DNA from: Polynucleobacter sp. 31A-FELB | GTDB lineage: Bacteria > Pseudomonadota > Gammaproteobacteria > Burkholderiales > Burkholderiaceae | Reading direction: 5' to 3' | DNA: 64,000 nucleotides | Assembly (NCBI RefSeq): GCF_018882405.1 | Contig: NZ_JACVOO010000002.1 | Span: 1 to 64,000, forward strand | Part shown: piece after piece, positions 1 to 64,000 of the stretch | How positions within the stretch are numbered: position 1 is the stretch's first letter | Layout: every line of letters begins with the position of its first letter | Program-made: the position numbers and the translations under genes | Notes under the pieces: generated by a model | Told to the model about the DNA's origin: nothing | The model's database searches: none | The model's input: only the letters and a program-made list of their open reading frames with translations

Positions 1-150
1 GGGTCACAATCATTTGGTTCTCACACGCTCGAGACGAGAGTGGCTCTTTAAGCCAGGCGTAATAGCCACTGTGGTGGACTCGCAAAACCTTGCACATGGT
101 GCGGATGGCATGCTCATGCTGGTACTTTTTGATGAAGGCGTACTTTAACC
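1..150 (-). mobile_element. IS3-family transposase OrfB, partial (5' part only)
   Basis: On the minus strand the frame KYAFIKKYQHEHAIRTMCKV, continuing into HSGYYAWLKEPLSSR, is the typical start of an IS3-family OrfB (the HTH_21 region before the rve DDE integrase). It runs off the left edge, so the catalytic domain is not visible. It overlaps the end of OrfA in the -1 frame, the usual IS3 arrangement in which OrfAB is made by frameshifting. The family is clear; the exact IS name cannot be given from this piece. Confidence 0.85.
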
Positions 151-426
151 GGACTCCTTGGCAAAGTACGCGGCGGCCTTTTTTAGGATGTCGCGCTCTT
201 CGGTAACCCGCCGCAGCTCCGCCTCCAGTCTTTTAAGCTTAGCCGTTTGATCATCCCCCACTAGACGCTGCTCAGCTGGAATGCCATATTTATTAACCCA
301 GGCATACAGGCTATGGGGTGAGGTGCCCAGCCTAGCAGCCACATCTCGAACACCAAAACCCCGTTCAACTACCTGTTTGACTGCCTCTAACTTGAACTCT
401 TCAGTAAACCGTCTTCTTGTACTCAT
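145..426 (-). CDS. IS3-family transposase OrfA (HTH_Tnp_1)
   Basis: A 93-residue protein beginning MSTRRRFTEEFKLEAVKQVV, the standard OrfA helix-turn-helix start, followed by the conserved GTSPHSLYAWVNKYG recognition helix and a C-terminal leucine-zipper-like segment (LKRLEAELRRVTEERDILKKA). The start is fixed by a strong Shine-Dalgarno AGGAGG (minus strand, 433-438) seven bases before ATG. OrfA binds the IS ends and, fused to OrfB by frameshift, forms the active transposase. It looks intact. Confidence 0.92.
   Translation of the reverse strand: MSTRRRFTEEFKLEAVKQVVERGFGVRDVAARLGTSPHSLYAWVNKYGIPAEQRLVGDDQTAKLKRLEAELRRVTEERDILKKAAAYFAKESG
178..184 (-). promoter_or_regulatory. Programmed -1 frameshift heptamer A-AAA-AAG in the IS3 element
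   Basis: Near the OrfA 3' end the minus strand reads A AAA AAG across the codons CTA-AAA-AAG (residues LKK). This is the classic slippery heptamer of IS3-family elements. Slipping back one base enters the OrfB frame, which stays open from there into KYAFIKKYQ. Position and frame both fit production of the OrfAB fusion transposase. Confidence 0.75.
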
Positions 427-471
427 GACACACCTCCTAATAGACTAAATATTAGGCTAGAAAGTGTCTAT

Positions 472-645
472 AGAAGTGGTAGCGATTCAGGTGTTGTAAT
501 CCCTCTACGAAATAAATTTACCCTAACGGTCCAGAATGCAAATGATGTATTTATTCTGACTGTAGTTGTTAAAAATACGCTGACTAATGAAGTGCTGGTA
601 AAAAAATCTGCAGCTCTTTGGGAGTACATTAAAGTAGTAAATTAA
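472..645 (+). pseudogene. 3' remnant of an unknown gene truncated by the IS3 element
   Basis: An open frame runs out of the IS end into a 57-codon stretch (RSGSDSGVVIPLRNKFTLTV, later FILTVVVKNTLTNEVLVKK) ending at TAA 643-645. It has no start codon or ribosome binding site of its own, and its codon use looks coding. The outer IS end probably lies at about 460-472, where TAGACACTTTCTAG is read on the minus strand, but no terminal inverted repeat partner is visible. I do not recognise the family; alternating hydrophobic and polar residues suggest beta structure. Confidence 0.55.
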
Positions 646-672
646 AACCTACCCTGAAATATGTGATGAGCC

Positions 673-687
673 GTCGTTTAAAACGAC
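673..687. repeat. Palindrome P1, GTCGTTTAAAACGAC
   Basis: First of seven copies of a 15-base palindrome (GTCGTTT, one centre base, AAACGAC) found between 0.67 and 6.93 kb. This copy is perfect and lies in the non-coding stretch between the IS-truncated gene and tRNA tail A. It could be an operator or part of a mobile-unit boundary. Confidence 0.7.
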
Positions 688-730
688 ATTGCGAGTAACT
701 ATGGTTGGTGGCTTGGGCAGGAGTCGATCT

Positions 731-845
731 AATTTTGACCGATGCATATATGTTTAGAGCTTGCGCACAGTTTTTACACGCTATCCTAACTTTCTGATTG
801 CGCTCGAAATTTTGACCGAGGCATTTTGTAAATTTTGCGCACAAA
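731..845 (+). repeat. Degenerate direct repeat of about 40 bases, two copies
   Basis: AATTTTGACCGATGCAT at 731-747 recurs as AATTTTGACCGAGGCAT at 808-824, and each is followed by a TTGCGCACA-type block (about 761-769 and 836-844). The repeats lie in the 354-base non-coding gap (646-999), where nothing coding is supported. Function unknown. Confidence 0.5.
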
Positions 846-903
846 ACGTCTGGGGTGACGTAAACTATTGAAGCCAAAGCGAAAGCGGTCTATCGGAGGA
901 TAT

Positions 904-948
904 TTGAAAATCCTTGTGTCGGTGGTTCGATTCCGCCCCGGGCCACCA
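904..948 (+). repeat. tRNA 3'-end fragment A (tRNA-Phe-like)
   Basis: TTGAAAATCC (anticodon loop with GAA and the 3' anticodon stem) leads into a perfect T arm (GGTGG-TTCGATT-CCGCC), the acceptor 3' strand CCGGGCC, a discriminator A and CCA. This is the 3' half of a bacterial tRNA-Phe. The 5' half is absent: the sequence before 900 has no matching acceptor, D arm or 5' anticodon stem, so it is a remnant and not a gene. Such tails are what site-specific integration into tRNA genes leaves behind. Confidence 0.8.
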
Positions 949-956
949 AGAATCTC

Positions 957-983
957 AATAGCCCACTTGTTGGGCTATTTTTA
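957..983. terminator. Type 1 intrinsic terminator after tRNA fragment A
   Basis: AATAGCCCACTTGTTGGGCT followed by ATTTTT forms a stem AGCCCA/TGGGCT with a T tract. A-rich sequence on the other side lets it work in both directions, so it can also end gdhA transcription, whose stop codon is at 1000. The same terminator recurs after fragment C. Confidence 0.8.
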
Positions 984-999
984 TTGTTTTCGAACCCTC

Positions 1000-2343
1000 C
1001 TAAATTACGCCTTGCGCAAGCATAGCATCCGCTACTTTTACAAAGCCGGCAATATTAGCGCCGTCGACATAATTAATCGAACCATCCGGTCTGGTTCCAT
1101 AAGTCAGACATGATTTATGAATGCCTTGCATAATTTCCTTGAGGCGCAGATCAACCTCTTCTCTTGGCCATGAAAGGCGCATTGCATTCTGACTCATCTC
1201 TAGACCTGAGGTTGCAACTCCCCCGGCATTGCTTGCTTTACCAGGAGCGTAAAGAACGCGATTATTTTCAAATGCTTTTACAGCACCAGCAGTTGATGGC
1301 ATATTAGCGCCTTCAGATACACAAACTAAACCGTTATTAATTAATGTTTGGGCATCAATTTCGTTCAGTTCATTTTGCGTTGCACACGGCATGGCTACGT
1401 CAGTAGGAATGTGCCAAGGATTCGAATTAGGGATAAATTGAGCCCCAATTAATTTTGCAAATTCACTCACACGACCATAGTTAATATTTTTAATCTTCAT
1501 TAGAAGTTCAAGCGATTCAGGGGTAAACCCTTTTTCAATAAATACCGTTCCCCCTGAATCCGAAGCTGACAATACTTTTGCACCATAAGCCATTGATTTT
1601 TCAATAGCGTATTGAGCTACGTTGCCAGATCCTGAAACAGTTACTCGAAGACCTTTTAGAGATTTACCAGTGTGATTGAGCATCTCTTCAGCAAAATAGA
1701 CAGCCCCATATCCAGTTGCTTCAGGGCGAATAAGTGATCCACCAAAAGAAAGGCCTTTACCCGTAAAGACGCAGTCAGATTTGTTAGAGAGCTTTTTCAT
1801 CATACCCGCCATATACCCAACTTCTCTACCGCCCACCCCAATATCACCTGCAGGAATGTCAGTATTTGAACCAATGTGTCTGTAGAGTTCAGAAATAAAT
1901 GATTGGCAAAAACGCATCACTTCATTTGCACTGCATCCTTTTGGATCAAAATCGGATCCACCCTTAGCTCCGCCCATTGGAAGCGTTGTTAAGGCATTCT
2001 TAAAGGTTTGCTCAAAACCCAAGAATTTTAGGATTGACAAGTTGACTGAGGGATGAAAACGAATGCCTCCCTTATAGGGGCCAATGGCTGAATTATGTTG
2101 AATGCGATATCCGCGATTAACTCGAACCGTTCCCTGATCATCAACCCAAGATACTCGGAACATGATGGTGCGGTCAGGCTCAACTAAACGTTCTAGAAGT
2201 CCTTGTTCGGAGTATTTAGGATTTGATTGTAAGAAAGGCCATAGACTTTCCATTACTTCATCTACTGCTTGTAAAAATTCAGGCTGCTCAGGGTTGCGCT
2301 CCTGTACGTAAGACATAAATTCTGTTAAGTGCTTGTATTCCAT
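1000..2343 (-). CDS. gdhA: NADP-type glutamate dehydrogenase
   Basis: At 447 residues it has the same length as E. coli GdhA. It catalyses reductive amination of 2-oxoglutarate with ammonium to glutamate, in the cytosol. The substrate-binding block GPYKGGIRFHPSV (residues 88-100) and the catalytic lysine in LPMGGAKGGSDFDPKG (Lys127) are intact, followed by a Rossmann coenzyme domain with VTVSGSGNVAQYA. It lies within the repeat-rich accessory region, with tRNA tail A beyond its 3' end and palindrome P2 66 bases upstream of its start. Use of NADP and not NAD is inferred from overall similarity. Confidence 0.95.
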   Translation of the reverse strand: MEYKHLTEFMSYVQERNPEQPEFLQAVDEVMESLWPFLQSNPKYSEQGLLERLVEPDRTIMFRVSWVDDQGTVRVNRGYRIQHNSAIGPYKGGIRFHPSVNLSILKFLGFEQTFKNALTTLPMGGAKGGSDFDPKGCSANEVMRFCQSFISELYRHIGSNTDIPAGDIGVGGREVGYMAGMMKKLSNKSDCVFTGKGLSFGGSLIRPEATGYGAVYFAEEMLNHTGKSLKGLRVTVSGSGNVAQYAIEKSMAYGAKVLSASDSGGTVFIEKGFTPESLELLMKIKNINYGRVSEFAKLIGAQFIPNSNPWHIPTDVAMPCATQNELNEIDAQTLINNGLVCVSEGANMPSTAGAVKAFENNRVLYAPGKASNAGGVATSGLEMSQNAMRLSWPREEVDLRLKEIMQGIHKSCLTYGTRPDGSINYVDGANIAGFVKVADAMLAQGVI

Positions 2344-2408
2344 GATTTGCAGCCCAAGTTAATAATTTATTAGTATCGTTTTTTTTGTGTTTCTTTGAAA
2401 GGGGTAGC

Positions 2409-2423
2409 GTCGTTTAAAACGAT
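2409..2423. repeat. Palindrome P2, GTCGTTTAAAACGAT
   Basis: One base from perfect. It begins a composite unit of about 107 bases (palindrome, a TTTAGAG-containing spacer, tRNA tail, type 2 terminator) that recurs at 5490-5596. It also sits in the upstream region of gdhA. Confidence 0.7.
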
Positions 2424-2435
2424 AATTTAGAGCTT

Positions 2436-2481
2436 GAGTTTGGCAGCCTGTAGCCTTGGTTGATTCCGCCAAGGGCCACCA
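2436..2481 (+). repeat. tRNA 3'-end-like fragment B
   Basis: Ends with GATTCCGCCAAGGGCCACCA, matching the T loop, T stem, acceptor strand and CCA of the other fragments. The 5' flank differs from tRNA-Phe. Here the arms are CCTTGG and CCAAGG, which pair perfectly, whereas other copies pair through GGCCC/GGGCC, so the hairpin is kept although its bases differ. Confidence 0.7.
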
Positions 2482-2487
2482 AGAAAC

Positions 2488-2516
2488 ACCAAAACCACCT
2501 TCGGGTGGTTTTTTTC
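2488..2516. terminator. Type 2 intrinsic terminator after fragment B
   Basis: AAAACCACCTTCGGGTGG followed by a run of T. It lies between divergent genes (gdhA leftward, transporter rightward), so it terminates no gene visible here and appears to be carried along with the tRNA tail. Confidence 0.8.
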
Positions 2517-2569
2517 ATTTTTACTCTCCACATTCACAGTATTCGACGCTTTTGGACTTTGCCTGCGCT

Positions 2570-2584
2570 GTCGTTTTAAACGAC
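2570..2584. repeat. Palindrome P3, GTCGTTTTAAACGAC
   Basis: Perfect copy, ending 30 bases before the ATG of the cation transporter gene, which is the right place for an operator. Confidence 0.7.
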
Positions 2585-2614
2585 AAGCCCACTTTCAGTT
2601 ACATTTGTAAATAC

Positions 2615-3442
2615 ATGGAAACCCATCAAAAATCTTCTGTAACTAAAACCATATTCATCGTGCCTGCTATGGATTGTCCATCGGAAGAGCAGATGATTCG
2701 TATGGCATTGGGTTCTTTGGCGATACACGCCATGGATTTTGATATTCCCAATCGCAAATTAATCATTTGTCATAGCGAAGAGCCTAATGTAGTTCTCGAT
2801 AAATTAGTTCCCTTGGGTTTTGGGGCAAAGATTGAAAGCAGCCAAGCGTTAGAAGACTTTGAAATTAAGCTAGCTCAATTAGATGCCGCCAAAGATGCTC
2901 AAGAGCGAAAAGTCCTAATTTGGCTCTTAGCATTAAACGGATTAATGTTCTTCGTTGAGATCATTGTGGGCTGGATTGCTCAATCAGCAGGACTTATCGC
3001 TGATGCTTTAGATATGTTTGCTGATGCCGCAGTCTATATGGTAGCTTTATATGCCGTTGGTAAAGCCGCACAGCACAAGCTCAAAGCCGCTAAGTTGGCT
3101 GGTGTTGTTGAATTACTTTTGGCCACTCTTGCTTTTTGGCGTACAGGTTATCAAATTTACATTGGGGCAATGCCTCAGGCAAATGCCATGATTTGGATTT
3201 CGTTACTTGCTTTGGCGGTTAATGTCACCTGTCTATATCTAATATCTAAACGCAAAAATGATGGCGTTCATATGCGAGCCAGTTATATCTTCTCTGCCAA
3301 TGATGTTTTGGCTAACATAGGCGTGATTATTGCTGGCGTATTAGTTGATTGGCTTAACAGTCCGATTCCCGATTGGATTATCGGTTTAGCTATTGGATTC
3401 TTGGTATTGAGTGGCGCTATTCGGATATTAAGGTTGAAATAG
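2615..3442 (+). CDS. CDF-type cation efflux protein with N-terminal HMA-like domain
   Basis: A 275-residue membrane protein. Residues 10-75 resemble a heavy-metal-associated domain, but the usual CxxC is reduced to AMDCPSEE. About five hydrophobic segments follow, with the cation diffusion facilitator signature AGLIADALDMFADAAVYM, whose aspartates form the metal site. It probably exports Zn, Co or Fe across the inner membrane; substrate unknown. The open frame extends back to 2456 through a tRNA fragment and terminator, which cannot be coding, so the ATG at 2615 is used. No strong ribosome binding site is visible. The stop codon TAG (3440-3442) abuts tRNA fragment C. Confidence 0.8.
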   Translation: METHQKSSVTKTIFIVPAMDCPSEEQMIRMALGSLAIHAMDFDIPNRKLIICHSEEPNVVLDKLVPLGFGAKIESSQALEDFEIKLAQLDAAKDAQERKVLIWLLALNGLMFFVEIIVGWIAQSAGLIADALDMFADAAVYMVALYAVGKAAQHKLKAAKLAGVVELLLATLAFWRTGYQIYIGAMPQANAMIWISLLALAVNVTCLYLISKRKNDGVHMRASYIFSANDVLANIGVIIAGVLVDWLNSPIPDWIIGLAIGFLVLSGAIRILRLK

Positions 3443-3486
3443 AGTCAGGTATCCTCAGCCCTGGTCGATTCCGCCCCGGGCCACCA
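3442..3486 (+). repeat. tRNA 3'-end-like fragment C
   Basis: GAGTCAGGTATCC, then a T-arm-like block, CCGCCCCGGGCCACCA. It is nearly identical to fragment D, apart from a lost T in the T loop. It starts on the last base of the transporter stop codon and runs into a type 1 terminator. Confidence 0.75.
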
Positions 3487-3494
3487 AGATTCTC

Positions 3495-3520
3495 AATAGC
3501 CCACTTGTTGGGCTATTTTC
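3495..3520 (+). terminator. Type 1 intrinsic terminator after fragment C
   Basis: AATAGCCCACTTGTTGGGCT followed by ATTTTC, the same hairpin as at 957-983. It is correctly placed to end the cation transporter transcript. Confidence 0.8.
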
Positions 3521-3576
3521 TTTTAAGGCTTGGCGGGGTTGGGCGCCTTTAGTCTCGGATAGCCATATCTAGAACC

Positions 3577-3591
3577 GTCCTTTAAAAGGAC
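3577..3591. repeat. Palindrome P4 variant, GTCCTTTAAAAGGAC
   Basis: Perfect palindrome in which both arms changed together (G to C in one arm, C to G in the other) relative to the main form. This suggests selection on the symmetry. Confidence 0.65.
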
Positions 3592-3604
3592 GCGTCAATT
3601 ATTC

Positions 3605-3620
3605 ATCCTTGTGTCAGTCG
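3605..3620 (+). repeat. Short tRNA-Phe-like fragment G
   Basis: ATCCTTGTGTCAGTCG matches the variable loop and T-stem start of fragments A and F (ATCCTTGTGTCGGTGG), then breaks off at palindrome P5. The match is short and could be partly chance. Confidence 0.4.
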
Positions 3621-3622
3621 AT

Positions 3623-3637
3623 GTCGTTTAAAACGAC
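3623..3637. repeat. Palindrome P5, GTCGTTTAAAACGAC
   Basis: Perfect copy located 22 bases beyond the stop codon of the KefB-like antiporter, so here it cannot be an upstream operator for that gene. Confidence 0.7.
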
Positions 3638-3659
3638 GTCTTATGCTTCATATCAATCA

Positions 3660-5363
3660 TTACGAGGTTTGCTTTAGCTCCTTTAAAACTTCCATATAGA
3701 AACGGTTCGCCAATTCATCCTCAGGAGTAAAAGATTGGCCCCAGCCCTCTTTGTTGTAAATCTCAATTTCTTCGCTATCTCTTGCGCGAATAAAGATGGC
3801 TATTTTTGGATTCAGTGTTCTTGCTGTTTCTATCATTTTGCTGACATCAATAGAGTCTTGAGAGGCAATAACTAAGACGGCAGCATTGGCAATATGCGCT
3901 TGAATCAACACAAATGGATCTGATGCATCTCCCGACACTGCTGGGGTTCCAATTTTTCTTAAATCTTCAACAATCGAGCGATCCTTTTCCGCCACTACAC
4001 AAGAGACGCCCTGAGCTCTTAATTTTTCTAGAACTCTTTTGCCAACTCGACCATGACCCACAATCACGACTTGCCCAGTCAGTAATGATTGCTGAGTAGA
4101 TGAAGGCAGCAATGCGAGAGGATCCATGCGTTGATCTAATTCTCTTGCAAGAGATGAGCGCTTTCTGGCCCAGTTGATCAATGGCGAAATACTGTCAAAC
4201 AGAAACGAGTTGAGAGCGATTGAAATGATGGCGCCTGCAAGTATTAAGCTATAAGCCTCATTTGGAATGAGGTTCATGGCTAAACCCATCCCTGCCAAAA
4301 TGAAAGAGAACTCTCCAATTTGAGCCAAGCTGATACCAACAGTTGCGGCTGTGTTTAGTGGGTATCTGAAAAGTAAAACAAGGGCCATGGCTGCCAATGT
4401 TTTTCCAACCAGAATAATAAAAATTACAACAAGTAGCTTCATGGGCTCTTGCCATAATATTTGGGGGTCAAATAGCATGCCTACCGATACGAAGAAAAGC
4501 ACAGCAAATGCATCTCTAAGGGGCAAGGATTCGTCCGCGGCTCTTTTGCTTAATTTAGATTCACCGAGCATCATGCCTGCAAAAAATGCTCCCAAAGCAA
4601 AAGAAACATCAAATATCTTTGCAGCCAAGAAAGCGATGCCAATAGCAGAAGCGATCACTGCTAAAGTAAATAATTCTCTAGAGCCATTTTTTGCTACTAG
4701 CCATAAGATTTTGGGAAGCAATCTTTTACCAATAACAAGCATGAGCACTATAAATACGCTCACTTTGGCCAGTGTGATACCTATTGGCTTAAGTAATTCA
4801 GTGAAATTACCACTGGTGGCGTTGGCTCCATCATGCTGAAATAATTCAGCTAATACAGGGAGAAGAACTAGGGCCAAAACCATGACCAAATCTTCGACAA
4901 CAAGCCAACCAACTGCAATTTTGCCGTTGGAGGTATCCAAAAGACCTTTATCTTCTAATGCACGTAAGAGGACAACCGTACTTGCAACCGACAGACTCAA
5001 GCCAAATATAAGTGAGCCCAATAAAGACCATCCCCAATTGGTTGCAACGAAAAAGCCGAGCGCCGTCGCAACTAACATCTGAAAAAGTGCGCCTGGAATG
5101 GCAATTTTTTTCACGGCCATCAAATCGCCAATAGAAAAATGTAAGCCAACACCAAACATGAGTAGCATCACCCCAATCTCAGCCAATTGCATCGATAGAC
5201 CAACGTCAGCAACAAATCCTGGCGTAGCTGGGCCAATAAGCACGCCTGCGAGTAGGTAACCTACCAATGGCGGCATTTTTAAATAAGTAACAGCAAACCC
5301 CAGAATCAGCGCCAAGCTAAATCCAGCGGCAAGAATGGCGATAAGGCTTACATCATGTGGCAT
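3660..5363 (-). CDS. KefB/YbaL-type monovalent cation:proton antiporter (CPA2) with RCK domain
   Basis: The 567-residue protein has about twelve membrane segments in residues 1-390 (Na/H exchanger fold, with GYLLAGVLIGP and FALGAFFAGMMLGES) and a C-terminal RCK/TrkA-N Rossmann domain starting VVIVGHGRVGKRVLEKLRAQG. It would exchange K or Na for protons at the inner membrane, gated by a nucleotide or thiol ligand. Length and domain order match E. coli YbaL better than KefB or KefC. It stands alone between composite repeat units. Ligand and ion are not determined by the sequence. Confidence 0.88.
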   Translation of the reverse strand: MPHDVSLIAILAAGFSLALILGFAVTYLKMPPLVGYLLAGVLIGPATPGFVADVGLSMQLAEIGVMLLMFGVGLHFSIGDLMAVKKIAIPGALFQMLVATALGFFVATNWGWSLLGSLIFGLSLSVASTVVLLRALEDKGLLDTSNGKIAVGWLVVEDLVMVLALVLLPVLAELFQHDGANATSGNFTELLKPIGITLAKVSVFIVLMLVIGKRLLPKILWLVAKNGSRELFTLAVIASAIGIAFLAAKIFDVSFALGAFFAGMMLGESKLSKRAADESLPLRDAFAVLFFVSVGMLFDPQILWQEPMKLLVVIFIILVGKTLAAMALVLLFRYPLNTAATVGISLAQIGEFSFILAGMGLAMNLIPNEAYSLILAGAIISIALNSFLFDSISPLINWARKRSSLARELDQRMDPLALLPSSTQQSLLTGQVVIVGHGRVGKRVLEKLRAQGVSCVVAEKDRSIVEDLRKIGTPAVSGDASDPFVLIQAHIANAAVLVIASQDSIDVSKMIETARTLNPKIAIFIRARDSEEIEIYNKEGWGQSFTPEDELANRFYMEVLKELKQTS

Positions 5364-5489
5364 GAATCTAACCCCTTAATACTGTTGGAATTCTTAACAT
5401 CACAATAATAGTTCACTGCATCAAAAGGGGTATTTGTGTTGTTGAGCTAACTCAATGGTTTGGATAATGATTAAAGGATCATATGAAAT

Positions 5490-5504
5490 GTCGTTTTAAA
5501 GGAC
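5490..5504. repeat. Palindrome P6, GTCGTTTTAAAGGAC
   Basis: One mismatch from symmetric. It starts the second full composite unit (5490-5596), which parallels 2409-2516 in order and spacing. Confidence 0.65.
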
Positions 5505-5516
5505 AGTTTAGAGTTA

Positions 5517-5562
5517 GAGTCAGGCATCCTCGGCCCTGGTTCGATTCCGCCCCGGGCCACCA
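5517..5562 (+). repeat. tRNA 3'-end-like fragment D
   Basis: GAGTCAGGCATCC, then GGCCCTGGTTCGATTCCG and CCCCGGGCCACCA. The TTCGATT T loop and CCA end are canonical, and GGCCC can pair with GGGCC. It lies in the intergenic gap upstream of the acetyltransferase. Confidence 0.78.
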
Positions 5563-5568
5563 AGAAAC

Positions 5569-5596
5569 ACCAAAACCACCTTCGGGTGGTTTTTTA
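5569..5596. terminator. Type 2 intrinsic terminator after fragment D
   Basis: AAAACCACCTTCGGGTGG followed by TTTTTT. Like the copy at 2488 it precedes a gene and does not follow one: the antiporter gene to its left is transcribed away from it. Confidence 0.8.
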
Positions 5597-5619
5597 TTGC
5601 CTTGTGTAAAACTACCATC

Positions 5620-6144
5620 ATGAATATTGATGAATATCGTATAGCAACAGTCAAAGATGTTCCAGAGTTGGTGAGCTTGATAAACAACTCGTATCGTCCC
5701 AACGGTTCTGAGGCTGGCTGGACTCATGAGTCAGAACTCATAGAGGGCGACAGAATTAACCCACAGCAACTTACTGATCTGCTTGATAGAGATGGGTCGA
5801 CAATATTGCTCGGCCTAAACAAAGGCGAGATTGTTGCCTGCGTGAATATCAATGAAGAGTCAGGGGCGATTTATTTGGCCATGCTAACTGTTAAGCCGTC
5901 ATGCCAAAATTTTGGGTTGGGCAAAGAAATGCTCCAGCTCGCAGAAGAGTATGTCGAGAACCAATATGAGTCTTCAACACTTAATTTGTTTGTCATTTCA
6001 GAGCGTAAGGAGTTGTATGATTTTTATTTACGCAGAGGCTATCAATCCACGGAAATAATCTCAGACTATCCAGCAAATGCTGGGGTTGGTATTCCCAAGG
6101 TCGTTGGACTTAAGTTGGCACTATTAACAAAGCAAATTTCCTAG
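5620..6144 (+). CDS. GNAT-family N-acetyltransferase
   Basis: A 174-residue protein with the acetyl-CoA binding motif A, LTVKPSCQNFGLGKEMLQLA (Q/R-x-x-G-x-G type), and a C-terminal LYDFYLRRGYQ strand typical of GNAT enzymes. The acceptor substrate is unknown. The ATG at 5620 (MNIDEYRIATVKDV) is preferred over an upstream TTG at 5602 that is too close to the terminator. The stop TAG (6142-6144) overlaps tRNA fragment E. Confidence 0.85.
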   Translation: MNIDEYRIATVKDVPELVSLINNSYRPNGSEAGWTHESELIEGDRINPQQLTDLLDRDGSTILLGLNKGEIVACVNINEESGAIYLAMLTVKPSCQNFGLGKEMLQLAEEYVENQYESSTLNLFVISERKELYDFYLRRGYQSTEIISDYPANAGVGIPKVVGLKLALLTKQIS

Positions 6145-6174
6145 GCCCTGGTTCAATCCCGTCTCGAGCTATCA
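6141..6174 (+). repeat. Degenerate tRNA 3'-end fragment E
   Basis: CTAGGCCCTGGTTCAATCCC, then GTCTCGAGCTATCA. It is the most decayed copy (CCA has become TCA and the acceptor strand is changed) but keeps length, order and its following terminator. It overlaps the acetyltransferase stop codon. Confidence 0.6.
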
Positions 6175-6178
6175 AGAA

Positions 6179-6210
6179 ATACCAAAACCACCATCGGGTG
6201 GTTTTGGTAT
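6179..6210. terminator. Long-stem type 2 terminator after fragment E
   Basis: ATACCAAAACCACC pairs with GGTGGTTTTGGTAT, a 14-base stem. It ends the acetyltransferase transcript and is symmetric enough to act in both directions. Confidence 0.75.
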
Positions 6211-6244
6211 TAAGATTAATATAAGTTAATTACCGGTGATTCAT

Positions 6245-6397
6245 ATGAAAAATTTGCTAATTGCCTTCGGCTCAGCCTTACTCGTTTTGGCCTTAAGCGG
6301 CTGTCTTGCGAGCACAACATCGCCCGTGGGTGTGAATTGCGACTATAGCCAAGGCAAGCCATTATGGGAGTTGCCTCTTGATTGTCAGGGTAGATAA
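6245..6397 (+). CDS. Small lipoprotein, 50 residues
   Basis: MKNLLIAFGSALLVLALSGC is a lipoprotein signal peptide with lipobox LSGC (Cys20). The mature part is 31 residues, with two further cysteines (NCDYSQ, LDCQGR). No family recognised. The TAA stop (6395-6397) lies on the first bases of tRNA fragment F, the third gene in this region to end exactly at a tRNA tail. No clear Shine-Dalgarno is seen. Confidence 0.6.
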   Translation: MKNLLIAFGSALLVLALSGCLASTTSPVGVNCDYSQGKPLWELPLDCQGR

Positions 6398-6435
6398 TCC
6401 TTGTGTCGGCGGTTCGATTCCGCCCCGAGCCACCA
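6394..6435 (+). repeat. tRNA 3'-end fragment F (tRNA-Phe-like)
   Basis: ATAATCCTTGTGTC, then a perfect T arm GGCGG-TTCGATT-CCGCC, then CCGAGCCACCA. It shares the variable-loop sequence CTTGTGTC with fragment A, so the two come from the same tRNA type. Unlike A to E, no hairpin terminator follows. Confidence 0.78.
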
Positions 6436-6491
6436 AGAAGGACGCAAATTACTAGACTTCTATAAGATGGATGAAGCCGGGGGGAATAACG

Positions 6492-6881
6492 ATGCCATTG
6501 GTAAGAATTGATTTAAGCAAAAAATACTCTGAGGGCTTTGCACGGCAGGCCGGGGACATTGTCTATAACGTAATGCGAGAACAAATCAACGTTCCTGAAG
6601 ATGATAAGTTCCAGATTATCACTAGACACGATGTATCGGAATTTAATCTTCCAAAAAGCTATTTGGGCATTGAATATTCAGAAGGGATCATTTTTATTCA
6701 GGCGATCATAAGCTTTGGCAGATCCACAGATCTTAAAAAGAAGCTATACAGAGCCATTTGTGAATCCCTAGTTACAAATCTTCAAGTCAGAGCTCAAGAT
6801 GTCTTTATCAACTTACTTGAGGTGAACAAAGAAAATTGGTCATTTGGTAATGGTGAAATGCAATATGCCGATAAGGCTTAA
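6492..6881 (+). CDS. Tautomerase-superfamily protein
   Basis: A 129-residue protein. With the ATG at 6492 it begins MPLVRIDLSKKYSEGFARQ, giving the N-terminal catalytic proline of the 4-oxalocrotonate tautomerase superfamily after Met removal. The length fits the larger Tautomerase_2-type members. A purine-rich GGGGGGAATAA lies 7 to 17 bases upstream and supports this start over 6471. Substrate unknown. It is the first of three co-directional genes (6492-8431). Confidence 0.8.
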   Translation: MPLVRIDLSKKYSEGFARQAGDIVYNVMREQINVPEDDKFQIITRHDVSEFNLPKSYLGIEYSEGIIFIQAIISFGRSTDLKKKLYRAICESLVTNLQVRAQDVFINLLEVNKENWSFGNGEMQYADKA

Positions 6882-6913
6882 GTATCCCTAGATATTCTGC
6901 CTCACCAGAAAAA

Positions 6914-6930
6914 TTGTTTTAAACGACAAT
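6914..6930. repeat. Palindrome P7 (decayed), TTGTTTTAAACGACAA
   Basis: One arm changed from GTCG to TTG, but outer bases extend the symmetry (ATTG/CAAT with one mismatch). It ends 29 bases before the haloacid dehalogenase start, mirroring P3 and the cation transporter. Confidence 0.55.
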
Positions 6931-6959
6931 ACAAAGTCAGACTGATAACAGGGGGCTGC

Positions 6960-7643
6960 ATGTATAAGCTTATCGCTTTTGATGCTTATGGAACATTATT
7001 TGATGTGTATTCCATGGGAAAGTTGGCAGAAGATTTATTTCCTGGCAATGGCCAGGCCTTTGCTCTAATGTGGCGTGATCGCCAAATTGAGTACACTCGC
7101 CTAGTCACCATGAGCGATCCTAATCCTGGTGGCAGTAAGCACTACCTTCCGTTTTGGGAATTAACAATTCGTTCATTGCGTTATGTATGTAAGCGCATGA
7201 ACTTAAATCTCACTCCTGACTACGAGAAGCGGTTGATGGATCAGTATGCCAAGCTCACTGGTTTTGAAGATAGTCTGCACGTTCTTAAGTCAATAAAAAA
7301 TAAAAGTATTTCCACGGCAATTTTGTCCAATGGTAGTAGAGAGATGTTGGCGACGGTAGTTGAGAGCAATGGTCTTGCAGCTTACCTGGATCAGGTCGTC
7401 ACTGTTGAGGATGTGCGATTATTTAAGACCGCCCCTCAAGCCTACGAGCTTCTTTTAAAAGCGTTTCCAGTTAAAAAAGAAGAGGTTCTTTTTGTATCGA
7501 GCAATGCTTGGGATGCACTAGCAGCAAAGTGGTTTGGTTTTGATGTATTTTGGGTTAATCGGCTTGGGCACCCCTTTGAGGAGATTGGTGAGAAGCCAAA
7601 CTATGAAGGCAGTTCGTTAAGCAACGTTTTAGAAGTTATTTAG
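6960..7643 (+). CDS. Type II haloacid dehalogenase (HAD superfamily)
   Basis: A 227-residue protein with the L-2-haloacid dehalogenase residue set: nucleophile Asp8 in FDAYGTLFD, Arg39 in MWRDRQIEYTRL, Ser123-Asn124 in ILSNGS, Lys156 in FKTAPQAYELL, and SSNAWD (residues 180-185) in place of the phosphatase aspartate pair. It would hydrolyse 2-haloacids to 2-hydroxyacids. Some family members have other substrates, so haloacid use is an inference. A GGGGG purine tract lies just before the start. Confidence 0.87.
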   Translation: MYKLIAFDAYGTLFDVYSMGKLAEDLFPGNGQAFALMWRDRQIEYTRLVTMSDPNPGGSKHYLPFWELTIRSLRYVCKRMNLNLTPDYEKRLMDQYAKLTGFEDSLHVLKSIKNKSISTAILSNGSREMLATVVESNGLAAYLDQVVTVEDVRLFKTAPQAYELLLKAFPVKKEEVLFVSSNAWDALAAKWFGFDVFWVNRLGHPFEEIGEKPNYEGSSLSNVLEVI

Positions 7644-7678
7644 AGCCTTTAAGTCTTGAGACGTAAAATGAATTCTTA

Positions 7679-8431
7679 ATGCCAATTGAGTTCATTCAGC
7701 GTCTAACAAGCGTACAGCGATCCCCCAAAACCAACATTCAATTGGGCGCCTACATGGCGTTTGTGGCGGGCGCTGTAAATGCCGGTGGTTTCTTGGCTAT
7801 TTCTCGTTATACATCTCATATGAGCGGGATTATTTCCGCAATTGGCGATGACCTTGCTCTGAATGACTTCATTGCGGTTTTAGGCGGCATCTCACTTTTG
7901 CTCTCATTTCTATTTGGCGCAGCTACAACAGCCATCATTGTTAATTGGGGCCATAGAAGAAAAATTCATAGTGAGTTTGCCTTGCCGCTATTCCTTGAGG
8001 CTGCTCTGTTGTTAGTCTTTGGTTTGGTAGGTGCTAACCTCAATTTATATCTACCTTTAACCATTCCAGCAATCGCCCTTCTGCTGTGTTTTGTGATGGG
8101 CTTACAAAATGCTATTGTCACTAAAGCTTCTAAAGCAGAAATTAGAACAACTCATATGACGGGCGTCATTACCGACATTGGAATAGAGGTAGGGAAGTTA
8201 ATTTATTGGAATAAATCTACGCAAGCCAATGAAAGTGGATACGTCAGGGCGAATAGGGATAAATTAAAAACCCATTTATTTATTTTCGGAATGTTCTTGG
8301 TTGGCGGAATTATTGGAGCGCTTAGCTTCAAAACGGTCGGCTATATAGCGGTGATACCACTCTCCTTTTCTTTGGTGTTAATAGCCAGTTTGCAGATGTA
8401 TCGGGACATTAGAGTGCTAATAAAGGGCTAG
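7679..8431 (+). CDS. YoaK-family membrane protein (DUF1275)
   Basis: A 250-residue protein with about six membrane segments. The region GAVNAGGFLAISRYTSHMSG near residues 31-50 and a repeat-like GLQNAIVTKASKAEIRTTHM, then TGVITDIGIE, are hallmarks of DUF1275. Biochemical function is not established. It follows the dehalogenase by 35 bases on the same strand. Confidence 0.88.
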   Translation: MPIEFIQRLTSVQRSPKTNIQLGAYMAFVAGAVNAGGFLAISRYTSHMSGIISAIGDDLALNDFIAVLGGISLLLSFLFGAATTAIIVNWGHRRKIHSEFALPLFLEAALLLVFGLVGANLNLYLPLTIPAIALLLCFVMGLQNAIVTKASKAEIRTTHMTGVITDIGIEVGKLIYWNKSTQANESGYVRANRDKLKTHLFIFGMFLVGGIIGALSFKTVGYIAVIPLSFSLVLIASLQMYRDIRVLIKG

Positions 8432-8483
8432 CTTTTTCGCATTTGGATGCGAATAGGATGCGGCCTGTACTGCAATGATAAAA

Positions 8484-8511
8484 AATAAGGGAGGCAAAAG
8501 CCTCCCTTATT
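8484..8511. terminator. Bidirectional terminator between yoaK-like gene and katG
   Basis: AATAAGGGAGGC pairs with GCCTCCCTTATT around an AAAA loop. It separates two convergent genes and has A/T-rich flanks on both sides. Confidence 0.8.
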
Positions 8512-8535
8512 GATAACGGATTACTATTAAATTAA

Positions 8536-10686
<2,151 letters not shown>

Positions 10687-10821
10687 TTAGATCTCCTTGT
10701 AGGTAAATCATTTTTGCTTGGTTAGCCTGACCTATTCAGACTAACTGATAAAGCTATAAACAGTCTGTTTGGTTAGCAGTTTTTTATTCGCCCGCCATGA
10801 ATGTGATGAGAATGTTCATAT

Positions 10822-10935
10822 TTAGCCCTTCCGGTTGGGCTCTGGCCGCAAAATGGTCAGTAGGTCCCGTTCATATTGATGGCTGAGGAAGTACAAGCCT
10901 TCTGCAATTACAGCCAATCTGGTTTGAATCTTCAT
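10822..10935 (-). CDS. Possible small protein, 37 residues
   Basis: MKIQTRLAVIAEGLYFLSHQ, continuing YERDLLTILRPEPNRKG. It has a good Shine-Dalgarno (AAGGGAGTT, 5 to 13 bases before ATG). It lies upstream of katG on the same strand, in a 480-base stretch (10687-11166) that otherwise shows no gene. No family known to me; it could be a real small protein, a leader peptide or chance. Confidence 0.4.
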   Translation of the reverse strand: MKIQTRLAVIAEGLYFLSHQYERDLLTILRPEPNRKG

Positions 10936-11166
10936 TTTTAACTCCCTTCCTTGTGTGTTGTGATGGGATCATCTTGTTCTTTGTTAAATGATTCGTCCAA
11001 TGAATTAATATGAACTTATTTATCGAATAAATAGATAATAAAATTGAGCGATATGAATTTGATGGTGTCATAGGACATCCTCAGTCTCGCAGGTAAATCA
11101 GCATTGATCAAGCCAATATCAAAAGTTACCATCAGGTAATTCGGGCCTGAGCCCCTAGACAAGAAC

Positions 11167-11571
11167 ATGAGCCAGCCCCCATTGATTTCCGTAAGCTACA
11201 TCAGCAAGGCAACCCAGGACATGGGTGTCTTGGCATTGATGCGCTTGACTGATCAGGCTGCGCAACTCAATCAAAAGTTGGGGCTATCCGGAGTGCTCTT
11301 TTATGAAAATCAACATTTTGGTCAGATATTAGAGGGGCCTCGTGCAGAGGTCACAAAAATATGGGAAAAAATTCAGCGAGACCCACGCCACCACCAGGTG
11401 CGCCTGTTGAATATGAAAGAGATCGAGGAAAGAAGTTTTCCCGCCTGGTCAATGCGCTTCTTCTTGGCAAAAGAAATCATTGCAAAGATGCCTAACCTTA
11501 CTGGCGTATTGGACGGGCTGCCCGAGCATGATGTTGAGCTATTAAGGCTAATGCGAACAGCGGCAGAATGA
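11167..11571 (+). CDS. BLUF-domain blue-light photoreceptor
   Basis: A 134-residue short-type BLUF protein. The residues that bind FAD and form the photocycle hydrogen-bond network line up in spacing with PixD: Tyr11 (SVSYISKA), Asn35 (LNQKLGLSGVLFY), Gln53 (FGQILEG) and Trp94 (FPAWSM). There is no fused output domain, so it must signal through a partner protein. The next genes encode an exported SRPBCC protein, an exporter and a peroxiredoxin, but a functional link is only suggested by position. Confidence 0.93.
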   Translation: MSQPPLISVSYISKATQDMGVLALMRLTDQAAQLNQKLGLSGVLFYENQHFGQILEGPRAEVTKIWEKIQRDPRHHQVRLLNMKEIEERSFPAWSMRFFLAKEIIAKMPNLTGVLDGLPEHDVELLRLMRTAAE

Positions 11572-11630
11572 GAGCGAGCACCCTTTGGTGATGAGTATGA
11601 GGCGGCCGTGTTAGCCACTAAACTACTTGC

Positions 11631-12200
11631 ATGAAGCAACTTCTATACTTTTTTCTGATTGCAGCGTTTGGGGTTTCCTTTGCGCAAGAGGTATCTAATT
11701 CTTACGACTTAAAAGTTGCCGTCACCAGGGCAGGCGATCGCTTTCAGGTAAATGCAAGCTATGAGGTGCCGATTAACGTATGCGAAGCTTTTGCATTTAT
11801 TACTGACTATGAGGGCGCTAAAATTTTGCCTGGAATAGTGGAGTCAAAAGTGCTCTCTAGATCAGGCAATAAAGTGAAGGTTGCTCGCTTGCTCGAAGAA
11901 AGAATTTTATTCATTCCATTTGAGATGCGATCTGAATTGGAGTTCGTAGAGCTGCCCAATAAAGCATTGCTCTTCGAGCAGGTAAGTGGAGACACCAAGT
12001 ATTACAAGGGGAGCTGGCGGCTCTTGCCTGAAAAAGATTTCACTACGTTTAAATACGATGCACAGGTTGAGCCAAACTCTCTTGTGCCATCGGCGGTGAT
12101 CGAGTTTTTTATCAAAAACATCGTGCGACGACAGTTTGAGTCAATGGCTGAGTTGGCATCTCAAAGAAAGCCCCCTCAAAAAACGGCATGTAAGTTGTAA
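11631..12200 (+). CDS. Exported SRPBCC/START-like protein
   Basis: A 189-residue protein with signal peptide MKQLLYFFLIAAFGVSFAQE (cleavage near residue 18). The rest resembles the polyketide cyclase/RatA-like SRPBCC fold: VNASYEVPINVCEAFAFITD, then LPGIVESKVLSRSGNKVKV. Such domains bind hydrophobic ligands; the ligand here is unknown and the periplasmic location is inferred. Its stop overlaps the start of the next gene (TAATG), so the two are translationally coupled. Confidence 0.75.
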   Translation: MKQLLYFFLIAAFGVSFAQEVSNSYDLKVAVTRAGDRFQVNASYEVPINVCEAFAFITDYEGAKILPGIVESKVLSRSGNKVKVARLLEERILFIPFEMRSELEFVELPNKALLFEQVSGDTKYYKGSWRLLPEKDFTTFKYDAQVEPNSLVPSAVIEFFIKNIVRRQFESMAELASQRKPPQKTACKL

Positions 12201-12934
12201 TGAGTGAGCTGATTTTTCAGAGCATATTGCTTGGCTCATTAGGGCTCATTGCTGGAGTCTTGGGTAGTGTCTTGGGGTTTGGGACAACCATCATATTGAT
12301 GCCCGCCCTGGTTTACTTTTATGGGCCCATGCAAACGATTCCGGTAATTGCTATTACTGCGACTGTTGCAAATATTTCTAGAATATTTTTATGGTGGCGA
12401 GTCATTGATTGGAAGGCTTGTGCGGTTTACAGCCTAACTGCAATACCTGCCGTAGTTCTTGGGGCACATACTCTTATATCCTTAAATGAGCGTCTAATTC
12501 AATTAGTGCTCGGCATTTTTTTGATTAGCCTCATTCCAATTCGTCGATGGATGCGACGACAGCAATTCTATTTAAAGTTATGGCAGTTGAGTTTAGTCGG
12601 TGCCTTTATTGGCTATCTCACAGGAATTGTAGCGACCACCGGAGCCATTAATACACCATTCTTTTTGGCCTATGGATTAAGTAAGGGCGCCTTCTTGGGA
12701 ACGGAGGCAGCCAGCACCCTCTCTATTTTATTTGCCAAAGGAATTACTTTTCATCAGCTAGGCGTCTTAAATTTGACGGCCATTATTCAGGGGCTGTTAA
12801 TTGGCAGCACAGTCATGGCTGGATCAATACTATCTAAACGCATTGTGCTGTCTTTGCCTGAAAAAAGCTTTATGTTCCTAATGGAGTTAGTGATGTTGAT
12901 CTCGGGAATCTTGATCATCGGAATGGCGTTCTAG
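12200..12934 (+). CDS. TauE/SafE-family sulfite/anion exporter-like protein
   Basis: A 244-residue protein with about eight membrane segments. The N-terminal GVLGSVLGFGTTIILMPALV and the second-half GIVATTGAINTPFFLAYGLS are the duplicated TauE signature. Family members move sulfite, sulfoacetate or related organosulfur anions. The substrate here is not known. It overlaps the preceding SRPBCC gene by one base. Confidence 0.85.
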   Translation: MSELIFQSILLGSLGLIAGVLGSVLGFGTTIILMPALVYFYGPMQTIPVIAITATVANISRIFLWWRVIDWKACAVYSLTAIPAVVLGAHTLISLNERLIQLVLGIFLISLIPIRRWMRRQQFYLKLWQLSLVGAFIGYLTGIVATTGAINTPFFLAYGLSKGAFLGTEAASTLSILFAKGITFHQLGVLNLTAIIQGLLIGSTVMAGSILSKRIVLSLPEKSFMFLMELVMLISGILIIGMAF

Positions 12935-12971
12935 CACCTTCTTTCAAATTTTGCTTTAGAGTAATGTGAAC

Positions 12972-13532
12972 ATGACTAATCTCAATCAACTCCCCACTGA
13001 TTTACCGATTCCTCAGGATGATGGGGCCGCAGCTCACTTAGTAGGTATGCGCTTGCCCGCTATCTCATTGGGCACGACTAATGCTAGCCAATTTAATCTT
13101 GGTGAGAGCAAAGGCCGCTTAGTGATTTACTGTTATCCGATGACAGGCCAGCCCAATGTTCCGCTACCGGAAGGGTGGGATCAAATACCTGGAGCAAGAG
13201 GGTGTACGCCACAAAGTTGTTCCTTTAGAGATCACTATCAAGAGTTACGCGCCTTAGGTGCAGATGTTGTTGGTCTCAGCGTGCAGTCTACCGAATACCA
13301 AAAAGAGATGGCGGATCGATTGCACTTACCTTTTCCGGTATTAAGTGACGCAGGCTATCAACTTCAGCAAGCTTTGCACTTGCCAACTTTTGTTGCTGCT
13401 GGAATGACTTTATTAAAGCGCATCACTTTGATTGTGAATGATGGCGTGATTGAAGCTGTGCACTACCCAATATTTCCGAGCGATAGCGATCCGGCTTGGG
13501 TGATGGACTACCTAAAAAATAATCCTGCCTAA
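12972..13532 (+). CDS. BCP-like peroxiredoxin (AhpC/TSA family)
   Basis: A 186-residue thiol peroxidase. The motif PGARGCTPQSCSFRDHYQEL matches the PGCTxExxxFRD site of the Bcp group, with the peroxidatic Cys78 and a likely resolving Cys83. An extra insert (QPNVPLPEGWDQI) precedes it. The ATG at 12972 is chosen over a GTG six bases earlier because TAGAG then sits at normal spacing. Confidence 0.85.
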   Translation: MTNLNQLPTDLPIPQDDGAAAHLVGMRLPAISLGTTNASQFNLGESKGRLVIYCYPMTGQPNVPLPEGWDQIPGARGCTPQSCSFRDHYQELRALGADVVGLSVQSTEYQKEMADRLHLPFPVLSDAGYQLQQALHLPTFVAAGMTLLKRITLIVNDGVIEAVHYPIFPSDSDPAWVMDYLKNNPA

Positions 13533-13533
13533 G

Positions 13534-14085
13534 CTAAGGCAAATTGTATTTAGCCCAGGTGAACAAGACGTTTCCGACATTTTGTCCACCAGGCACATAG
13601 GCAGTCTGGATGCTGAGATCTTTGTAGCTGATTGAGGCAATGGGTAGCACCCCGGGGAAGGGGACGTAGTTCATGATGTCTTGGCGAGACATCATGAAGA
13701 CAGTTGCTCCAACGCCATACTTCCAGTCTGGGCTATTGCCGATGTTCCACATCGGTATCCATCCATAGCCGACCATGTACTCATAAATTCCGTGCGAGTC
13801 TTTGAAGGTCATGCCATAAATGCCCTCCCAATTACCGCTCTCATTCATCAATCCTCTGCCGAATCCAATGCCCATTGGGTACTCGGTGTACTCATTGATC
13901 TTGTCTTGAGAATACGCATAAGGCATGTGATAGGTATAGAGGGGAATGTAAAGCTCGTTACCGCCTTTATCCCAAACTGACTCAAGATGCGTAGTTGTAG
14001 TCTGGAACCACTCGGATACGGTTTCAGCGCTAGGGGCTGCAAATGGCATCAAGAGAAGCAAAAGAACAATGAATCTACGGCACAT
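13534..14085 (-). CDS. pagP: Lipid A palmitoyltransferase PagP
   Basis: Outer-membrane beta-barrel enzyme that moves a palmitoyl chain from phospholipid to lipid A. The ATG at 14085 gives 183 residues beginning with signal peptide MCRRFIVLLLLLMPFAAPSA. Family marks include YIPLYTYHMPYAYSQDKINE (catalytic His), YPMGIGFGRG and TFKDSHGIYEYMVGYGW with the Asp-Ser pair. The open frame continues 64 codons upstream, but that part is not signal-like and overlaps the phasin start region. Confidence 0.88.
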   Translation of the reverse strand: MCRRFIVLLLLLMPFAAPSAETVSEWFQTTTTHLESVWDKGGNELYIPLYTYHMPYAYSQDKINEYTEYPMGIGFGRGLMNESGNWEGIYGMTFKDSHGIYEYMVGYGWIPMWNIGNSPDWKYGVGATVFMMSRQDIMNYVPFPGVLPIASISYKDLSIQTAYVPGGQNVGNVLFTWAKYNLP

Positions 14086-14269
14086 AACTAAGAATTTCTG
14101 AACTGAAAAAGGCAAAACGTCTCTTAAGTAAGGATTAATGCTGTTTTTGTAATAAACCACCTGAATTGACAAGATTATATGTTGCTTTGCAGCAATATTT
14201 GCTTGCAAAGGCCAAAATAAGCTATTAATATGGTGCAGTGCAACAAAATAACCCTTTAAAGGAAATATC

Positions 14270-14827
14270 ATGTTCAAAAATCAATTCGCAGAAAATCAAG
14301 CCAAATCCGTAGAAAGCGCCCGTGCATTGGGTCAAACAGCTCTTGAGAATGCTCAAGAGTTGGCAGAAATCAATTACCAGGCTGCACAACAAGCTGTAGC
14401 AAATGCGCAAGCTAAGGCTGCTGAGCTATTGAAGGGCAAAGATGCCAAAGCTGCACTAGACCTTCTGCAAAGCCCAGAAGTACAAGAGGCTGTTGCTGAG
14501 GTGGCTGCTTATCAGAAAAAAGTAGCTGCAGTGCTGCGTCGCGGTAATCAAGAGTTGGTTGAGGCTGTAGAAGCCGCCATTGACCAATCACAAGATGACT
14601 TGAAGAGCTTTGTAGCCGCTGCTACTTCAAAAGCCCCGGCTGGCTCAGAGGCATATGTAAGCGCCTTTACATCCGCGTTCAATACAGCAATGCAAAACTT
14701 TGACCAAGTGCGTTCAACAACACAAGACGCCTTTGCAAACTTTGAGAAAAGTGTTGAAACAGCAATGAAGACTGCACAAGGTCAATTTGGCCAAGCCCCT
14801 AAGGCAGCAAAAAGCCGCGCCAAGTAA
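14270..14827 (+). CDS. Phasin-family protein
   Basis: A 185-residue alanine- and glutamine-rich amphipathic helical protein (TALENAQELAEINYQAAQQA). It matches the Phasin_2/PhaP family that coats polyhydroxyalkanoate granules. A strong ribosome site (AAAGGAAAT) and a following terminator suggest a highly expressed single gene. No other PHA gene is in the window. Confidence 0.88.
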   Translation: MFKNQFAENQAKSVESARALGQTALENAQELAEINYQAAQQAVANAQAKAAELLKGKDAKAALDLLQSPEVQEAVAEVAAYQKKVAAVLRRGNQELVEAVEAAIDQSQDDLKSFVAAATSKAPAGSEAYVSAFTSAFNTAMQNFDQVRSTTQDAFANFEKSVETAMKTAQGQFGQAPKAAKSRAK

Positions 14828-14850
14828 TTAGTAGATAATAGCCACACAGA

Positions 14851-14875
14851 AAGCCCCGTGTAAGCGGGGTTTTTT
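14851..14875 (+). terminator. Intrinsic terminator of the phasin gene
   Basis: AAGCCCCGTGTAAGCGGGG followed by six T residues. Confidence 0.88.
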
Positions 14876-14966
14876 GATGGCGTTACTTCAAAAAAATTTG
14901 AGAAAATAGCCAGATAGCTGTTAAAAATGCATGAAGAGGCGCGCTTTTAATTCTTGAGGAAATAGT

Positions 14967-15332
14967 ATGAATCGCATTATGTTGTTAGCAAAAATTCACA
15001 GGGCAACCGTTACTGAGGCGGATTTGCATTACGAAGGCTCTTGTGGAATCGATGAGGATTTGCTCGATGCTGCTGATATGCGCGAGTTTGAAAAGATCGA
15101 GCTCTACAACATTAACAACGGTGAACGTTTCTCAACTTACATCATTAAGGCAAAGCGCGGTTCTGGGATTATTTCTCTGAATGGTGCAGCTGCACGCAAA
15201 GCGCATGTTGGCGACCATCTCATTATCTGTACCTATGGCCAAGTCAGTAATGATGAGGTTGCAAAGCATGTGCCTAAAATTGTTTTATTGGGCGAAGGCA
15301 ATGCCATTAAAGAAATCAAGAAGGTCAATTAA
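14967..15332 (+). CDS. panD: Aspartate 1-decarboxylase
   Basis: A 121-residue pyruvoyl enzyme that makes beta-alanine for pantothenate and CoA. The self-cleavage site is the Gly24-Ser25 bond in [16 protein letters not shown], producing the pyruvoyl group on the alpha chain. [13 protein letters not shown] is the conserved active-site region. It is followed directly by the riboswitch region and has GAGGAAATAGT as ribosome site. Confidence 0.96.
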
Positions 15333-15400
15333 TTTTTGATTGGTAGTCGACTAGGTGTAAGCCAGCATTACACGAATAGCATCACGAGATATACTAGCGA

Positions 15401-15484
15401 CAAGCAGGAGAGTGAGGTCTTAGACCTCCACCGAAGGCGCAAACTCCCATGAACGCTCAGGTACCCACTAGGAAGGTACTGCTT
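15401..15484 (+). promoter_or_regulatory. Glycine riboswitch, aptamer 1
   Basis: P1 pairs AAGCAG (15402-15407) with CTGCTT (15479-15484). Between them are the conserved GGAGAGTG, CCACCGAAGGCGCAAACTCC and CTCAGGTACC elements of the gcvT-type glycine aptamer. Confidence 0.9.
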
Positions 15485-15495
15485 ATCCTAAACAG

Positions 15496-15596
15496 CCGTC
15501 TGGAGAGTCACCATATTAATGGTGCACCGAAGGAGCAAGCACTAAGTTAGGTCTTAGTGTGAATCTCTCAGGTATCAAGGACAGGGGGAGCGGCAA
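15496..15596 (+). promoter_or_regulatory. Glycine riboswitch, aptamer 2 and tandem partner
   Basis: Second aptamer with TCTGGAGAGTCACC, GCACCGAAGGAGCAAGC, AATCTCTCAGGTATCAAGG and the conserved ACAGGGGGAG 3' end, about 11 bases after aptamer 1. Tandem glycine aptamers normally control gcvT or glycine exporters; here the next gene is a 65-codon unknown 135 bases downstream. Confidence 0.9.
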
Positions 15597-15668
15597 GCGG
15601 GTGACGCATTCTTTGCGCACACGCATGTTAGGAGCCCTGCATGAATACCACCCCAAGCTAACTCAGTA

Positions 15669-15722
15669 AGAGCGCATGACAAATTTCCCGTCACGGGACC
15701 TTAAAAAACTTACTGAATCAGG
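15669..15722 (+). promoter_or_regulatory. Possible glycine riboswitch expression platform
   Basis: CAGTAAG (about 15664-15671) can pair with CTTACTG (about 15709-15715), enclosing a smaller CCCGT/ACGGG hairpin. There is no clean T tract, so control of translation or of antitermination is possible. The assignment is an inference. Confidence 0.4.
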
Positions 15723-15730
15723 CAAACAAT

Positions 15731-15928
15731 ATGAGCAATATCTACACCAAAGAAGCACCATACCATCCAGGCTATGAGGATGCATCGTTTAAACATGAAG
15801 TTTCAAAAGGCGTCTCTGAGTTGAGTGAACTGAGGCGAGTAAATTCACGTTATCTAAAGTTTGCAGACGCCATTGTGGATTTCTGCAAAGCGAGTCATGT
15901 TCCAGTGAAAAAAGTGACTGCAGAATAG
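15731..15928 (+). CDS. Small protein of unknown function behind the glycine riboswitch
   Basis: A 65-residue soluble, charged protein (MSNIYTKEAPYHPGYEDASF, later SELSELRRVNSRYLKFADAI). No signal peptide, membrane segment or metal motif. It sits between a tandem glycine riboswitch and a terminator, so it is the only gene the switch can control on this transcript. No strong Shine-Dalgarno is visible. Family not recognised. Confidence 0.7.
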   Translation: MSNIYTKEAPYHPGYEDASFKHEVSKGVSELSELRRVNSRYLKFADAIVDFCKASHVPVKKVTAE

Positions 15929-15956
15929 CGAGATTTAGGAAGTAAGGATCCAAAAT

Positions 15957-15983
15957 TAAAAGCCACCTACGGGTGGTTTTTTA
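15957..15983 (+). terminator. Intrinsic terminator of the riboswitch-linked small gene
   Basis: AAAAGCCACCTACGGGTGG followed by TTTTTT; stem CCACC/GGTGG. Confidence 0.8.
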
Positions 15984-16032
15984 CATTCAAATCTTGATAA
16001 GATCGTTTATCCAATTTAATTCTGAATACATC

Positions 16033-16785
16033 ATGAAACTAGCGCGCCTAATTTCCATATTGTTAGCAACCCTATTTGTTCTTGGGGCTTGTTCCAAGGA
16101 AGAGCAATCTAATGTAATTAAGGTTGCCGTATCCCCAACGATACCCCCCATGCTATTTGAAAAAGATGGCAAATATACAGGCATAGACTTGGAGATATTT
16201 GAGGGCTACTGCAAGTCAAGGGGCTGCACATTCAAAATGACTGCTTATGATTGGCTGGGTATGTTGGGCGCGGTGACTAGTGGCCAAGCTGATGTTGCAT
16301 TCTCTGGGATTTCTATTACAGATAAGCGTAAAGAGGTGATGGATTTTTCTAATCCTTATTTCACCAGCACCTGGCAGTTGATTGGCTTAAAAAACCGCCA
16401 TATCAAAATTACGGATTTATCCCAGTTAAAAAAATACACTATTGCTTATCCGACTGGCAGCGTATTTGATGACTACGTAAAAACCGTATTGCAGCCAAAA
16501 GGATATTACTCGGTAGACCAAGTAAAGCTATATCCATCGCCCGCTGAGGCGCTCATTGCGCTGCAAAATGGCAATGTAGATTTGGTATTTGTGGACAACG
16601 TCATGCTGGTTAATTATCAAAAATCTTTAAATCTTCCGGTTAGCAGTAGTTACCAAGTGGTCGGGTTTGATAATCTGGGATTTGCCTTCAAAAAAGGCTC
16701 AAAATTACGCGATGACTTTAATTTATACCTTTCTGAGCTGGGCCCAGAAAAGCTAAAGGCAATTATTAATCGCTGGACACAATAA
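16033..16785 (+). CDS. Amino-acid-type ABC transporter substrate-binding lipoprotein (SBP family 3)
   Basis: A 250-residue protein. From the ATG at 16033 it has signal MKLARLISILLATLFVLGAC with lipobox LGAC. The mature part shows the family 3 binding fold: TGIDLEIFEGYCKSRGCTFK and GAVTSGQADVAFSGISITDK, then DFSNPYFTSTW. It would capture an amino acid or similar solute in the periplasm. No permease or ATPase gene is next to it, so it is an orphan binding protein. The 20 codons upstream of 16033 are not signal-like. Confidence 0.85.
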   Translation: MKLARLISILLATLFVLGACSKEEQSNVIKVAVSPTIPPMLFEKDGKYTGIDLEIFEGYCKSRGCTFKMTAYDWLGMLGAVTSGQADVAFSGISITDKRKEVMDFSNPYFTSTWQLIGLKNRHIKITDLSQLKKYTIAYPTGSVFDDYVKTVLQPKGYYSVDQVKLYPSPAEALIALQNGNVDLVFVDNVMLVNYQKSLNLPVSSSYQVVGFDNLGFAFKKGSKLRDDFNLYLSELGPEKLKAIINRWTQ

Positions 16786-16858
16786 ATTGAAGTGATTTTC
16801 ATATATTGGGTTAAAGTGCATCTTAAGCTGATCATTTCAATTATTCATAAGGAAAAAT

Positions 16859-17098
16859 ATGTCCCATCATGACAAGTTAATTGCTGCATTTGAAACGTAT
16901 CAATCAGAGAATGAAAAGTTTCACGGAAAAGGCATTAAAGCTTCTGCTGCAAGAGCTCGTAAAGCATTGCAAGAGATTGCCGGTTCTTGCAAAGAACGCC
17001 GCAAAGAAATTACTGCTGAAAAAGAAGCGCTTGAAGGCAAGCCAAAAGGTGAGGGTATGTCACAAGATGCTGCTCGTCATGCGCACATCCGAAAGTAA
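16859..17098 (+). CDS. Small basic histone H1-like protein
   Basis: A 79-residue Lys/Arg/Ala-rich helical protein (KGIKASAARARKALQEIAGS). It resembles the short proteins annotated as histone H1-like in Burkholderiales. DNA binding is plausible from composition but not shown. AAGGAAAAAT precedes the ATG, and a strong terminator follows. Confidence 0.7.
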   Translation: MSHHDKLIAAFETYQSENEKFHGKGIKASAARARKALQEIAGSCKERRKEITAEKEALEGKPKGEGMSQDAARHAHIRK

Positions 17099-17116
17099 GC
17101 TTTTTCTGAAAAGTCA

Positions 17117-17142
17117 AAAGTCACCCGCGGGTGACTTTTTTA
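17117..17142. terminator. Bidirectional terminator after the H1-like gene
   Basis: AAAAGTCACCC pairs with GGGTGACTTTT around a CGC core. It serves the convergent H1-like and phosphatase genes. Confidence 0.85.
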
Positions 17143-17143
17143 T

Positions 17144-17791
17144 TTAGAGGTCAACGTTTTCTAGAGCGGGGCCCTCAAGGTGTCGAGTGTCGGCCCATTG
17201 CCCCACCGCCCATCCACTATCTTGACTATGGGTAAGCCAGTTGAGTGATGCATTTGGTACTGAAGCTATTCTTTCAGCACTGAGGGCTTGCTTGCTAGCA
17301 ATTCGATACATCATATCGAGCGTTCCGCCATGACTAACGATCAAAATAGTTTTACCAGTATGCCTTGCTTGAATTTTATCCAGCGCATTTTGTACGCGCA
17401 ATGCAAATTTCTGAATGCTTTCTCCGCCCTCAAGATCATGCTCTAAGTCACGAGCAGTGTGTGCTTGCCAAATGTCAGGACGCTTCAATGGGGCCTCGCC
17501 AATTGAAAGTCCTTGAAGTGCGCCAAAATGCCGCTCTCGTAGCTCGCTATCCACTTGTGCATCTACACCAAATAATTCAACTACAGCATTTGCGGTGTCA
17601 GCCGCTCTCTTGAGGTCGCTGGTGTACAGAACATCAAATGTGAGTTTGATGTCTTTAAGTGCTTGCGCCATTTGGCGAGCCTGCAACATGCCTGTCGCAT
17701 TAAGCGGAATATCGGTGTGCCCTTGCAAGCGCCTTTCGGCATTCCAAGAAGTTTCGCCATGGCGAATGAGGCAGAGTTTAGTTGTGGACAT
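17144..17791 (-). CDS. Histidine phosphatase family protein (GpmB/CobC-like)
   Basis: A 215-residue protein. The catalytic start LCLIRHGETSWNAERRLQGH carries the RHG motif with the phosphorylated histidine, and the second histidine is in ILIVSHGGTLD. It belongs to the phosphoglycerate-mutase-like branch-1 phosphatases. Substrate cannot be set from sequence; no cobalamin genes are nearby, which argues against CobC. Confidence 0.88.
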   Translation of the reverse strand: MSTTKLCLIRHGETSWNAERRLQGHTDIPLNATGMLQARQMAQALKDIKLTFDVLYTSDLKRAADTANAVVELFGVDAQVDSELRERHFGALQGLSIGEAPLKRPDIWQAHTARDLEHDLEGGESIQKFALRVQNALDKIQARHTGKTILIVSHGGTLDMMYRIASKQALSAERIASVPNASLNWLTHSQDSGWAVGQWADTRHLEGPALENVDL

Positions 17792-17810
17792 ACTGCAATA
17801 TTAAATTGAA

Positions 17811-18317
17811 TTACTTTTCTTCAGACTCTGAAAGGTGAAGAAGATCTCCAGGGGTGAGTTGTCCAGACTCTAACGCCTCTGCCCTGAGGCCGCCCCTATT
17901 TTCAAAGGCGCTCATGAAATCTGGTCTTTTCAGTAAGTTGGCTGGTCGTTGGCATGGCTCACACAACTCGGTACCTCTAAATGCGAGACCACCCAAATAA
18001 AAAATCTTGCCAACTAAATCGTTGAGCTCATCCGCAGAAATGTCGCTGATGATGACGTTTCTACGAGTCTCGCCTTCACCAAAGGGTATTTGCTGCTTAG
18101 CTATTAATTGATGATTAGCATCCTCCACACCCTCTAGGGCGATGATGGAGATGTGACGTATCTTGATTTTAGTTTTGGAGAATGCGCCTCTGTCTAGCGC
18201 ATAACGATCCCCCACAATTCCTTCGCCAGCAACGATGTTGGCTTGTGTAATCTGTGCCATTGTTTCGCCCGCTTGAGAGGCAATGTAGATGGAGTGAATC
18301 AGAGGGAGTGCTTTCAT
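17811..18317 (-). CDS. MOSC-domain protein
   Basis: A 168-residue protein with ENRGGLRAEALESGQLTPGD near the C-terminus and GDRYALDRG near residue 36, typical of MOSC domains that handle sulfur from molybdenum cofactor or related carriers. The expected conserved cysteine is in ELCEPCQRPANLL (CxxC). Lies 19 bases upstream of the phosphatase gene on the same strand. Confidence 0.83.
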   Translation of the reverse strand: MKALPLIHSIYIASQAGETMAQITQANIVAGEGIVGDRYALDRGAFSKTKIKIRHISIIALEGVEDANHQLIAKQQIPFGEGETRRNVIISDISADELNDLVGKIFYLGGLAFRGTELCEPCQRPANLLKRPDFMSAFENRGGLRAEALESGQLTPGDLLHLSESEEK

Positions 18318-18340
18318 GATGAGAGCATATTACATAAGAA

Positions 18341-18366
18341 AAAGCCCCGGTAATTTCTGGGGCTTA
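18341..18366 (-). terminator. Intrinsic terminator (minus strand)
   Basis: On the minus strand AAGCCCC, a ten-base loop, GGGGCTTTTT. It ends the small basic gene just before the MOSC gene. Confidence 0.75.
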
Positions 18367-18370
18367 GTAC

Positions 18371-18577
18371 TTAGGCTGCGACAGGCTCAGCGATAGCTGC
18401 TGGCGCTGGAGGGCGCTTATTGAGAGCCCTCTGAATCTTTGCTTTTTCTTTTGGCTTGGTGCTAGATTCAAGTAATTTATTGAGTTGAGTGACGGTAAGT
18501 GGGCCCAATTTAGCTTTGCCGGTTTTACTAACCATGGGATCGTTTTTTCTATTTCTTTGATTTTGGCCAACAGCCAT
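18371..18577 (-). CDS. Small basic conserved protein, 68 residues
   Basis: MAVGQNQRNRKNDPMVSKTG, then KAKLGPLTVTQLNKLLESST and a Lys/Pro/Ala-rich tail. AGGA lies 7 bases before the ATG. An overlapping frame shifted by 7 bases (18364-18570) is also open but lacks a ribosome site. Function unknown; the composition suggests nucleic-acid or ribosome association. Confidence 0.6.
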   Translation of the reverse strand: MAVGQNQRNRKNDPMVSKTGKAKLGPLTVTQLNKLLESSTKPKEKAKIQRALNKRPPAPAAIAEPVAA

Positions 18578-18703
18578 ATTTTTTCCTAGAGTCTTGGAAT
18601 GATGAACCTCTGAGCTTGCTCAGCAGACTCCCCTATATAGGGCGCGGAATAGTGATCACAAATCAGAATAACAGTTAAGCAGTCCAGGCGCTATGATTAG
18701 ATC

Positions 18704-18931
18704 ATGATGAATATTCCTAATCTGATTTTTGCCGCCATCATGGGTGGGCTTATGTCTTTGAGCATTACATTGGCCACGACTTTTGTACGAGTGGGTCTTG
18801 CGCCAGATTTCTTATGGGTTTGGTTGGAGGTTTGGTCAGTGGCCTATCCGGTCGCGATTATCTGTATTTTGATCTATCGACCATTTGCTAGCAAACTCAC
18901 TGCAAGCTTGGTGAAGAGGCTTGAGCTATGA
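18704..18931 (+). CDS. DUF2798-family small membrane protein
   Basis: A 75-residue protein with two predicted membrane helices (LIFAAIMGGLMSLSITLATT and a second helix WSVAYPVAIICILIY) ending RPFASKLTASLVKRL, matching DUF2798. Function unknown. Confidence 0.8.
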   Translation: MMNIPNLIFAAIMGGLMSLSITLATTFVRVGLAPDFLWVWLEVWSVAYPVAIICILIYRPFASKLTASLVKRLEL

Positions 18932-18966
18932 ATAGGCTAATACGCTTATTAAATAAGGGAGCTTAA

Positions 18967-19215
18967 ATGAAGCATCTCAAATATGTTTTGTTTTTGGGGG
19001 TTTTGTTTTTGAGTGCTTGCGCGGCTGTTTATACCGATGCATCAGATTCAAATCACGTCACCTTTTTAAATAGTGATGGTGAATCCATTGCATCACTAAC
19101 ACCCAAGGCCAATGCGTACTGTGCGCAATATGGAAAGACAGCGTCTTTTAGGAAGACCGATACTCAGTTAGTTGCAGTGTTCGATTGCAATTGGCCGCAA
19201 TCAAGCCCACGCTAG
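18967..19215 (+). CDS. Small lipoprotein
   Basis: An 82-residue protein with signal peptide and lipobox LSAC (MKHLKYVLFLGVLFLSACAA). The mature part has cysteines in NAYCAQYGK and FDCNW. AAGGGAGC precedes the ATG. Convergent with prfC and only two bases from its stop. No family recognised. Confidence 0.72.
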   Translation: MKHLKYVLFLGVLFLSACAAVYTDASDSNHVTFLNSDGESIASLTPKANAYCAQYGKTASFRKTDTQLVAVFDCNWPQSSPR

Positions 19216-19217
19216 AT

Positions 19218-20864
19218 TTATCCAGCGAGGTCTGATTGATAGATGAGGCCCGCATGCTCTCTCAGGGCATGGAATTGAATGGATTCCCAGCGCTGTTGAG
19301 CAACATCTAGTTCTGATTTGTGGCTAGCCAAAAATACTGAAGCACCGACAACATCCTCTGCCATGCGGTGAATATTTTCTTGTATGAATTTCTTAAGTGC
19401 TACAGGATCGTCTGAGCTTACCCAGCGAGCCAGGTTATAGCGTGCAGGCAGTAAGCGAACTTCGGCGCCATACTCAGTTTGAAGGCGATGGCTCACCACT
19501 TCAAACTGTAGCTGTCCAAAGGCGCCCAGGAGCATGGTGCCGCCAGTCATAGGGCGGAATACTTGAATTGCACCTTCTTCGCCAAGCTGCATTAAGCCTG
19601 TGCGTAATTGCTTAGAGCGTAATGGATCGGCGGATTCGACCATGCGGAAAATTTCTGGGGCAAAAAATGGCAAGCCTGTGAATTGCAATTGCTCACCTTC
19701 TGTGAGTGTGTCACCCAGTCTCAGAAGGCCGTGATTTGGTAGTCCAATGATGTCGCCAGGGAAGGCCTCATCCAAAATATCGCGACGTTGCGACAAGAAA
19801 GACAGTGCATTATTGGTGCGCACTTCTTTTCCATTTCGACAAATCTTCAACTTCATGCCGCGCTGGAAATGCCCAGAACATATACGCAAGAAGGCAACGC
19901 GATCTCGATGCGCTGGGTCCATATTCGCTTGAATCTTAAACACCACTGCAGAGAATTTATTTTCAGCGGGACTGACTTCTCGTTGCAAAGCTTTGCGTGA
20001 TCCCGGTGATGGAGCAAGCTCAACTAAGGTATTGAGAATTTCTCGTACACCAAAATTATTAATAGCTGAGCCAAAGAATACTGGCGATTGACGACCGGCC
20101 AAAAAGGCTTCTCGGTCAAACGCAGGCATCGCGTTTTTAATGAGATCCACTTCTGCAAGTGCATTTTCGAGATCAGTGCCTAGGCGCTCTTTCAGAGCAG
20201 GATCATTGACATCAATAATTGCATGCGAATCTTCAGTCACACGATCTTCGCCCGCCTTGAACATACGCATTTGTGAGTTGGCGATATCAATCACACCGGC
20301 AAATGATTTACCCATGCCTACAGGCCAAGTAAAAGGGACTACCTCGATGCCTAGCGCAGTTTCAATCTCATCCATGAGTTCCATGGGGGGCTTTACTTCG
20401 CGATCCATTTTATTAATGAAGGTCACGATTGGCGTGTTGCGTGCGCGGCAGACTTCAAGCAAGCGCAAGGTCTGTGATTCAACGCCATTTGCGGCATCAA
20501 TCACCATGAGTGCAGAGTCAACGGCAGTCAGTACGCGGTAGGTGTCTTCAGAGAAATCTTGGTGCCCCGGGGTATCGAGAAGATTAATAATGCAATCACG
20601 GTATTCCATTTGCATGACCGAGCTCGCAACCGAAATACCACGTTGCTTCTCAATCTCCATCCAGTCAGAGGTCGCGTGACGACTCGCTTTGCGGGCCTTG
20701 ACGCTTCCAGCAATCTGAATAGCTCCCGCGTATAACAAAAGTTTTTCGGTAAGCGTGGTCTTTCCAGCATCCGGGTGAGAGATGATGGCAAAGCTGCGAC
20801 GTCTTAAAACTTCTGCGCCGGGAGTGCTGGAGGTGATGGTATCGATGGTAATTCTGCGCTTAAT
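19218..20864 (-). CDS. prfC: Peptide chain release factor 3, probable non-standard start codon
   Basis: GTPase that releases RF1/RF2 from ribosomes. The P-loop SFAIISHPDAGKTTLTEK, switch II LLDTPGHQDFSEDTYR and NKMD motifs are intact, and the C-terminal part matches RF3 throughout. Between the in-frame TAG (20865-20867) and the P-loop there is no ATG, GTG or TTG. Candidate starts are ATT at 20864 or 20852, or ATC. The first ATG/GTG/TTG-type codon, TTG at 20738, is after the P-loop and cannot be right. It would be 548 or 544 residues, slightly longer than E. coli RF3 (529). It follows the rluF-like gene by about 33 bases. Confidence 0.85.
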   Translation of the reverse strand: MKRRITIDTITSSTPGAEVLRRRSFAIISHPDAGKTTLTEKLLLYAGAIQIAGSVKARKASRHATSDWMEIEKQRGISVASSVMQMEYRDCIINLLDTPGHQDFSEDTYRVLTAVDSALMVIDAANGVESQTLRLLEVCRARNTPIVTFINKMDREVKPPMELMDEIETALGIEVVPFTWPVGMGKSFAGVIDIANSQMRMFKAGEDRVTEDSHAIIDVNDPALKERLGTDLENALAEVDLIKNAMPAFDREAFLAGRQSPVFFGSAINNFGVREILNTLVELAPSPGSRKALQREVSPAENKFSAVVFKIQANMDPAHRDRVAFLRICSGHFQRGMKLKICRNGKEVRTNNALSFLSQRRDILDEAFPGDIIGLPNHGLLRLGDTLTEGEQLQFTGLPFFAPEIFRMVESADPLRSKQLRTGLMQLGEEGAIQVFRPMTGGTMLLGAFGQLQFEVVSHRLQTEYGAEVRLLPARYNLARWVSSDDPVALKKFIQENIHRMAEDVVGASVFLASHKSELDVAQQRWESIQFHALREHAGLIYQSDLAG

Positions 20865-20878
20865 CTAATTGACAGAAT

Positions 20879-20884
20879 TATAAG
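20879..20884 (-). promoter_or_regulatory. Possible prfC promoter -10 box
   Basis: The minus strand has a perfect TATAAT, about 15 bases before the first ATT. Transcription would start at about 20870, leaving almost no leader. No good -35 hexamer at 17-base spacing is seen. Confidence 0.4.
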
Positions 20885-20897
20885 CGTGCCGAGCTTC

Positions 20898-21665
20898 TTA
20901 GAATTGCTCTTCAGGTCTTACAAAACGCCACTTTCCAGGAGGTAGGGCGCCCAGAGAAATTCTGCCCATACGAACACGTTTTAGACCTAGAACTCTCAGG
21001 CCAACCATTTCGCACATGCGACGAATTTGACGCTTGCGACCCTCTTTCAGAACAAAACGCAGCTGGTCTTCGTTCTGCCAGCTGACTTGAGCTGGCTTTA
21101 AAACAACGCCATCTAGCTCCAGACCATGTTTTAGTCGATCTAGATCTTCAAAAGAGAGGGCGCCTTCAACTCGAACCAAATACTCTTTCTCGATCGGACT
21201 ATTTTCGCCGATGAGGAGTTTGGCAATACGACCATCTTGGGTTAACACCAGCATGCCAGTGGAGTCGATATCGAGGCGACCTGCAGGTGCTAAGCCGCGG
21301 GTATTAAAGCGTGGGTTGCGCCCCTTATCCAACGGACTAGGAAAGTAATTGTCTGGAGTGATCAGCGAGGCAGCCGGTTGGTACTCTTGCTCATCATCGT
21401 AATGAGAGATAAAGCCAACAGGTTTATTCAGAATGACCGTAATCCGAGAGGCCTGTTGAGCTTTGGCCCCAGACTGCAATTCAATCTTTTGGCTACGAAA
21501 AGCCCGTGAGCCCAGCTCATTCACTACCTCACCATCAACGGTTACCAGGCCCTGCTCAATATAGGAGTCAGCCTCACGACGAGAGCACAGACCTAATTCA
21601 GAGAGCAGCTTGGAGACACGAATTTTTTCTTCCATAGCCATATTATCGGGCAATTGCCCAAACAT
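20898..21665 (-). CDS. Pseudouridine synthase, RsuA/RluB/E/F group (RluF-like)
   Basis: The 255-residue protein has an N-terminal S4 RNA-binding domain (VSKLLSELGLCSRREADSYI) and the catalytic GRLDIDSTGMLVLTQDG with its aspartate, then EGRKRQIRRMCEMVGLRV. It isomerises a uridine in 23S rRNA or a tRNA. The insert after SHYDDEQEYQPAA suggests the RluF/RluE branch. Alternative start codons at 21641 and 21635 are possible. It starts 3 bases after the kinase stop codon. Confidence 0.85.
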   Translation of the reverse strand: MFGQLPDNMAMEEKIRVSKLLSELGLCSRREADSYIEQGLVTVDGEVVNELGSRAFRSQKIELQSGAKAQQASRITVILNKPVGFISHYDDEQEYQPAASLITPDNYFPSPLDKGRNPRFNTRGLAPAGRLDIDSTGMLVLTQDGRIAKLLIGENSPIEKEYLVRVEGALSFEDLDRLKHGLELDGVVLKPAQVSWQNEDQLRFVLKEGRKRQIRRMCEMVGLRVLGLKRVRMGRISLGALPPGKWRFVRPEEQF

Positions 21666-21668
21666 AGA

Positions 21669-23087
21669 CTAGGTTCTGACAATATGCACGCTGCAAGGGG
21701 CCTCTTCAACAATCTTTGTCATGGAGGTCCGCCATGGCGTTACTTTGTTTGGCGGCTTGTGGGATGCCCCAATCAAAATTAGGGAGGCATCATTGTCTTT
21801 AGCAAATTCCACAATGCGACTTGCTGGATCTAGTGCCTCTAGCACGTGATATGAAATCCGTTCAGGCGGCAACTTCAATGGTTTAGCCCATTCCATGAGC
21901 TGCACAAGATGACCTCGCACAATACCGCTAGCAGTTTCACTTTCTTGATTGCCTTCAAAAGTTGGTGTGCTCGCAATGGTGCTGAGACATACAAGGCGAC
22001 TTTCGGGATAAGCCTGCAATAAACTCTTCGCGGTTGTTTGCATGCGCTCACGCAAGTCTTCATCTGATTGGCGTGTATCAATCGCTGCAATCATTAATGG
22101 CGCGTCATAATTTCCGACGCTAGGGCGCGGGCTTGGGGAGGGTTCGTAACCTGCTGCGCGGAACATGCGTTTGAGATTTTCCCAAAAGCTCAGGGGATCA
22201 ACTCGGTCAGCGCGCTCTGTAAGGGTGACGCTTTCATGGTCACGCAAGACTTGACGGAGACGTGTGGCACTTTGATATCGATCTGCTGCGCGCGGCTCTA
22301 GGCAGCGCAAAACAATTTCCTGTAACCAGCGTGGGATTTCTTTACGAATGGCTCTGGGAGGAAATGCCTGCGCCCACATTCGTTTTCGTAGGCCACTCAT
22401 CGACTGTGGGTTGCCAAAAGGTAGTTCACCCGTTAGCAGCTCGTACATAATCACGCCGATAGAAAAAATATCACTGCGATAGTCAGAGCGAATTCCAGTA
22501 ACTTGCTCTGGCGAAATGTATGGCGCAGAGCCAATTCCCTTGCGCATTTCTTCTGCAAGTAAGTCGGGAAAGCGCGCATGATGCGATAAGCCAAAGTCAA
22601 TTAAGGTTAGCTTGCCCTTATCGTCAATCAGAATATTTTCTGGCTTGATGTCTAAATGAATAGCATCTTGCGAATGAAGGGATTGCACCGCTTGTGCTAG
22701 GTCAGCGCCAATCTTTACCACCTCATCAATCGTAAAAACTTTACCTTCTTTGATGAGGTCTTCAAGCGGTCGCCCTTCGACGCGCTCCATTGCAATATAG
22801 GGGCGCGTAGCCATGTTGCCGGAGCCAAGATATTTCGGAACATAGGGGCTCTTGAGCGAGCGCAGAATAGTAAGTTCAGTCTCAAAACCAATGAGGCTTT
22901 CAACAGGCTGATCACGACCTACTCTAGGTATTTTGAGAAGTATGGGAACATCAATCCCCTCTTTGGTTGCCGAGTACAAGCTGGCCATGCCACCACGATG
23001 AACTTCTGTCCCCAAGACAAATCCATCAACTACTTTGCCTTCTTGGAAAATCTCATCAACTGCTTCAATATCAGTATTAATCGACAT
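21669..23087 (-). CDS. Ser/Thr protein kinase fused to a universal stress protein domain
   Basis: A 472-residue protein. A Hanks-type kinase domain covers about residues 20-285: glycine-rich loop GTEVHRGGMASLYSA, Lys52, catalytic HLDIKPENIL (Asp146, Lys148, Asn151), DFG at 164-166, and PYISPEQ. Residues 328-472 form a USP-like fold (LMIAAIDTRQSDEDLRERMQ, ending ILIGASH and CSVHIV) with an incomplete nucleotide loop. There is no membrane segment, so it is cytosolic. It lies 7 bases downstream of a metallophosphoesterase gene and may be paired with it. Confidence 0.92.
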   Translation of the reverse strand: MSINTDIEAVDEIFQEGKVVDGFVLGTEVHRGGMASLYSATKEGIDVPILLKIPRVGRDQPVESLIGFETELTILRSLKSPYVPKYLGSGNMATRPYIAMERVEGRPLEDLIKEGKVFTIDEVVKIGADLAQAVQSLHSQDAIHLDIKPENILIDDKGKLTLIDFGLSHHARFPDLLAEEMRKGIGSAPYISPEQVTGIRSDYRSDIFSIGVIMYELLTGELPFGNPQSMSGLRKRMWAQAFPPRAIRKEIPRWLQEIVLRCLEPRAADRYQSATRLRQVLRDHESVTLTERADRVDPLSFWENLKRMFRAAGYEPSPSPRPSVGNYDAPLMIAAIDTRQSDEDLRERMQTTAKSLLQAYPESRLVCLSTIASTPTFEGNQESETASGIVRGHLVQLMEWAKPLKLPPERISYHVLEALDPASRIVEFAKDNDASLILIGASHKPPNKVTPWRTSMTKIVEEAPCSVHIVRT

Positions 23088-23094
23088 AAGGTAA

Positions 23095-23847
23095 TTATTT
23101 GCCCGTGATTAGGCGGTTGGCAAGATCTTCCGGCAATCCAGCGCGGCGCACTTTATCCGCTGCTGTAAATTGATCGTAAGGAGTGCGATGAAAAGTGAGT
23201 ACTTCTAACTCTGGCTCGAAAACAGCAAAGCAAGCCTCAGGATTTCCATCTCGCGGTTGACCAAGCGAGCCAACCACTCCGACCCATTGACGATGGCGCA
23301 TTACTGGAACTTCGTCACCAGGATGTGGGGCAAAACGAATTAATTTACCAACGGCACTTTGATAAAAGAGCGCTTGCTCGTGAGCATGGCCGACAAACGT
23401 ATATGTCTTGCCAGAGTTTTGAACACAGCGCCAGGCGCTCATGCTGTCAGTGATGTAATTCCAGTCTCCTGGATTGTGTGCCGATGCATGAACAAAACAC
23501 ATCGCATCTTCTTGAATCATTAATGGCAAGTCTTTTAAGAATTGCACTTGAGTAGCGTTAAGTTGGGATTTAGTCCACTCAATTGCGGCATTCGCACTCG
23601 CATTCATTTGATGGCTATGGTCTTCAAAGACTGCTTGGTCATGATTGCCTAGAACGGCAATCGCCTTGTTATTGGCAACCATTTCTCCAATACGATCAAT
23701 CAGAGCGCCAGGATCCGCGTTGTAACCAACAAGATCGCCTAAAAAAACCATGCGGGTAACACCCAAATCTTTGGCCTGCTCCATGCAAGCATCGAATGCC
23801 TCTAAATTGCTATGTAGATCGGCAAATAGCCCAATACGTTCAGTCAT
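23095..23847 (-). CDS. Metallophosphoesterase (calcineurin-like)
   Basis: A 250-residue protein with the dimetal motifs in order: FADLHSN (residues 8-14), FLGDLVGYNADP, VLGNHD and FVGHAHEQ. It belongs to the YfcE/PP-type phosphoesterases, which include protein phosphatases and nucleotide hydrolases. Position directly upstream of the kinase suggests it could reverse the kinase's phosphorylations, which is an inference. Confidence 0.88.
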   Translation of the reverse strand: MTERIGLFADLHSNLEAFDACMEQAKDLGVTRMVFLGDLVGYNADPGALIDRIGEMVANNKAIAVLGNHDQAVFEDHSHQMNASANAAIEWTKSQLNATQVQFLKDLPLMIQEDAMCFVHASAHNPGDWNYITDSMSAWRCVQNSGKTYTFVGHAHEQALFYQSAVGKLIRFAPHPGDEVPVMRHRQWVGVVGSLGQPRDGNPEACFAVFEPELEVLTFHRTPYDQFTAADKVRRAGLPEDLANRLITGK

Positions 23848-23885
23848 CCTTTAATGATAGGACAAAAGCGCTGCGAGAAGAAGGG

Positions 23886-24773
23886 TTAATAAGGCCCAGC
23901 TTCGTTAAATGGCCTGTTTTTAAAACGCTTATGAACCCAATAGTACTCAGCGGGCCTGAGCCTAATCTCACGTTCAAAAATTTGGTTTAAGCGTGCGGTA
24001 TCTGCTTGCGGGTCCTCGGTTGGAAAATTCTCAAGCGGTTTGCTAATCGTACAAACATAACCAGCCCCATTCTTTTTTAGCGTCGTAATCATCATGCAGA
24101 CTTCCGCACCAGTGATTTTGGCGAGGCGTGATACAGCTGTAATCGTATTGGTTTGAATATTAAAAAAGGGAACGAAGGTTGAGTCCTTGAGGCCTAAATC
24201 GATATCAGGCGCAATGATAATGAAGCTCCCCCTCCGAATTTCTCGGATGAGCTCAAGAGAGTTTCCTTGGCGATCAATAGAATTTCCACCAAAGCGATTG
24301 CGCCACTCAATAATTTTTCTATTAAAGAAAGGGCTTTTCATTCTTTGGAAAAATCCCGAGGTGCGTGGCCAGCCCCTGTCGTGAGCAAGTGCACTCAAAA
24401 TAATGCTACCTTCAATGCCAATAAAATGCATGTTTACTAAGATGCGCGGCTTTCTATCACTCAAATCGATCTCTGATCGAACTTCGATCATGTCATCCAG
24501 CTGTTTTTTGGTGCCGAGCCAAATAATGCTTTTCTCTACGAGGCTGCGGCCGAGCAGCTGCCAATGTTGTTTTCTAAGTTGGTTAATTTCATTTGCGCTG
24601 AGTTCGGGAAAGCACAGTTCTAAATTTTTTTGAACCACACGATTGCGATCGCTGGGAATGAGTGCCGTAAGATTGCCCAAGCCATAGCCAATAGAGACGA
24701 GGGTCTTGTAGGGGAGCGATACTAAAAATCGAAGTAGCGCTACCCCAGAATTATTTGAAAAATTTTTAAACAA
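23886..24773 (-). CDS. LpxL/HtrB-type lysophospholipid (lipid A) acyltransferase, copy 1
   Basis: The 295-residue protein has an N-terminal membrane helix and ends [18 protein letters not shown], typical of LpxL/LpxM. The expected HX4D/E acyltransferase motif appears as NMHFIGIEGS. It adds a secondary acyl chain to lipid A at the inner membrane. It is clearly similar to copy 2 at 47068-47967. Gap of 8 bases from the carbonic anhydrase gene, same strand. Confidence 0.88.
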   Translation of the reverse strand: MFKNFSNNSGVALLRFLVSLPYKTLVSIGYGLGNLTALIPSDRNRVVQKNLELCFPELSANEINQLRKQHWQLLGRSLVEKSIIWLGTKKQLDDMIEVRSEIDLSDRKPRILVNMHFIGIEGSIILSALAHDRGWPRTSGFFQRMKSPFFNRKIIEWRNRFGGNSIDRQGNSLELIREIRRGSFIIIAPDIDLGLKDSTFVPFFNIQTNTITAVSRLAKITGAEVCMMITTLKKNGAGYVCTISKPLENFPTEDPQADTARLNQIFEREIRLRPAEYYWVHKRFKNRPFNEAGPY

Positions 24774-24781
24774 AACTCAAT

Positions 24782-25447
24782 TTATTCAGCGTCGTAGCGA
24801 GATAAAGATTTGGCGTAGCGCACATTCATTTCTTCGGTAGAGCTAATCGACATGCCCAAATCATTTACTAAGCCAGTCTCAAGGCGATAAGCCCAGCCAT
24901 GCACCGTTAGATCTTGTCCTCTTGCCCATGCATCTTGAACGATGGTGGTTTCGCAAACGTTCACCACTTGCTCGATAACATTGAGTTCGCACAAACGATC
25001 CTGTCGTTTTGCAGTTGGAATAACTTCGCCAAGATAGCGCTCATGCTTTTGATGCACATCCTTAACATGGCGCAACCAATTGTCAGCAAGCCCAACGCGT
25101 CTGTCAGTTAAGGCGGCATGTACACCAGAGCAGCCATAATGACCCACTACCAAAATGTGTTTGACCTTTAAGAGATCAATGGCAAATTGGATTACGGATA
25201 AGCAGTTCAGATCAGTGTGAACCACCACATTGGCAACATTACGATGCACAAAGAGTTCGCCTGGCAGCAGGTTAACAATGTCATTTGCAGGTACGCGGCT
25301 ATCTGAGCAGCCAATCCAAAGATATTCTGGCGCCTGCTGAGAAACTAGGCGCTTAAAAAAATTAGCATCTTTAGCGATCATCGCCTCTGCCCATTCGCGA
25401 TTATTGGCAAATAGCTGGTCTAAGGCGCTGGAGTTCTTCATAATCAT
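24782..25447 (-). CDS. can: Beta-class carbonic anhydrase
   Basis: A 221-residue enzyme for reversible CO2 hydration. The zinc ligands and dyad are in YLWIGCSDSRVPANDI (Cys with Asp-Arg) and LVVGHYGCSGVHAAL (His and Cys). Length and motifs match Can/CynT. It begins the compact minus-strand run down to prfC. Confidence 0.95.
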   Translation of the reverse strand: MIMKNSSALDQLFANNREWAEAMIAKDANFFKRLVSQQAPEYLWIGCSDSRVPANDIVNLLPGELFVHRNVANVVVHTDLNCLSVIQFAIDLLKVKHILVVGHYGCSGVHAALTDRRVGLADNWLRHVKDVHQKHERYLGEVIPTAKRQDRLCELNVIEQVVNVCETTIVQDAWARGQDLTVHGWAYRLETGLVNDLGMSISSTEEMNVRYAKSLSRYDAE

Positions 25448-25469
25448 GTTTTGAGTTTAAAGTACTTTA

Positions 25470-25766
25470 ATGATGCCTATTTGGTTAAAACAAACCCCCA
25501 CTGGCATTGTTCTTAATTTACATTGCCAGCCGGGCGCAAAGCTAACCAAGGTGGTTGGCCTTCATGATGGCTGCCTCAAGATATCCCTTCAGGCTCCGGC
25601 CTTGGAAAATAGGGCGAATGAGATGTTGTTGTCCTGGCTTTCCAAGCGATTAAGGGTGCCCCAAAAACAAATTCAGCTCTTATCGGGACAAAATAGCCGT
25701 GTAAAGCGGCTGGAAATCTGGGGCTCAATCACCCCAGAGCAGATTGTTGAAGCTTTAAGTCCTTAA
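25470..25766 (+). CDS. DUF167/YggU-family protein
   Basis: A 98-residue small protein with CQPGAKLTKVVGLHDGCLKI and APALENRANEMLLSWLSKRL, the DUF167 signature. Function unestablished. Convergent with lpxO, with 4 bases between stop codons. Confidence 0.88.
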   Translation: MMPIWLKQTPTGIVLNLHCQPGAKLTKVVGLHDGCLKISLQAPALENRANEMLLSWLSKRLRVPQKQIQLLSGQNSRVKRLEIWGSITPEQIVEALSP

Positions 25767-25770
25767 GGAT

Positions 25771-26673
25771 TTACCAAAAGATGGCCCAGAGGATTCCTAA
25801 AATCAAAACCCATTTTCCGATGTAATAAACACGGCGGTGTTTTGCCTTCAGCTTCTTTGCTTGCGCTCTCAAGTGATAAAAGTACTTAAAGAGAATGTTT
25901 ACAAATCCTACCTTCTCCCCCTCAACATTCTGAGAAGAGGCTGCGCTCATCACGTAGCGACCAAAGCAGTGATTGAATAATTGCACCAATTTAGTGTGAA
26001 CAGGCCGTTCGACATCGCAAAACAAGACAATGCGCTGATGATCCGTCTCATTGGCGGCGTAGTGAATGTAAGTTTCATCAAACATCACTGGTTCGCCATC
26101 TTTCCAGAAATAACGCTCCCCATCAACATCGATAAAGCACTTTGGATTGTTTGGGGTGACAAGGCCAATGTGATAGCGCAGTGAGCCTGCATAAGGGTCT
26201 CTATGGCGTACAAGCGTTGCCCCAGGGGGTAGGGAGGCAAACATCGCAGCCTTGATCGAGGGGATCGATTTGAGGAGGGCAACGGTTTTAGGGCACTGGA
26301 GTTGTGCGGATGGCATTTCTTTGCCATACCAATAGAGGTGAAAACGTTTCCAGCCTGTCCGGAAAAAGGAGTTAAACCCAATATCGTTATATCCCGTAGC
26401 AGCAGCAATTGCACCATCTGCATTTAAAGCAAGCGCTTCATCGCGGATGATCTGCCAATTATCTTGAAGGGGTTTCATCTCTGGAAAGTCTGCAACTGGA
26501 ATAAATGCCCCAGCCTTAGTTTTTGAGAATAAATAAAGGAGAGTATTAACTGGCGCCAAAAGAACTTGATAGTCCGTTAGTGAGCGCACTAAGCCAAATC
26601 GAACCTTACCCCTGAAGTAGACATAAACAGCCGAGACAACAAAGATCAAAAAGACGATGTGACGTAATTCCAT
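25771..26673 (-). CDS. lpxO: LpxO-type aspartyl/asparaginyl beta-hydroxylase (lipid A 2-hydroxylase)
   Basis: The 300-residue protein has N- and C-terminal membrane segments and an Fe(II)/2-oxoglutarate oxygenase core: TLVRHRDPYAGSLRYHIGLV provides HxD, MFDETYIHYAANETDHQRIV the later histidine and arginine. Homologues hydroxylate the secondary acyl chain of lipid A. A 14-base palindrome lies 14 bases upstream of its start. Confidence 0.85.
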   Translation of the reverse strand: MELRHIVFLIFVVSAVYVYFRGKVRFGLVRSLTDYQVLLAPVNTLLYLFSKTKAGAFIPVADFPEMKPLQDNWQIIRDEALALNADGAIAAATGYNDIGFNSFFRTGWKRFHLYWYGKEMPSAQLQCPKTVALLKSIPSIKAAMFASLPPGATLVRHRDPYAGSLRYHIGLVTPNNPKCFIDVDGERYFWKDGEPVMFDETYIHYAANETDHQRIVLFCDVERPVHTKLVQLFNHCFGRYVMSAASSQNVEGEKVGFVNILFKYFYHLRAQAKKLKAKHRRVYYIGKWVLILGILWAIFW

Positions 26674-26686
26674 AAGATTTACCAGT

Positions 26687-26700
26687 TAGCGTTAACGCTA
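26687..26700. promoter_or_regulatory. Perfect 14-base palindrome upstream of lpxO, TAGCGTTAACGCTA
   Basis: Centred on TTAA, 14 bases before the lpxO ATG on its 5' side. A symmetric site of this length in a promoter region is a candidate operator. No second copy was seen. Confidence 0.45.
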
Positions 26701-26835
26701 GTATTTTAATTTGTATGGAGTGCCATTTCATCCCTATTTTTGTAATGAATATGCTCAAATGTTGATTGGGGTCAAATGGACCGCTATGAATGCACCTATT
26801 TAGGGCTGCAGAGATGATTTGTTAAGGAAAACCAC

Positions 26836-27201
26836 ATGAATGGATTCGTAAAATGGCTTTTAAGCCTTGTATTGATTGGCTTAGCCGGTTTAGCGGCTTA
26901 TACCTGGATTATGCTCAATTGGAGCTATGGCAGCGGTGAGCGTGCCGGCTACGTCCAGAAATTCTCTAACCGTGGTTATGTATGTAAAACCTGGGAAGGC
27001 GAATTAGCCATGGTTTCCATGCCAGGAACCATGTCAGAAAAATTCCTCTTTACGGTTCGTGAAGATGCTGTGGCGCAAAAAATTAATGCGAATTTGGGTA
27101 AAAAAGTTGCCCTTAAATATGATCAGCACATTGGATTGCCTACAAGCTGTTTTGGCGATACCGAGTATTTTGTGTCCGATGTGACAGTTATAGAAGAGTA
27201 A
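26836..27201 (+). CDS. Conserved membrane-anchored protein of unknown function
   Basis: A 121-residue protein with one N-terminal membrane helix (WLLSLVLIGLAGLAAYTWI) followed by a periplasmic part with YVQKFSNRGYVCKTWEGELA and DVTVIEE. It resembles a hypothetical family of Burkholderiales. AAGGAAAACC lies before the ATG. No function inferred. Confidence 0.75.
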   Translation: MNGFVKWLLSLVLIGLAGLAAYTWIMLNWSYGSGERAGYVQKFSNRGYVCKTWEGELAMVSMPGTMSEKFLFTVREDAVAQKINANLGKKVALKYDQHIGLPTSCFGDTEYFVSDVTVIEE

Positions 27202-27314
27202 AAAAGCAGCAATAAAAAAATTTGCTGTGACGCAGCTTTATTTTTGTAATTTTTTGTGGTTAAAATCATGTAAGCGCACTGTGCGCTGACATCAATATCT
27301 ATAAGGAGCTTCAC

Positions 27315-27599
27315 TTGAACAAAGCAGAACTAATCGCAGCGATTGCTGACGACGCTGAGATCTCAAAAGCCAAAGCTGAATTTGCATTGAATTCTGCTAT
27401 TGAGCAAATCATTAAAGCTGTTACTAAAGGCGACTCAGTACAACTGATCGGTTTCGGTACTTTTGCTTCTGGTAAGCGCGCTGCACGTATGGGCCGTAAC
27501 CCAAAAACTGGCGAGCCACTCAAAATTGCTGCTGCTAAAACTGTTAAGTTTTCTGCTGGTAAAGCATTTAAAGATTCAGTTAACAAGCGTAAGAAGTAA
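27315..27599 (+). CDS. HU-family DNA-binding protein
   Basis: A 94-residue nucleoid protein with the HU signature [20 protein letters not shown], whose beta arms insert into the DNA minor groove. Standard Shine-Dalgarno AAGGAG precedes TTG/ATG; the first codon is TTG at 27315. A terminator follows. Confidence 0.95.
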
Positions 27600-27616
27600 T
27601 TCTTGCTTTGTTGATG

Positions 27617-27643
27617 AAAAAGCCCGGCATGCCGGGCTTTTTT
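27617..27643 (+). terminator. Intrinsic terminator of the HU gene
   Basis: AAAAAGCCCGGCATGCCGGG followed by CTTTTTT; stem AGCCCGGC/GCCGGGCT. Confidence 0.9.
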
Positions 27644-27691
27644 GTTTCTAGAGATAGCGCTGGAATCTTGAGCGATCGCCTAATCTGATTT

Positions 27692-28843
27692 TTAACTTTG
27701 CACTAAACGTCGGTGGCGATGAATGCTCATCAAAATGCCGGCACCAAACCCCAGTGTTACTAAGGCAGTACCTCCGTAACTGATGAAGGGCAATGGCACG
27801 CCAACAACGGGCAATAGACCGCTTACCATGCCGATATTCACAAATGCGTAGGTAAAGAAAATCAGTGTGACCGATGCACCTAGTAGTCGTGTAAAAAGAT
27901 TGGGCGCGCTGGCGGAGATGGCTAGGCCTCGTTTAATCAGGGCGAAGAAAAGTGCTAGCAAGACCAAGTTGCCTAGAAGACCAAATTCTTCAGAAAAAAC
28001 CGCAAAGATAAAGTCGGTATGTTTTTCTGGAATAAATTCAAGATGCGCTTGCGTACCCTGAAACCAGCCTTTGCCGAAAAATCCACCCGAGCCAATTGCA
28101 ATCATGGATTGAATTGTATGAAAGCCTTTGCCGAGAGGATCGCTACTTGGATCGAGCAAAGTGCAGACCCGATGTTTTTGGTAGTTATGGACCAGTGGCC
28201 AAACAACATCATGCGCACAAATCATATTGCCAAAAATAATGATCAAGATAATGCCAAAAGCGCCGAGGCCTACAAATGGCAGAATCCATTTCCACGGTAG
28301 TCCCGCTAAAATAATCACATACATGCCTGCAGCGAAAACTAAGAGTGCTGTTCCTAGATCGGGCTGGCGTGCAATGAGGAATACCGGAATAGCGAGGATG
28401 ATCGCTGCCACTCCATAGTCCCACGATTTTTGGATGCCTTCACGTTTCTGAAAGTACCAGGCCAACATCAATGGCATGGCAATTTTCATGAGCTCTGATG
28501 GCTGAATTACGAACCCAATGTTCAGCCAACGTCGCGCACCCTTTTTAATTAATCCAAATGCAGCAACCGCTATTAGTAACGCAACTCCAATCCCATAAAC
28601 CCATACTGCCGCCATCTCTAACCACTTTGGCGGAATACGAGAAACGATCCACATCACTGCAAATGAGAGTGCCAAGTTACGCAATTCATCTTCAAACCGT
28701 ACAGGCGTATTCTGACTTGCAGACAAGAAGGTAATAAATCCAACCCCCGCTAAGCCAAGTAAAATAAGACCTAGCTGGCGATCAAGTCCGCTAAAAATAC
28801 TCAGAAATATTTTCTTGGTTTTACTTATGGCGCTCTTTTCCAT
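27692..28843 (-). CDS. rodA: Rod-shape-determining peptidoglycan glycosyltransferase RodA
   Basis: A 383-residue SEDS polymerase with about ten membrane helices. SEDS motifs include RWLNIGFVIQPSELMKIAMP and LPFISYGGTALVTLGFGAGI. It polymerises lipid II at the elongasome with PBP2. It overlaps mrdA by 19 bases and is the last gene of the mreB-C-D-mrdA-rodA operon. Confidence 0.96.
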   Translation of the reverse strand: MEKSAISKTKKIFLSIFSGLDRQLGLILLGLAGVGFITFLSASQNTPVRFEDELRNLALSFAVMWIVSRIPPKWLEMAAVWVYGIGVALLIAVAAFGLIKKGARRWLNIGFVIQPSELMKIAMPLMLAWYFQKREGIQKSWDYGVAAIILAIPVFLIARQPDLGTALLVFAAGMYVIILAGLPWKWILPFVGLGAFGIILIIIFGNMICAHDVVWPLVHNYQKHRVCTLLDPSSDPLGKGFHTIQSMIAIGSGGFFGKGWFQGTQAHLEFIPEKHTDFIFAVFSEEFGLLGNLVLLALFFALIKRGLAISASAPNLFTRLLGASVTLIFFTYAFVNIGMVSGLLPVVGVPLPFISYGGTALVTLGFGAGILMSIHRHRRLVQS

Positions 28844-30732
28844 TCAGGAATCTCCTTTGGCCATTTACCTTCAAGATAAAAATCTAACGCTTTGCGCGCA
28901 ATCGGTGCGGCATGTTGCGCACCAAATCCTGCGTTCTCAACGACCATTGCAATCACGATAGTTGGCTTTTCTGCGGGAGCAAAAGCAATGTATAAAGCGT
29001 GGTCGCGTAAAAATTCTGCAGTAGATCCGTGCTTGTACTCTTTCGAGTTCAAACTAAATACTTGCGCTGTCCCTGTCTTGCCGCCAACTTGATAGCCCGT
29101 ACCTTTAAAAACTGAGGCAGAGGTTCCAGAGTTGTTCACTTCAACCATAGCCTTCTTGATCACCTCAACGTTCTCTGGAACAAGATCGATGCGATAACTT
29201 TCTTTTGGCGTTGTAAGGGTGCGGTTTCTTGTGAAAGGATCTTCAATCGCTTTCACCAAGTGTGGTTTCATTACGATGCCGTTATTTGCCATGTTTGCCA
29301 TAGCATGTGCCAACTGCAAAATAGTAAATGCGTTGTAGCCCTGTCCAATGCCAAGAGAAATGGTTTCGCCCTCATACCATTTTTGCTGCTCTGGTTTCTT
29401 GAAGGTATTTTTCTTCCACTCCGTGGATGGCAGGACACCTTTGGATTCACCTTGTAAGTCGATGCCGGTAATTTGCCCAAAGCCAAATGGTTTCATGAAG
29501 TCATGCATCATGTTGACGCCCATATCGCGCGCCAACATGTAGTAGTAGGTATCGCAAGATTCAACAATGGACTTTTGCATGTCCACAATACCGTGCCCAC
29601 CTTTTTTGTCATCACGGAAGGTGTGATTTCCAAAATCAAAATAACCTGGATCTGAAATGGTTTGTGACGGTGTGCGCTTTTTAGTTTCTAAAGCTGCGAG
29701 CGCCATAAATGGTTTGTATGTTGATCCCGGTGGGTAGATGCCTTTAAGTGGGCGGTTATATAGTGGCTTTTGCGGGGAGTCATTCAACTCTTTCCATGTC
29801 ACTGAATCAATGCCCTCCACGAAATCATTTGGATTAAAGTTTGGCTTGGATACAAATGCCAAGATGTCACCAGTCTCTGGTTCAATCGCTACGAATGCGC
29901 CGCGGAAATTTCCGTAGAGTTGTTCAACCAAGTATTGCAGCTTGATATCCACTGACAACACCACATTTTTGCCTGGTATTGAAGGCGAGCTAGAAAGCGT
30001 GCGCACCGGCTTGCCGCCCGCTGTAATTTCTACTTGGTCATATCCTGGTACGCCGCGAAGAACCGCTTCATAACTTTGCTCTAGACCAATCTTCCCAACG
30101 TACTGAATGCCCGGCAAGAAAGAAGTCTGCAATGCATCCGGATCATCGACTTTAGAGTTCTCGATTTCCGCCTGCATCTTCTCTTTATCTCTTTGAGAAA
30201 CCCGTCCGATATAGCCAATTAAATGCGACGCTAATTCGTTGTATGGATACTCTCTGAAGCTGCGGGCGCGGATCTCCACCCCCGGGAATCTGTAGCGATT
30301 AGCCATAAATCGAGCAGTTTCAGCCTCGGTGAGCATCGATCTGAGCGGAAAAGTGCCCATTTTTCGAGAATCTTCCAGCGAACGCTTGAAATTGCGGCGA
30401 TCTCGCGGGGAAATCAGCACAATTTGAGACAGCTCGTCGATAAGTTCATCCACATTTCCTTTAACTTCTTCGGCATTCACATCTAAGGTCAAGGCTGAGT
30501 AGTTTCTGCCAATCACAATGCCATTGCGATCTATCAGGAGACCCCGATTAGCTGGAGCTGGCACGAGAGCAATGCGGTTATTTTCGGCCAATAAGGCATA
30601 TTTGCCGTGACTCACAAGCTGTAGCCACACCAACCGTGTAATTAATAATAAAAAGCAGAATGTGACAAATAGGGTCGCAATATGAATGCGCTCTTGAAAC
30701 GAGTCGAGATCTGGTTTTTTGAACGAAACCAT
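28825..30732 (-). CDS. mrdA: Penicillin-binding protein 2
   Basis: A 635-residue class B PBP: one N-terminal membrane helix, dimerisation region, transpeptidase with serine nucleophile in PPGSTYKPF (Ser337, Lys340), the SxN motif SCD, and KTG in VGGKTGTAQV. It crosslinks side-wall peptidoglycan with RodA. mreD lies 8 bases upstream. Confidence 0.96.
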   Translation of the reverse strand: MVSFKKPDLDSFQERIHIATLFVTFCFLLLITRLVWLQLVSHGKYALLAENNRIALVPAPANRGLLIDRNGIVIGRNYSALTLDVNAEEVKGNVDELIDELSQIVLISPRDRRNFKRSLEDSRKMGTFPLRSMLTEAETARFMANRYRFPGVEIRARSFREYPYNELASHLIGYIGRVSQRDKEKMQAEIENSKVDDPDALQTSFLPGIQYVGKIGLEQSYEAVLRGVPGYDQVEITAGGKPVRTLSSSPSIPGKNVVLSVDIKLQYLVEQLYGNFRGAFVAIEPETGDILAFVSKPNFNPNDFVEGIDSVTWKELNDSPQKPLYNRPLKGIYPPGSTYKPFMALAALETKKRTPSQTISDPGYFDFGNHTFRDDKKGGHGIVDMQKSIVESCDTYYYMLARDMGVNMMHDFMKPFGFGQITGIDLQGESKGVLPSTEWKKNTFKKPEQQKWYEGETISLGIGQGYNAFTILQLAHAMANMANNGIVMKPHLVKAIEDPFTRNRTLTTPKESYRIDLVPENVEVIKKAMVEVNNSGTSASVFKGTGYQVGGKTGTAQVFSLNSKEYKHGSTAEFLRDHALYIAFAPAEKPTIVIAMVVENAGFGAQHAAPIARKALDFYLEGKWPKEIPEWKRAP

Positions 30733-30740
30733 ACCGCTCT

Positions 30741-31265
30741 CTAAATTGGACGATTGTGATCAACGTCAATGGGGCGACGTTGAGGTGACAACAAGATGCG
30801 TGTTGCCACGGGCCACAGCAATGCCTCAATCAGGGCTTGAATGGCACCAGTTAAGGCCCACCAATGTATCTCACCACTTAATAACCAATGAGCCAGCACT
30901 GGGAATAAGGAAACTAATAAGAAGATGGGCAAAAGATGCAGGGCTTGCGTTAAAACATTTAAGGCAATGATGCGACGATGCCAAGAGATGGCAAGGTAAG
31001 CCACTAATGAGTAGCTAAATGCATGCAGCCCCAATAAGTCCGAGTTATGGACATCCATCAATAGACCGAGAATGAAGGCGATGATGACGCCGACATAGCG
31101 ATGCTGATGGATATTCCAGAACACGATGCAAATAATGAGCCAGTCTGGCACCCAGCCGTAATTACCAATTGGCAGAAGGTTTAGCAGTAGGGCGCAAAAC
31201 AAGCTGAAATAAATAAAGACCGGATTCACCGGGCGCAGAATGTAGCCGCTTTGAAAATCGATCAT
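30741..31265 (-). CDS. mreD: Rod shape-determining protein MreD
   Basis: A 174-residue protein with five to six membrane helices (FILGLLMDVHNSDLLGLHAF is the conserved region). Part of the elongasome. Overlaps mreC by 4 bases. Confidence 0.92.
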   Translation of the reverse strand: MIDFQSGYILRPVNPVFIYFSLFCALLLNLLPIGNYGWVPDWLIICIVFWNIHQHRYVGVIIAFILGLLMDVHNSDLLGLHAFSYSLVAYLAISWHRRIIALNVLTQALHLLPIFLLVSLFPVLAHWLLSGEIHWWALTGAIQALIEALLWPVATRILLSPQRRPIDVDHNRPI

Positions 31266-32191
31266 TGCATGCCTCGCGCACGAGTTTGACGGCGACCTGG
31301 AGTGTTGGTCAGTGGCGCACCAGGTTTGCTAGTAGCGGTGGATGCTTTTGCATCCCACTGTGGATCGTAAAGCAGGGCTAAGGCCTGACGGTAGCGATTG
31401 ACTGCTGCAACTGGTACGCAAAATACATTTGAAGAGTTTTTGTCTGCATTACGTTCAATTCGGCTAATTACCGCCACCGCAAAGCCGGGCGGGTAGATGC
31501 CATCAATGCCTGAGGTAATGAGTGCATCCCCCACCTCTAAATCGCTGGCCACCGGAAGGTAGCGAAGTTCAAGTGGGTTGCCACGCCCCGCACCAAATAC
31601 CGCTGCTCTTAAGCCATTGCGAGCGACTTGTACTGGAACTGCAAAGTCACGATCTTCAAGTAATGAGACTTCTGCAGAGTGATCGTAAATGCGTACCACT
31701 TGACCTAAGATGCCAGAGTCATTTGCGATGGGGTTGCCCAGCTTAAGGCCATCATCGCTGCCGCGATTAATCACGATGCGCTGAGAAATTGGATTGGGTG
31801 GATTGAATAAAATTTCTACTGGCAATGTTTTAAATGGAGAGTGCTTTTGCAAATCCATTAGCTGACGTAGGTTTTGATTTTCTACAAGAAGAAATTCAGA
31901 TTGGTTGGCAAGCAAAGAGAGCTCTGCTTGGCGCACTTTCATTTCTTGATTTTCTTTATCTAGCGTTCCGCGACTGGTGAAGTATTCTGATGTCGCTTCA
32001 TAGGCATTGCGCGGCATCATCATCACATACTCTAGCGGGCGCAATAACCAATTTACGTTATTGCGAATCGGATCCAGTGCTTTAAAGCGAAAATCGATCA
32101 ACATCAATGCGATGCTGATCGATAGACAGACAATCAGTTTGACTAAAGCCGGAACGCCTTGTCTGAAAAGAGGAGGAGCGCTATGTTGCAA
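31262..32191 (-). CDS. mreC: Rod shape-determining protein MreC
   Basis: The 309-residue protein has a short cytosolic tail, one membrane helix, a coiled coil (about residues 70-115) and two beta-barrel domains (NPISQRIVINRGSDDGLKLG, GDALITSGIDGIYPPGFAVA). A C-terminal Ser/Thr/Pro/Arg-rich tail follows. It links MreB to PBP2 in the periplasm. Confidence 0.94.
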   Translation of the reverse strand: MQHSAPPLFRQGVPALVKLIVCLSISIALMLIDFRFKALDPIRNNVNWLLRPLEYVMMMPRNAYEATSEYFTSRGTLDKENQEMKVRQAELSLLANQSEFLLVENQNLRQLMDLQKHSPFKTLPVEILFNPPNPISQRIVINRGSDDGLKLGNPIANDSGILGQVVRIYDHSAEVSLLEDRDFAVPVQVARNGLRAAVFGAGRGNPLELRYLPVASDLEVGDALITSGIDGIYPPGFAVAVISRIERNADKNSSNVFCVPVAAVNRYRQALALLYDPQWDAKASTATSKPGAPLTNTPGRRQTRARGMQ

Positions 32192-32215
32192 TTCCCTAAT
32201 CGACGCTTAGGTCAA

Positions 32216-35125
<2,910 letters not shown>

Positions 35126-35129
<4 letters not shown>

Positions 35130-36598
35130 TGCAATGGGAAATCGTTATTGGTCTAGAGACCCACGCACAGTTACAAACACAGTCAAAAATTTTCAGCGGT
35201 GCGAGTACGCGCTTTGGCGCTGGCCCGAATACACAAGCCTGTGCCGTTGACTTGGCGTTACCGGGCGTTTTGCCGGTATTGAATCGTCAGGCAGTTGAAC
35301 ACGCCATTCGTTTTGGTTTAGCGGTCAATGCCAAGATTACGCCTGCAAGTATTTTTGCCCGCAAGAATTATTTTTATCCCGACTTACCCAAGGGATACCA
35401 AATTAGTCAGATGGATCTCCCTGTAGTTGTTGGGGGCCATCTGGAAATCTTGGTTGGCGATCAAGTCAAAGTAGTTGAGCTCACACGCGCCCACATGGAA
35501 GAGGACGCAGGGAAGTCGGTTCATGAAGAGGGCTTCTTAGGCCCTCATGGCGAAGCATCCAGTGGCATCGACTTAAATCGTGCCGGCACACCATTGCTGG
35601 AGATTGTGACTGAGCCAGTGATGCGTAGTGCTGCAGAAGCTGTAGCTTATGCAAAAGCACTGCATACATTGGTAGTTTGGTTGGGTGTGTGTGACGGCAA
35701 TATGCAAGAAGGATCCTTCCGTTGTGATGCCAACGTTTCTGTTCGACCTCTAGGTCAAAAAGAATTTGGCACCCGTTGCGAAATTAAGAACTTGAACTCC
35801 TTCCGCTTTTTGGAAGAGGCAATTCAATATGAAGTGCGTCGTCAAATTGAACTAATTGAAGATGGCGGCACAGTTGTTCAAGAAACCCGCTTATACGATC
35901 CTGATCGTCAAGAGACTCGTAGCATGCGCAGTAAAGAGGACGCTAACGACTATCGCTATTTCCCGGACCCAGATTTATTACCGGTAGTGATTGATGATGC
36001 ATGGATTGCTGATGTTCGTAGCAAGATGCCATCATTACCAGCACAGTTGCGGGAGCAATGGCAAAGCGAATTTGGCTTGAGTGCTTACGATGCGCAGCTA
36101 CTGACACAAGATCGAGATACTGCAAAAGTATTTGAAGCGCTTTTAGCAATCGTTGGTAAACCGCTGGCAAAAGCTGCGGCCAACCTGATTGCAGGCGAGC
36201 TTGCCTCTTCACTGAATCGTGCTGGTATTGCTATGGAAGATGCACCTTTGAAAGCAGAGCATTTAGCGCCACTTTTAACTCGTGTAGCAGATGGGACCAT
36301 CTCTAATAAGATCGCAAAAGATATCTTTGCAATTCTGTGGGAAGAGGCTGTCGCTGGCAAAGTCATTAGCACTGTAGATCAAGTAATTGACGCCAAAGGC
36401 CTGAAGCAGATCAGTGATAGTGGTGAGCTTGAAGCCATGATTGATAAGGTCCTGGCGGCTAACGAGAAGTCTGTTGAAGAGTTCCGCTCTGGCAAGGAAA
36501 AAGCATTTAATGCTTTGGTTGGTCAGATCATGAAAGCTTCACAAGGCAAAGCCAACCCAGGCCAAGTAAATGAGCTGCTGCGTAAAAAGCTGAGCTAA
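35126..36598 (+). CDS. gatB: Aspartyl/glutamyl-tRNA amidotransferase subunit B
   Basis: A 490-residue protein with [20 protein letters not shown], the kinase-like core DANVSVRP and a YqeY-like C-terminal domain ending [11 protein letters not shown]. It activates and amidates the misacylated tRNA. It begins within the gatA stop (ATGA); a second ATG three bases on is equally possible. Confidence 0.97.
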
Positions 36599-36633
36599 AA
36601 AGTTAAATCAGAAAATAAGCAAGAAAGACATAG

Positions 36634-37308
36634 ATGAGCGCAATCGATCCTAAGCAAGCCGAACAAGAAGAATTGGTAGCGGAGTGGTTACGCGCTACTC
36701 CAGGTTTTTTTGAGCGCTATGCCAATCTCTTAAATGAAATTCGTTTAAAGCATCCTCATGAAGATCGTGCAATCTCCTTGCAAGAGCGTCAAATGACTTT
36801 GTTGCGCACACAGAATCAAGAGCTCAATCGCCGTCTCAGCGAGATGCTGCACTTTGGTAGTCGCAATGACAAAACTCAACAGAGCTTAGTTGCTTGGTTG
36901 TTACGCCTGATGCGTGCAAACACAAAGGCGGATGTGGAATCTGCGGTGACTGCTGGGCTGGCGGAAGTTTTTGAAGTGGAGTCGGCACAACTACTCTCGC
37001 CTAATGCGGCTTTTGGCCCTTGGATTGATACGCCTCTATGCGGTTCTGCTAAAGAGTTGGCATCTGCCAGCGTAGATTTGCTGGCAACCCAAGTGAGCAT
37101 TGATCCTGAGTGGCAAAGCATGGTGGCTATTGGCTTGCCTCTAGGTAAAAGTATTGGCGCAGTGCAATCACCAGCAGTGCTTTTGCTAGCAAGCAAAGAC
37201 GAGTCTCGCTTTACTGCGGATATGGGCGCATTCTATTTACGTCAGATTGCTGAACTGACTGCTGCAGCTTTGGATCGTATCCAGGCTTATGAGCCAAGCA
37301 CCAGCTGA
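36634..37308 (+). CDS. DUF484-family protein
   Basis: A 224-residue GAF-like protein with VAEWLRATPGFFERYANLLN and ERQMTLLRTQNQELNRRLSE. Members are often found next to xerC, as here, where the reading frames overlap by 20 bases. Function is not known. Confidence 0.88.
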   Translation: MSAIDPKQAEQEELVAEWLRATPGFFERYANLLNEIRLKHPHEDRAISLQERQMTLLRTQNQELNRRLSEMLHFGSRNDKTQQSLVAWLLRLMRANTKADVESAVTAGLAEVFEVESAQLLSPNAAFGPWIDTPLCGSAKELASASVDLLATQVSIDPEWQSMVAIGLPLGKSIGAVQSPAVLLLASKDESRFTADMGAFYLRQIAELTAAALDRIQAYEPSTS

Positions 37309-38290
37309 TCTTCATCCCTTAGTGCAAGAGTATTTGCACGAGCTGCATGTATTAAGGCAGCTATCACCTCATACGCTCAAAGCTTACCGCATGGATCTGG
37401 GTGAGTTGCAAGCATTGGCAACCGATGATTCCATTGAATTATTAAAAGTCACCAATGCGCATGTACGTCGCTGGGCTGGCCGCCTGCACTCCAAAGGAAA
37501 ATCATCTCGCACGATAGCTAGAGCGCTGTCTGCGTGGCGAGGTTGGTATGACTGGTTGACTGAGAAAGATGCATGTCGTGATGCGCAGGCAGGAAGGGTG
37601 ACTGCAAACCTAGTGGCTAATCCTGTTGATGATGTGAAGGCTCCCAAGCGTTTGAAGTCTTTGCCTAAGGCGCTCTCAGTTGAGCAGGCACTCTCTTTAG
37701 TAAACCAAGCCGTAAAAGAAGCCGAAGAAAAGAAAGATCTGGAGTCGATACGTGATGCAGCGATCATCGATTTGCTGTATTCCTCTGGCCTACGTTTATC
37801 AGAGCTTCTGGGTATTGATGTAATGCAAAGCAAAGATCGCCAACAGGAGTCTGCTGGATGGTTGGATTGGGATGCTGCAGAAGTAACGGTTTTGGGTAAA
37901 GGTGGCAAGCGCCGCTCAGTTCCGATTGGTGGACCTGCAATGCAATCCCTCAAAGTCTGGCGTACGCTCCGCGATGAACTGGAGCAAGCAGATGTATCGA
38001 TAGCTTTATTTATCTCTGCTACAGGTGCGCGCCTATCCCCTCGGACTGTGCAGGCACGCCTACGGACTTTGGCAATGAGGGCTGAGCTGCCGACCCATGT
38101 GCATCCGCACATGATGCGCCATAGCTTCGCCAGTCATGTCTTGCAATCATCCCAAGATTTGCGGGCAGTACAGGAAATGCTGGGGCATGCCAGTATTGCT
38201 AGTACGCAGATTTATACCTCCTTGGATTTCCAGCACCTAGCGCAGGCATACGATAAAGCCCATCCTCGCGCAAAGGCTGGCAAAGCCTGA
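37289..38290 (+). CDS. xerC: Tyrosine recombinase XerC
   Basis: A 333-residue protein: N-terminal SAM-like core-binding domain, then the catalytic residues Arg169 (SSGLRLSELLG), Lys204 (LGKGGKRR), His274-Met-Met-Arg277, His300 and nucleophile Tyr309 (STQIYTSLDF). With XerD it resolves chromosome dimers at dif. It is slightly longer than usual because of a segment around residues 178-195. It is the housekeeping recombinase, not an island integrase. Confidence 0.93.
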   Translation: MSQAPADLHPLVQEYLHELHVLRQLSPHTLKAYRMDLGELQALATDDSIELLKVTNAHVRRWAGRLHSKGKSSRTIARALSAWRGWYDWLTEKDACRDAQAGRVTANLVANPVDDVKAPKRLKSLPKALSVEQALSLVNQAVKEAEEKKDLESIRDAAIIDLLYSSGLRLSELLGIDVMQSKDRQQESAGWLDWDAAEVTVLGKGGKRRSVPIGGPAMQSLKVWRTLRDELEQADVSIALFISATGARLSPRTVQARLRTLAMRAELPTHVHPHMMRHSFASHVLQSSQDLRAVQEMLGHASIASTQIYTSLDFQHLAQAYDKAHPRAKAGKA

Positions 38291-38353
38291 GGAACTCGGT
38301 AAGATAGAAGGTTTCCCATTTGGGGAATGTATTTATAGATTTTGAATGGATCA

Positions 38354-39418
38354 ATGATGGCGTTAATTCCGGTAACAATTCTCACAGGCTTTTTAGGTAG
38401 CGGCAAAACGACTTTGCTGAAACACATCTTGACTGAAGAGCATGGCAAAAAAATTGCTGTGATTGAAAACGAGTTCGGCGAAGAGAATATTGATAACGAC
38501 ATCTTGGTTCAAGACAATCAAGAGAACATTGTCCAAATGAGCAATGGCTGTATTTGCTGCACGATTCGTGGTGATCTGGTTGAGGCGCTCAACTCATTGT
38601 GGGAGCAGCGCAAAGATAAAAAGATTAGCTTTGATCGCGTAGTCATCGAGACTACTGGTGTGGCTAATCCAGGGCCAGTAGCACAAACATTCTTTATGGA
38701 TGATGACGTTGCGGACCATTACGTATTAGATGCGGTAGTAACACTTGTGGATGCCAAGCACGGCCCACGGCAATTGACTGAGCATGAGGAAGCACAACGT
38801 CAAGTAGGCTTTGCTGATCAAATCTTCATCACTAAGACCGATTTGGTGACGCCTGCGGAAGTTGATGCCTTACGTAATCGCTTAATGCATATGAATCCTC
38901 GCGCCCCAATTCAGGGTATTTCTAAGGGCGTGGTTCCTTTGGATGCCGTTTTGGATCTCAAGGGCTTTAATTTGAATGCGAAGCTCGATATTGACCCTCA
39001 CTTCTTGGAACAAGACGATCATGACCACGCTACTTGTGGCCACGATCACAGCCATGACCACCATGATCACAGCACTTGTGGCCATGACCATAGTCACGAC
39101 CATCATGGCCATGCGGGCCATACAGACCGTATCCAATCCTTCGTTTTTCGTAGTGATAAACCCTTTGATCATAAAAAATTAGAGGACTTCCTAGGAGGCA
39201 TTTTGGAGGTCTTTGGAGAGAAGATGTTGCGCTACAAAGGCGTCCTCTATGTGAAGGGTAGTAACCGAAAAGTCGTGTTCCAGGGCGTCCATCAGATGAT
39301 GGGGAGCGATTTAGCGGGTGTTTGGGGTGCCGAGCCGAAGCAAACGCGGATGGTTTTTATTGGCATCGATTTACCTAAAGACACCCTGCTGGCTGGGCTT
39401 GAAGGCTGTTTGGCCTAG
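38354..39418 (+). CDS. COG0523 (CobW-like) metal-chaperone GTPase with His-rich repeat
   Basis: About 354 residues. P-loop [15 protein letters not shown], metal motif [12 protein letters not shown] (CxCC), GTPase motif ITKTD, and a C-terminal CobW domain. Between them is a stretch of about 40 residues made of two near-copies of the unit [15 protein letters not shown], clearly able to bind Zn or similar metals. Start set at the ATG pair 38354/38357. It is followed by a DksA that would not need zinc, as in zinc-sparing gene sets. Confidence 0.9.
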
Positions 39419-39531
39419 GAAATATCAAGTACAATCCGGCGCCACGGTCAATATTGGTAAATATTGGCAAAAGGGCGGTAAAAGTTTGGCAGAATGAAGT
39501 AATAATGGTTTAGAACCATGGAAAGAATGAA

Positions 39532-40020
39532 ATGACGGTAAAAACACCAACGAAATCTACGGCTACAGCAAAAGCGCCTAGTAAGGCTGCAAGTGCAAAG
39601 GCTGCTAAGGGTGCCCCTTTAACAGAAGTTGAATTGCTCAAGATGTCCGAAAAGGACTATATGAATGCGGCTCAACTTGATTTTTTCCGCCAAAAGCTTC
39701 TGACCTTAAAAGACGATATTTTGAAAAATGCTTCTGAGACCACAGAGCATTTGCGTGAAAACATTTTGGTTCCTGATCCTGCGGATCGCGCAACGATTGA
39801 AGAAGAGCACGCTCTTGAGTTGCGCACACGTGATCGCGAGCGCAAGTTATTGAAAAAAGTAGAGCAGGCGCTAGCCCGCATTGAGTCTGGCGATTATGGT
39901 TGGTGTGAAGAGACTGGGGAGCCGATTGGTTTGAACCGTTTAATTGCTCGTCCAACAGCCAATCTTTCTCTCGAGGCGCAAGAGCGTCGCGAGCTTCGTC
40001 AAAAGTTGTTTGGCGATTAA
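39532..40020 (+). CDS. dksA: DksA transcription factor lacking three of four zinc-finger cysteines
   Basis: A 162-residue RNA polymerase secondary-channel factor acting with ppGpp. The coiled coil carries the acidic tip in [20 protein letters not shown]. The zinc-finger region reads [16 protein letters not shown], then [13 protein letters not shown]: only the first of the four cysteines of E. coli DksA is present, as in many alpha- and betaproteobacterial forms. An Ala/Lys-rich N-terminal extension of about 30 residues precedes it. AAAGAATGAA precedes the start. Confidence 0.92.
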
Positions 40021-40046
40021 TTGCCAGATCAAATAAAAAAGTAGCA

Positions 40047-40949
40047 ATGACAAAGCAATCTCCATCTATTAGCGAAATCTCTCCACTACTTAAGGCGGAG
40101 ATTTTGGCCGAGGCCTTGCCTTACATTCGTGCGTATCACGGTAAGACTATCGTCATTAAGTACGGCGGAAACGCTATGGTTGAAGAGCGCCTCAAAGAAA
40201 GTTTTGCGCGCGATGTCATCTTGCTCAAGCTGGTTGGTATGAACCCAGTTGTCGTTCACGGTGGTGGACCGCAAATTGATGAGGCCCTCAAAAAGATTGG
40301 CAAGACTGGCACCTTTATTCAAGGTATGCGTGTAACCGATGAAGAAACCATGGAAGTGGTCGAGTGGGTTCTCGGTGGTGAAGTACAGCAAGATATCGTG
40401 ATGTTGATCAACCACTTTGGCGGTCAGGCTGTTGGCTTGACTGGTAAGGATGGTGGCTTGATTCGTGCCAAGAAAATGTTGGTTGCTGATGAGAAGAAAG
40501 CTGGCGGAACGATTGATTTAGGTTTTGTTGGTGAAATCGAAGCAATTAACCCAGCAGTTGTAAAAGCATTGCAAGACGACGCCTTTATTCCAGTGATCTC
40601 CCCAATTGGATTTAGCGAAGAAGGTCAGGCCTACAACATCAATGCTGACTTGGTAGCTGGCAAGATGGCCGAAATTTTGCATGCAGAGAAATTAGTCATG
40701 ATGACAAATATTCCTGGTGTGATGGATAAAAACGGCACGCTCTTAACAGACTTAACTGCACGTGAGATTGATGGCCTATTTGCTGATGGCACGATTTCTG
40801 GCGGAATGTTGCCAAAGATTTCCTCGGCATTGGATGCCGCAAAGAGTGGCGTGAATTCAGTTCACATTATTGATGGACGAATCGAACACTCTCTATTGTT
40901 AGAGATCCTGACAGAGCAAGCGTTTGGAACAATGATTCGCTCCCGCTAA
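40047..40949 (+). CDS. argB: Acetylglutamate kinase
   Basis: The 300-residue protein has [30 protein letters not shown] and [19 protein letters not shown], the amino-acid-kinase motifs of ArgB. It is the second step of arginine biosynthesis. First gene of a same-strand run argB-slmA-metX-metW-ampG. Confidence 0.96.
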
Positions 40950-40971
40950 GAGTTGAATAAGAGATATAGAC

Positions 40972-41628
40972 ATGCGTGATTCTTTAGACCCTACTGCATC
41001 AGAGATCGAAGCGACAGCTGCCGAAGAGGGTAAGACACGTAAGCGTCCACGCCCTGGCGAGCGCCGCCTCCAGATATTGCAGGTGTTGGCTGAGATGTTG
41101 CAAAACCCTAAGGGTGAGCGTGTAACTACTGCAGCGTTGGCAGCAAAAATTCAAGTTTCAGAAGCGGCCCTCTATCGACATTTCGCTAGTAAGGCGCAGA
41201 TGTTTGAAGGCTTGATTTCTTTTGTCGAGCAAACAGTTTTTGGTCTGATTAATCAGATTAATCAGAAAGAAGAGTCTGGACTTGCACAAGCGCGCGGTAT
41301 TTTGCAGATGCTTTTATTCTTTGCTGAAAAGAATCCCGGCATGACTCGCGTCCTTTTGGGCGATGCTTTATTGCAAGAGGATGACCGTTTGCAAGAGCGG
41401 ATTACCCAAGTACTTGATCGCGTAGAGGCTTCTTTAAAGCAGGCATTGCGTATTGCACAAACTCAGGGTGGCACATGGGCAAACGTGTCTCAAGATGAAG
41501 TGAGCATCCGTGCGGCGATGTTGATGAGTTATGTCTTGGGCCGCTGGCACCGTTTTGCTCGTAGCGGCTTCAAGAAGCTTCCAACCGAAGCGTCAGATAT
41601 TAGTCTTCGCATTCTTCTGTCCGAATGA
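40972..41628 (+). CDS. slmA: Nucleoid occlusion factor SlmA (TetR fold)
   Basis: The 218-residue protein has a TetR-type helix-turn-helix: [20 protein letters not shown], then [11 protein letters not shown]. The rest matches SlmA ([20 protein letters not shown]). It blocks FtsZ assembly over DNA. Its stop overlaps the metX start by 4 bases. Confidence 0.88.
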
Positions 41629-42764
41629 GCGAGCTACACCTTTCTAGAAACACTATCCACTTTGCCGAGCCCTTGCCTTTGCAAAGTGGCGCCATCTTAT
41701 CGGGCTACGATTTAGTTATTGAAACTTACGGCAAGCTCAATGCCGATAAAAGTAATGCTGTACTAGTTTGTCATGCGCTAAATGCATCACACCATGTGGC
41801 CGGTCCTAACCCAGATGATGCAAGCGATATTGGCTGGTGGGACAACATGATTGGCCCGGGTAAGCCTGTTGATACCGATCACTTCTTTGTTATTGGTGTT
41901 AATAACCTAGGCTCTTGTTTCGGATCCACGGGTCCAATGAGCATCAATCCGGCTACTAGCAAGCCTTATGGCGCAGACTTCCCAGTCATTACGGTGGAAG
42001 ATTGGGTTAATACTCAGGCGCGCTTAGCCGATAAGTTGGGCATTCGTCGCTTTGCTGCAGTAATGGGCGGTAGTTTGGGCGGCATGCAGGCATTGGCTTG
42101 GTCAATTCAGTTCCCAAAACGCCTTGCGCATTGCTTAGTAATTGCATCAACACCAAAGCTGAGTGCGCAGAACATTGCCTTTAATGAAGTGGCGCGTAAT
42201 GCCATTTTGTCGGACCCAGATTTTCATGGTGGCAATTACTACGAGCATGGCGTGGTGCCAAAGCGTGGCTTAAAGCTGGCTCGTATGGTTGGTCATATCA
42301 CCTATTTATCTGACGATGACATGGCAGAAAAGTTTGGGCGCGAGCTGCAAAGGCCTAACGGTGAATCTCAAGATTATCGTTTTAGCTTTGATGTTGAATT
42401 TGAGGTTGAAAGTTATTTGCGTCATCAAGGTGATAAGTTTTCCACTTACTTTGATGCCAACACCTATTTGTTGATTACCAGAGCATTGGATTATTTTGAT
42501 CCTTCTCGTCGTTACGAGGGCAGCTTGAATCGCGCCTTAGCTGAAGTGCAGGCCAAGTTTTTAGTTGTGAGCTTCTCTACAGATTGGCGCTTCCCGCCAA
42601 ATCGCAGTCGCGAGATTGTGCAATCCTTGCTCAGCAACAAGAGTGAAGTAAGTTATGCAGAGATTGATGCGCCACACGGGCACGATGCTTTCTTGTTGGA
42701 TGATCCTCGTTATCACAATTTGATTCGTGCTTATTTTGAACAAATGCTAGAGGCTAAATCATGA
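41625..42764 (+). CDS. metX: Homoserine O-acyltransferase MetX
   Basis: A 379-residue alpha/beta hydrolase with nucleophile elbow [16 protein letters not shown] and C-terminal [12 protein letters not shown] with the catalytic His and Asp. Acylates homoserine in methionine synthesis. Proteobacterial MetX partnered with MetW often uses succinyl-CoA, so acetyl or succinyl specificity is open. Confidence 0.94.
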
Positions 42765-43342
42765 AGCGCGCAGACTTTGCCGCAATAGCGAACTGGATTG
42801 CGCCGAATAGTGAAGTGCTTGATCTCGGTTGCGGTGATGGTAGCTTCCTAGAGTATTTGCAAAAGAAAAAGCCTGTTCATGCTTACGGAGTTGAGATTGA
42901 TGATGCGCGCGTACTTTCTTGCGCTCAAAAGGGTTTGAACGTCATTCAACAAAATCTTGAAGGGGGCTTAGCGCTCTTTGAGAACAATAGCTTTGATACG
43001 GTAGTGCTCTCGCAAACACTGCAAACTATTCATGAAACTGAAAAGATCTTGCGTGAAGTAGTCCGAGTTGGCAAGGAGTCGATTGTTTCTTTCCCAAACT
43101 TTGGCCACTGGTCTCATCGCCTAGCAGTTGGCTTTGGCCGCATGCCTGTCTCTAAGAGCTTGCCATATCAGTGGTACAACACGCCTAACGTGCGCGTTCT
43201 CACGGTGGCCGATTTTGAAAAGCTGGCTTCGAGCTTGGGATTGCAAATTTCGGATCAATGCATCTTGCATGAGGGTCGTCAGGTTACTTTGATGCCCAAT
43301 CTTTTTGGAAGCCTAGCGCTGTTCCGCGTTCGACGTGCTTAG
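42761..43342 (+). CDS. metW: Methionine biosynthesis protein MetW
   Basis: A 193-residue class I methyltransferase fold with [16 protein letters not shown] and [20 protein letters not shown], the MetW signature. Required with MetX for homoserine acylation in several proteobacteria. Overlaps metX by 4 and the AmpG-like gene by 8 bases. Confidence 0.94.
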
Positions 43343-44669
43343 TACGATTGAGTCCTGGCTGAAAGATTTTCGGGTTTATCTCGAATGGCCTTGTCTCCGA
43401 ATGCTCTTCTTGGGCTTCTCTGCAGGTCTCCCCCTACTACTGATTTTAGGAACTCTGAGCTTTTGGCTAAGAGAGGCTGGTATTGATCGCAGCACCATCG
43501 GTTATCTCACTTGGGTTGGTTTGATCTACGCATTTAAGTGGATGTGGGCTCCTTTGGTTGACCGACTATCCATTCCCTTGTTATCGACTTTATTTGGTAG
43601 AAGGCGTAGCTGGCTTCTATTTGCACAGTTGCTGATTGTTCTGGGTTTGGTGGGTATGGCTAGTATTGACCCCAAAGTTCAGCTCACGCCGGTTGTGTGG
43701 TGCGCACTCCTGGTTGCCTTTGGTTCTGCAACGCAAGATATTGCTTTAGATGCTTTTCGGATCGAGTCTGCTGATAGCGATCATCAAGCGGCTTTAGCCG
43801 CCACATATCAAACAGGTTATCGACTCGCTTTAATTTGGGCTGGTGCTGGCGTTCTTTGGTTGGCTGCCCGCGCTGAGTCAGGCTCTGCTAGCTATGATCC
43901 TGCTGCATGGCAATTTGCCTATCTTTGTATGGCGCTCTCGATTGGTGTGGGTGTGATCACCACCTTGTTTAGTAAAGAGCCTGTTCGTATTGAGCTTGCA
44001 AAAGCTCGTAATGCAAAAGCATGGCTGCATCAAACTTTGATTGAGCCATTTGCCGACTTTATTAAACGCTATGGTTGGCACGCAATTTTGATTTTGTCCT
44101 TAATTGCCATCTATCGCATTAGTGATGTGGTTATGGGCATCATGGCCAATCCGTTTTATGTGGATATGGGTTACACCAAAGATGAGGTGGCGGCAGTTAG
44201 TAAGGTCTTTGGCGTGGTGATGACCTTGGTCGGAGCCTTTGTAGGCGGCGTCCTCACATTGCGCTTCGGAGTGATGCGCATTTTATTTCTAGGTGCGATT
44301 TTATCGGCCGTCAGCAATTTGTTATTTGCTTGGCTTGCCACTCAGGGTCATGACTTACATGGCTTGATCTGGGTAATTTCTGCGGATAACCTGAGTTCCG
44401 GAATTGCTTCAGCCGCCTTTATTGCGTTCTTGTCGGCGCTGACGAATATTCAATACTCTGCAACTCAGTACGCATTGTTTAGTTCGATGATGCTCCTGTT
44501 GCCAAAGTGGCTAGCTGGATTCTCAGGCGTCTTTGTAAATAACTTTGGCTACTCAAACTTTTTTATTAGCACCGCAATTATTGGTGCTCCAGCATTAATT
44601 CTGATTTGGCTCACCATTCACTTCAAGGTTGTCGAGTTTAAAAAACACAACGCTCAGGTCGCTAAATAG
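43335..44669 (+). CDS. ampG: AmpG-type muropeptide permease (MFS)
   Basis: A 444-residue major-facilitator protein of about twelve helices with FLGFSAGLPLLLILGTLSFW near the N-terminus and GSATQDIALDAFRIE, both typical of AmpG. Imports anhydromuropeptides for recycling. It overlaps the opposite-strand xthA gene by 8 bases at their 3' ends. Confidence 0.9.
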   Translation: MLSTIESWLKDFRVYLEWPCLRMLFLGFSAGLPLLLILGTLSFWLREAGIDRSTIGYLTWVGLIYAFKWMWAPLVDRLSIPLLSTLFGRRRSWLLFAQLLIVLGLVGMASIDPKVQLTPVVWCALLVAFGSATQDIALDAFRIESADSDHQAALAATYQTGYRLALIWAGAGVLWLAARAESGSASYDPAAWQFAYLCMALSIGVGVITTLFSKEPVRIELAKARNAKAWLHQTLIEPFADFIKRYGWHAILILSLIAIYRISDVVMGIMANPFYVDMGYTKDEVAAVSKVFGVVMTLVGAFVGGVLTLRFGVMRILFLGAILSAVSNLLFAWLATQGHDLHGLIWVISADNLSSGIASAAFIAFLSALTNIQYSATQYALFSSMMLLLPKWLAGFSGVFVNNFGYSNFFISTAIIGAPALILIWLTIHFKVVEFKKHNAQVAK

Positions 44670-45444
44670 ACCAGTCGTAATCTACTGTGAGTGGTGCGTG
44701 ATCTGAGAAGCGCTCATCTTTATACACAGCAGTATTTTTGGCGCTTGCCGCAATCCCTGGGGTAGTGATGTGATAATCGATACGCCAGCCGACGTTCTTC
44801 GCATAAGCCTGACCCCGATTACTCCACCAGGTGTAGCAGGACTCAGTCGCTTCGGGCTCTAGCTTTCTATAGACATCTACGTAACCGACTTTGCCAAATA
44901 GGTTTGTCAGCCAAGCCCGCTCCTCCGGTAAAAAGCCCGAGTTCTTCAGATTGCCTTTCCAGTTCTTGAGGTCAATCTCATTGTGGGCAATATTCACATC
45001 CCCACACAGCACAATCTCGCGCCCTGACTTTTTGAGTTCAACTAGGTGTGGCAAGAAAGAGTCGAGATAACGATATTTAGCCTCCTGTCTTTCTGGTGAG
45101 CTTGAGCCTGAGGGCATATACACCGAGATTACTGACAGCTTCTTGAATCGGGCTTCTACATAGCGCCCCTCTGCATCAAACTCTTCATTGCCATAGCCAT
45201 AGAGCACCTCATCAGGCTTGTGAGGGGTATAGATGCCACAACCGCTGTAACCCTTTTTCTCAGCGTGATGAAAGAAGCCATGCAGCCCGTCTGGATTGAG
45301 GATGGCATCTTCCAAGTCGTCCTGCTGAGCTTTGAGCTCCTGCATGCAGACAAAGTCAACCTTTTGTTTTACAACCCAAGGCATGAAGCCTTTTTTGACT
45401 GCAGAACGGATACCGTTGAGGTTGGCAGAAATGATGCGTAACAT
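44662..45444 (-). CDS. xthA: Exodeoxyribonuclease III
   Basis: A 260-residue AP endonuclease/3' exonuclease. Catalytic motifs LRIISANLNGIRSAVKKGF, MQELKAQ, GDVNIAHNEIDL and the final SDHAPLTVDY are complete. Base excision repair. Divergent from pyrE with 8 bases between starts. Confidence 0.95.
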   Translation of the reverse strand: MLRIISANLNGIRSAVKKGFMPWVVKQKVDFVCMQELKAQQDDLEDAILNPDGLHGFFHHAEKKGYSGCGIYTPHKPDEVLYGYGNEEFDAEGRYVEARFKKLSVISVYMPSGSSSPERQEAKYRYLDSFLPHLVELKKSGREIVLCGDVNIAHNEIDLKNWKGNLKNSGFLPEERAWLTNLFGKVGYVDVYRKLEPEATESCYTWWSNRGQAYAKNVGWRIDYHITTPGIAASAKNTAVYKDERFSDHAPLTVDYDWSI

Positions 45445-45452
45445 ATAGGCCT

Positions 45453-46121
45453 ATGAGCTCAAAAAATTCTAATCAAGATAACTTTATTCAATTTGCCCTG
45501 GAGGCAAATGTTTTGTCGTTTGGGGAGTTTAAAACTAAAGCGGGTCGCCTTTCTCCTTATTTCTTTAATGCGGGTGGATTTAACGATGGCGCACGCTTAA
45601 GCGCCTTGGGTCGTTATTACGCCAAGGCTTTGCAAGAGTCTGGCCTGCAGTACGACATGCTTTATGGACCAGCCTATAAGGGCATCACTTTGGCTGCTGC
45701 CACTGCAATTGCTTTGGCCGATGCTGGCCGTAATGTGCCTTATGCCTACAACCGTAAAGAAGCCAAAGATCATGGCGAAGGCGGTTCATTGGTCGGCGCC
45801 CCAGTTAAAGGCAAAGTAGTCATCATTGACGATGTGATTTCCGCGGGAACATCTGTCAGAGAGTCTGTGAAATTGATTCGCGATGCAGGCGCAGAGCCAG
45901 CAGCGGTATTGATTGCTTTAGATCGTATGGAAAAATCAGGGACTGCTACTGAGATTGGTGATAAGTCAGCAGTGCAGGCTGTTGAGCAAGAATTTGGATT
46001 GCCGGTAGTAGCGATTGCGAACTTGGCAGACTTGATGGCTTTCTTAACCACCTCCAGCAATGCCGAGCTAACAAACTATTTGCCAGCAGTAAAAGACTAT
46101 CGCGAGAAGTACGGTATTTAA
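45453..46121 (+). CDS. pyrE: Orotate phosphoribosyltransferase
   Basis: The 222-residue protein has the PRPP loop VVIIDDVISAGTSVRES and NRKEAKDHGEGGSLVG. Pyrimidine synthesis. The next gene, dapF, is convergent. Confidence 0.96.
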   Translation: MSSKNSNQDNFIQFALEANVLSFGEFKTKAGRLSPYFFNAGGFNDGARLSALGRYYAKALQESGLQYDMLYGPAYKGITLAAATAIALADAGRNVPYAYNRKEAKDHGEGGSLVGAPVKGKVVIIDDVISAGTSVRESVKLIRDAGAEPAAVLIALDRMEKSGTATEIGDKSAVQAVEQEFGLPVVAIANLADLMAFLTTSSNAELTNYLPAVKDYREKYGI

Positions 46122-46153
46122 TCTAAAGAGTAGCAGCCCTACATTTTCGCTCT

Positions 46154-47056
46154 TTAGATTTTTGTTTCGCCTTCAAATACGGTAATGGCAGGGCCTGTCA
46201 TGGTGACGGGCTGAGCAACTTCATTGATCATGCCGCTCCAAGCAATTAGTAAATCGCCACCACGGGTATGCACTTTGACGGGAGAGTCGATTAAGCCACG
46301 ACGAATGCCCGAGACTACTGCAGCGCACGCACCAGTGCCACAAGCGAGAGTCTCACCGGCGCCACGCTCATAGACGCGCAACTTGATTTCATTGCGATTG
46401 AGGATTTGCATATAACCAGCATTTACTCTTTTTGGAAATGCTGCATCTTTTTCGATTGATAGACCTTCTTCGAGTACGGGTGCGCTATCAACATCGCCCA
46501 CTACTTGCACTGCATGGGGATTGCCCATCGACACAACGCCGATCCAGCTGTCGTGTGGAGCAGGCGTAGTAATAGGCAGGGCGTAGAGCATTTCATGAAA
46601 CTCTTGCTTACTTGCTAAGCCGCTTGCGTTAAAAGGAATTTGGCTGTGCTCAAAAATCGGCGCGCCCATATCCACTTCCACCTGACCATCATCATGAGAT
46701 CTCAATGTAAGAACGGTATGCGCTACTTCTACGCGCAAAGGATTTTTTGTGGAAAGACCTTGGTCGAGCACAAAGCGAACAAAGCAACGTGAACCGTTGC
46801 CGCATTGCTCAACTTCACCACCATCCGCATTAAAAATGCGATAACGAAAATCTGCATCGGGACGAGTGGCTTTTTCAACGAGCAGAATTTGATCAGCACC
46901 AATGCCAAATTGGCGATGAGCTAGTTTCTGCCACTGCTCACGTGTGATGTCGCCGAGGTCTTGATCAATTCCATTGAGCACAATGAAATCGTTGCCGGCA
47001 CCATGCATTTTGGTGAAGCGTAATGTGCGTGCAGGCTTGTTTAAATTCGTGCTCAA
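46154..47056 (-). CDS. dapF: Diaminopimelate epimerase
   Basis: The 300-residue protein has the two catalytic cysteines in [12 protein letters not shown] and [13 protein letters not shown]. It makes meso-DAP for lysine and peptidoglycan. Follows the two acyltransferase genes on the same strand (gap 11 bases). Confidence 0.96.
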
Positions 47057-47067
47057 AAGAATTCCAA

Positions 47068-47967
47068 TTATTTGTAAAGACTTGGCTCGCCAGCTGGCCG
47101 ATGTTTAAAGCGTTTGTGTACCCAATAGTACTCCGCCGGCCTTTCTCTAACAAGGTCTTCAATGTATTTGTTTAAGCGTGCAGTATCGGCTTCCACATCA
47201 TCCGTTGGAAAGTTGGGAAGTGGTGCGCTAATGTTGCAGGTATAAGCCTTACGATCGGGATTCAAAGTGGTGGTCATGAGACAAACTTCTGCACCACTGA
47301 GTCTGGCTAAGCGTGAGACCGAAGTGATCGTATTGGTTTGGATTCCAAAGAAGGGAACAAAAACAGAGTCGCGTGGACCAAGATCAATATCAGGCGCAAT
47401 AAAAATAAAGTTACCCGTTTGAATTTCACGAATCAGATCACGTAAGCGACTTTGTCTCTCAATCGATTTGCCTCCAAAACGATTTCTCCATTCAATCATC
47501 TTTTGATTAAAGAATGGGTTCTTCATATTTTGGTAGAGGCCGGCACCGCGTGGCCAATCATGCTGACTGGCCAAAACAGAAAGCGCCATGAAGCCGCCCT
47601 CGAGTCCTACAAAGTGAGGATTGATCAAGAGTCGTGGCTTGCGATCGCCCAGCGTAATCGCGGAGTTAATCGTAACGATGTCAGTGATCTGCTTTCCGCT
47701 GCCGAGCCAAATCCGACTTCTCTCAATTACGCTACGTCCAAACAATTTCCAATGCTCTAGTGCAAGCGTATCAATTTCATCTTCGCTCAGATTGGGAAAG
47801 CAAAGACGAAGGTTGGTTTTAACAACTTTTACACGCTCATTCGGTATATGCGCCACTAACCAGCCGAGGCCATAGCCAATGTAAATGGTGAAGGTATAGG
47901 GCAGAAACGCAAAAAGACGCAGTAAGTTCAGCGCCAGAAAATTAAAAACGTTTTGTAACCAGGTCAT
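47068..47967 (-). CDS. LpxL/HtrB-type lipid A acyltransferase, copy 2
   Basis: The 299-residue protein has motif [10 protein letters not shown] and the end [18 protein letters not shown]. Strongly similar to copy 1 at 23886 (shared GLGxLxAxIP, [19 protein letters not shown], ETNTI-type blocks). It adds the secondary acyl chain of lipid A. Confidence 0.9.
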
Positions 47968-47992
47968 GTTGAATAAATTATAAATTTATTAA

Positions 47993-48853
47993 CTAATTGC
48001 TTGGTGGTAATTCTGCTCCGCTGGGATGTTTGTAGCGGTTATAGGCCCAGATGAATTGATTGGGCGCAACTAGGATCGCATTTTCAATGGCGACATTAAG
48101 TTCGGCGGCAGCAAGTATGGAGTCTTCAGAGAGCGGTGCCAATCTCTTGGCTTGCATCAACCAGCCTTTACCAAGACCTTTGCGTTTAGCGGTAAACATC
48201 ACAACTGGCGTGTTGTTGCGATTGGCTAAGCGAGCGGGAAGTGGGGTCGTATAGGCGGGGCGTCCGAAAAAGGGTACCCAAACACCTTCACCGCCGCTAG
48301 GCACTTGATCTGGAAGAATGCCAATGGCCTCTCCACGTGTCAGTGCCCGTGTCATTTGACGGACGCCATTCAGATTGGTGGGCACGAAATGCATATTGGG
48401 GTAGGCACGACCTTCTTCCACCACTTCGTTAAGCCATTCTTGGCGTGATGGGCGATAAAGGATGGTGGCTGGGAAGTGCTGGGCTAAGACTCGAGGAATG
48501 ATTTCAAAGCCACCAAGGTGTGGAGTAAGCATGACTAAGCCATGACCTTCGTTAATAGCTTCCTCAACCAGATCCCAGTCCTGCACCTCGACTAGCTTGA
48601 GCGCCTTTGCTGGATTGCGCCAAATCCACAAACTGTCTGAGAAGAGCTGACCTGAGGCCGCCGCCGCACGCCAGATTTGCAGGGGTAAATGATGACTCTT
48701 AACAACGGCCTCATATTGAGGGCGGAAAAGTGATCGATATTGCTTGGAGCCGACATAGGCCAGCACCCCTAAAGCAGCCCCAATCACCTGAACCAGGAAT
48801 AAGGGCAATACCGCTATTGCAGCGAGGGTTAGCTTAAGAAGGAGTTTGCGCAC
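47993..48853 (-). CDS. LpxL/HtrB-type lipid A acyltransferase, copy 3 (divergent)
   Basis: The 286-residue protein has the motif LTPHLGGFEIIPRVLAQHF, GILPDQVPSGGEGVWVPFFG and FIWAYNRYKHPSG. More distant from copies 1 and 2, and probably a different acylation position. Gap of 25 bases to copy 2, same strand. Confidence 0.88.
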   Translation of the reverse strand: MRKLLLKLTLAAIAVLPLFLVQVIGAALGVLAYVGSKQYRSLFRPQYEAVVKSHHLPLQIWRAAAASGQLFSDSLWIWRNPAKALKLVEVQDWDLVEEAINEGHGLVMLTPHLGGFEIIPRVLAQHFPATILYRPSRQEWLNEVVEEGRAYPNMHFVPTNLNGVRQMTRALTRGEAIGILPDQVPSGGEGVWVPFFGRPAYTTPLPARLANRNNTPVVMFTAKRKGLGKGWLMQAKRLAPLSEDSILAAAELNVAIENAILVAPNQFIWAYNRYKHPSGAELPPSN

Positions 48854-48935
48854 CCTCTAATGATATTCAATGCTGGCGCTAGGGCCAAATTTACTGAGTG
48901 GCTTGATGAATAAGGCGTTTTTCGGATAGAATTCG

Positions 48936-48992
48936 TCTATCGCTGAGTTAAGGCAACTTGCAGGGCGATTCATAAATTCTGCTAAAGCGTCG
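48936..48992 (+). promoter_or_regulatory. SAM-II-like riboswitch upstream of metK
   Basis: ATCGC (48939-48943) can pair with GCGAT (48964-48968). Between and after them are the SAM-II consensus pieces TGAGTTAA, TTGCAGGGCG, ATAAAT and GCTAAAGCG in the right order and spacing. It ends about 60 bases before the metK ATG, farther than in typical SAM-II, where the ribosome site follows directly. Confidence 0.65.
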
Positions 48993-49056
48993 CCGTTGAA
49001 GTTCCTGGCACGTCGAGTTGTCCCATAGATCGTGTTAATTTTTAAAGGAATATGCA

Positions 49057-50223
49057 ATGGCAAATGATTACTTCTTTACCTCAGAATCAGTTTCTGAAGG
49101 TCACCCCGATAAAGTAGCAGACCAAATCTCTGATGCCATCCTGGATTCAATCCTGGCTCAGGACCCAACTGCACGTGTTGCTGCGGAAACTTTGTGTAAT
49201 ACCGGCTTGGTAGTTTTGGCTGGTGAGATCACAACGAACGCCAATGTGGATTACATCCAAGTGGCTCGTAACACTTTGCGTGAAATTGGTTACGACAACA
49301 CTGACTACGGTATTGATTACAAAGGTTGTGCGGTGTTGGTTGCTTATGACAAGCAAAGTCCTGATATCGCTCAGGGTGTTGATAAAGCACATGACGACGG
49401 CTTAGATCAAGGTGCTGGTGACCAAGGCTTGATGTTTGGTTACGCCTGTGACGAAACTGCAGAGCTCATGCCTTTGCCAATTCATTTGTCACACCGTTTA
49501 GTAGAGCGTCAATCTCAATTGCGCCGTGATGGCCGTTTGAATTGGTTGCGCCCAGATGCAAAGTCACAAGTGACCCTGCGTTACGTCGATGGCAAGCCTG
49601 ACTCAATTGACACCGTGGTTCTCTCTACACAACATGATGAAGAAATTTCTCTCGAGAAATTGCGTGAAGCAGTCATCGAAGAAATCATCAAACCAGTCTT
49701 GCCAAAGCATTTGATCAAAGGCGCGATTAACTTTTTGGTAAACCCAACAGGTCGATTTGTTATCGGCGGCCCGCAAGGCGATTGCGGTCTGACAGGTCGC
49801 AAGATCATTGTGGACACCTACGGCGGTGCAGCCCCTCACGGTGGTGGCGCGTTCTCTGGTAAGGATCCATCCAAGGTTGACCGTTCCGCTGCCTATGCTG
49901 GTCGTTATGTAGCGAAGAACGTAGTTGCTGCTGGTTTGGCAAGCAAGTGCTTGATTCAGATCTCTTACGCGATTGGTGTTGCTAAACCAACTTCAGTGAT
50001 GGTGAGCACCTTTGGTACTGGCAAGATCTCTGACGAGAAGATTGCGCAATTGGTATCTGAGCACTTTGACTTGCGTCCAAAAGGCATCGTTAAGATGTTG
50101 AACCTCTTGCGTCCGATTTATCGCAAGACAGCTGCTTATGGCCACTTTGGTCGTGAGGAGCCGGAATTTACTTGGGAACAGTGCGATAAGGCGCCTGCCT
50201 TACGTGCAGCAGCTGGCTTGTAA
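49057..50223 (+). CDS. metK: S-adenosylmethionine synthetase
   Basis: The 388-residue protein has [32 protein letters not shown] and [19 protein letters not shown], the MetK signatures. Makes SAM from methionine and ATP. AAAGGAATAT precedes the ATG. A SAM-II-like element lies in its leader. Confidence 0.97.
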
Positions 50224-50273
50224 TCTGCTTTCTAGGTAGTAAATTTGCAGTTTGTTTTGTATTGAGGCGAAAT

Positions 50274-50301
50274 ATGGCGAAATTGATTACAATTTCGCCA
50301 T
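50274..50301. terminator. Strong hairpin after metK
   Basis: ATGGCGAAAT pairs with ATTTCGCCAT across eight bases (10-base stem). No T tract follows, so it may be a processing or antitermination structure and not a plain terminator. Confidence 0.45.
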
Positions 50302-50302
50302 A

Positions 50303-50400
50303 CCTTCAAGGAGCGTTGCAAGGAATGCTGAGAACCAGCGTTTCCCCAGGCTTGAAGGGAGTGGACTCCTAGGTAACCCCAGAGTTTGCTAATTGCAACT
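50303..50400 (+). promoter_or_regulatory. S-adenosylhomocysteine riboswitch
   Basis: P1 is CCTTCAAG (50303-50310) with CTTGAAGG (50351-50358). The conserved AAGGAGCGTTGCAAGG core, a P2 hairpin (GGAATGCTG/CAGCGTTTCC) and CCCCAGGCTTG follow. A GAGTGGACTC hairpin comes next. SAH riboswitches turn on ahcY or metH when SAH accumulates, which fits ahcY downstream. Confidence 0.85.
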
Positions 50401-50474
50401 GCGCTCGCTAACCCATGATTCAATGGCTAGCGAGTTCCTACTCCAGCATTGGATCGTATTTAGCTGGAGCATTC

Positions 50475-51920
50475 ATGAGTACCGTTTCCGATTTAAACAA
50501 CTTTGTAGCAACCCGTTGCGCTATTGCCGATATTTCTTTGGCTGACTTTGGCCGTAAAGAAATCGCCATTGCTGAAACTGAAATGCCAGGCCTCATCGCA
50601 ATTCGCGACGAGTTCGCTTCGCAGCAACCATTGCGTGGCGCACGCATCACTGGTTCATTGCACATGACCATTCAAACTGCAGTATTGATCGAGACGCTTG
50701 AAGCTCTCGGCGCTGAAGTGCAGTGGGCATCTTGCAATATTTTCTCTACACAAGATCACGCTGCTGCAGCTATTGCTGCTAACGGCACTCCAGTGTTTGC
50801 GATCAAGGGCGAAACTCTTGAGCAGTACTGGGATTACACCCATCGTATTTTTGAGTGGGCTGATGGTGGCTTTACCAATATGATTTTGGATGATGGTGGC
50901 GATGCTACTTTGTTATTGCACCTCGGTGCACGCGCTGAAAAAGATCAAGCTTGCTTGAATCATCCAACAAGCGAAGAAGAAACTATTTTGTTCGCGGCTA
51001 TTAAAAAGAAATTGGCGCAAGACCCAACTTGGTACTCCACACGCTTAGAAAAAGTAAAAGGCGTAACTGAAGAAACCACAACTGGTGTACATCGTCTCTA
51101 TCAGATGTTCGCAAAAGGTGACTTGAAGTTCCCGGCAATTAATGTGAACGATTCCGTTACTAAGAGCAAGTTCGATAACCTCTATGGTTGCCGCGAATCT
51201 TTAGTTGATGCGATCAAGCGCGCTACTGACGTCATGGTTGCCGGTAAGGTTGCAGTGGTTTGTGGTTACGGCGATGTGGGTAAAGGCTCAGCTCAAGCTC
51301 TACGTGCTTTGTCTGCTCAAGTTTGGGTTACTGAAGTAGATCCAATCTGCGCATTACAAGCAGCGATGGAAGGCTACCGCGTTGTCACAATGGATTACGC
51401 TGCAGATAAGGCAGACATCTTTGTTTCTGCAACAGGTAACTACCATGTGATTACACATGACCACATGATCAAGATGAAGAACCAAGCCATCGTTTGTAAT
51501 ATCGGTCACTTCGATAACGAGATTGATGTTGCTGGTATCGAGAAATACAAGTGGGAAGAAATCAAGCCACAAGTAGATCACGTGATTTTCCCAGCAGCTA
51601 ATGGCAATCCTGAGAAGCGCATCATCATCCTGGCTAAAGGTCGTTTGGTTAACCTCGGTTGCGGCACAGGTCACCCATCTTATGTAATGAGTTCTTCATT
51701 TGCGAACCAAGTGATTGCGCAGATCGAATTGTGGAATGCAGTTGGCACAGATAAATACCCAGTCGGCGTTTACACCTTGCCTAAGCATTTGGATGAGAAG
51801 GTTGCTCGTTTGCAGCTCAAGACATTGAATGCACAGTTAACTGTATTGTCAGATCAGCAAGCTTCATACATTGGCGTAACGAAGGAAGGCCCATACAAGG
51901 CTGACCACTACCGTTATTAA
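50475..51920 (+). CDS. ahcY: Adenosylhomocysteinase
   Basis: A 481-residue protein starting [20 protein letters not shown], with GGAG 6 to 9 bases before the ATG. NAD-binding loop [17 protein letters not shown] and the HTTGVHRL-type substrate region ([13 protein letters not shown]) are intact, with the usual C-terminal KADHYRY. The frame stays open to 50415, but that part overlaps the riboswitch exit and is not conserved. It removes SAH. Confidence 0.97.
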
Positions 51921-51976
51921 TTTGTACCCTTGCTAGATATTATTCAATAGAGAAATAGAGATACAGGCCCAAGATC

Positions 51977-52807
51977 ATGGAATTAAGCGTTGAATTCTTC
52001 CCTCCAAAAACACCTGAAGGTGAGAGCAAGCTGCATCTCGTGCGCGAGCGTTTTAGTGAAACGCTCAAGCCCGCTTTTTATTCTGTGACTTTTGGTGCTG
52101 GTGGCTCTACTCAATCCGGCACATTAAAAGTGGTGAGTGATATTCATGCTGCAGGCGCAGCGGTTGCCCCTCACTTATCTTGTGTTGGTAGCTCACGTGA
52201 AAGCGTGCGCGAAATGTTGAAGCAGTACCAAGCTTTAGGCGTTAAACGTATCGTAGCTTTACGTGGCGACTTGCCATCTGGCATGGGTCAGTATGGTGAG
52301 TTCCATCACGCAAATGAATTAGTCGAATTTATTCGTGCTGAAACTGGTGACTGGTTCCACATTGATGTGGCCGCATATCCAGAAAGTCATCCTCAGGCTA
52401 AGTCGCCAGCGACTGATGTGGATTTCTTTGTGCAGAAGATGAAGGCTGGAGCCAATTCGGCAGTGACTCAGTATTTCTATAACAGCGATGCGTACTTCCG
52501 CTTTGTTGATGAGGCGTATGACTTGGGCGTTACTCAGCCAGTGATCGCTGGAATTATGCCGATTACTAATAGCACTCAGTTGCTGCGTTTTTCAGATGCT
52601 TGTGGCGCAGAGATCCCGCGCTGGATTCGTTTGCGTTTGCAGTCTTATGGTGATGACACCGCTTCGATTCGTGCGTTTGGTGAAGAGGTAGTTACGGATC
52701 TTTGTGATCAACTCTTAACTGCTGGCGCTCCAGGATTGCATTTCTATTCACTGAATCAAGCGGATGCCGTTTTAGCGATTGCAGACAATCTCAGTCTCAA
52801 TAAGTAA
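51977..52807 (+). CDS. metF: Methylenetetrahydrofolate reductase
   Basis: A 276-residue FAD enzyme with VEFFPPKTPEGE, VTFGAGGSTQ and AGIMPITNSTQLLRFSD. It supplies methyl-THF to methionine synthase and so closes the SAM cycle with metK and ahcY. Overlaps fau at the 3' end by 11 bases. Confidence 0.96.
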   Translation: MELSVEFFPPKTPEGESKLHLVRERFSETLKPAFYSVTFGAGGSTQSGTLKVVSDIHAAGAAVAPHLSCVGSSRESVREMLKQYQALGVKRIVALRGDLPSGMGQYGEFHHANELVEFIRAETGDWFHIDVAAYPESHPQAKSPATDVDFFVQKMKAGANSAVTQYFYNSDAYFRFVDEAYDLGVTQPVIAGIMPITNSTQLLRFSDACGAEIPRWIRLRLQSYGDDTASIRAFGEEVVTDLCDQLLTAGAPGLHFYSLNQADAVLAIADNLSLNK

Positions 52808-53429
52808 TTAATAAGCCTGACTCAGTCAGCATGGCATCCAAAGGTTCATCATGCGTTTGAGCCTGCCATTGAGCATCATCTAATTTTTGCCAATCAAAGC
52901 CTATGCCGATGCATAGTAGGCTTGGTTTGGCTTTACGCAACTGAGCCAGGGTGCGGTCAAAGTAGCCACCCCCATACCCAAGGCGCCAATAATGTGTTTT
53001 ATCGCCCACCTTGGATTCTGACCAGCCCACGCAGGGTATCAAGATGCAGTCTGGAGTGACTTGAGGTCTGCGGGGGTTATTAGGGTCTGGCTCCGGAACG
53101 CCATGGCGACTTGGAATTAGTAGATCGCCCTCTTGCCATGCATAAAAATCTAAATGTTTATCAGGGCGCGCAAAAGGGAGGGCCAGTGTTTTGCCTGCGC
53201 CACTCTCAGCCCAAGCTAATAAAGGAGGCCGCAGATCCAACTCATCTTGTATAGGGCAATACAGGGCAATAGATTGAACTTGAGCGCCATGGGCGCCCAG
53301 AAAACTGGCTAGGCCAGCCGAAATAGCTTCTCGTGCCATCGGATAGCTTGCGCTAGCCGCAAACTGTTTCCTTTGGGCTAGTAAGTCCTGCCGTAGCGAT
53401 TTTGGAGAATTGCCGTGCATATCGACCAT
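52797..53429 (-). CDS. fau: 5-formyltetrahydrofolate cyclo-ligase
   Basis: The 210-residue protein has the phosphate-binding RLGYGGGYFDRTLAQLRKAK and the N-terminal LRQDLLAQRKQFAAS. It converts 5-formyl-THF to methenyl-THF. Convergent with metF, both in one-carbon metabolism. Confidence 0.9.
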   Translation of the reverse strand: MVDMHGNSPKSLRQDLLAQRKQFAASASYPMAREAISAGLASFLGAHGAQVQSIALYCPIQDELDLRPPLLAWAESGAGKTLALPFARPDKHLDFYAWQEGDLLIPSRHGVPEPDPNNPRRPQVTPDCILIPCVGWSESKVGDKTHYWRLGYGGGYFDRTLAQLRKAKPSLLCIGIGFDWQKLDDAQWQAQTHDEPLDAMLTESGLLITY

Positions 53430-53475
53430 TATCAGGCGAAAATTAAGAGATATAGTAAATCGATAAGGTAAGACG

Positions 53476-55434
53476 GTGAAAAAGAAGTTTCATGTTTTTA
53501 GTGGCTGGCAAAAAACGATGGGCGGAATTTTATTTCTGGCTCTGGCAGTAGCTGCGCCTAGCATTTCTGCAGAAAAAGCCAAGAAAGTCGCCCCCGCCAA
53601 AGAAAGCAGAGTTTCAGCCTTTGAAATTACCGAAGGTGATCGTACCTTTATTGAATTGCGTGAGGCTGCTAAACGAAATGATGTGGCTCGCACACAGGCC
53701 TTAGCTGCCAGCCTCTCGAATTACCCATATGACGATTACGTAGCTTATTTCCGTATCAAGCCACAGTTATTTGATGGCGCTGGTGGTGCTCGATCCGACA
53801 GCAATGTGGACTCTCAAGTGGTAGCTTTTTTAAATCAATACCAAGGCACTGCACTAGCTGATCGGATGCGCAATGATTGGTTGCTTGTTTTAGGTAAGCG
53901 TAAAGACTGGTCTCGCTTTGATGCTGAATACTCCAAGTTTGTTTTGGATGATGACACTCAAGTGAAATGCTATTCCTTGCAATCGAAGTTGGCTCAAGGT
54001 GAGAACCCAACAAAAGTGGGGCTTGATGCACGCGCAATATTATTGGACCCACGTTATTTCGGTCAGGCTTGCCAAGAATTAGTGCCTATTTTGGTTGGTG
54101 CTGGCGGTATGACGCCGAGCGAAGCAAAGGCGATTGGTCGCGCTGCTAGCGAGATGGGTTTTGACACGATGTCGCGTCGCTTGGGTGGCGAGGATCCTAT
54201 TGCTGAGATTGTTAAATCTGCTAAAGCAGATCCTGCAAAAGCGTTTAAAGATTTTTCACAAAATGCATCTCGTTACAGCAAAGAGAATCAGGCGGTTGCT
54301 TGGGGTGTGATTGGTCAATTCCTCGCAAAGAAATTAGACCCCAATGCAGATGATGCGTATCGCCTTCAACAGGAGCTAGGCTACAACGAGCTTCTTTCTA
54401 CTGAGGGGCAAGAGTGGAAAGTCCGTGCGGGTTTGCGCGCTAAGGATTGGACGCTGGTAAAGAATGCAATTGAAGGCATGAATCCTGCGGTGCGTAGCAA
54501 AGATCCCGCTTGGACTTATTGGTATGCGCGTGCATTGAAAGTGGAGGGCCAAAATGAAAAGGCTCGCGAGAACCTCGAGCTTGTTGCTGACCAGTACAAC
54601 TTTTATGGACAGCTTGCACGAGAAGATCTAGGTAAATCGAATCATGCACCTGTGCGCACCAAAGTGAGCGATGCAGAAATTGACGCCATGTCTCAACGTA
54701 AGGGGTTTATTCGGGGTGAGCGCTTCTATGCCATGAATTTACGCTTTGAAGGCAATCGTGACTGGAATTGGGAGTTGCGCAATATGAGCGATAAGCAGTT
54801 GCTCGCAGCGGCTGAGTATGCCAAGCGTATTGGCTTGTATGACCGCGTAGTGAATACGGCGGATCGTACCAAGCAGGAGCATGACTTTAGCTTGCGCTAT
54901 CCAACCCCATATCGGGATGAGCTATCCCCAATTGCTAAGCAAATTGATTTGAACTTAGCTTGGGCTTATGGACTGATTCGTCAAGAGTCACGTTTCATCA
55001 TGAATGCCTCTTCATCCGTTGGCGCTTCAGGCTTAATGCAGGTAATGCCGAATACAGCAAAGTATGTGGCAAAGAAAATTGGCATGACCTCCTATACCAA
55101 TGACAAACTTGCTGATACCAATACCAATCTCACTTTGGGTAGTAATTACTTAAATATGGTCTTAGGAGACCTTGATGGTTCTTGGGTTCTGGCGTCTGCT
55201 GCTTATAACGCGGGCCCATCACGCTCTAAAACTTGGCGGGAAAAACTCACCAGCCCTACAGAGGGTGCGATCTTCGCAGAAACTATTCCGTTTAATGAAA
55301 CGCGCACTTATGTAAAAAATGTTTTAGCCAATGCAACGTATTATTCATCGGTGATGCATGGGCAGTCGCAGTCTTTAAAGCAGCGTTTAGGTGTGATTAC
55401 TCCTAAAGCGGCAAACGCATCTGAGCTACCTTAG
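53476..55434 (+). CDS. slt: Soluble lytic murein transglycosylase
   Basis: The 652-residue protein has an N-terminal signal peptide (GGILFLALAVAAPSISA), a long superhelical U/L region and a C-terminal SLT domain with the catalytic glutamate in GLIRQESRFIMNASSSVGAS, then GLMQVMPNTA and SAAYNAGPSR. It cleaves peptidoglycan glycan strands in the periplasm. The initiating codon is GTG at 53476. Confidence 0.92.
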   Translation: MKKKFHVFSGWQKTMGGILFLALAVAAPSISAEKAKKVAPAKESRVSAFEITEGDRTFIELREAAKRNDVARTQALAASLSNYPYDDYVAYFRIKPQLFDGAGGARSDSNVDSQVVAFLNQYQGTALADRMRNDWLLVLGKRKDWSRFDAEYSKFVLDDDTQVKCYSLQSKLAQGENPTKVGLDARAILLDPRYFGQACQELVPILVGAGGMTPSEAKAIGRAASEMGFDTMSRRLGGEDPIAEIVKSAKADPAKAFKDFSQNASRYSKENQAVAWGVIGQFLAKKLDPNADDAYRLQQELGYNELLSTEGQEWKVRAGLRAKDWTLVKNAIEGMNPAVRSKDPAWTYWYARALKVEGQNEKARENLELVADQYNFYGQLAREDLGKSNHAPVRTKVSDAEIDAMSQRKGFIRGERFYAMNLRFEGNRDWNWELRNMSDKQLLAAAEYAKRIGLYDRVVNTADRTKQEHDFSLRYPTPYRDELSPIAKQIDLNLAWAYGLIRQESRFIMNASSSVGASGLMQVMPNTAKYVAKKIGMTSYTNDKLADTNTNLTLGSNYLNMVLGDLDGSWVLASAAYNAGPSRSKTWREKLTSPTEGAIFAETIPFNETRTYVKNVLANATYYSSVMHGQSQSLKQRLGVITPKAANASELP

Positions 55435-55457
55435 TATTTCAACCAAATTGGAGTTTT

Positions 55458-56366
55458 ATGAAATATGACATTCTGCTAATTGGCGGTAACGGTTTTGTAG
55501 GTAGAGTCTTGGCGGCACAATTGCAAGCGGAGGGCTATTCCGTTTTATTGCCGACTAGACACTTAGCATCTGCGCGTGAATTGCGAATGCTGCCGAAAGT
55601 GCACTTAGAGGATGCTGATGTGCATGAGTTTGATTCATTGCAAGAACTTTGCTCACGAATTAAGCCGGGTGGTGCAGTCATTAATTTGGTGGGTGTGTTG
55701 CATGACAAGCCTGCACAGCCTTACGGAAAAGTATTTGAAGCTGCACATGTAGAGCTCCCTAAAAACATCATCACTGCCATGCAGTTACATGGTCTCAAGC
55801 GTTACTTGCACATGAGTGCATTGGGCGCGGATTCGAATGGTCCATCGATGTATCAGCGCAGTAAGGGTGATGGCGAGGCCGCAGTAAAAGCTAGCAATCT
55901 TGACTGGACTATTTTTAGGCCGTCAGTGATTTTTGGCGCTCAAGATCAATTTATTAATTTATTTGCCAAGTTAACCAAGCTATTCCCCGCAATGCCTTTA
56001 GCAAACTCCGGAGCACAGTTTCAGCCGGTGAGCGTGGATGATGTGGCTAGTGCATTTACCAAGTCTCTGAAGATGCCATCAACCATTCATCAATCTTATG
56101 ATTTGGTGGGGCCCACCGTTTACACCATGAAAGAAATTGTGGAATTTGCTGCACATAAGGTCAACACAAAATGCGCGATCATTCCTGTGCCTGCTTTTGT
56201 TGGCTATCTTCAAGCTTTGGCTTTTGAGTTCCTGCCCGTTCCAACCCTGATGTCTCGCGACAATATTGCTTCAATGCAGTTGCCAAATATCTTGCCACTG
56301 AATGGTGTGGATGCTTTGACTAAAGTTTTTGGTATCAGCCGCCGCACCCTAGAAGGCATGAAATAA
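55458..56366 (+). CDS. NAD(P)-binding epimerase-like protein (NDUFA9-type)
   Basis: A 302-residue extended-SDR protein with [18 protein letters not shown] and [20 protein letters not shown], then [20 protein letters not shown]. Closest to the complex I NDUFA9-subunit family often annotated in proteobacteria. Role not proven. Only 4 bases before cca. Confidence 0.82.
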
Positions 56367-56370
56367 GCTC

Positions 56371-57510
56371 ATGAAGATCTACGCTGTTGGTGGCGCCATT
56401 CGGGATACCCTCATGGGTTTGCCGGTGCATGACATTGATTATGTGGTGGTTGGTTCTAGCGTAGAAGAGATGATTGCCCAGGGCTATCGTCCAGTGGGCA
56501 AAGATTTTCCAGTGTTCTTGCATCCAGATACCCAGGCTGAATATGCCTTAGCTCGCACAGAGCGTAAGACGGGCAAAGGCTACAAGGGCTTTATGTTTTA
56601 TGCCGACCCGACCGTCACGCTAGAGCAAGACTTAGAGCGTCGTGATCTGACTATTAATGCAATGGCGCAAGAGGTTGGTGCTGATGGCAAATGGGTGGGA
56701 CCTATTTTGGACCCCTACAACGGTCAGCAAGATCTAGCGGCTAGAGTATTTCGTCATGTGTCCGATGCATTTGCTGAAGATCCTTTGCGTCTATTGCGTA
56801 TCGCGCGTTTTGCAGCGCGCTTTCCAGAATTTACTGTTGCGCCAGAAACCATGGCTGCTTTGCAGGCTATCGTTCAATCCAATGAATTATCAGCGCTCTC
56901 AGCTGAGAGAATCTGGCAGGAGTTGGCCAGAGGCTTTACTGCCGATAAGCCCATGCGAATGTTCCAAGTTCTACTAGATGCTGATGCAGCCAGGGTATTG
57001 CTGCCGGCAACGCTGACATCCCATTTGGCTAAAGAAGAATTCCGCGGGCAACTCATTGCACATTTGCATGCAGCAGACAACCGTATCGAAGATCGATGCG
57101 GCGTCACTCTCATGCATTTACCTGCCAGTGAAATTCGCTCGTGGGCAGAGTGCGTCAAGATGCCAAATGAGGTGCGTGATTTCAGTGAAATATTTAGTGA
57201 GCTTAATGTACTCATCGAGAAATCGGTCAACGATGTAGGTATTAGCTATCAGCCTGCAGATATATTGGCCTGGTTTAATCGTGCAGACGTTTGGCGTAAG
57301 CCTGAGCGTGGAAATGCTTTGTTGAATTTAGCAAAGCGTATTGGCTTGAATGTCAGCGCTTTAATTTCAGCAATGCAAAATGCTCAATCGCTCAACACGG
57401 CCTCAATTATTGAAAGTGTTCCTGCAGACCAGAGATCTAACGGTGAAAGAATTCGCAGTGCAGTAGATGCTGCGCGACTCTTAGCTATTACTACAGCCGT
57501 AAGCATTTAA
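56371..57510 (+). CDS. cca: CCA-adding tRNA nucleotidyltransferase (class II), HD domain not intact
   Basis: The 379-residue protein has [30 protein letters not shown] and [10 protein letters not shown], the class II head motifs. E. coli Cca is 412 residues with an HD phosphohydrolase domain. Here the corresponding stretch reads [18 protein letters not shown] and I see no HD pair, so 3' repair is retained but HD activities are probably lost. The start is the ATG next to the preceding stop. Confidence 0.93.
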
Positions 57511-57514
57511 AAAC

Positions 57515-58702
57515 TTACAGCCGATTTCTGCCCCGAAGGCCCGGTAGGTCTTCTAAGACGTGGTCTGGCAATACCTCAGACAGTTTCTTTGAGAATGCAA
57601 AGACTTTGAATAGCTCGCCCATCTCCGCTTCAGATAATAGTTTTTGCAGCGAGTTCGAAATAGGTAAGAAGGTTTCTGGGTTGCTAGGGTCGCCAATCTC
57701 CAATGCAATATCGCCAATGCCCGCATCTAGCAAATAAGATGCCTGATTGCTGAGATAGACATCATCAACTTCTTCCTCGAGTGCACTGCGGGCAATCTGC
57801 GACCATTCCACATGCGTTGTTAAATCACATAGTCCCGGAAGGTGAAATGGATCTTGAATAGCATGATGGCGATGATGCGCCATGAGCGTGCCCTCTAGGC
57901 GTTGTGCATGGTAATACTCGCTCTCCGGAAATCCGTAATCAAAAGTGAGGAAGAGTCCGGTATCGAGATGCTTGGCTACTTGGCGCATCCAAGCATTTGC
58001 GGGCGCATGTAATTCAGTAAGGTAGCCTTCAGAAAAGTTTCCGGTGAGTAAGGTCTCTGGAAGCAGTGACTGCTCAACGGGTTGTCCTGTTGACCAAGCA
58101 AGCTTGCCATCAATTACAGCGACGCCTTGTTGATACCAAAAGCCATTTTGAAAAATGATGGCGTCACAAGGGATGGCATCAATTACCTCGTTGGCCAGAA
58201 TGATGCCCTTGAAGTTGCTAGGTAAAGAGCTTAACCAATTGCATTGAGTAGATAGAGCTAGTTTCTCGGTAAGTTGCTTGAGGCGTTCTTCTTGTCTTTG
58301 AGCTAGGTCTGGCGAGATCTCGATGATGTCATAGTGATCTAAGGAAAATTCAAGATCGTGAAGTCGGGTAAGAATGGATTCAGCCAACTTACCGGTCCCG
58401 GCGCCAAACTCCAGAATCTGGGTAGGAAGCCCTTGAGCTTCAAGGCCCTCCAGAATCGGTAAAAGGGTTTCTACGATGGCAGCGCCAAATAGGGGGGAGA
58501 GCTCTGGGGCTGTCGTGAAATCACCGCCAGTACCCAATTTGTGGGCTCCAGCGCTGTAATAACCCATACCTGGCTCATATAAAGCCATTTCCATATACCT
58601 TGAAAAGGGCATCCAGCCGCCATTAGAGGCGATTTCGCCCATTATTTTTTGGCTAAGAAGCTCGGTATGAGCCGTTTCAAGGCTGGTCAAGGTAATATCC
58701 AT
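57515..58702 (-). CDS. COG1565-type SAM-dependent methyltransferase (NDUFAF7-like)
   Basis: The 395-residue protein has GDFTTAPELSPLFGAAI and ILEFGAGTGKLAESILTRLH, then ILANEVIDAIPC. Bacterial relatives of the complex I assembly methyltransferase. Its substrate here is not known. Convergent with cca by 4 bases. Confidence 0.87.
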   Translation of the reverse strand: MDITLTSLETAHTELLSQKIMGEIASNGGWMPFSRYMEMALYEPGMGYYSAGAHKLGTGGDFTTAPELSPLFGAAIVETLLPILEGLEAQGLPTQILEFGAGTGKLAESILTRLHDLEFSLDHYDIIEISPDLAQRQEERLKQLTEKLALSTQCNWLSSLPSNFKGIILANEVIDAIPCDAIIFQNGFWYQQGVAVIDGKLAWSTGQPVEQSLLPETLLTGNFSEGYLTELHAPANAWMRQVAKHLDTGLFLTFDYGFPESEYYHAQRLEGTLMAHHRHHAIQDPFHLPGLCDLTTHVEWSQIARSALEEEVDDVYLSNQASYLLDAGIGDIALEIGDPSNPETFLPISNSLQKLLSEAEMGELFKVFAFSKKLSEVLPDHVLEDLPGLRGRNRL

Positions 58703-58727
58703 AGCTCGCTAGTCTAAGAGAATTTAA

Positions 58728-59549
58728 GTGAACTTGAGTTCAAACCTACAACCTCAGCAAAATAAAGCAGTTTTAGTGACCGGCGCTGCCAAGCGTCTTG
58801 GCCGAGAAATTGCCTTGGAATTTGCTCGTCAGGGCTGGGATATTGCGATTCATTATGGCAAGTCTGCCGCAGATGCCCAGGCTACCGTTGCGGAAATCCA
58901 GGGCTTAGGGCGTAAGGCCGTGGCATTTAAGGCTGATCTCGCTAGCGAAGTAGAAATTCATTCTCTGTTTGCCGCAGTTGTTGCTGAGTTTCAAGACCTC
59001 GAGTGTCTCGTGAATAGCGCTTCAATCTTTGAATATGATCGCGCTAATTCAGACACCCCGCTCAGCGGTAAAAGTTTGCAAGACCACATGCAAGTCAATT
59101 TGGCTGCACCTATCTTGCTGTCTCAATTAATGTTTGACTATCAAAAGAGCCAGACAAAGAAAGCAAGCGAGAGTAATTTATCAATTCCCTCGGTAATTCA
59201 GCTGCTCGATCAAAAATTGATTAATCTCAATCCAGATTATTTGTCTTACACATTATCTAAAGCTGCACTACTCACTTCAGTTGAGGTGTTAGCAGTAGAT
59301 TTTGCTCCGCACTTACGGGTGATTGGTTTGGCTCCCGGTATTACGCTGACTTCAGGCGATCAAACTGAATCAGGTTTTACTAAGGCGCATCAGATGACGC
59401 CATTGGGTAAGTCATCAACACCAAGTGATATTGCAAAAGCAGCCGTATTTTTAGCAAGCTCAAATGCGATCACTGGCACCACCTTATATGTGGATGGCGG
59501 ACAACATCTATTGCCATCATCACGCGATGTGATGTTTAAAACAAACTAA
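58728..59549 (+). CDS. Short-chain dehydrogenase, pteridine-reductase-like (FolM)
   Basis: The 273-residue protein has VLVTGAAKRLGREIALEFAR and SYTLSKAALLTSVEVLA (YxxxK catalytic pair). The next gene is dihydroneopterin aldolase, supporting a pterin role. The start GTG at 58728 is uncertain. Confidence 0.85.
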   Translation: MNLSSNLQPQQNKAVLVTGAAKRLGREIALEFARQGWDIAIHYGKSAADAQATVAEIQGLGRKAVAFKADLASEVEIHSLFAAVVAEFQDLECLVNSASIFEYDRANSDTPLSGKSLQDHMQVNLAAPILLSQLMFDYQKSQTKKASESNLSIPSVIQLLDQKLINLNPDYLSYTLSKAALLTSVEVLAVDFAPHLRVIGLAPGITLTSGDQTESGFTKAHQMTPLGKSSTPSDIAKAAVFLASSNAITGTTLYVDGGQHLLPSSRDVMFKTN

Positions 59550-59563
59550 AAGTTAAAAAATTT

Positions 59564-59959
59564 ATGCACGCTATTCTTTCTCATCCCGCTTTAGTTGATT
59601 GCCGTCGCTTATTTCTGCGTGACTATGAAATCTATATCAATATCGGTGTGCATGATTTTGAGAAGAAGGCTGAGCAGCGCGTCATTCTCAATGTTGATCT
59701 CTACATTCCTTTGAATATGAACACTCCTTCTAAAGACTTGTTGGAAGAGGTTGTGGATTACGACTTCATGCGTGAAACCATTAAGGCACGGTCTTCCCAG
59801 GGTCATATCCACTTACAGGAAACCTTCTGCGACGACATCGTGACTGCGATGCTCTTGCATCCGAAGGTCATTGCGGCTCGCGTTAGTACAGCTAAGCCTG
59901 ATGTCTATCCAGATTGCCACTCTGTTGGCGTTGAAGTATTTCGGATTAAGCAGGCTTAA
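59564..59959 (+). CDS. folB: Dihydroneopterin aldolase-family protein
   Basis: The 131-residue protein has the FolB pattern [20 protein letters not shown], followed by [14 protein letters not shown] and [10 protein letters not shown]. Makes the pterin intermediate of folate. Fifteen bases downstream of the pteridine reductase-like gene. Confidence 0.85.
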
Positions 59960-59988
59960 AGAGAAATTTCGGAAAAGATTTAGTAGCC

Positions 59989-60897
59989 ATGAGTGATATT
60001 CGTAAAGTCGTCTTCGAAGAAAACAAGCTTGAGAAAAAGCTCTGCCGTTTAGTTGGCCAAGCAATTGGTGACTTTGGCATGATCGAAGATGGTGACAAAG
60101 TAATGGTTTGTCTATCGGGTGGTAAAGATAGTTATGCCATGCTCGATATTCTATTGAAGTTGCGCGAGCGTGCCCCAATTGATTTTGAAATTGTTGCTGT
60201 CAATTTGGATCAAAAGCAACCAGGATTCCCAGCAGAGATTTTGCCGAACTATTTAAAAGCTTTGGGTGTTCAGTACCACATTGAAAACCAAGATACCTAT
60301 AGCATTGTCAAGCGTGTCGTTCCAGAAGGAAAAACGACTTGTGGTCTTTGCTCTCGATTGCGTCGTGGCATTTTGTATCGTGTTGCAGATGAGTTGGGTG
60401 CTACCAAGATTGCTTTAGGTCATCATCGTGATGACATCTTAGAAACATTGATGTTGAATATGTTCTTTGCTGGCAAGCTCAAGGGTATGCCGCCAAAGTT
60501 GCGATCTGATGATGGCAAGCATATTGTCATTCGTCCCCTCGCATATGTTCCTGAAAAGTTACTTGAACGTTACGCAGTAGATATGAACTTCCCAATTATT
60601 CCGTGCAATCTCTGTGGCAGTCAGCCCAATCTCCAGCGCGGTGCCATGAAAGAGATGCTGCGCGAGTGGGAGAAAAAGCACCCAGGGCGTGTCGAGAATC
60701 TATTTCGCTCAATGCACCATATCGTGCCATCCCATTTAATGGATGGAGAGGCCTTTGATTTCAAGAATCTCGAGATTTCTACAGAGCTGTCGGGTATTGC
60801 TGCCAGATCGGCTGGTGACAAAGCGATTGATGAGACAGAAATCGATGAAATAGCCTGCGGAACGCTGATTCAGGGGTCTTATAATCCCTCTTTATGA
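59989..60897 (+). CDS. ttcA: tRNA 2-thiocytidine synthase TtcA
   Basis: A 302-residue PP-loop ATPase with [16 protein letters not shown] and two CxxC pairs ([23 protein letters not shown]) for the iron-sulfur cluster. Thiolates C32 in tRNA. Overlaps glmU by 4 bases. Confidence 0.96.
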
Positions 60898-62369
60898 ACA
60901 TCGTTATTTTGGCTGCTGGGCAGGGAAAGCGGATGAAGTCCGCATTACCCAAGGTTCTCCAAACCTTGGCCGGGAAACCCCTTCTCCAGCACGTTCTCAA
61001 TACCGCTCTAGATCTACAAGGCAAGAGCGCTAAAACTGGCCCCATCGTTGTTGTTGGTCACGGCGCAGCCGATGTTAAAGAGTTTCTTCAAGCAGTCGGC
61101 GAGCAAGATTCTCGCTTCGGCAAAGTGGGCACTGCACTGCAGGCCGAGCAAAAAGGAACAGGACACGCTTTATTACAAGCACTGCCTAAGCTAGATGTAA
61201 ATGAACCTACTTTGGTTCTCTATGGTGATGTGCCACTTACAAGTAAAAAGACGCTCTCTAAATTAGCTAAATTGGCTGATGGTGTGCGTGGTCAAGATTC
61301 TGCATTAGCACTTCTGACTCAAAATCTCAGCAATCCAACGGGCTATGGTCGTATCGTGCGAGATATCGACGGCTCTGTAAAGGAGATTGTTGAAGAAAAA
61401 GATGCATCGCCAGAGCAAAAGCGTATTCAAGAAATCAATACCGGCATCATGGTTCTACCAACCAATTCACTCAAGAAATGGTTGAAGTCTTTGCGAGCGA
61501 GCAATGCCCAGGGTGAATACTATTTAACTGATGTCATCGCGATGGCGGTTAAAGATGGTGTGCCCATTCGCACTGCGCAAGCTGATGCTGAATATGAAAC
61601 TGTTGGCGTTAACAGTCGCGATCAGTTGGCTGCTTTAGAGCGCGTGCATCAATTAAACCAAGCAAACGTACTAATGGATGCCGGTGTTTCATTGGCTGAT
61701 CCAGCACGCATTGATATTCGCGGAACGTTGGAGTGCGGTACCGATGTCTTTATTGATGTGGGTTGTGTATTTGAAGGTTGCGTAACTTTAGCTGCGGGCA
61801 CAAAAGTTGGCCCGTACTGCATCATTCGCAATAGCGTGATTGGTAAGAATGTCACTATTCACCCATACAGCCATATTGACGGTGCAAAAGTTGGCGCAAG
61901 TTCGCTGATTGGGCCTTATGCTCGCTTACGCCCAGGTGCTGACTTGGCGAATGATGTGCACATTGGTAATTTTGTAGAAGTGAAGAACAGCAAGATTGCC
62001 GCCAATAGCAAAGCTAATCACTTAGCTTACGTTGGCGATTCCATTGTGGGCTCTAGAGTCAATATCGGTGCAGGTACGATTACTTGTAACTACGATGGTG
62101 TGAATAAGCACCAAACCATTATTGAAGATGATGTCTTCATTGGTTCGGACACTCAGTTGGTTGCCCCAGTGCGTGTTGGTCGTGGCGCCACATTGGGTGC
62201 AGGCACGACTCTGACTAAAGATGCGCCCCCTAATCAACTTACCGTGTCGCGCGCTAAGCAAATCTCTTTACAGTGGCAACGCCCAGTAAAGAAGGAAAAG
62301 AAAGTGGCAGATAAGAAGGTAGCAATAAAGAAAGTAGCTGCTAAAAAATCCGTGAAGGCTAAAAAATAA
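60894..62369 (+). CDS. glmU: Bifunctional GlmU with a lysine-rich C-terminal tail
   Basis: A 491-residue protein. N-terminal uridyltransferase ([20 protein letters not shown]), C-terminal left-handed beta-helix acetyltransferase ([26 protein letters not shown]-type hexapeptides). After the helix about 30 extra residues follow, rich in Lys ([20 protein letters not shown]). E. coli GlmU is 456. Makes UDP-GlcNAc. Its stop overlaps the glmS start (TAATG). Confidence 0.95.
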
Positions 62370-64000
62370 TGTGCGGAATCGTTGGCGCAGCATCGCGTAA
62401 GAATATTGTTGAGGTATTGATCGAAGGCCTGCGTCGCCTTGAGTACCGTGGATATGATTCCTGTGGTTTTGCCGTAATTAATGGTGATGATGCCAAGCAC
62501 CCCATTGAACGTGCTCGCACGACAGCCCGTGTTTCCGAGTTAGCGGAGCAGGGGAAAGATTTTCATGGCACTTTAGGTATTGCGCATACCCGCTGGGCAA
62601 CGCACGGCAAGCCTGATACACAAAATGCACACCCCCATATTTCTGGTGGATTAATCGCTGTGGTGCATAACGGCATTATTGAAAATTACGAGTCACTGCG
62701 CACCGAGCTGAAATCTGCTGGCTACGTATTTACTTCAGAAACAGATACTGAAGTGATTGCGCATTTAATTCATCAAGCTTATGTAGCAAGCGAGCAGGTT
62801 GATTTAGTTGCTTCAGTGCGATCTGTATTGCCGCGCTTACATGGTGCCTATGCGATCGGTGTGATTGCGCAAGATCGTCCAGATATTTTGGTCGGTGCAC
62901 GCGTTGGATCGCCCTTGGTTGTAGCGCTTGGCGAGAATGAAAATTTCCTTGCTTCTGATGCACTGGCTTTGGCCGGTCGCGCACATTCAATGATGTATCT
63001 CGAAGAAGGTGATGTTGCTATTCTTAAGGCGGATAGCGTTGAGATCATTGATCAGTTAGGTAAGACAGCGCAGCGTGAGCAAAAATCAATGCCAGCTCAA
63101 GCTGACTCCGTAGATCTAGGTCCTTATCAGCACTACATGCAGAAAGAGATCTTTGAGCAACCAAGAGCAATTAGCGACACGCTTGCCAATATTGCTAGCT
63201 TTGGTCCAGAACTCTTTAATGCAAATCCTGAGCAATGGAAAAAGTTTGATCAAATTTTGATATTGGCTTGCGGCACTAGTTACTACTCCGCTTGCGTTGC
63301 TAAATACTGGTTAGAAGATTTAGCAGGCATACCGACGCAGGTAGAGATTGCTAGTGAGTATCGTTATCGCACAACTGTTCCTAACCCGAATACATTAATT
63401 GTGGTGGTCTCCCAGTCTGGTGAGACTGCGGATACTTTGGCGGCCTTACGTCATGCCCAGGCTTTAGGACATCAATACACGTTGGCAATTTGTAACGTTG
63501 CAAGTAGCGCCATGGTTCGCGAAACGAATTGGAATTTCTTAACCAAGGCTGGCACTGAGATTGGCGTGGCCTCTACTAAAGCCTTCACTACTCAATTGGT
63601 TGCCCTATATCTGTTAGCTGTTTCATTGGCTAAGCGTGCTGGCAAAGTAAGTCCTGAGCGAGAGAAAGAGCTCTTGCGTGACTTGCGCCATTTGCCAAAA
63701 GCTTTGCATGCAGTGTTAGCGCTTGAGCCGCAGATCATGGCTTGGAGCACTGCATTTGCTAAATGTGAAAATGCTTTGTTCTTGGGTCGTGGCATGCATT
63801 ACCCAATTGCCCTTGAAGGTGCGCTCAAGTTAAAAGAGATTTCTTATATTCATGCTGAAGCTTATCCAGCGGGCGAGTTAAAGCACGGACCATTAGCCCT
63901 GGTTACTGAAAAGATGCCAGTGGTAACAGTAGCCCCAAAAGATGACTTGCTGGAAAAGCTCAAATCCAATATGCAGGAAGTCAAAGCCCGTGGCGGTAAG
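62369..64000 (+). CDS. glmS: Glutamine-fructose-6-phosphate aminotransferase, 5' part
   Basis: The first 544 codons are present and the frame is open at the window end (about 610 expected). N-terminal nucleophile Cys in [20 protein letters not shown], the HTRWATHG motif, then two SIS domains ([44 protein letters not shown]). It produces glucosamine-6-phosphate for the preceding GlmU pathway. Confidence 0.95.

Follow-up and report, generated by a model that had tools for sequence, protein, structure and literature searches.

Additive Islands and Related Systems

Genomic islands that grow additively at tRNA genes are already known. Flexible islands of this type have been described in Alteromonas australica (fGI1; PMC4119200) and in Ca. 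Actinomarinales (fGI1; PMC7771536), and fGI-2 of Ca. Methylopumilus contains repeated copies of the final 20 nt of tRNA-Lys (PMC10872708). As described, these islands have a conserved tRNA target, tRNA fragments at their joints and a content that varies by strain or species. The locus analysed here lies in a window of 64,000 nucleotides from Polynucleobacter sp. 31A-FELB (NZ_JACVOO010000002.1, positions 1 to 64,000) and shares these traits: a tRNA target, gain or loss at one place and repeats of tRNA fragments at the joints were all found. Its units are of two kinds, cassettes closed by a cassette-type tail (C) and elements closed by a stretch of genuine tRNA-Phe that begins at the anticodon loop (P). 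As far as these descriptions go, the Polynucleobacter array differs in having mostly one-gene cassettes, a diverged half-site of its own at the joints, breakpoints within ~26 bp, and many cassettes with a leading terminator and palindromes. The fragments are probably, at roughly 0.73, the joints of a cassette array growing at the 3' end of tRNA-Phe. The array is a variant of the tRNA-anchored additive islands; it functions in the manner of integrons without being one.

Integrons, of which PMC4119200 gives a description, are a second system to compare. As in integrons, the array is anchored and its cassettes tend to hold a single gene, with a site immediately behind the stop codon; the genes mostly share one orientation, toxin-antitoxin cassettes occur, and some relatives have an integrase that runs divergently from the anchor. 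Unlike integrons, the array is anchored at a tRNA gene, its sites derive from a tRNA and its cassettes seemingly bring their own terminator; furthermore, no integron integrase scored above the cut-off among the proteins tested. Tycheposons combine a tRNA anchor, a tyrosine recombinase and cargo, and have been proposed to be phage satellites (PMC10872708, PMC11389934). Compared by description, C cassettes differ from them in that no recombinase was found and in being ~1 kb rather than 4-200 kb long, while the combination of a tRNA anchor with an own recombinase is true of those P elements that carry the integrase families c15 and c16. The P elements are also similar to the tyrosine-integrase tRNA islands of the Islander type, with the integrase by the restored tRNA and the displaced fragment at the other end, as these are characterized in PMC4383910; C cassettes, with no integrase found and a common block that starts at the T-loop, are different from them.

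Few mobile elements are visible behind the changing gene content of streamlined freshwater bacteria. A locus found across the genus that exchanges ~1-kb cassettes at a defined site, with a 25-bp junction, makes additive-island growth directly testable.

The Tails and Their Anchor

Six tails are present on the plus strand at the positions given in the initial annotation, five of them clear and one (E) decayed. Tail A (904-948; tRNA-Phe, anticodon loop to CCA), whose end sequence recurs in other species, is the right end of an element truncated by the contig start, and tail F (6394-6435) is the final tail of the array; both are of the P type. The C type is represented by tail B (2436-2481; arms CCTTGG / CCAAGG, 3 mismatches in the 22-mer), tail C (3442-3486; core from 3465, where identity to the relative G044 begins) and tail D (5517-5562). 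The assignments of A, C, D and F are based on the sequence together with a pattern match. Tail E (6141-6174), a decayed C type, falls under the threshold of the 25-base pattern; window positions 6139-6439 align at 83% with positions 10491-10789 of locus L051 in the relative G078, which has an intact tail at the aligned place (10504). The proposed resemblance to tRNA-Phe holds for A and F; B, C, D and E, which have a recurring own sequence upstream of the T-loop, are more than worn tRNA-Phe. The 25-base pattern, with at most 3 mismatches, has 4 matches in the 64 kb, on the plus strand only, versus 0.00 on average over 100 shuffles, which rules out a chance origin. A genuine tRNA inside the window is likewise ruled out, since ARAGORN detected neither a tRNA nor a tmRNA in the whole window.

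An intact tRNA-Phe had been predicted to the left of the window. It does exist, on another contig: tRNA-Phe(GAA) is located near the end of contig C36 (156311-156386), contig C25 begins with the window, and G044 bridges both. The flank of the tRNA gene (locus L010, 4882-6390) is 99.93% identical to positions 1-1510 of locus L151 in G044, and window positions 3465-7080 are 98.9% identical to, and collinear with, L151 1486-5089. Both matches overlap in G044 by 25 bp, which constitute the tail core; therefore, cassettes were gained in the source genome or lost in G044 exactly there. Presence and absence of cassettes at one place, the block, is thus seen between relatives (G000 versus G044). The tRNA-Phe gene, which appears to be single-copy, opens the tail run in most mapped loci, with exceptions in G098, G106 and G031. 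Tails spread over the genomes with no link to tRNA genes were not encountered: most tails form one run at tRNA-Phe in the completed genomes that were mapped, and those away from tRNA-Phe loci (G098, G106, G031) are clustered.

Anatomy and Gene Content of the Cassettes

Tails were extracted from 31 Polynucleobacter genomes selected for long contigs and a high number of tails, yielding 166 C and 36 P tails. C cassettes have a median length of 1,004 bp and an integron-type layout of mostly one-gene units beside a fixed site, 91/167 having a single ORF of at least 60 aa. Their ORFs mostly point toward the tail (229/305). A stop codon lies 16-36 nt ahead of the core in 100/135 and exactly 22 nt ahead in 26, and 25 of these 26 stops are TAG, the first letters of the tail. 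Terminators follow 145/166 C and 27/36 P tails, as compared to 21/332 and 4/72 control windows; cassette counts were deduplicated for overlapping loci, and terminator counts use the deduplicated tail list. The terminator after each CCA belongs to the following cassette and not to the tail.

The features of the window are on the plus strand unless stated otherwise. Cassette 1 starts with a terminator-like hairpin and T run (959-982; from the sequence and the terminator counts) and carries, on the minus strand, a gene of the glutamate dehydrogenase family (1000-2343; PF00208, 2.7e-84), for which no relative was detected among 46 loci searched; the palindrome GTCGTTTAAAACGAT (2409-2423, 1 mismatch) lies between this gene and tail B. 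Cassette 2 consists of a terminator-like hairpin recognized in the sequence (2491-2515), the palindrome GTCGTTTTAAACGAC (2570-2584) and a gene for a cation efflux (CDF) protein (2615-3442; PF01545, 5.3e-16), whose start was chosen by hand, the mechanical ORF being 2456-3442. Genes of this kind also occur outside arrays, at 89% and as the gene only, in G106, G010, G082, G083 and G104.

Downstream of tail C, the palindromes GTCCTTTAAAAGGAC (3577-3591) and GTCGTTTAAAACGAC (3623-3637) enclose a segment resembling tRNA-Phe (3592-3622; ATCCTTGTGTC..GT..CGAT). Sixteen such inter-palindrome segments have a mean alignment score of 19.5 against tRNA-Phe, versus 12.65 (sd 2.5) for shuffled ones, with only 2/16 above all 300 shuffles. 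Cassette 3 encodes, on the minus strand, a Kef-like Na/H exchanger with a TrkA-N domain (3660-5363; PF00999, 3.2e-52; PF02254, 4e-24), followed by the palindrome-like GTCGTTTTAAAGGAC (5490-5504). The Kef-like cassette is the first after tRNA-Phe in G044 and G027; outside arrays, Kef-like genes at 66-72% are found in several genomes. The GNAT acetyltransferase gene of cassette 4 (5602-6144, mechanical ORF; PF13673, 1.7e-10) has a relative between two tails in G013. Cassette 5 contains a small lipoprotein-like ORF of 50 codons (6245-6397) and, both being read by eye, a similar small ORF is situated directly after tRNA-Phe (L010, 6425-6580).

Exchange of Cassettes between Relatives

Some of the cassettes recur in related species, in a different order but with the same ~25 bases at the joints. 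The CDF cassette (2491-3534) has an exact copy of 1,044 nt in G098 (gyrA identity 88%) and one of about 100% identity over 1,017 nt in G078 (gyrA identity 91%); it lies between tails in G078 and G130. A gene order common to all relatives was not found, as none of 205 tail junctions (150+150 nt) is identical between sampled genomes; G044, which is outside the sample, is collinear over 3465-7080. Among 228 tail pairs that are alike upstream (123 C-C, 102 P-P and 3 mixed), none is alike downstream at 80%, and among 112 pairs alike downstream, none is alike upstream; the pairs are not independent and represent 37 upstream families. In column profiles, similarity sinks at +26 and at 0 to what random pairs show, that is, it stops at a common block of ~26 bp. 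The suggestion that cassettes use a tRNA tail as recombination site is supported for C tails, where similarity between relatives breaks within the common block on both sides, and is partly supported overall.

In 218 genomes from other genera of the family, 0 to 4 matches to the 25-mer occur, some of which, among the matches listed, are other tRNAs. The exact C-tail pattern is present in 48 stretches of a genome-contig collection, from Polynucleobacter or from MAGs titled uncultured beta proteobacterium, Burkholderiaceae or Alcaligenaceae.

Recombinases and the Probable Growth of the Array

P-type tails close elements, some of them integrase-bearing and 8-11 kb in size, beside tRNA-Phe or another tail, with the integrase next to the restored tRNA and the displaced tRNA fragment at the far end. 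Two integrase families were found, both in P-type elements: c15, which adjoins tRNA-Phe in several relatives, and c16, a small XerD-like recombinase. Repeated integration into one tRNA locus, as originally envisaged, is in agreement with these elements and is partly supported overall. The integrase expected beside the array exists in some relatives, but was not found at the array itself (L010 and the window start, with ORFs checked). Run over 519 array ORFs, the profiles of c15 and c16 returned 10 entries: 9 are followed by a P tail and 1, a duplicate from an overlapping locus, by no tail; none of the hits to these profiles is in a C cassette. Other integrase types were covered by a PF00589 search of 17 genomes, a search that is blind to c15. 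In NCBIfam, which was applied to c15, c16 and one IMG/VR protein besides the element neighbours, c15 has no match, and c16 reaches 49.8 bits against the integron integrase TIGR02249, with a cut-off of 265. XerC/XerD was discarded as the array enzyme: the XerC-like gene ~30-40 kb downstream in mapped genomes is a syntenic chromosomal gene.

On the favoured reading, a C cassette starts at the common block TTCGATTCCGCCCCGGGCCACCAAGAA, usually with a terminator next and sometimes one or two 15-bp palindromes, continues with usually one gene and closes with a half-site of tRNA origin (about TAGGATYRGRCATCCTCGGCCCTGG), to which the next block copy is joined. Strand exchange would take place inside the block by a site-specific recombinase, and cassettes may move as circles or via exchange between arrays. 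Every insertion would rebuild the tRNA and provide it with a terminator, and most new cassettes would presumably enter close to it. P elements, of which some carry an integrase next to the tRNA, insert into the same gene with homology beginning at the anticodon loop; they may provide C cassettes with the enzyme in trans. A further step, which we propose only tentatively and with the odds somewhat against it, is a dedicated system in which the recombination site is made up of the C half-site plus the 26-bp block, cassettes are mobilised in trans (perhaps by c16 or c15), tRNA-Phe is the entry site and leading terminators guard the tRNA from read-through, the whole having evolved from a tRNA-targeting integrase system. 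If true, this would be a second, independent route to an integron-like platform, starting from a tRNA attachment site.

Alternatively, integrase-bearing islands could have integrated serially into tRNA-Phe, followed by integrase deletion and decay, so that the tails are scars. The P elements with c15 and c16 at the locus fit this scenario, as do an IMG/VR contig with the same 45-nt core at both ends and the decay of the core, which grows with distance from the tRNA (rho 0.239; 4/2000 permutations). This trend, which speaks for the favoured reading as well, is small and comes largely from the final tail (1.58 mismatches on average, versus 0.62). It is nonetheless unlikely: the 166 C tails have in common, upstream of the T-loop, a sequence peculiar to them, which is not random wear, the C cassettes are ~1 kb long and mostly consist of one gene ending near the tail, and the same cassettes recur beside other neighbours.

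Homologous recombination after DNA uptake, shuffling cassettes at tails, terminators and palindromes while the tails are inert, is slightly less probable still. Tails and terminators are indeed near-identical repeats on one strand, and such recombination could also account for the 28/228 upstream-alike pairs that reach at least 60% downstream and for the CDF cassette in G098, where exact identity extends 48 nt beyond CCA, into the terminator. However, similarity is lost at the edges of the 26-bp block on both sides in many families, whereas breaks inside genes and in longer homologies would be expected too. An array growing by cassette insertion at the 3' end of tRNA-Phe is the reading that we retain.

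Phage Sequences and RNA Properties

Exact matches to C tails are absent from IMG/VR, which is weak evidence against packaging as a phage satellite. The idea of a filamentous-phage satellite was dropped on the same ground and because the palindromes, with 1 mismatch allowed, are absent from the six IMG/VR contigs in which the P core occurs.

That the tails are kept for a role in RNA, as a tRNA-like 3' end plus terminator on cassette transcripts, is very improbable, for although the tail often begins at the stop codon with a terminator after it and consensus-like tails form a pair of hairpins (z -1.63 and -2.31), the fold of two natural tails does not surpass that of shuffles (z -0.20 and 0.05), pairing in hairpin 1 is above shuffles at 3/6 pairs only, and the right arm of hairpin 2 hardly varies, so that it permits no judgement. 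For recombination of the tails as folded single strands, in the manner of the attC sites of integrons, the pairing signal is weak and partial. In positions 1-16000, no known RNA family matches the array above its gathering score; by E-value, Phe_leader (0.11) and YrlA (0.5) overlap tails, both under their gathering scores. The sole strong RNA-family match in this region is a glycine riboswitch, away from the array.

An array of cassettes at tRNA-Phe

The locus is an integron-like cassette array anchored at tRNA-Phe. On reading the sequence, all six tRNA 3'-end fragments of the initial annotation, here called tails A to F (904-948, 2436-2481, 3442-3486, 5517-5562, 6141-6174 and 6394-6435), are found where it had placed them, and all on the plus strand. 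With up to 3 mismatches allowed, a tail pattern of 25 bases matches the 64-kb window four times, whereas 100 shuffles yield 0.00 matches on average. Tail B was recovered with a looser pattern; tail E is decayed, and the aligned place in the relative G078 holds an intact tail. The genome (2.24 Mb, 48 contigs, the window opening contig C25) has nine places with the tail pattern: four in the window, tRNA-Phe near the end of contig C36, three on contig C42 (two at its start, one at its end), and one tRNA-Leu.

A tRNA search of the window found none. The intact tRNA-Phe had been expected to its left, and this is borne out by the relative G044 (gyrA 94% identical), in which the tRNA-Phe flank of C36 and part of the window are contiguous. 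Positions 1-1510 of the G044 stretch are 99.93% identical to the C36 end, to just past tRNA-Phe, and positions 1486-5089 match window 3465-7080 at 98.9% identity; the 25-base overlap of the two alignments is the tail core. The cassette of a Kef-like exchanger directly follows tRNA-Phe in G044. If our contigs join in the same way, a small gene, a methyltransferase, further genes, tail A and two cassettes, those of the glutamate dehydrogenase and of the CDF (cation efflux) protein, lie between tRNA-Phe and the Kef-like cassette in 31A-FELB, with IS sequence at both contig ends in this interval. As read from these alignments, the difference is a gain in 31A-FELB or a loss in G044, at the core.

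Contig C42 carries further material of this kind. At its start (L011, 1-2407), adjoining the tmRNA gene, lie another two tails, with palindromes, and an outer-membrane-like gene. Its end is apparently another island: a tRNA-like 3' part lies there on the minus strand, along with an integrase of 486 aa (PF00589), a degenerate 5' part that resembles tRNA-Phe, and a P-like tail (pieces at 2362-2400, 2552-4012 and 6358-6400 of the fetched stretch L012).

Tail types and distribution

The 23-base core (at most 2 mismatches) is present in 142 of 151 congeners, at 0-13 places per genome with tRNA-Phe itself counted. The 40 stretches fetched come chiefly from genomes rich in such places or assembled in long contigs; a few are from genomes with a single place. 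The tail sample covers 31 genomes, our own loci included, and after removal of identical junctions and tails with short flanks it comprises 166 C tails, 36 P tails and 30 tRNA genes. P tails, to which A and F belong, are tRNA-Phe sequence from TTGAAAATCC onward. C tails, the cassette type, have only (T)TCGATTCCGCCCCGGGCCACCAAGAA in common with tRNA-Phe, and their upstream part has its own, less strict sequence, approximately TAGGATYRGRCATCCTCGGCCCTGG.

Small tail clusters also occur away from tRNA-Phe, in G098 (L072), G106 (L030 and L031) and G031 (C1:1323813-1325283). No tRNA is near those of L072 and L030, and a tRNA-Ser is near that of L031; we read these clusters as moved array pieces or secondary sites.

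In 218 genomes of other genera of the family, 0-4 matches to the 25-mer were found among the matches listed. The exact C-tail pattern retrieved 48 stretches from the species collection, titled as Polynucleobacter or as beta-proteobacterial, Burkholderiaceae or Alcaligenaceae MAGs. These range searches used one tRNA-specific sequence, and similar arrays on other tRNAs are beyond their reach.

Cassette anatomy

The 167 C cassettes (duplicates removed) have a median length of 1,004 bp, the middle half spanning 646-1,697. By mechanical calling, 91 hold one ORF of at least 60 aa and nine hold none. Of 305 ORFs, 229 are directed to the tail. In 100 of the 135 cassettes with a tail-directed ORF the stop codon lies 16-36 nt before the core; the distance is exactly 22 nt in 26, and 25 of these stops are TAG. 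Terminator-like hairpins occur within 70 nt after CCA in 145/166 C tails, 27/36 P tails and 23/30 tRNA genes, the respective control windows giving 21/332, 4/72 and 4/60. Array genes include BrnT, YoeB/ParE-like and HTH proteins, a lipid A acyltransferase-like protein, a patatin and a methyltransferase, and 183 of 290 ORF clusters are singletons.

After deduplication 162 palindromes GTC[CG]TTTWAAA[CG]GAC remain, with the variable position complementary in 160, the exact form being held by only 58/167 C cassettes and 21/28 P elements. In 31A-FELB, each of the seven exact places of GTCGTTTWAAACGAC is close to tRNA-Phe or to tails, on C25, C36 or C42. Successive palindromes are often spaced 45-46 nt apart, and there is a weak signal of resemblance between the segment enclosed by paired ones (window 3577-3637; L011, L026, L027 and others; 16 distinct segments) and the part of tRNA-Phe running from anticodon stem to T-loop. 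In the half-site, pairing in the first hairpin exceeds shuffles at three of six positions (3, 25 and 0 of 500 shuffles doing as well) and is uninformative in the second. Folding z-scores of five sequences are -1.63, -2.31, -0.20, 0.05 and -1.70, and we do not argue from these values for recombination of single strands.

Breakpoints, polarity and cassettes shared between species

Among 20,301 pairs of C or P tails, similarity over the 200 nt upstream is 80% or more in 228 (123 C-C, 102 P-P, 3 mixed; 7 within one genome); pairs inside one family are not independent, and 37 upstream families have more than one member. Downstream, none of the 228 is alike at 80% and 28 reach 60%. Conversely, of 112 downstream-alike pairs none is alike upstream at 80% and six reach 60%. 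Position-wise, similarity sinks to that of random pairs at +26 in the upstream-alike set and at 0 in the downstream-alike one.

The initial annotation had proposed a strain comparison for gain or loss of genes with their tails, and no shared fixed order emerged: none of the 205 sample junctions recurs identically (150+150 nt) in a second genome. The method can in principle detect conserved junctions, since G044, outside the sample, shares three with the window. Core mismatches increase with rank from the tRNA (rho 0.239, 4/2000 permutations; 24 loci, 141 tails), a trend owed mostly to the last tail. This polarity and the G044 comparison fit cassette entry near the tRNA.

The CDF cassette (window 2491-3534) gives a sign of recent movement: it is letter-for-letter identical in G098, of which gyrA is 88% identical, and the identity extends 48 nt past CCA into the terminator. 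G078 (gyrA 91%) matches it at about 100% over 1,017 nt, with a longest exact run of 344 nt from the start used; the match as a whole breaks off right after CCAAGA. Two tails flank the CDF gene in G078 and G130 and the GNAT gene in G013; a Kef-like gene comes first after tRNA-Phe in G027 and G044. For the glutamate dehydrogenase gene, the loci searched gave no relative.

Integrases and recombinases

P elements of 8-11 kb contain c15, a phage-type integrase (phrog_1, 9.5e-34) in which Pfam detects only a SAM-like domain, and c16, a XerD-like recombinase of 188-225 aa. In the array ORF set, c15 is represented by four distinct genes (five entries) and c16 by five, spread over four genomes; neither was found in a C cassette. 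In six of 20 stretches around the best c15 matches, c15 lies within 1.2 kb of tRNA-Phe: directly downstream in L064, L065 and L066 (as in L056, fetched earlier), or upstream and divergent in L068, L075 and L083 (as in the earlier L026, 398-1916; L028, 5827-7345; and L032, 97-1286). The divergent layout is like that of integron intI and attI. In the other stretches c15 is part of a run with P tails in some, adjoins tRNA-Met in two and is near neither in several. At a threshold of E 1e-20, 78 of the 151 congeners have a relative of c15, and the family is therefore broader than the tRNA-Phe locus.

The tRNA-near sequence is similar between L026 and L028, which are from two species, and apparently carries its own promoter. 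In L065 (34 and 4106) and L083 (1538 and 7653), a tRNA-Phe 5' half to the anticodon is followed 4-6 kb on by a complete tRNA-Phe with adjoining c15; we read these elements as having displaced the 5' half.

A PF00589 search, blind to c15, matched two proteins inside the arrays of 17 genomes, both c16 in P elements. G134, for example, has an array and only two PF00589 proteins in its genome; therefore, an array can be retained where no enzyme of this type is resident. A PF00589 protein at window 37703-38236 (343-aa frame) is probably the chromosomal XerC, a name given from synteny: in the mapped genomes its counterpart lies some 30-40 kb downstream of tRNA-Phe.

At each end (1-51 and 13015-13065), a 13,065-bp IMG/VR contig (L134) has the P core with CCAAGAATA; it also has a terminator after the left core and a 335-aa recombinase weakly like XerA/XerC. 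By our reading, its ORFs look like those of a filamentous phage.

Relation to known islands

Additive islands with tRNA repeats are already known (PMC10872708, PMC11389934, PMC4119200, PMC2864571, PMC7771536). A literature search on Polynucleobacter and tRNA-Phe found no paper, and the locus may have been described before. Elsewhere in the window, a glycine riboswitch aptamer (15490-15594; 60.3 bits, gathering 32) precedes an ORF at 15731 or 15973.
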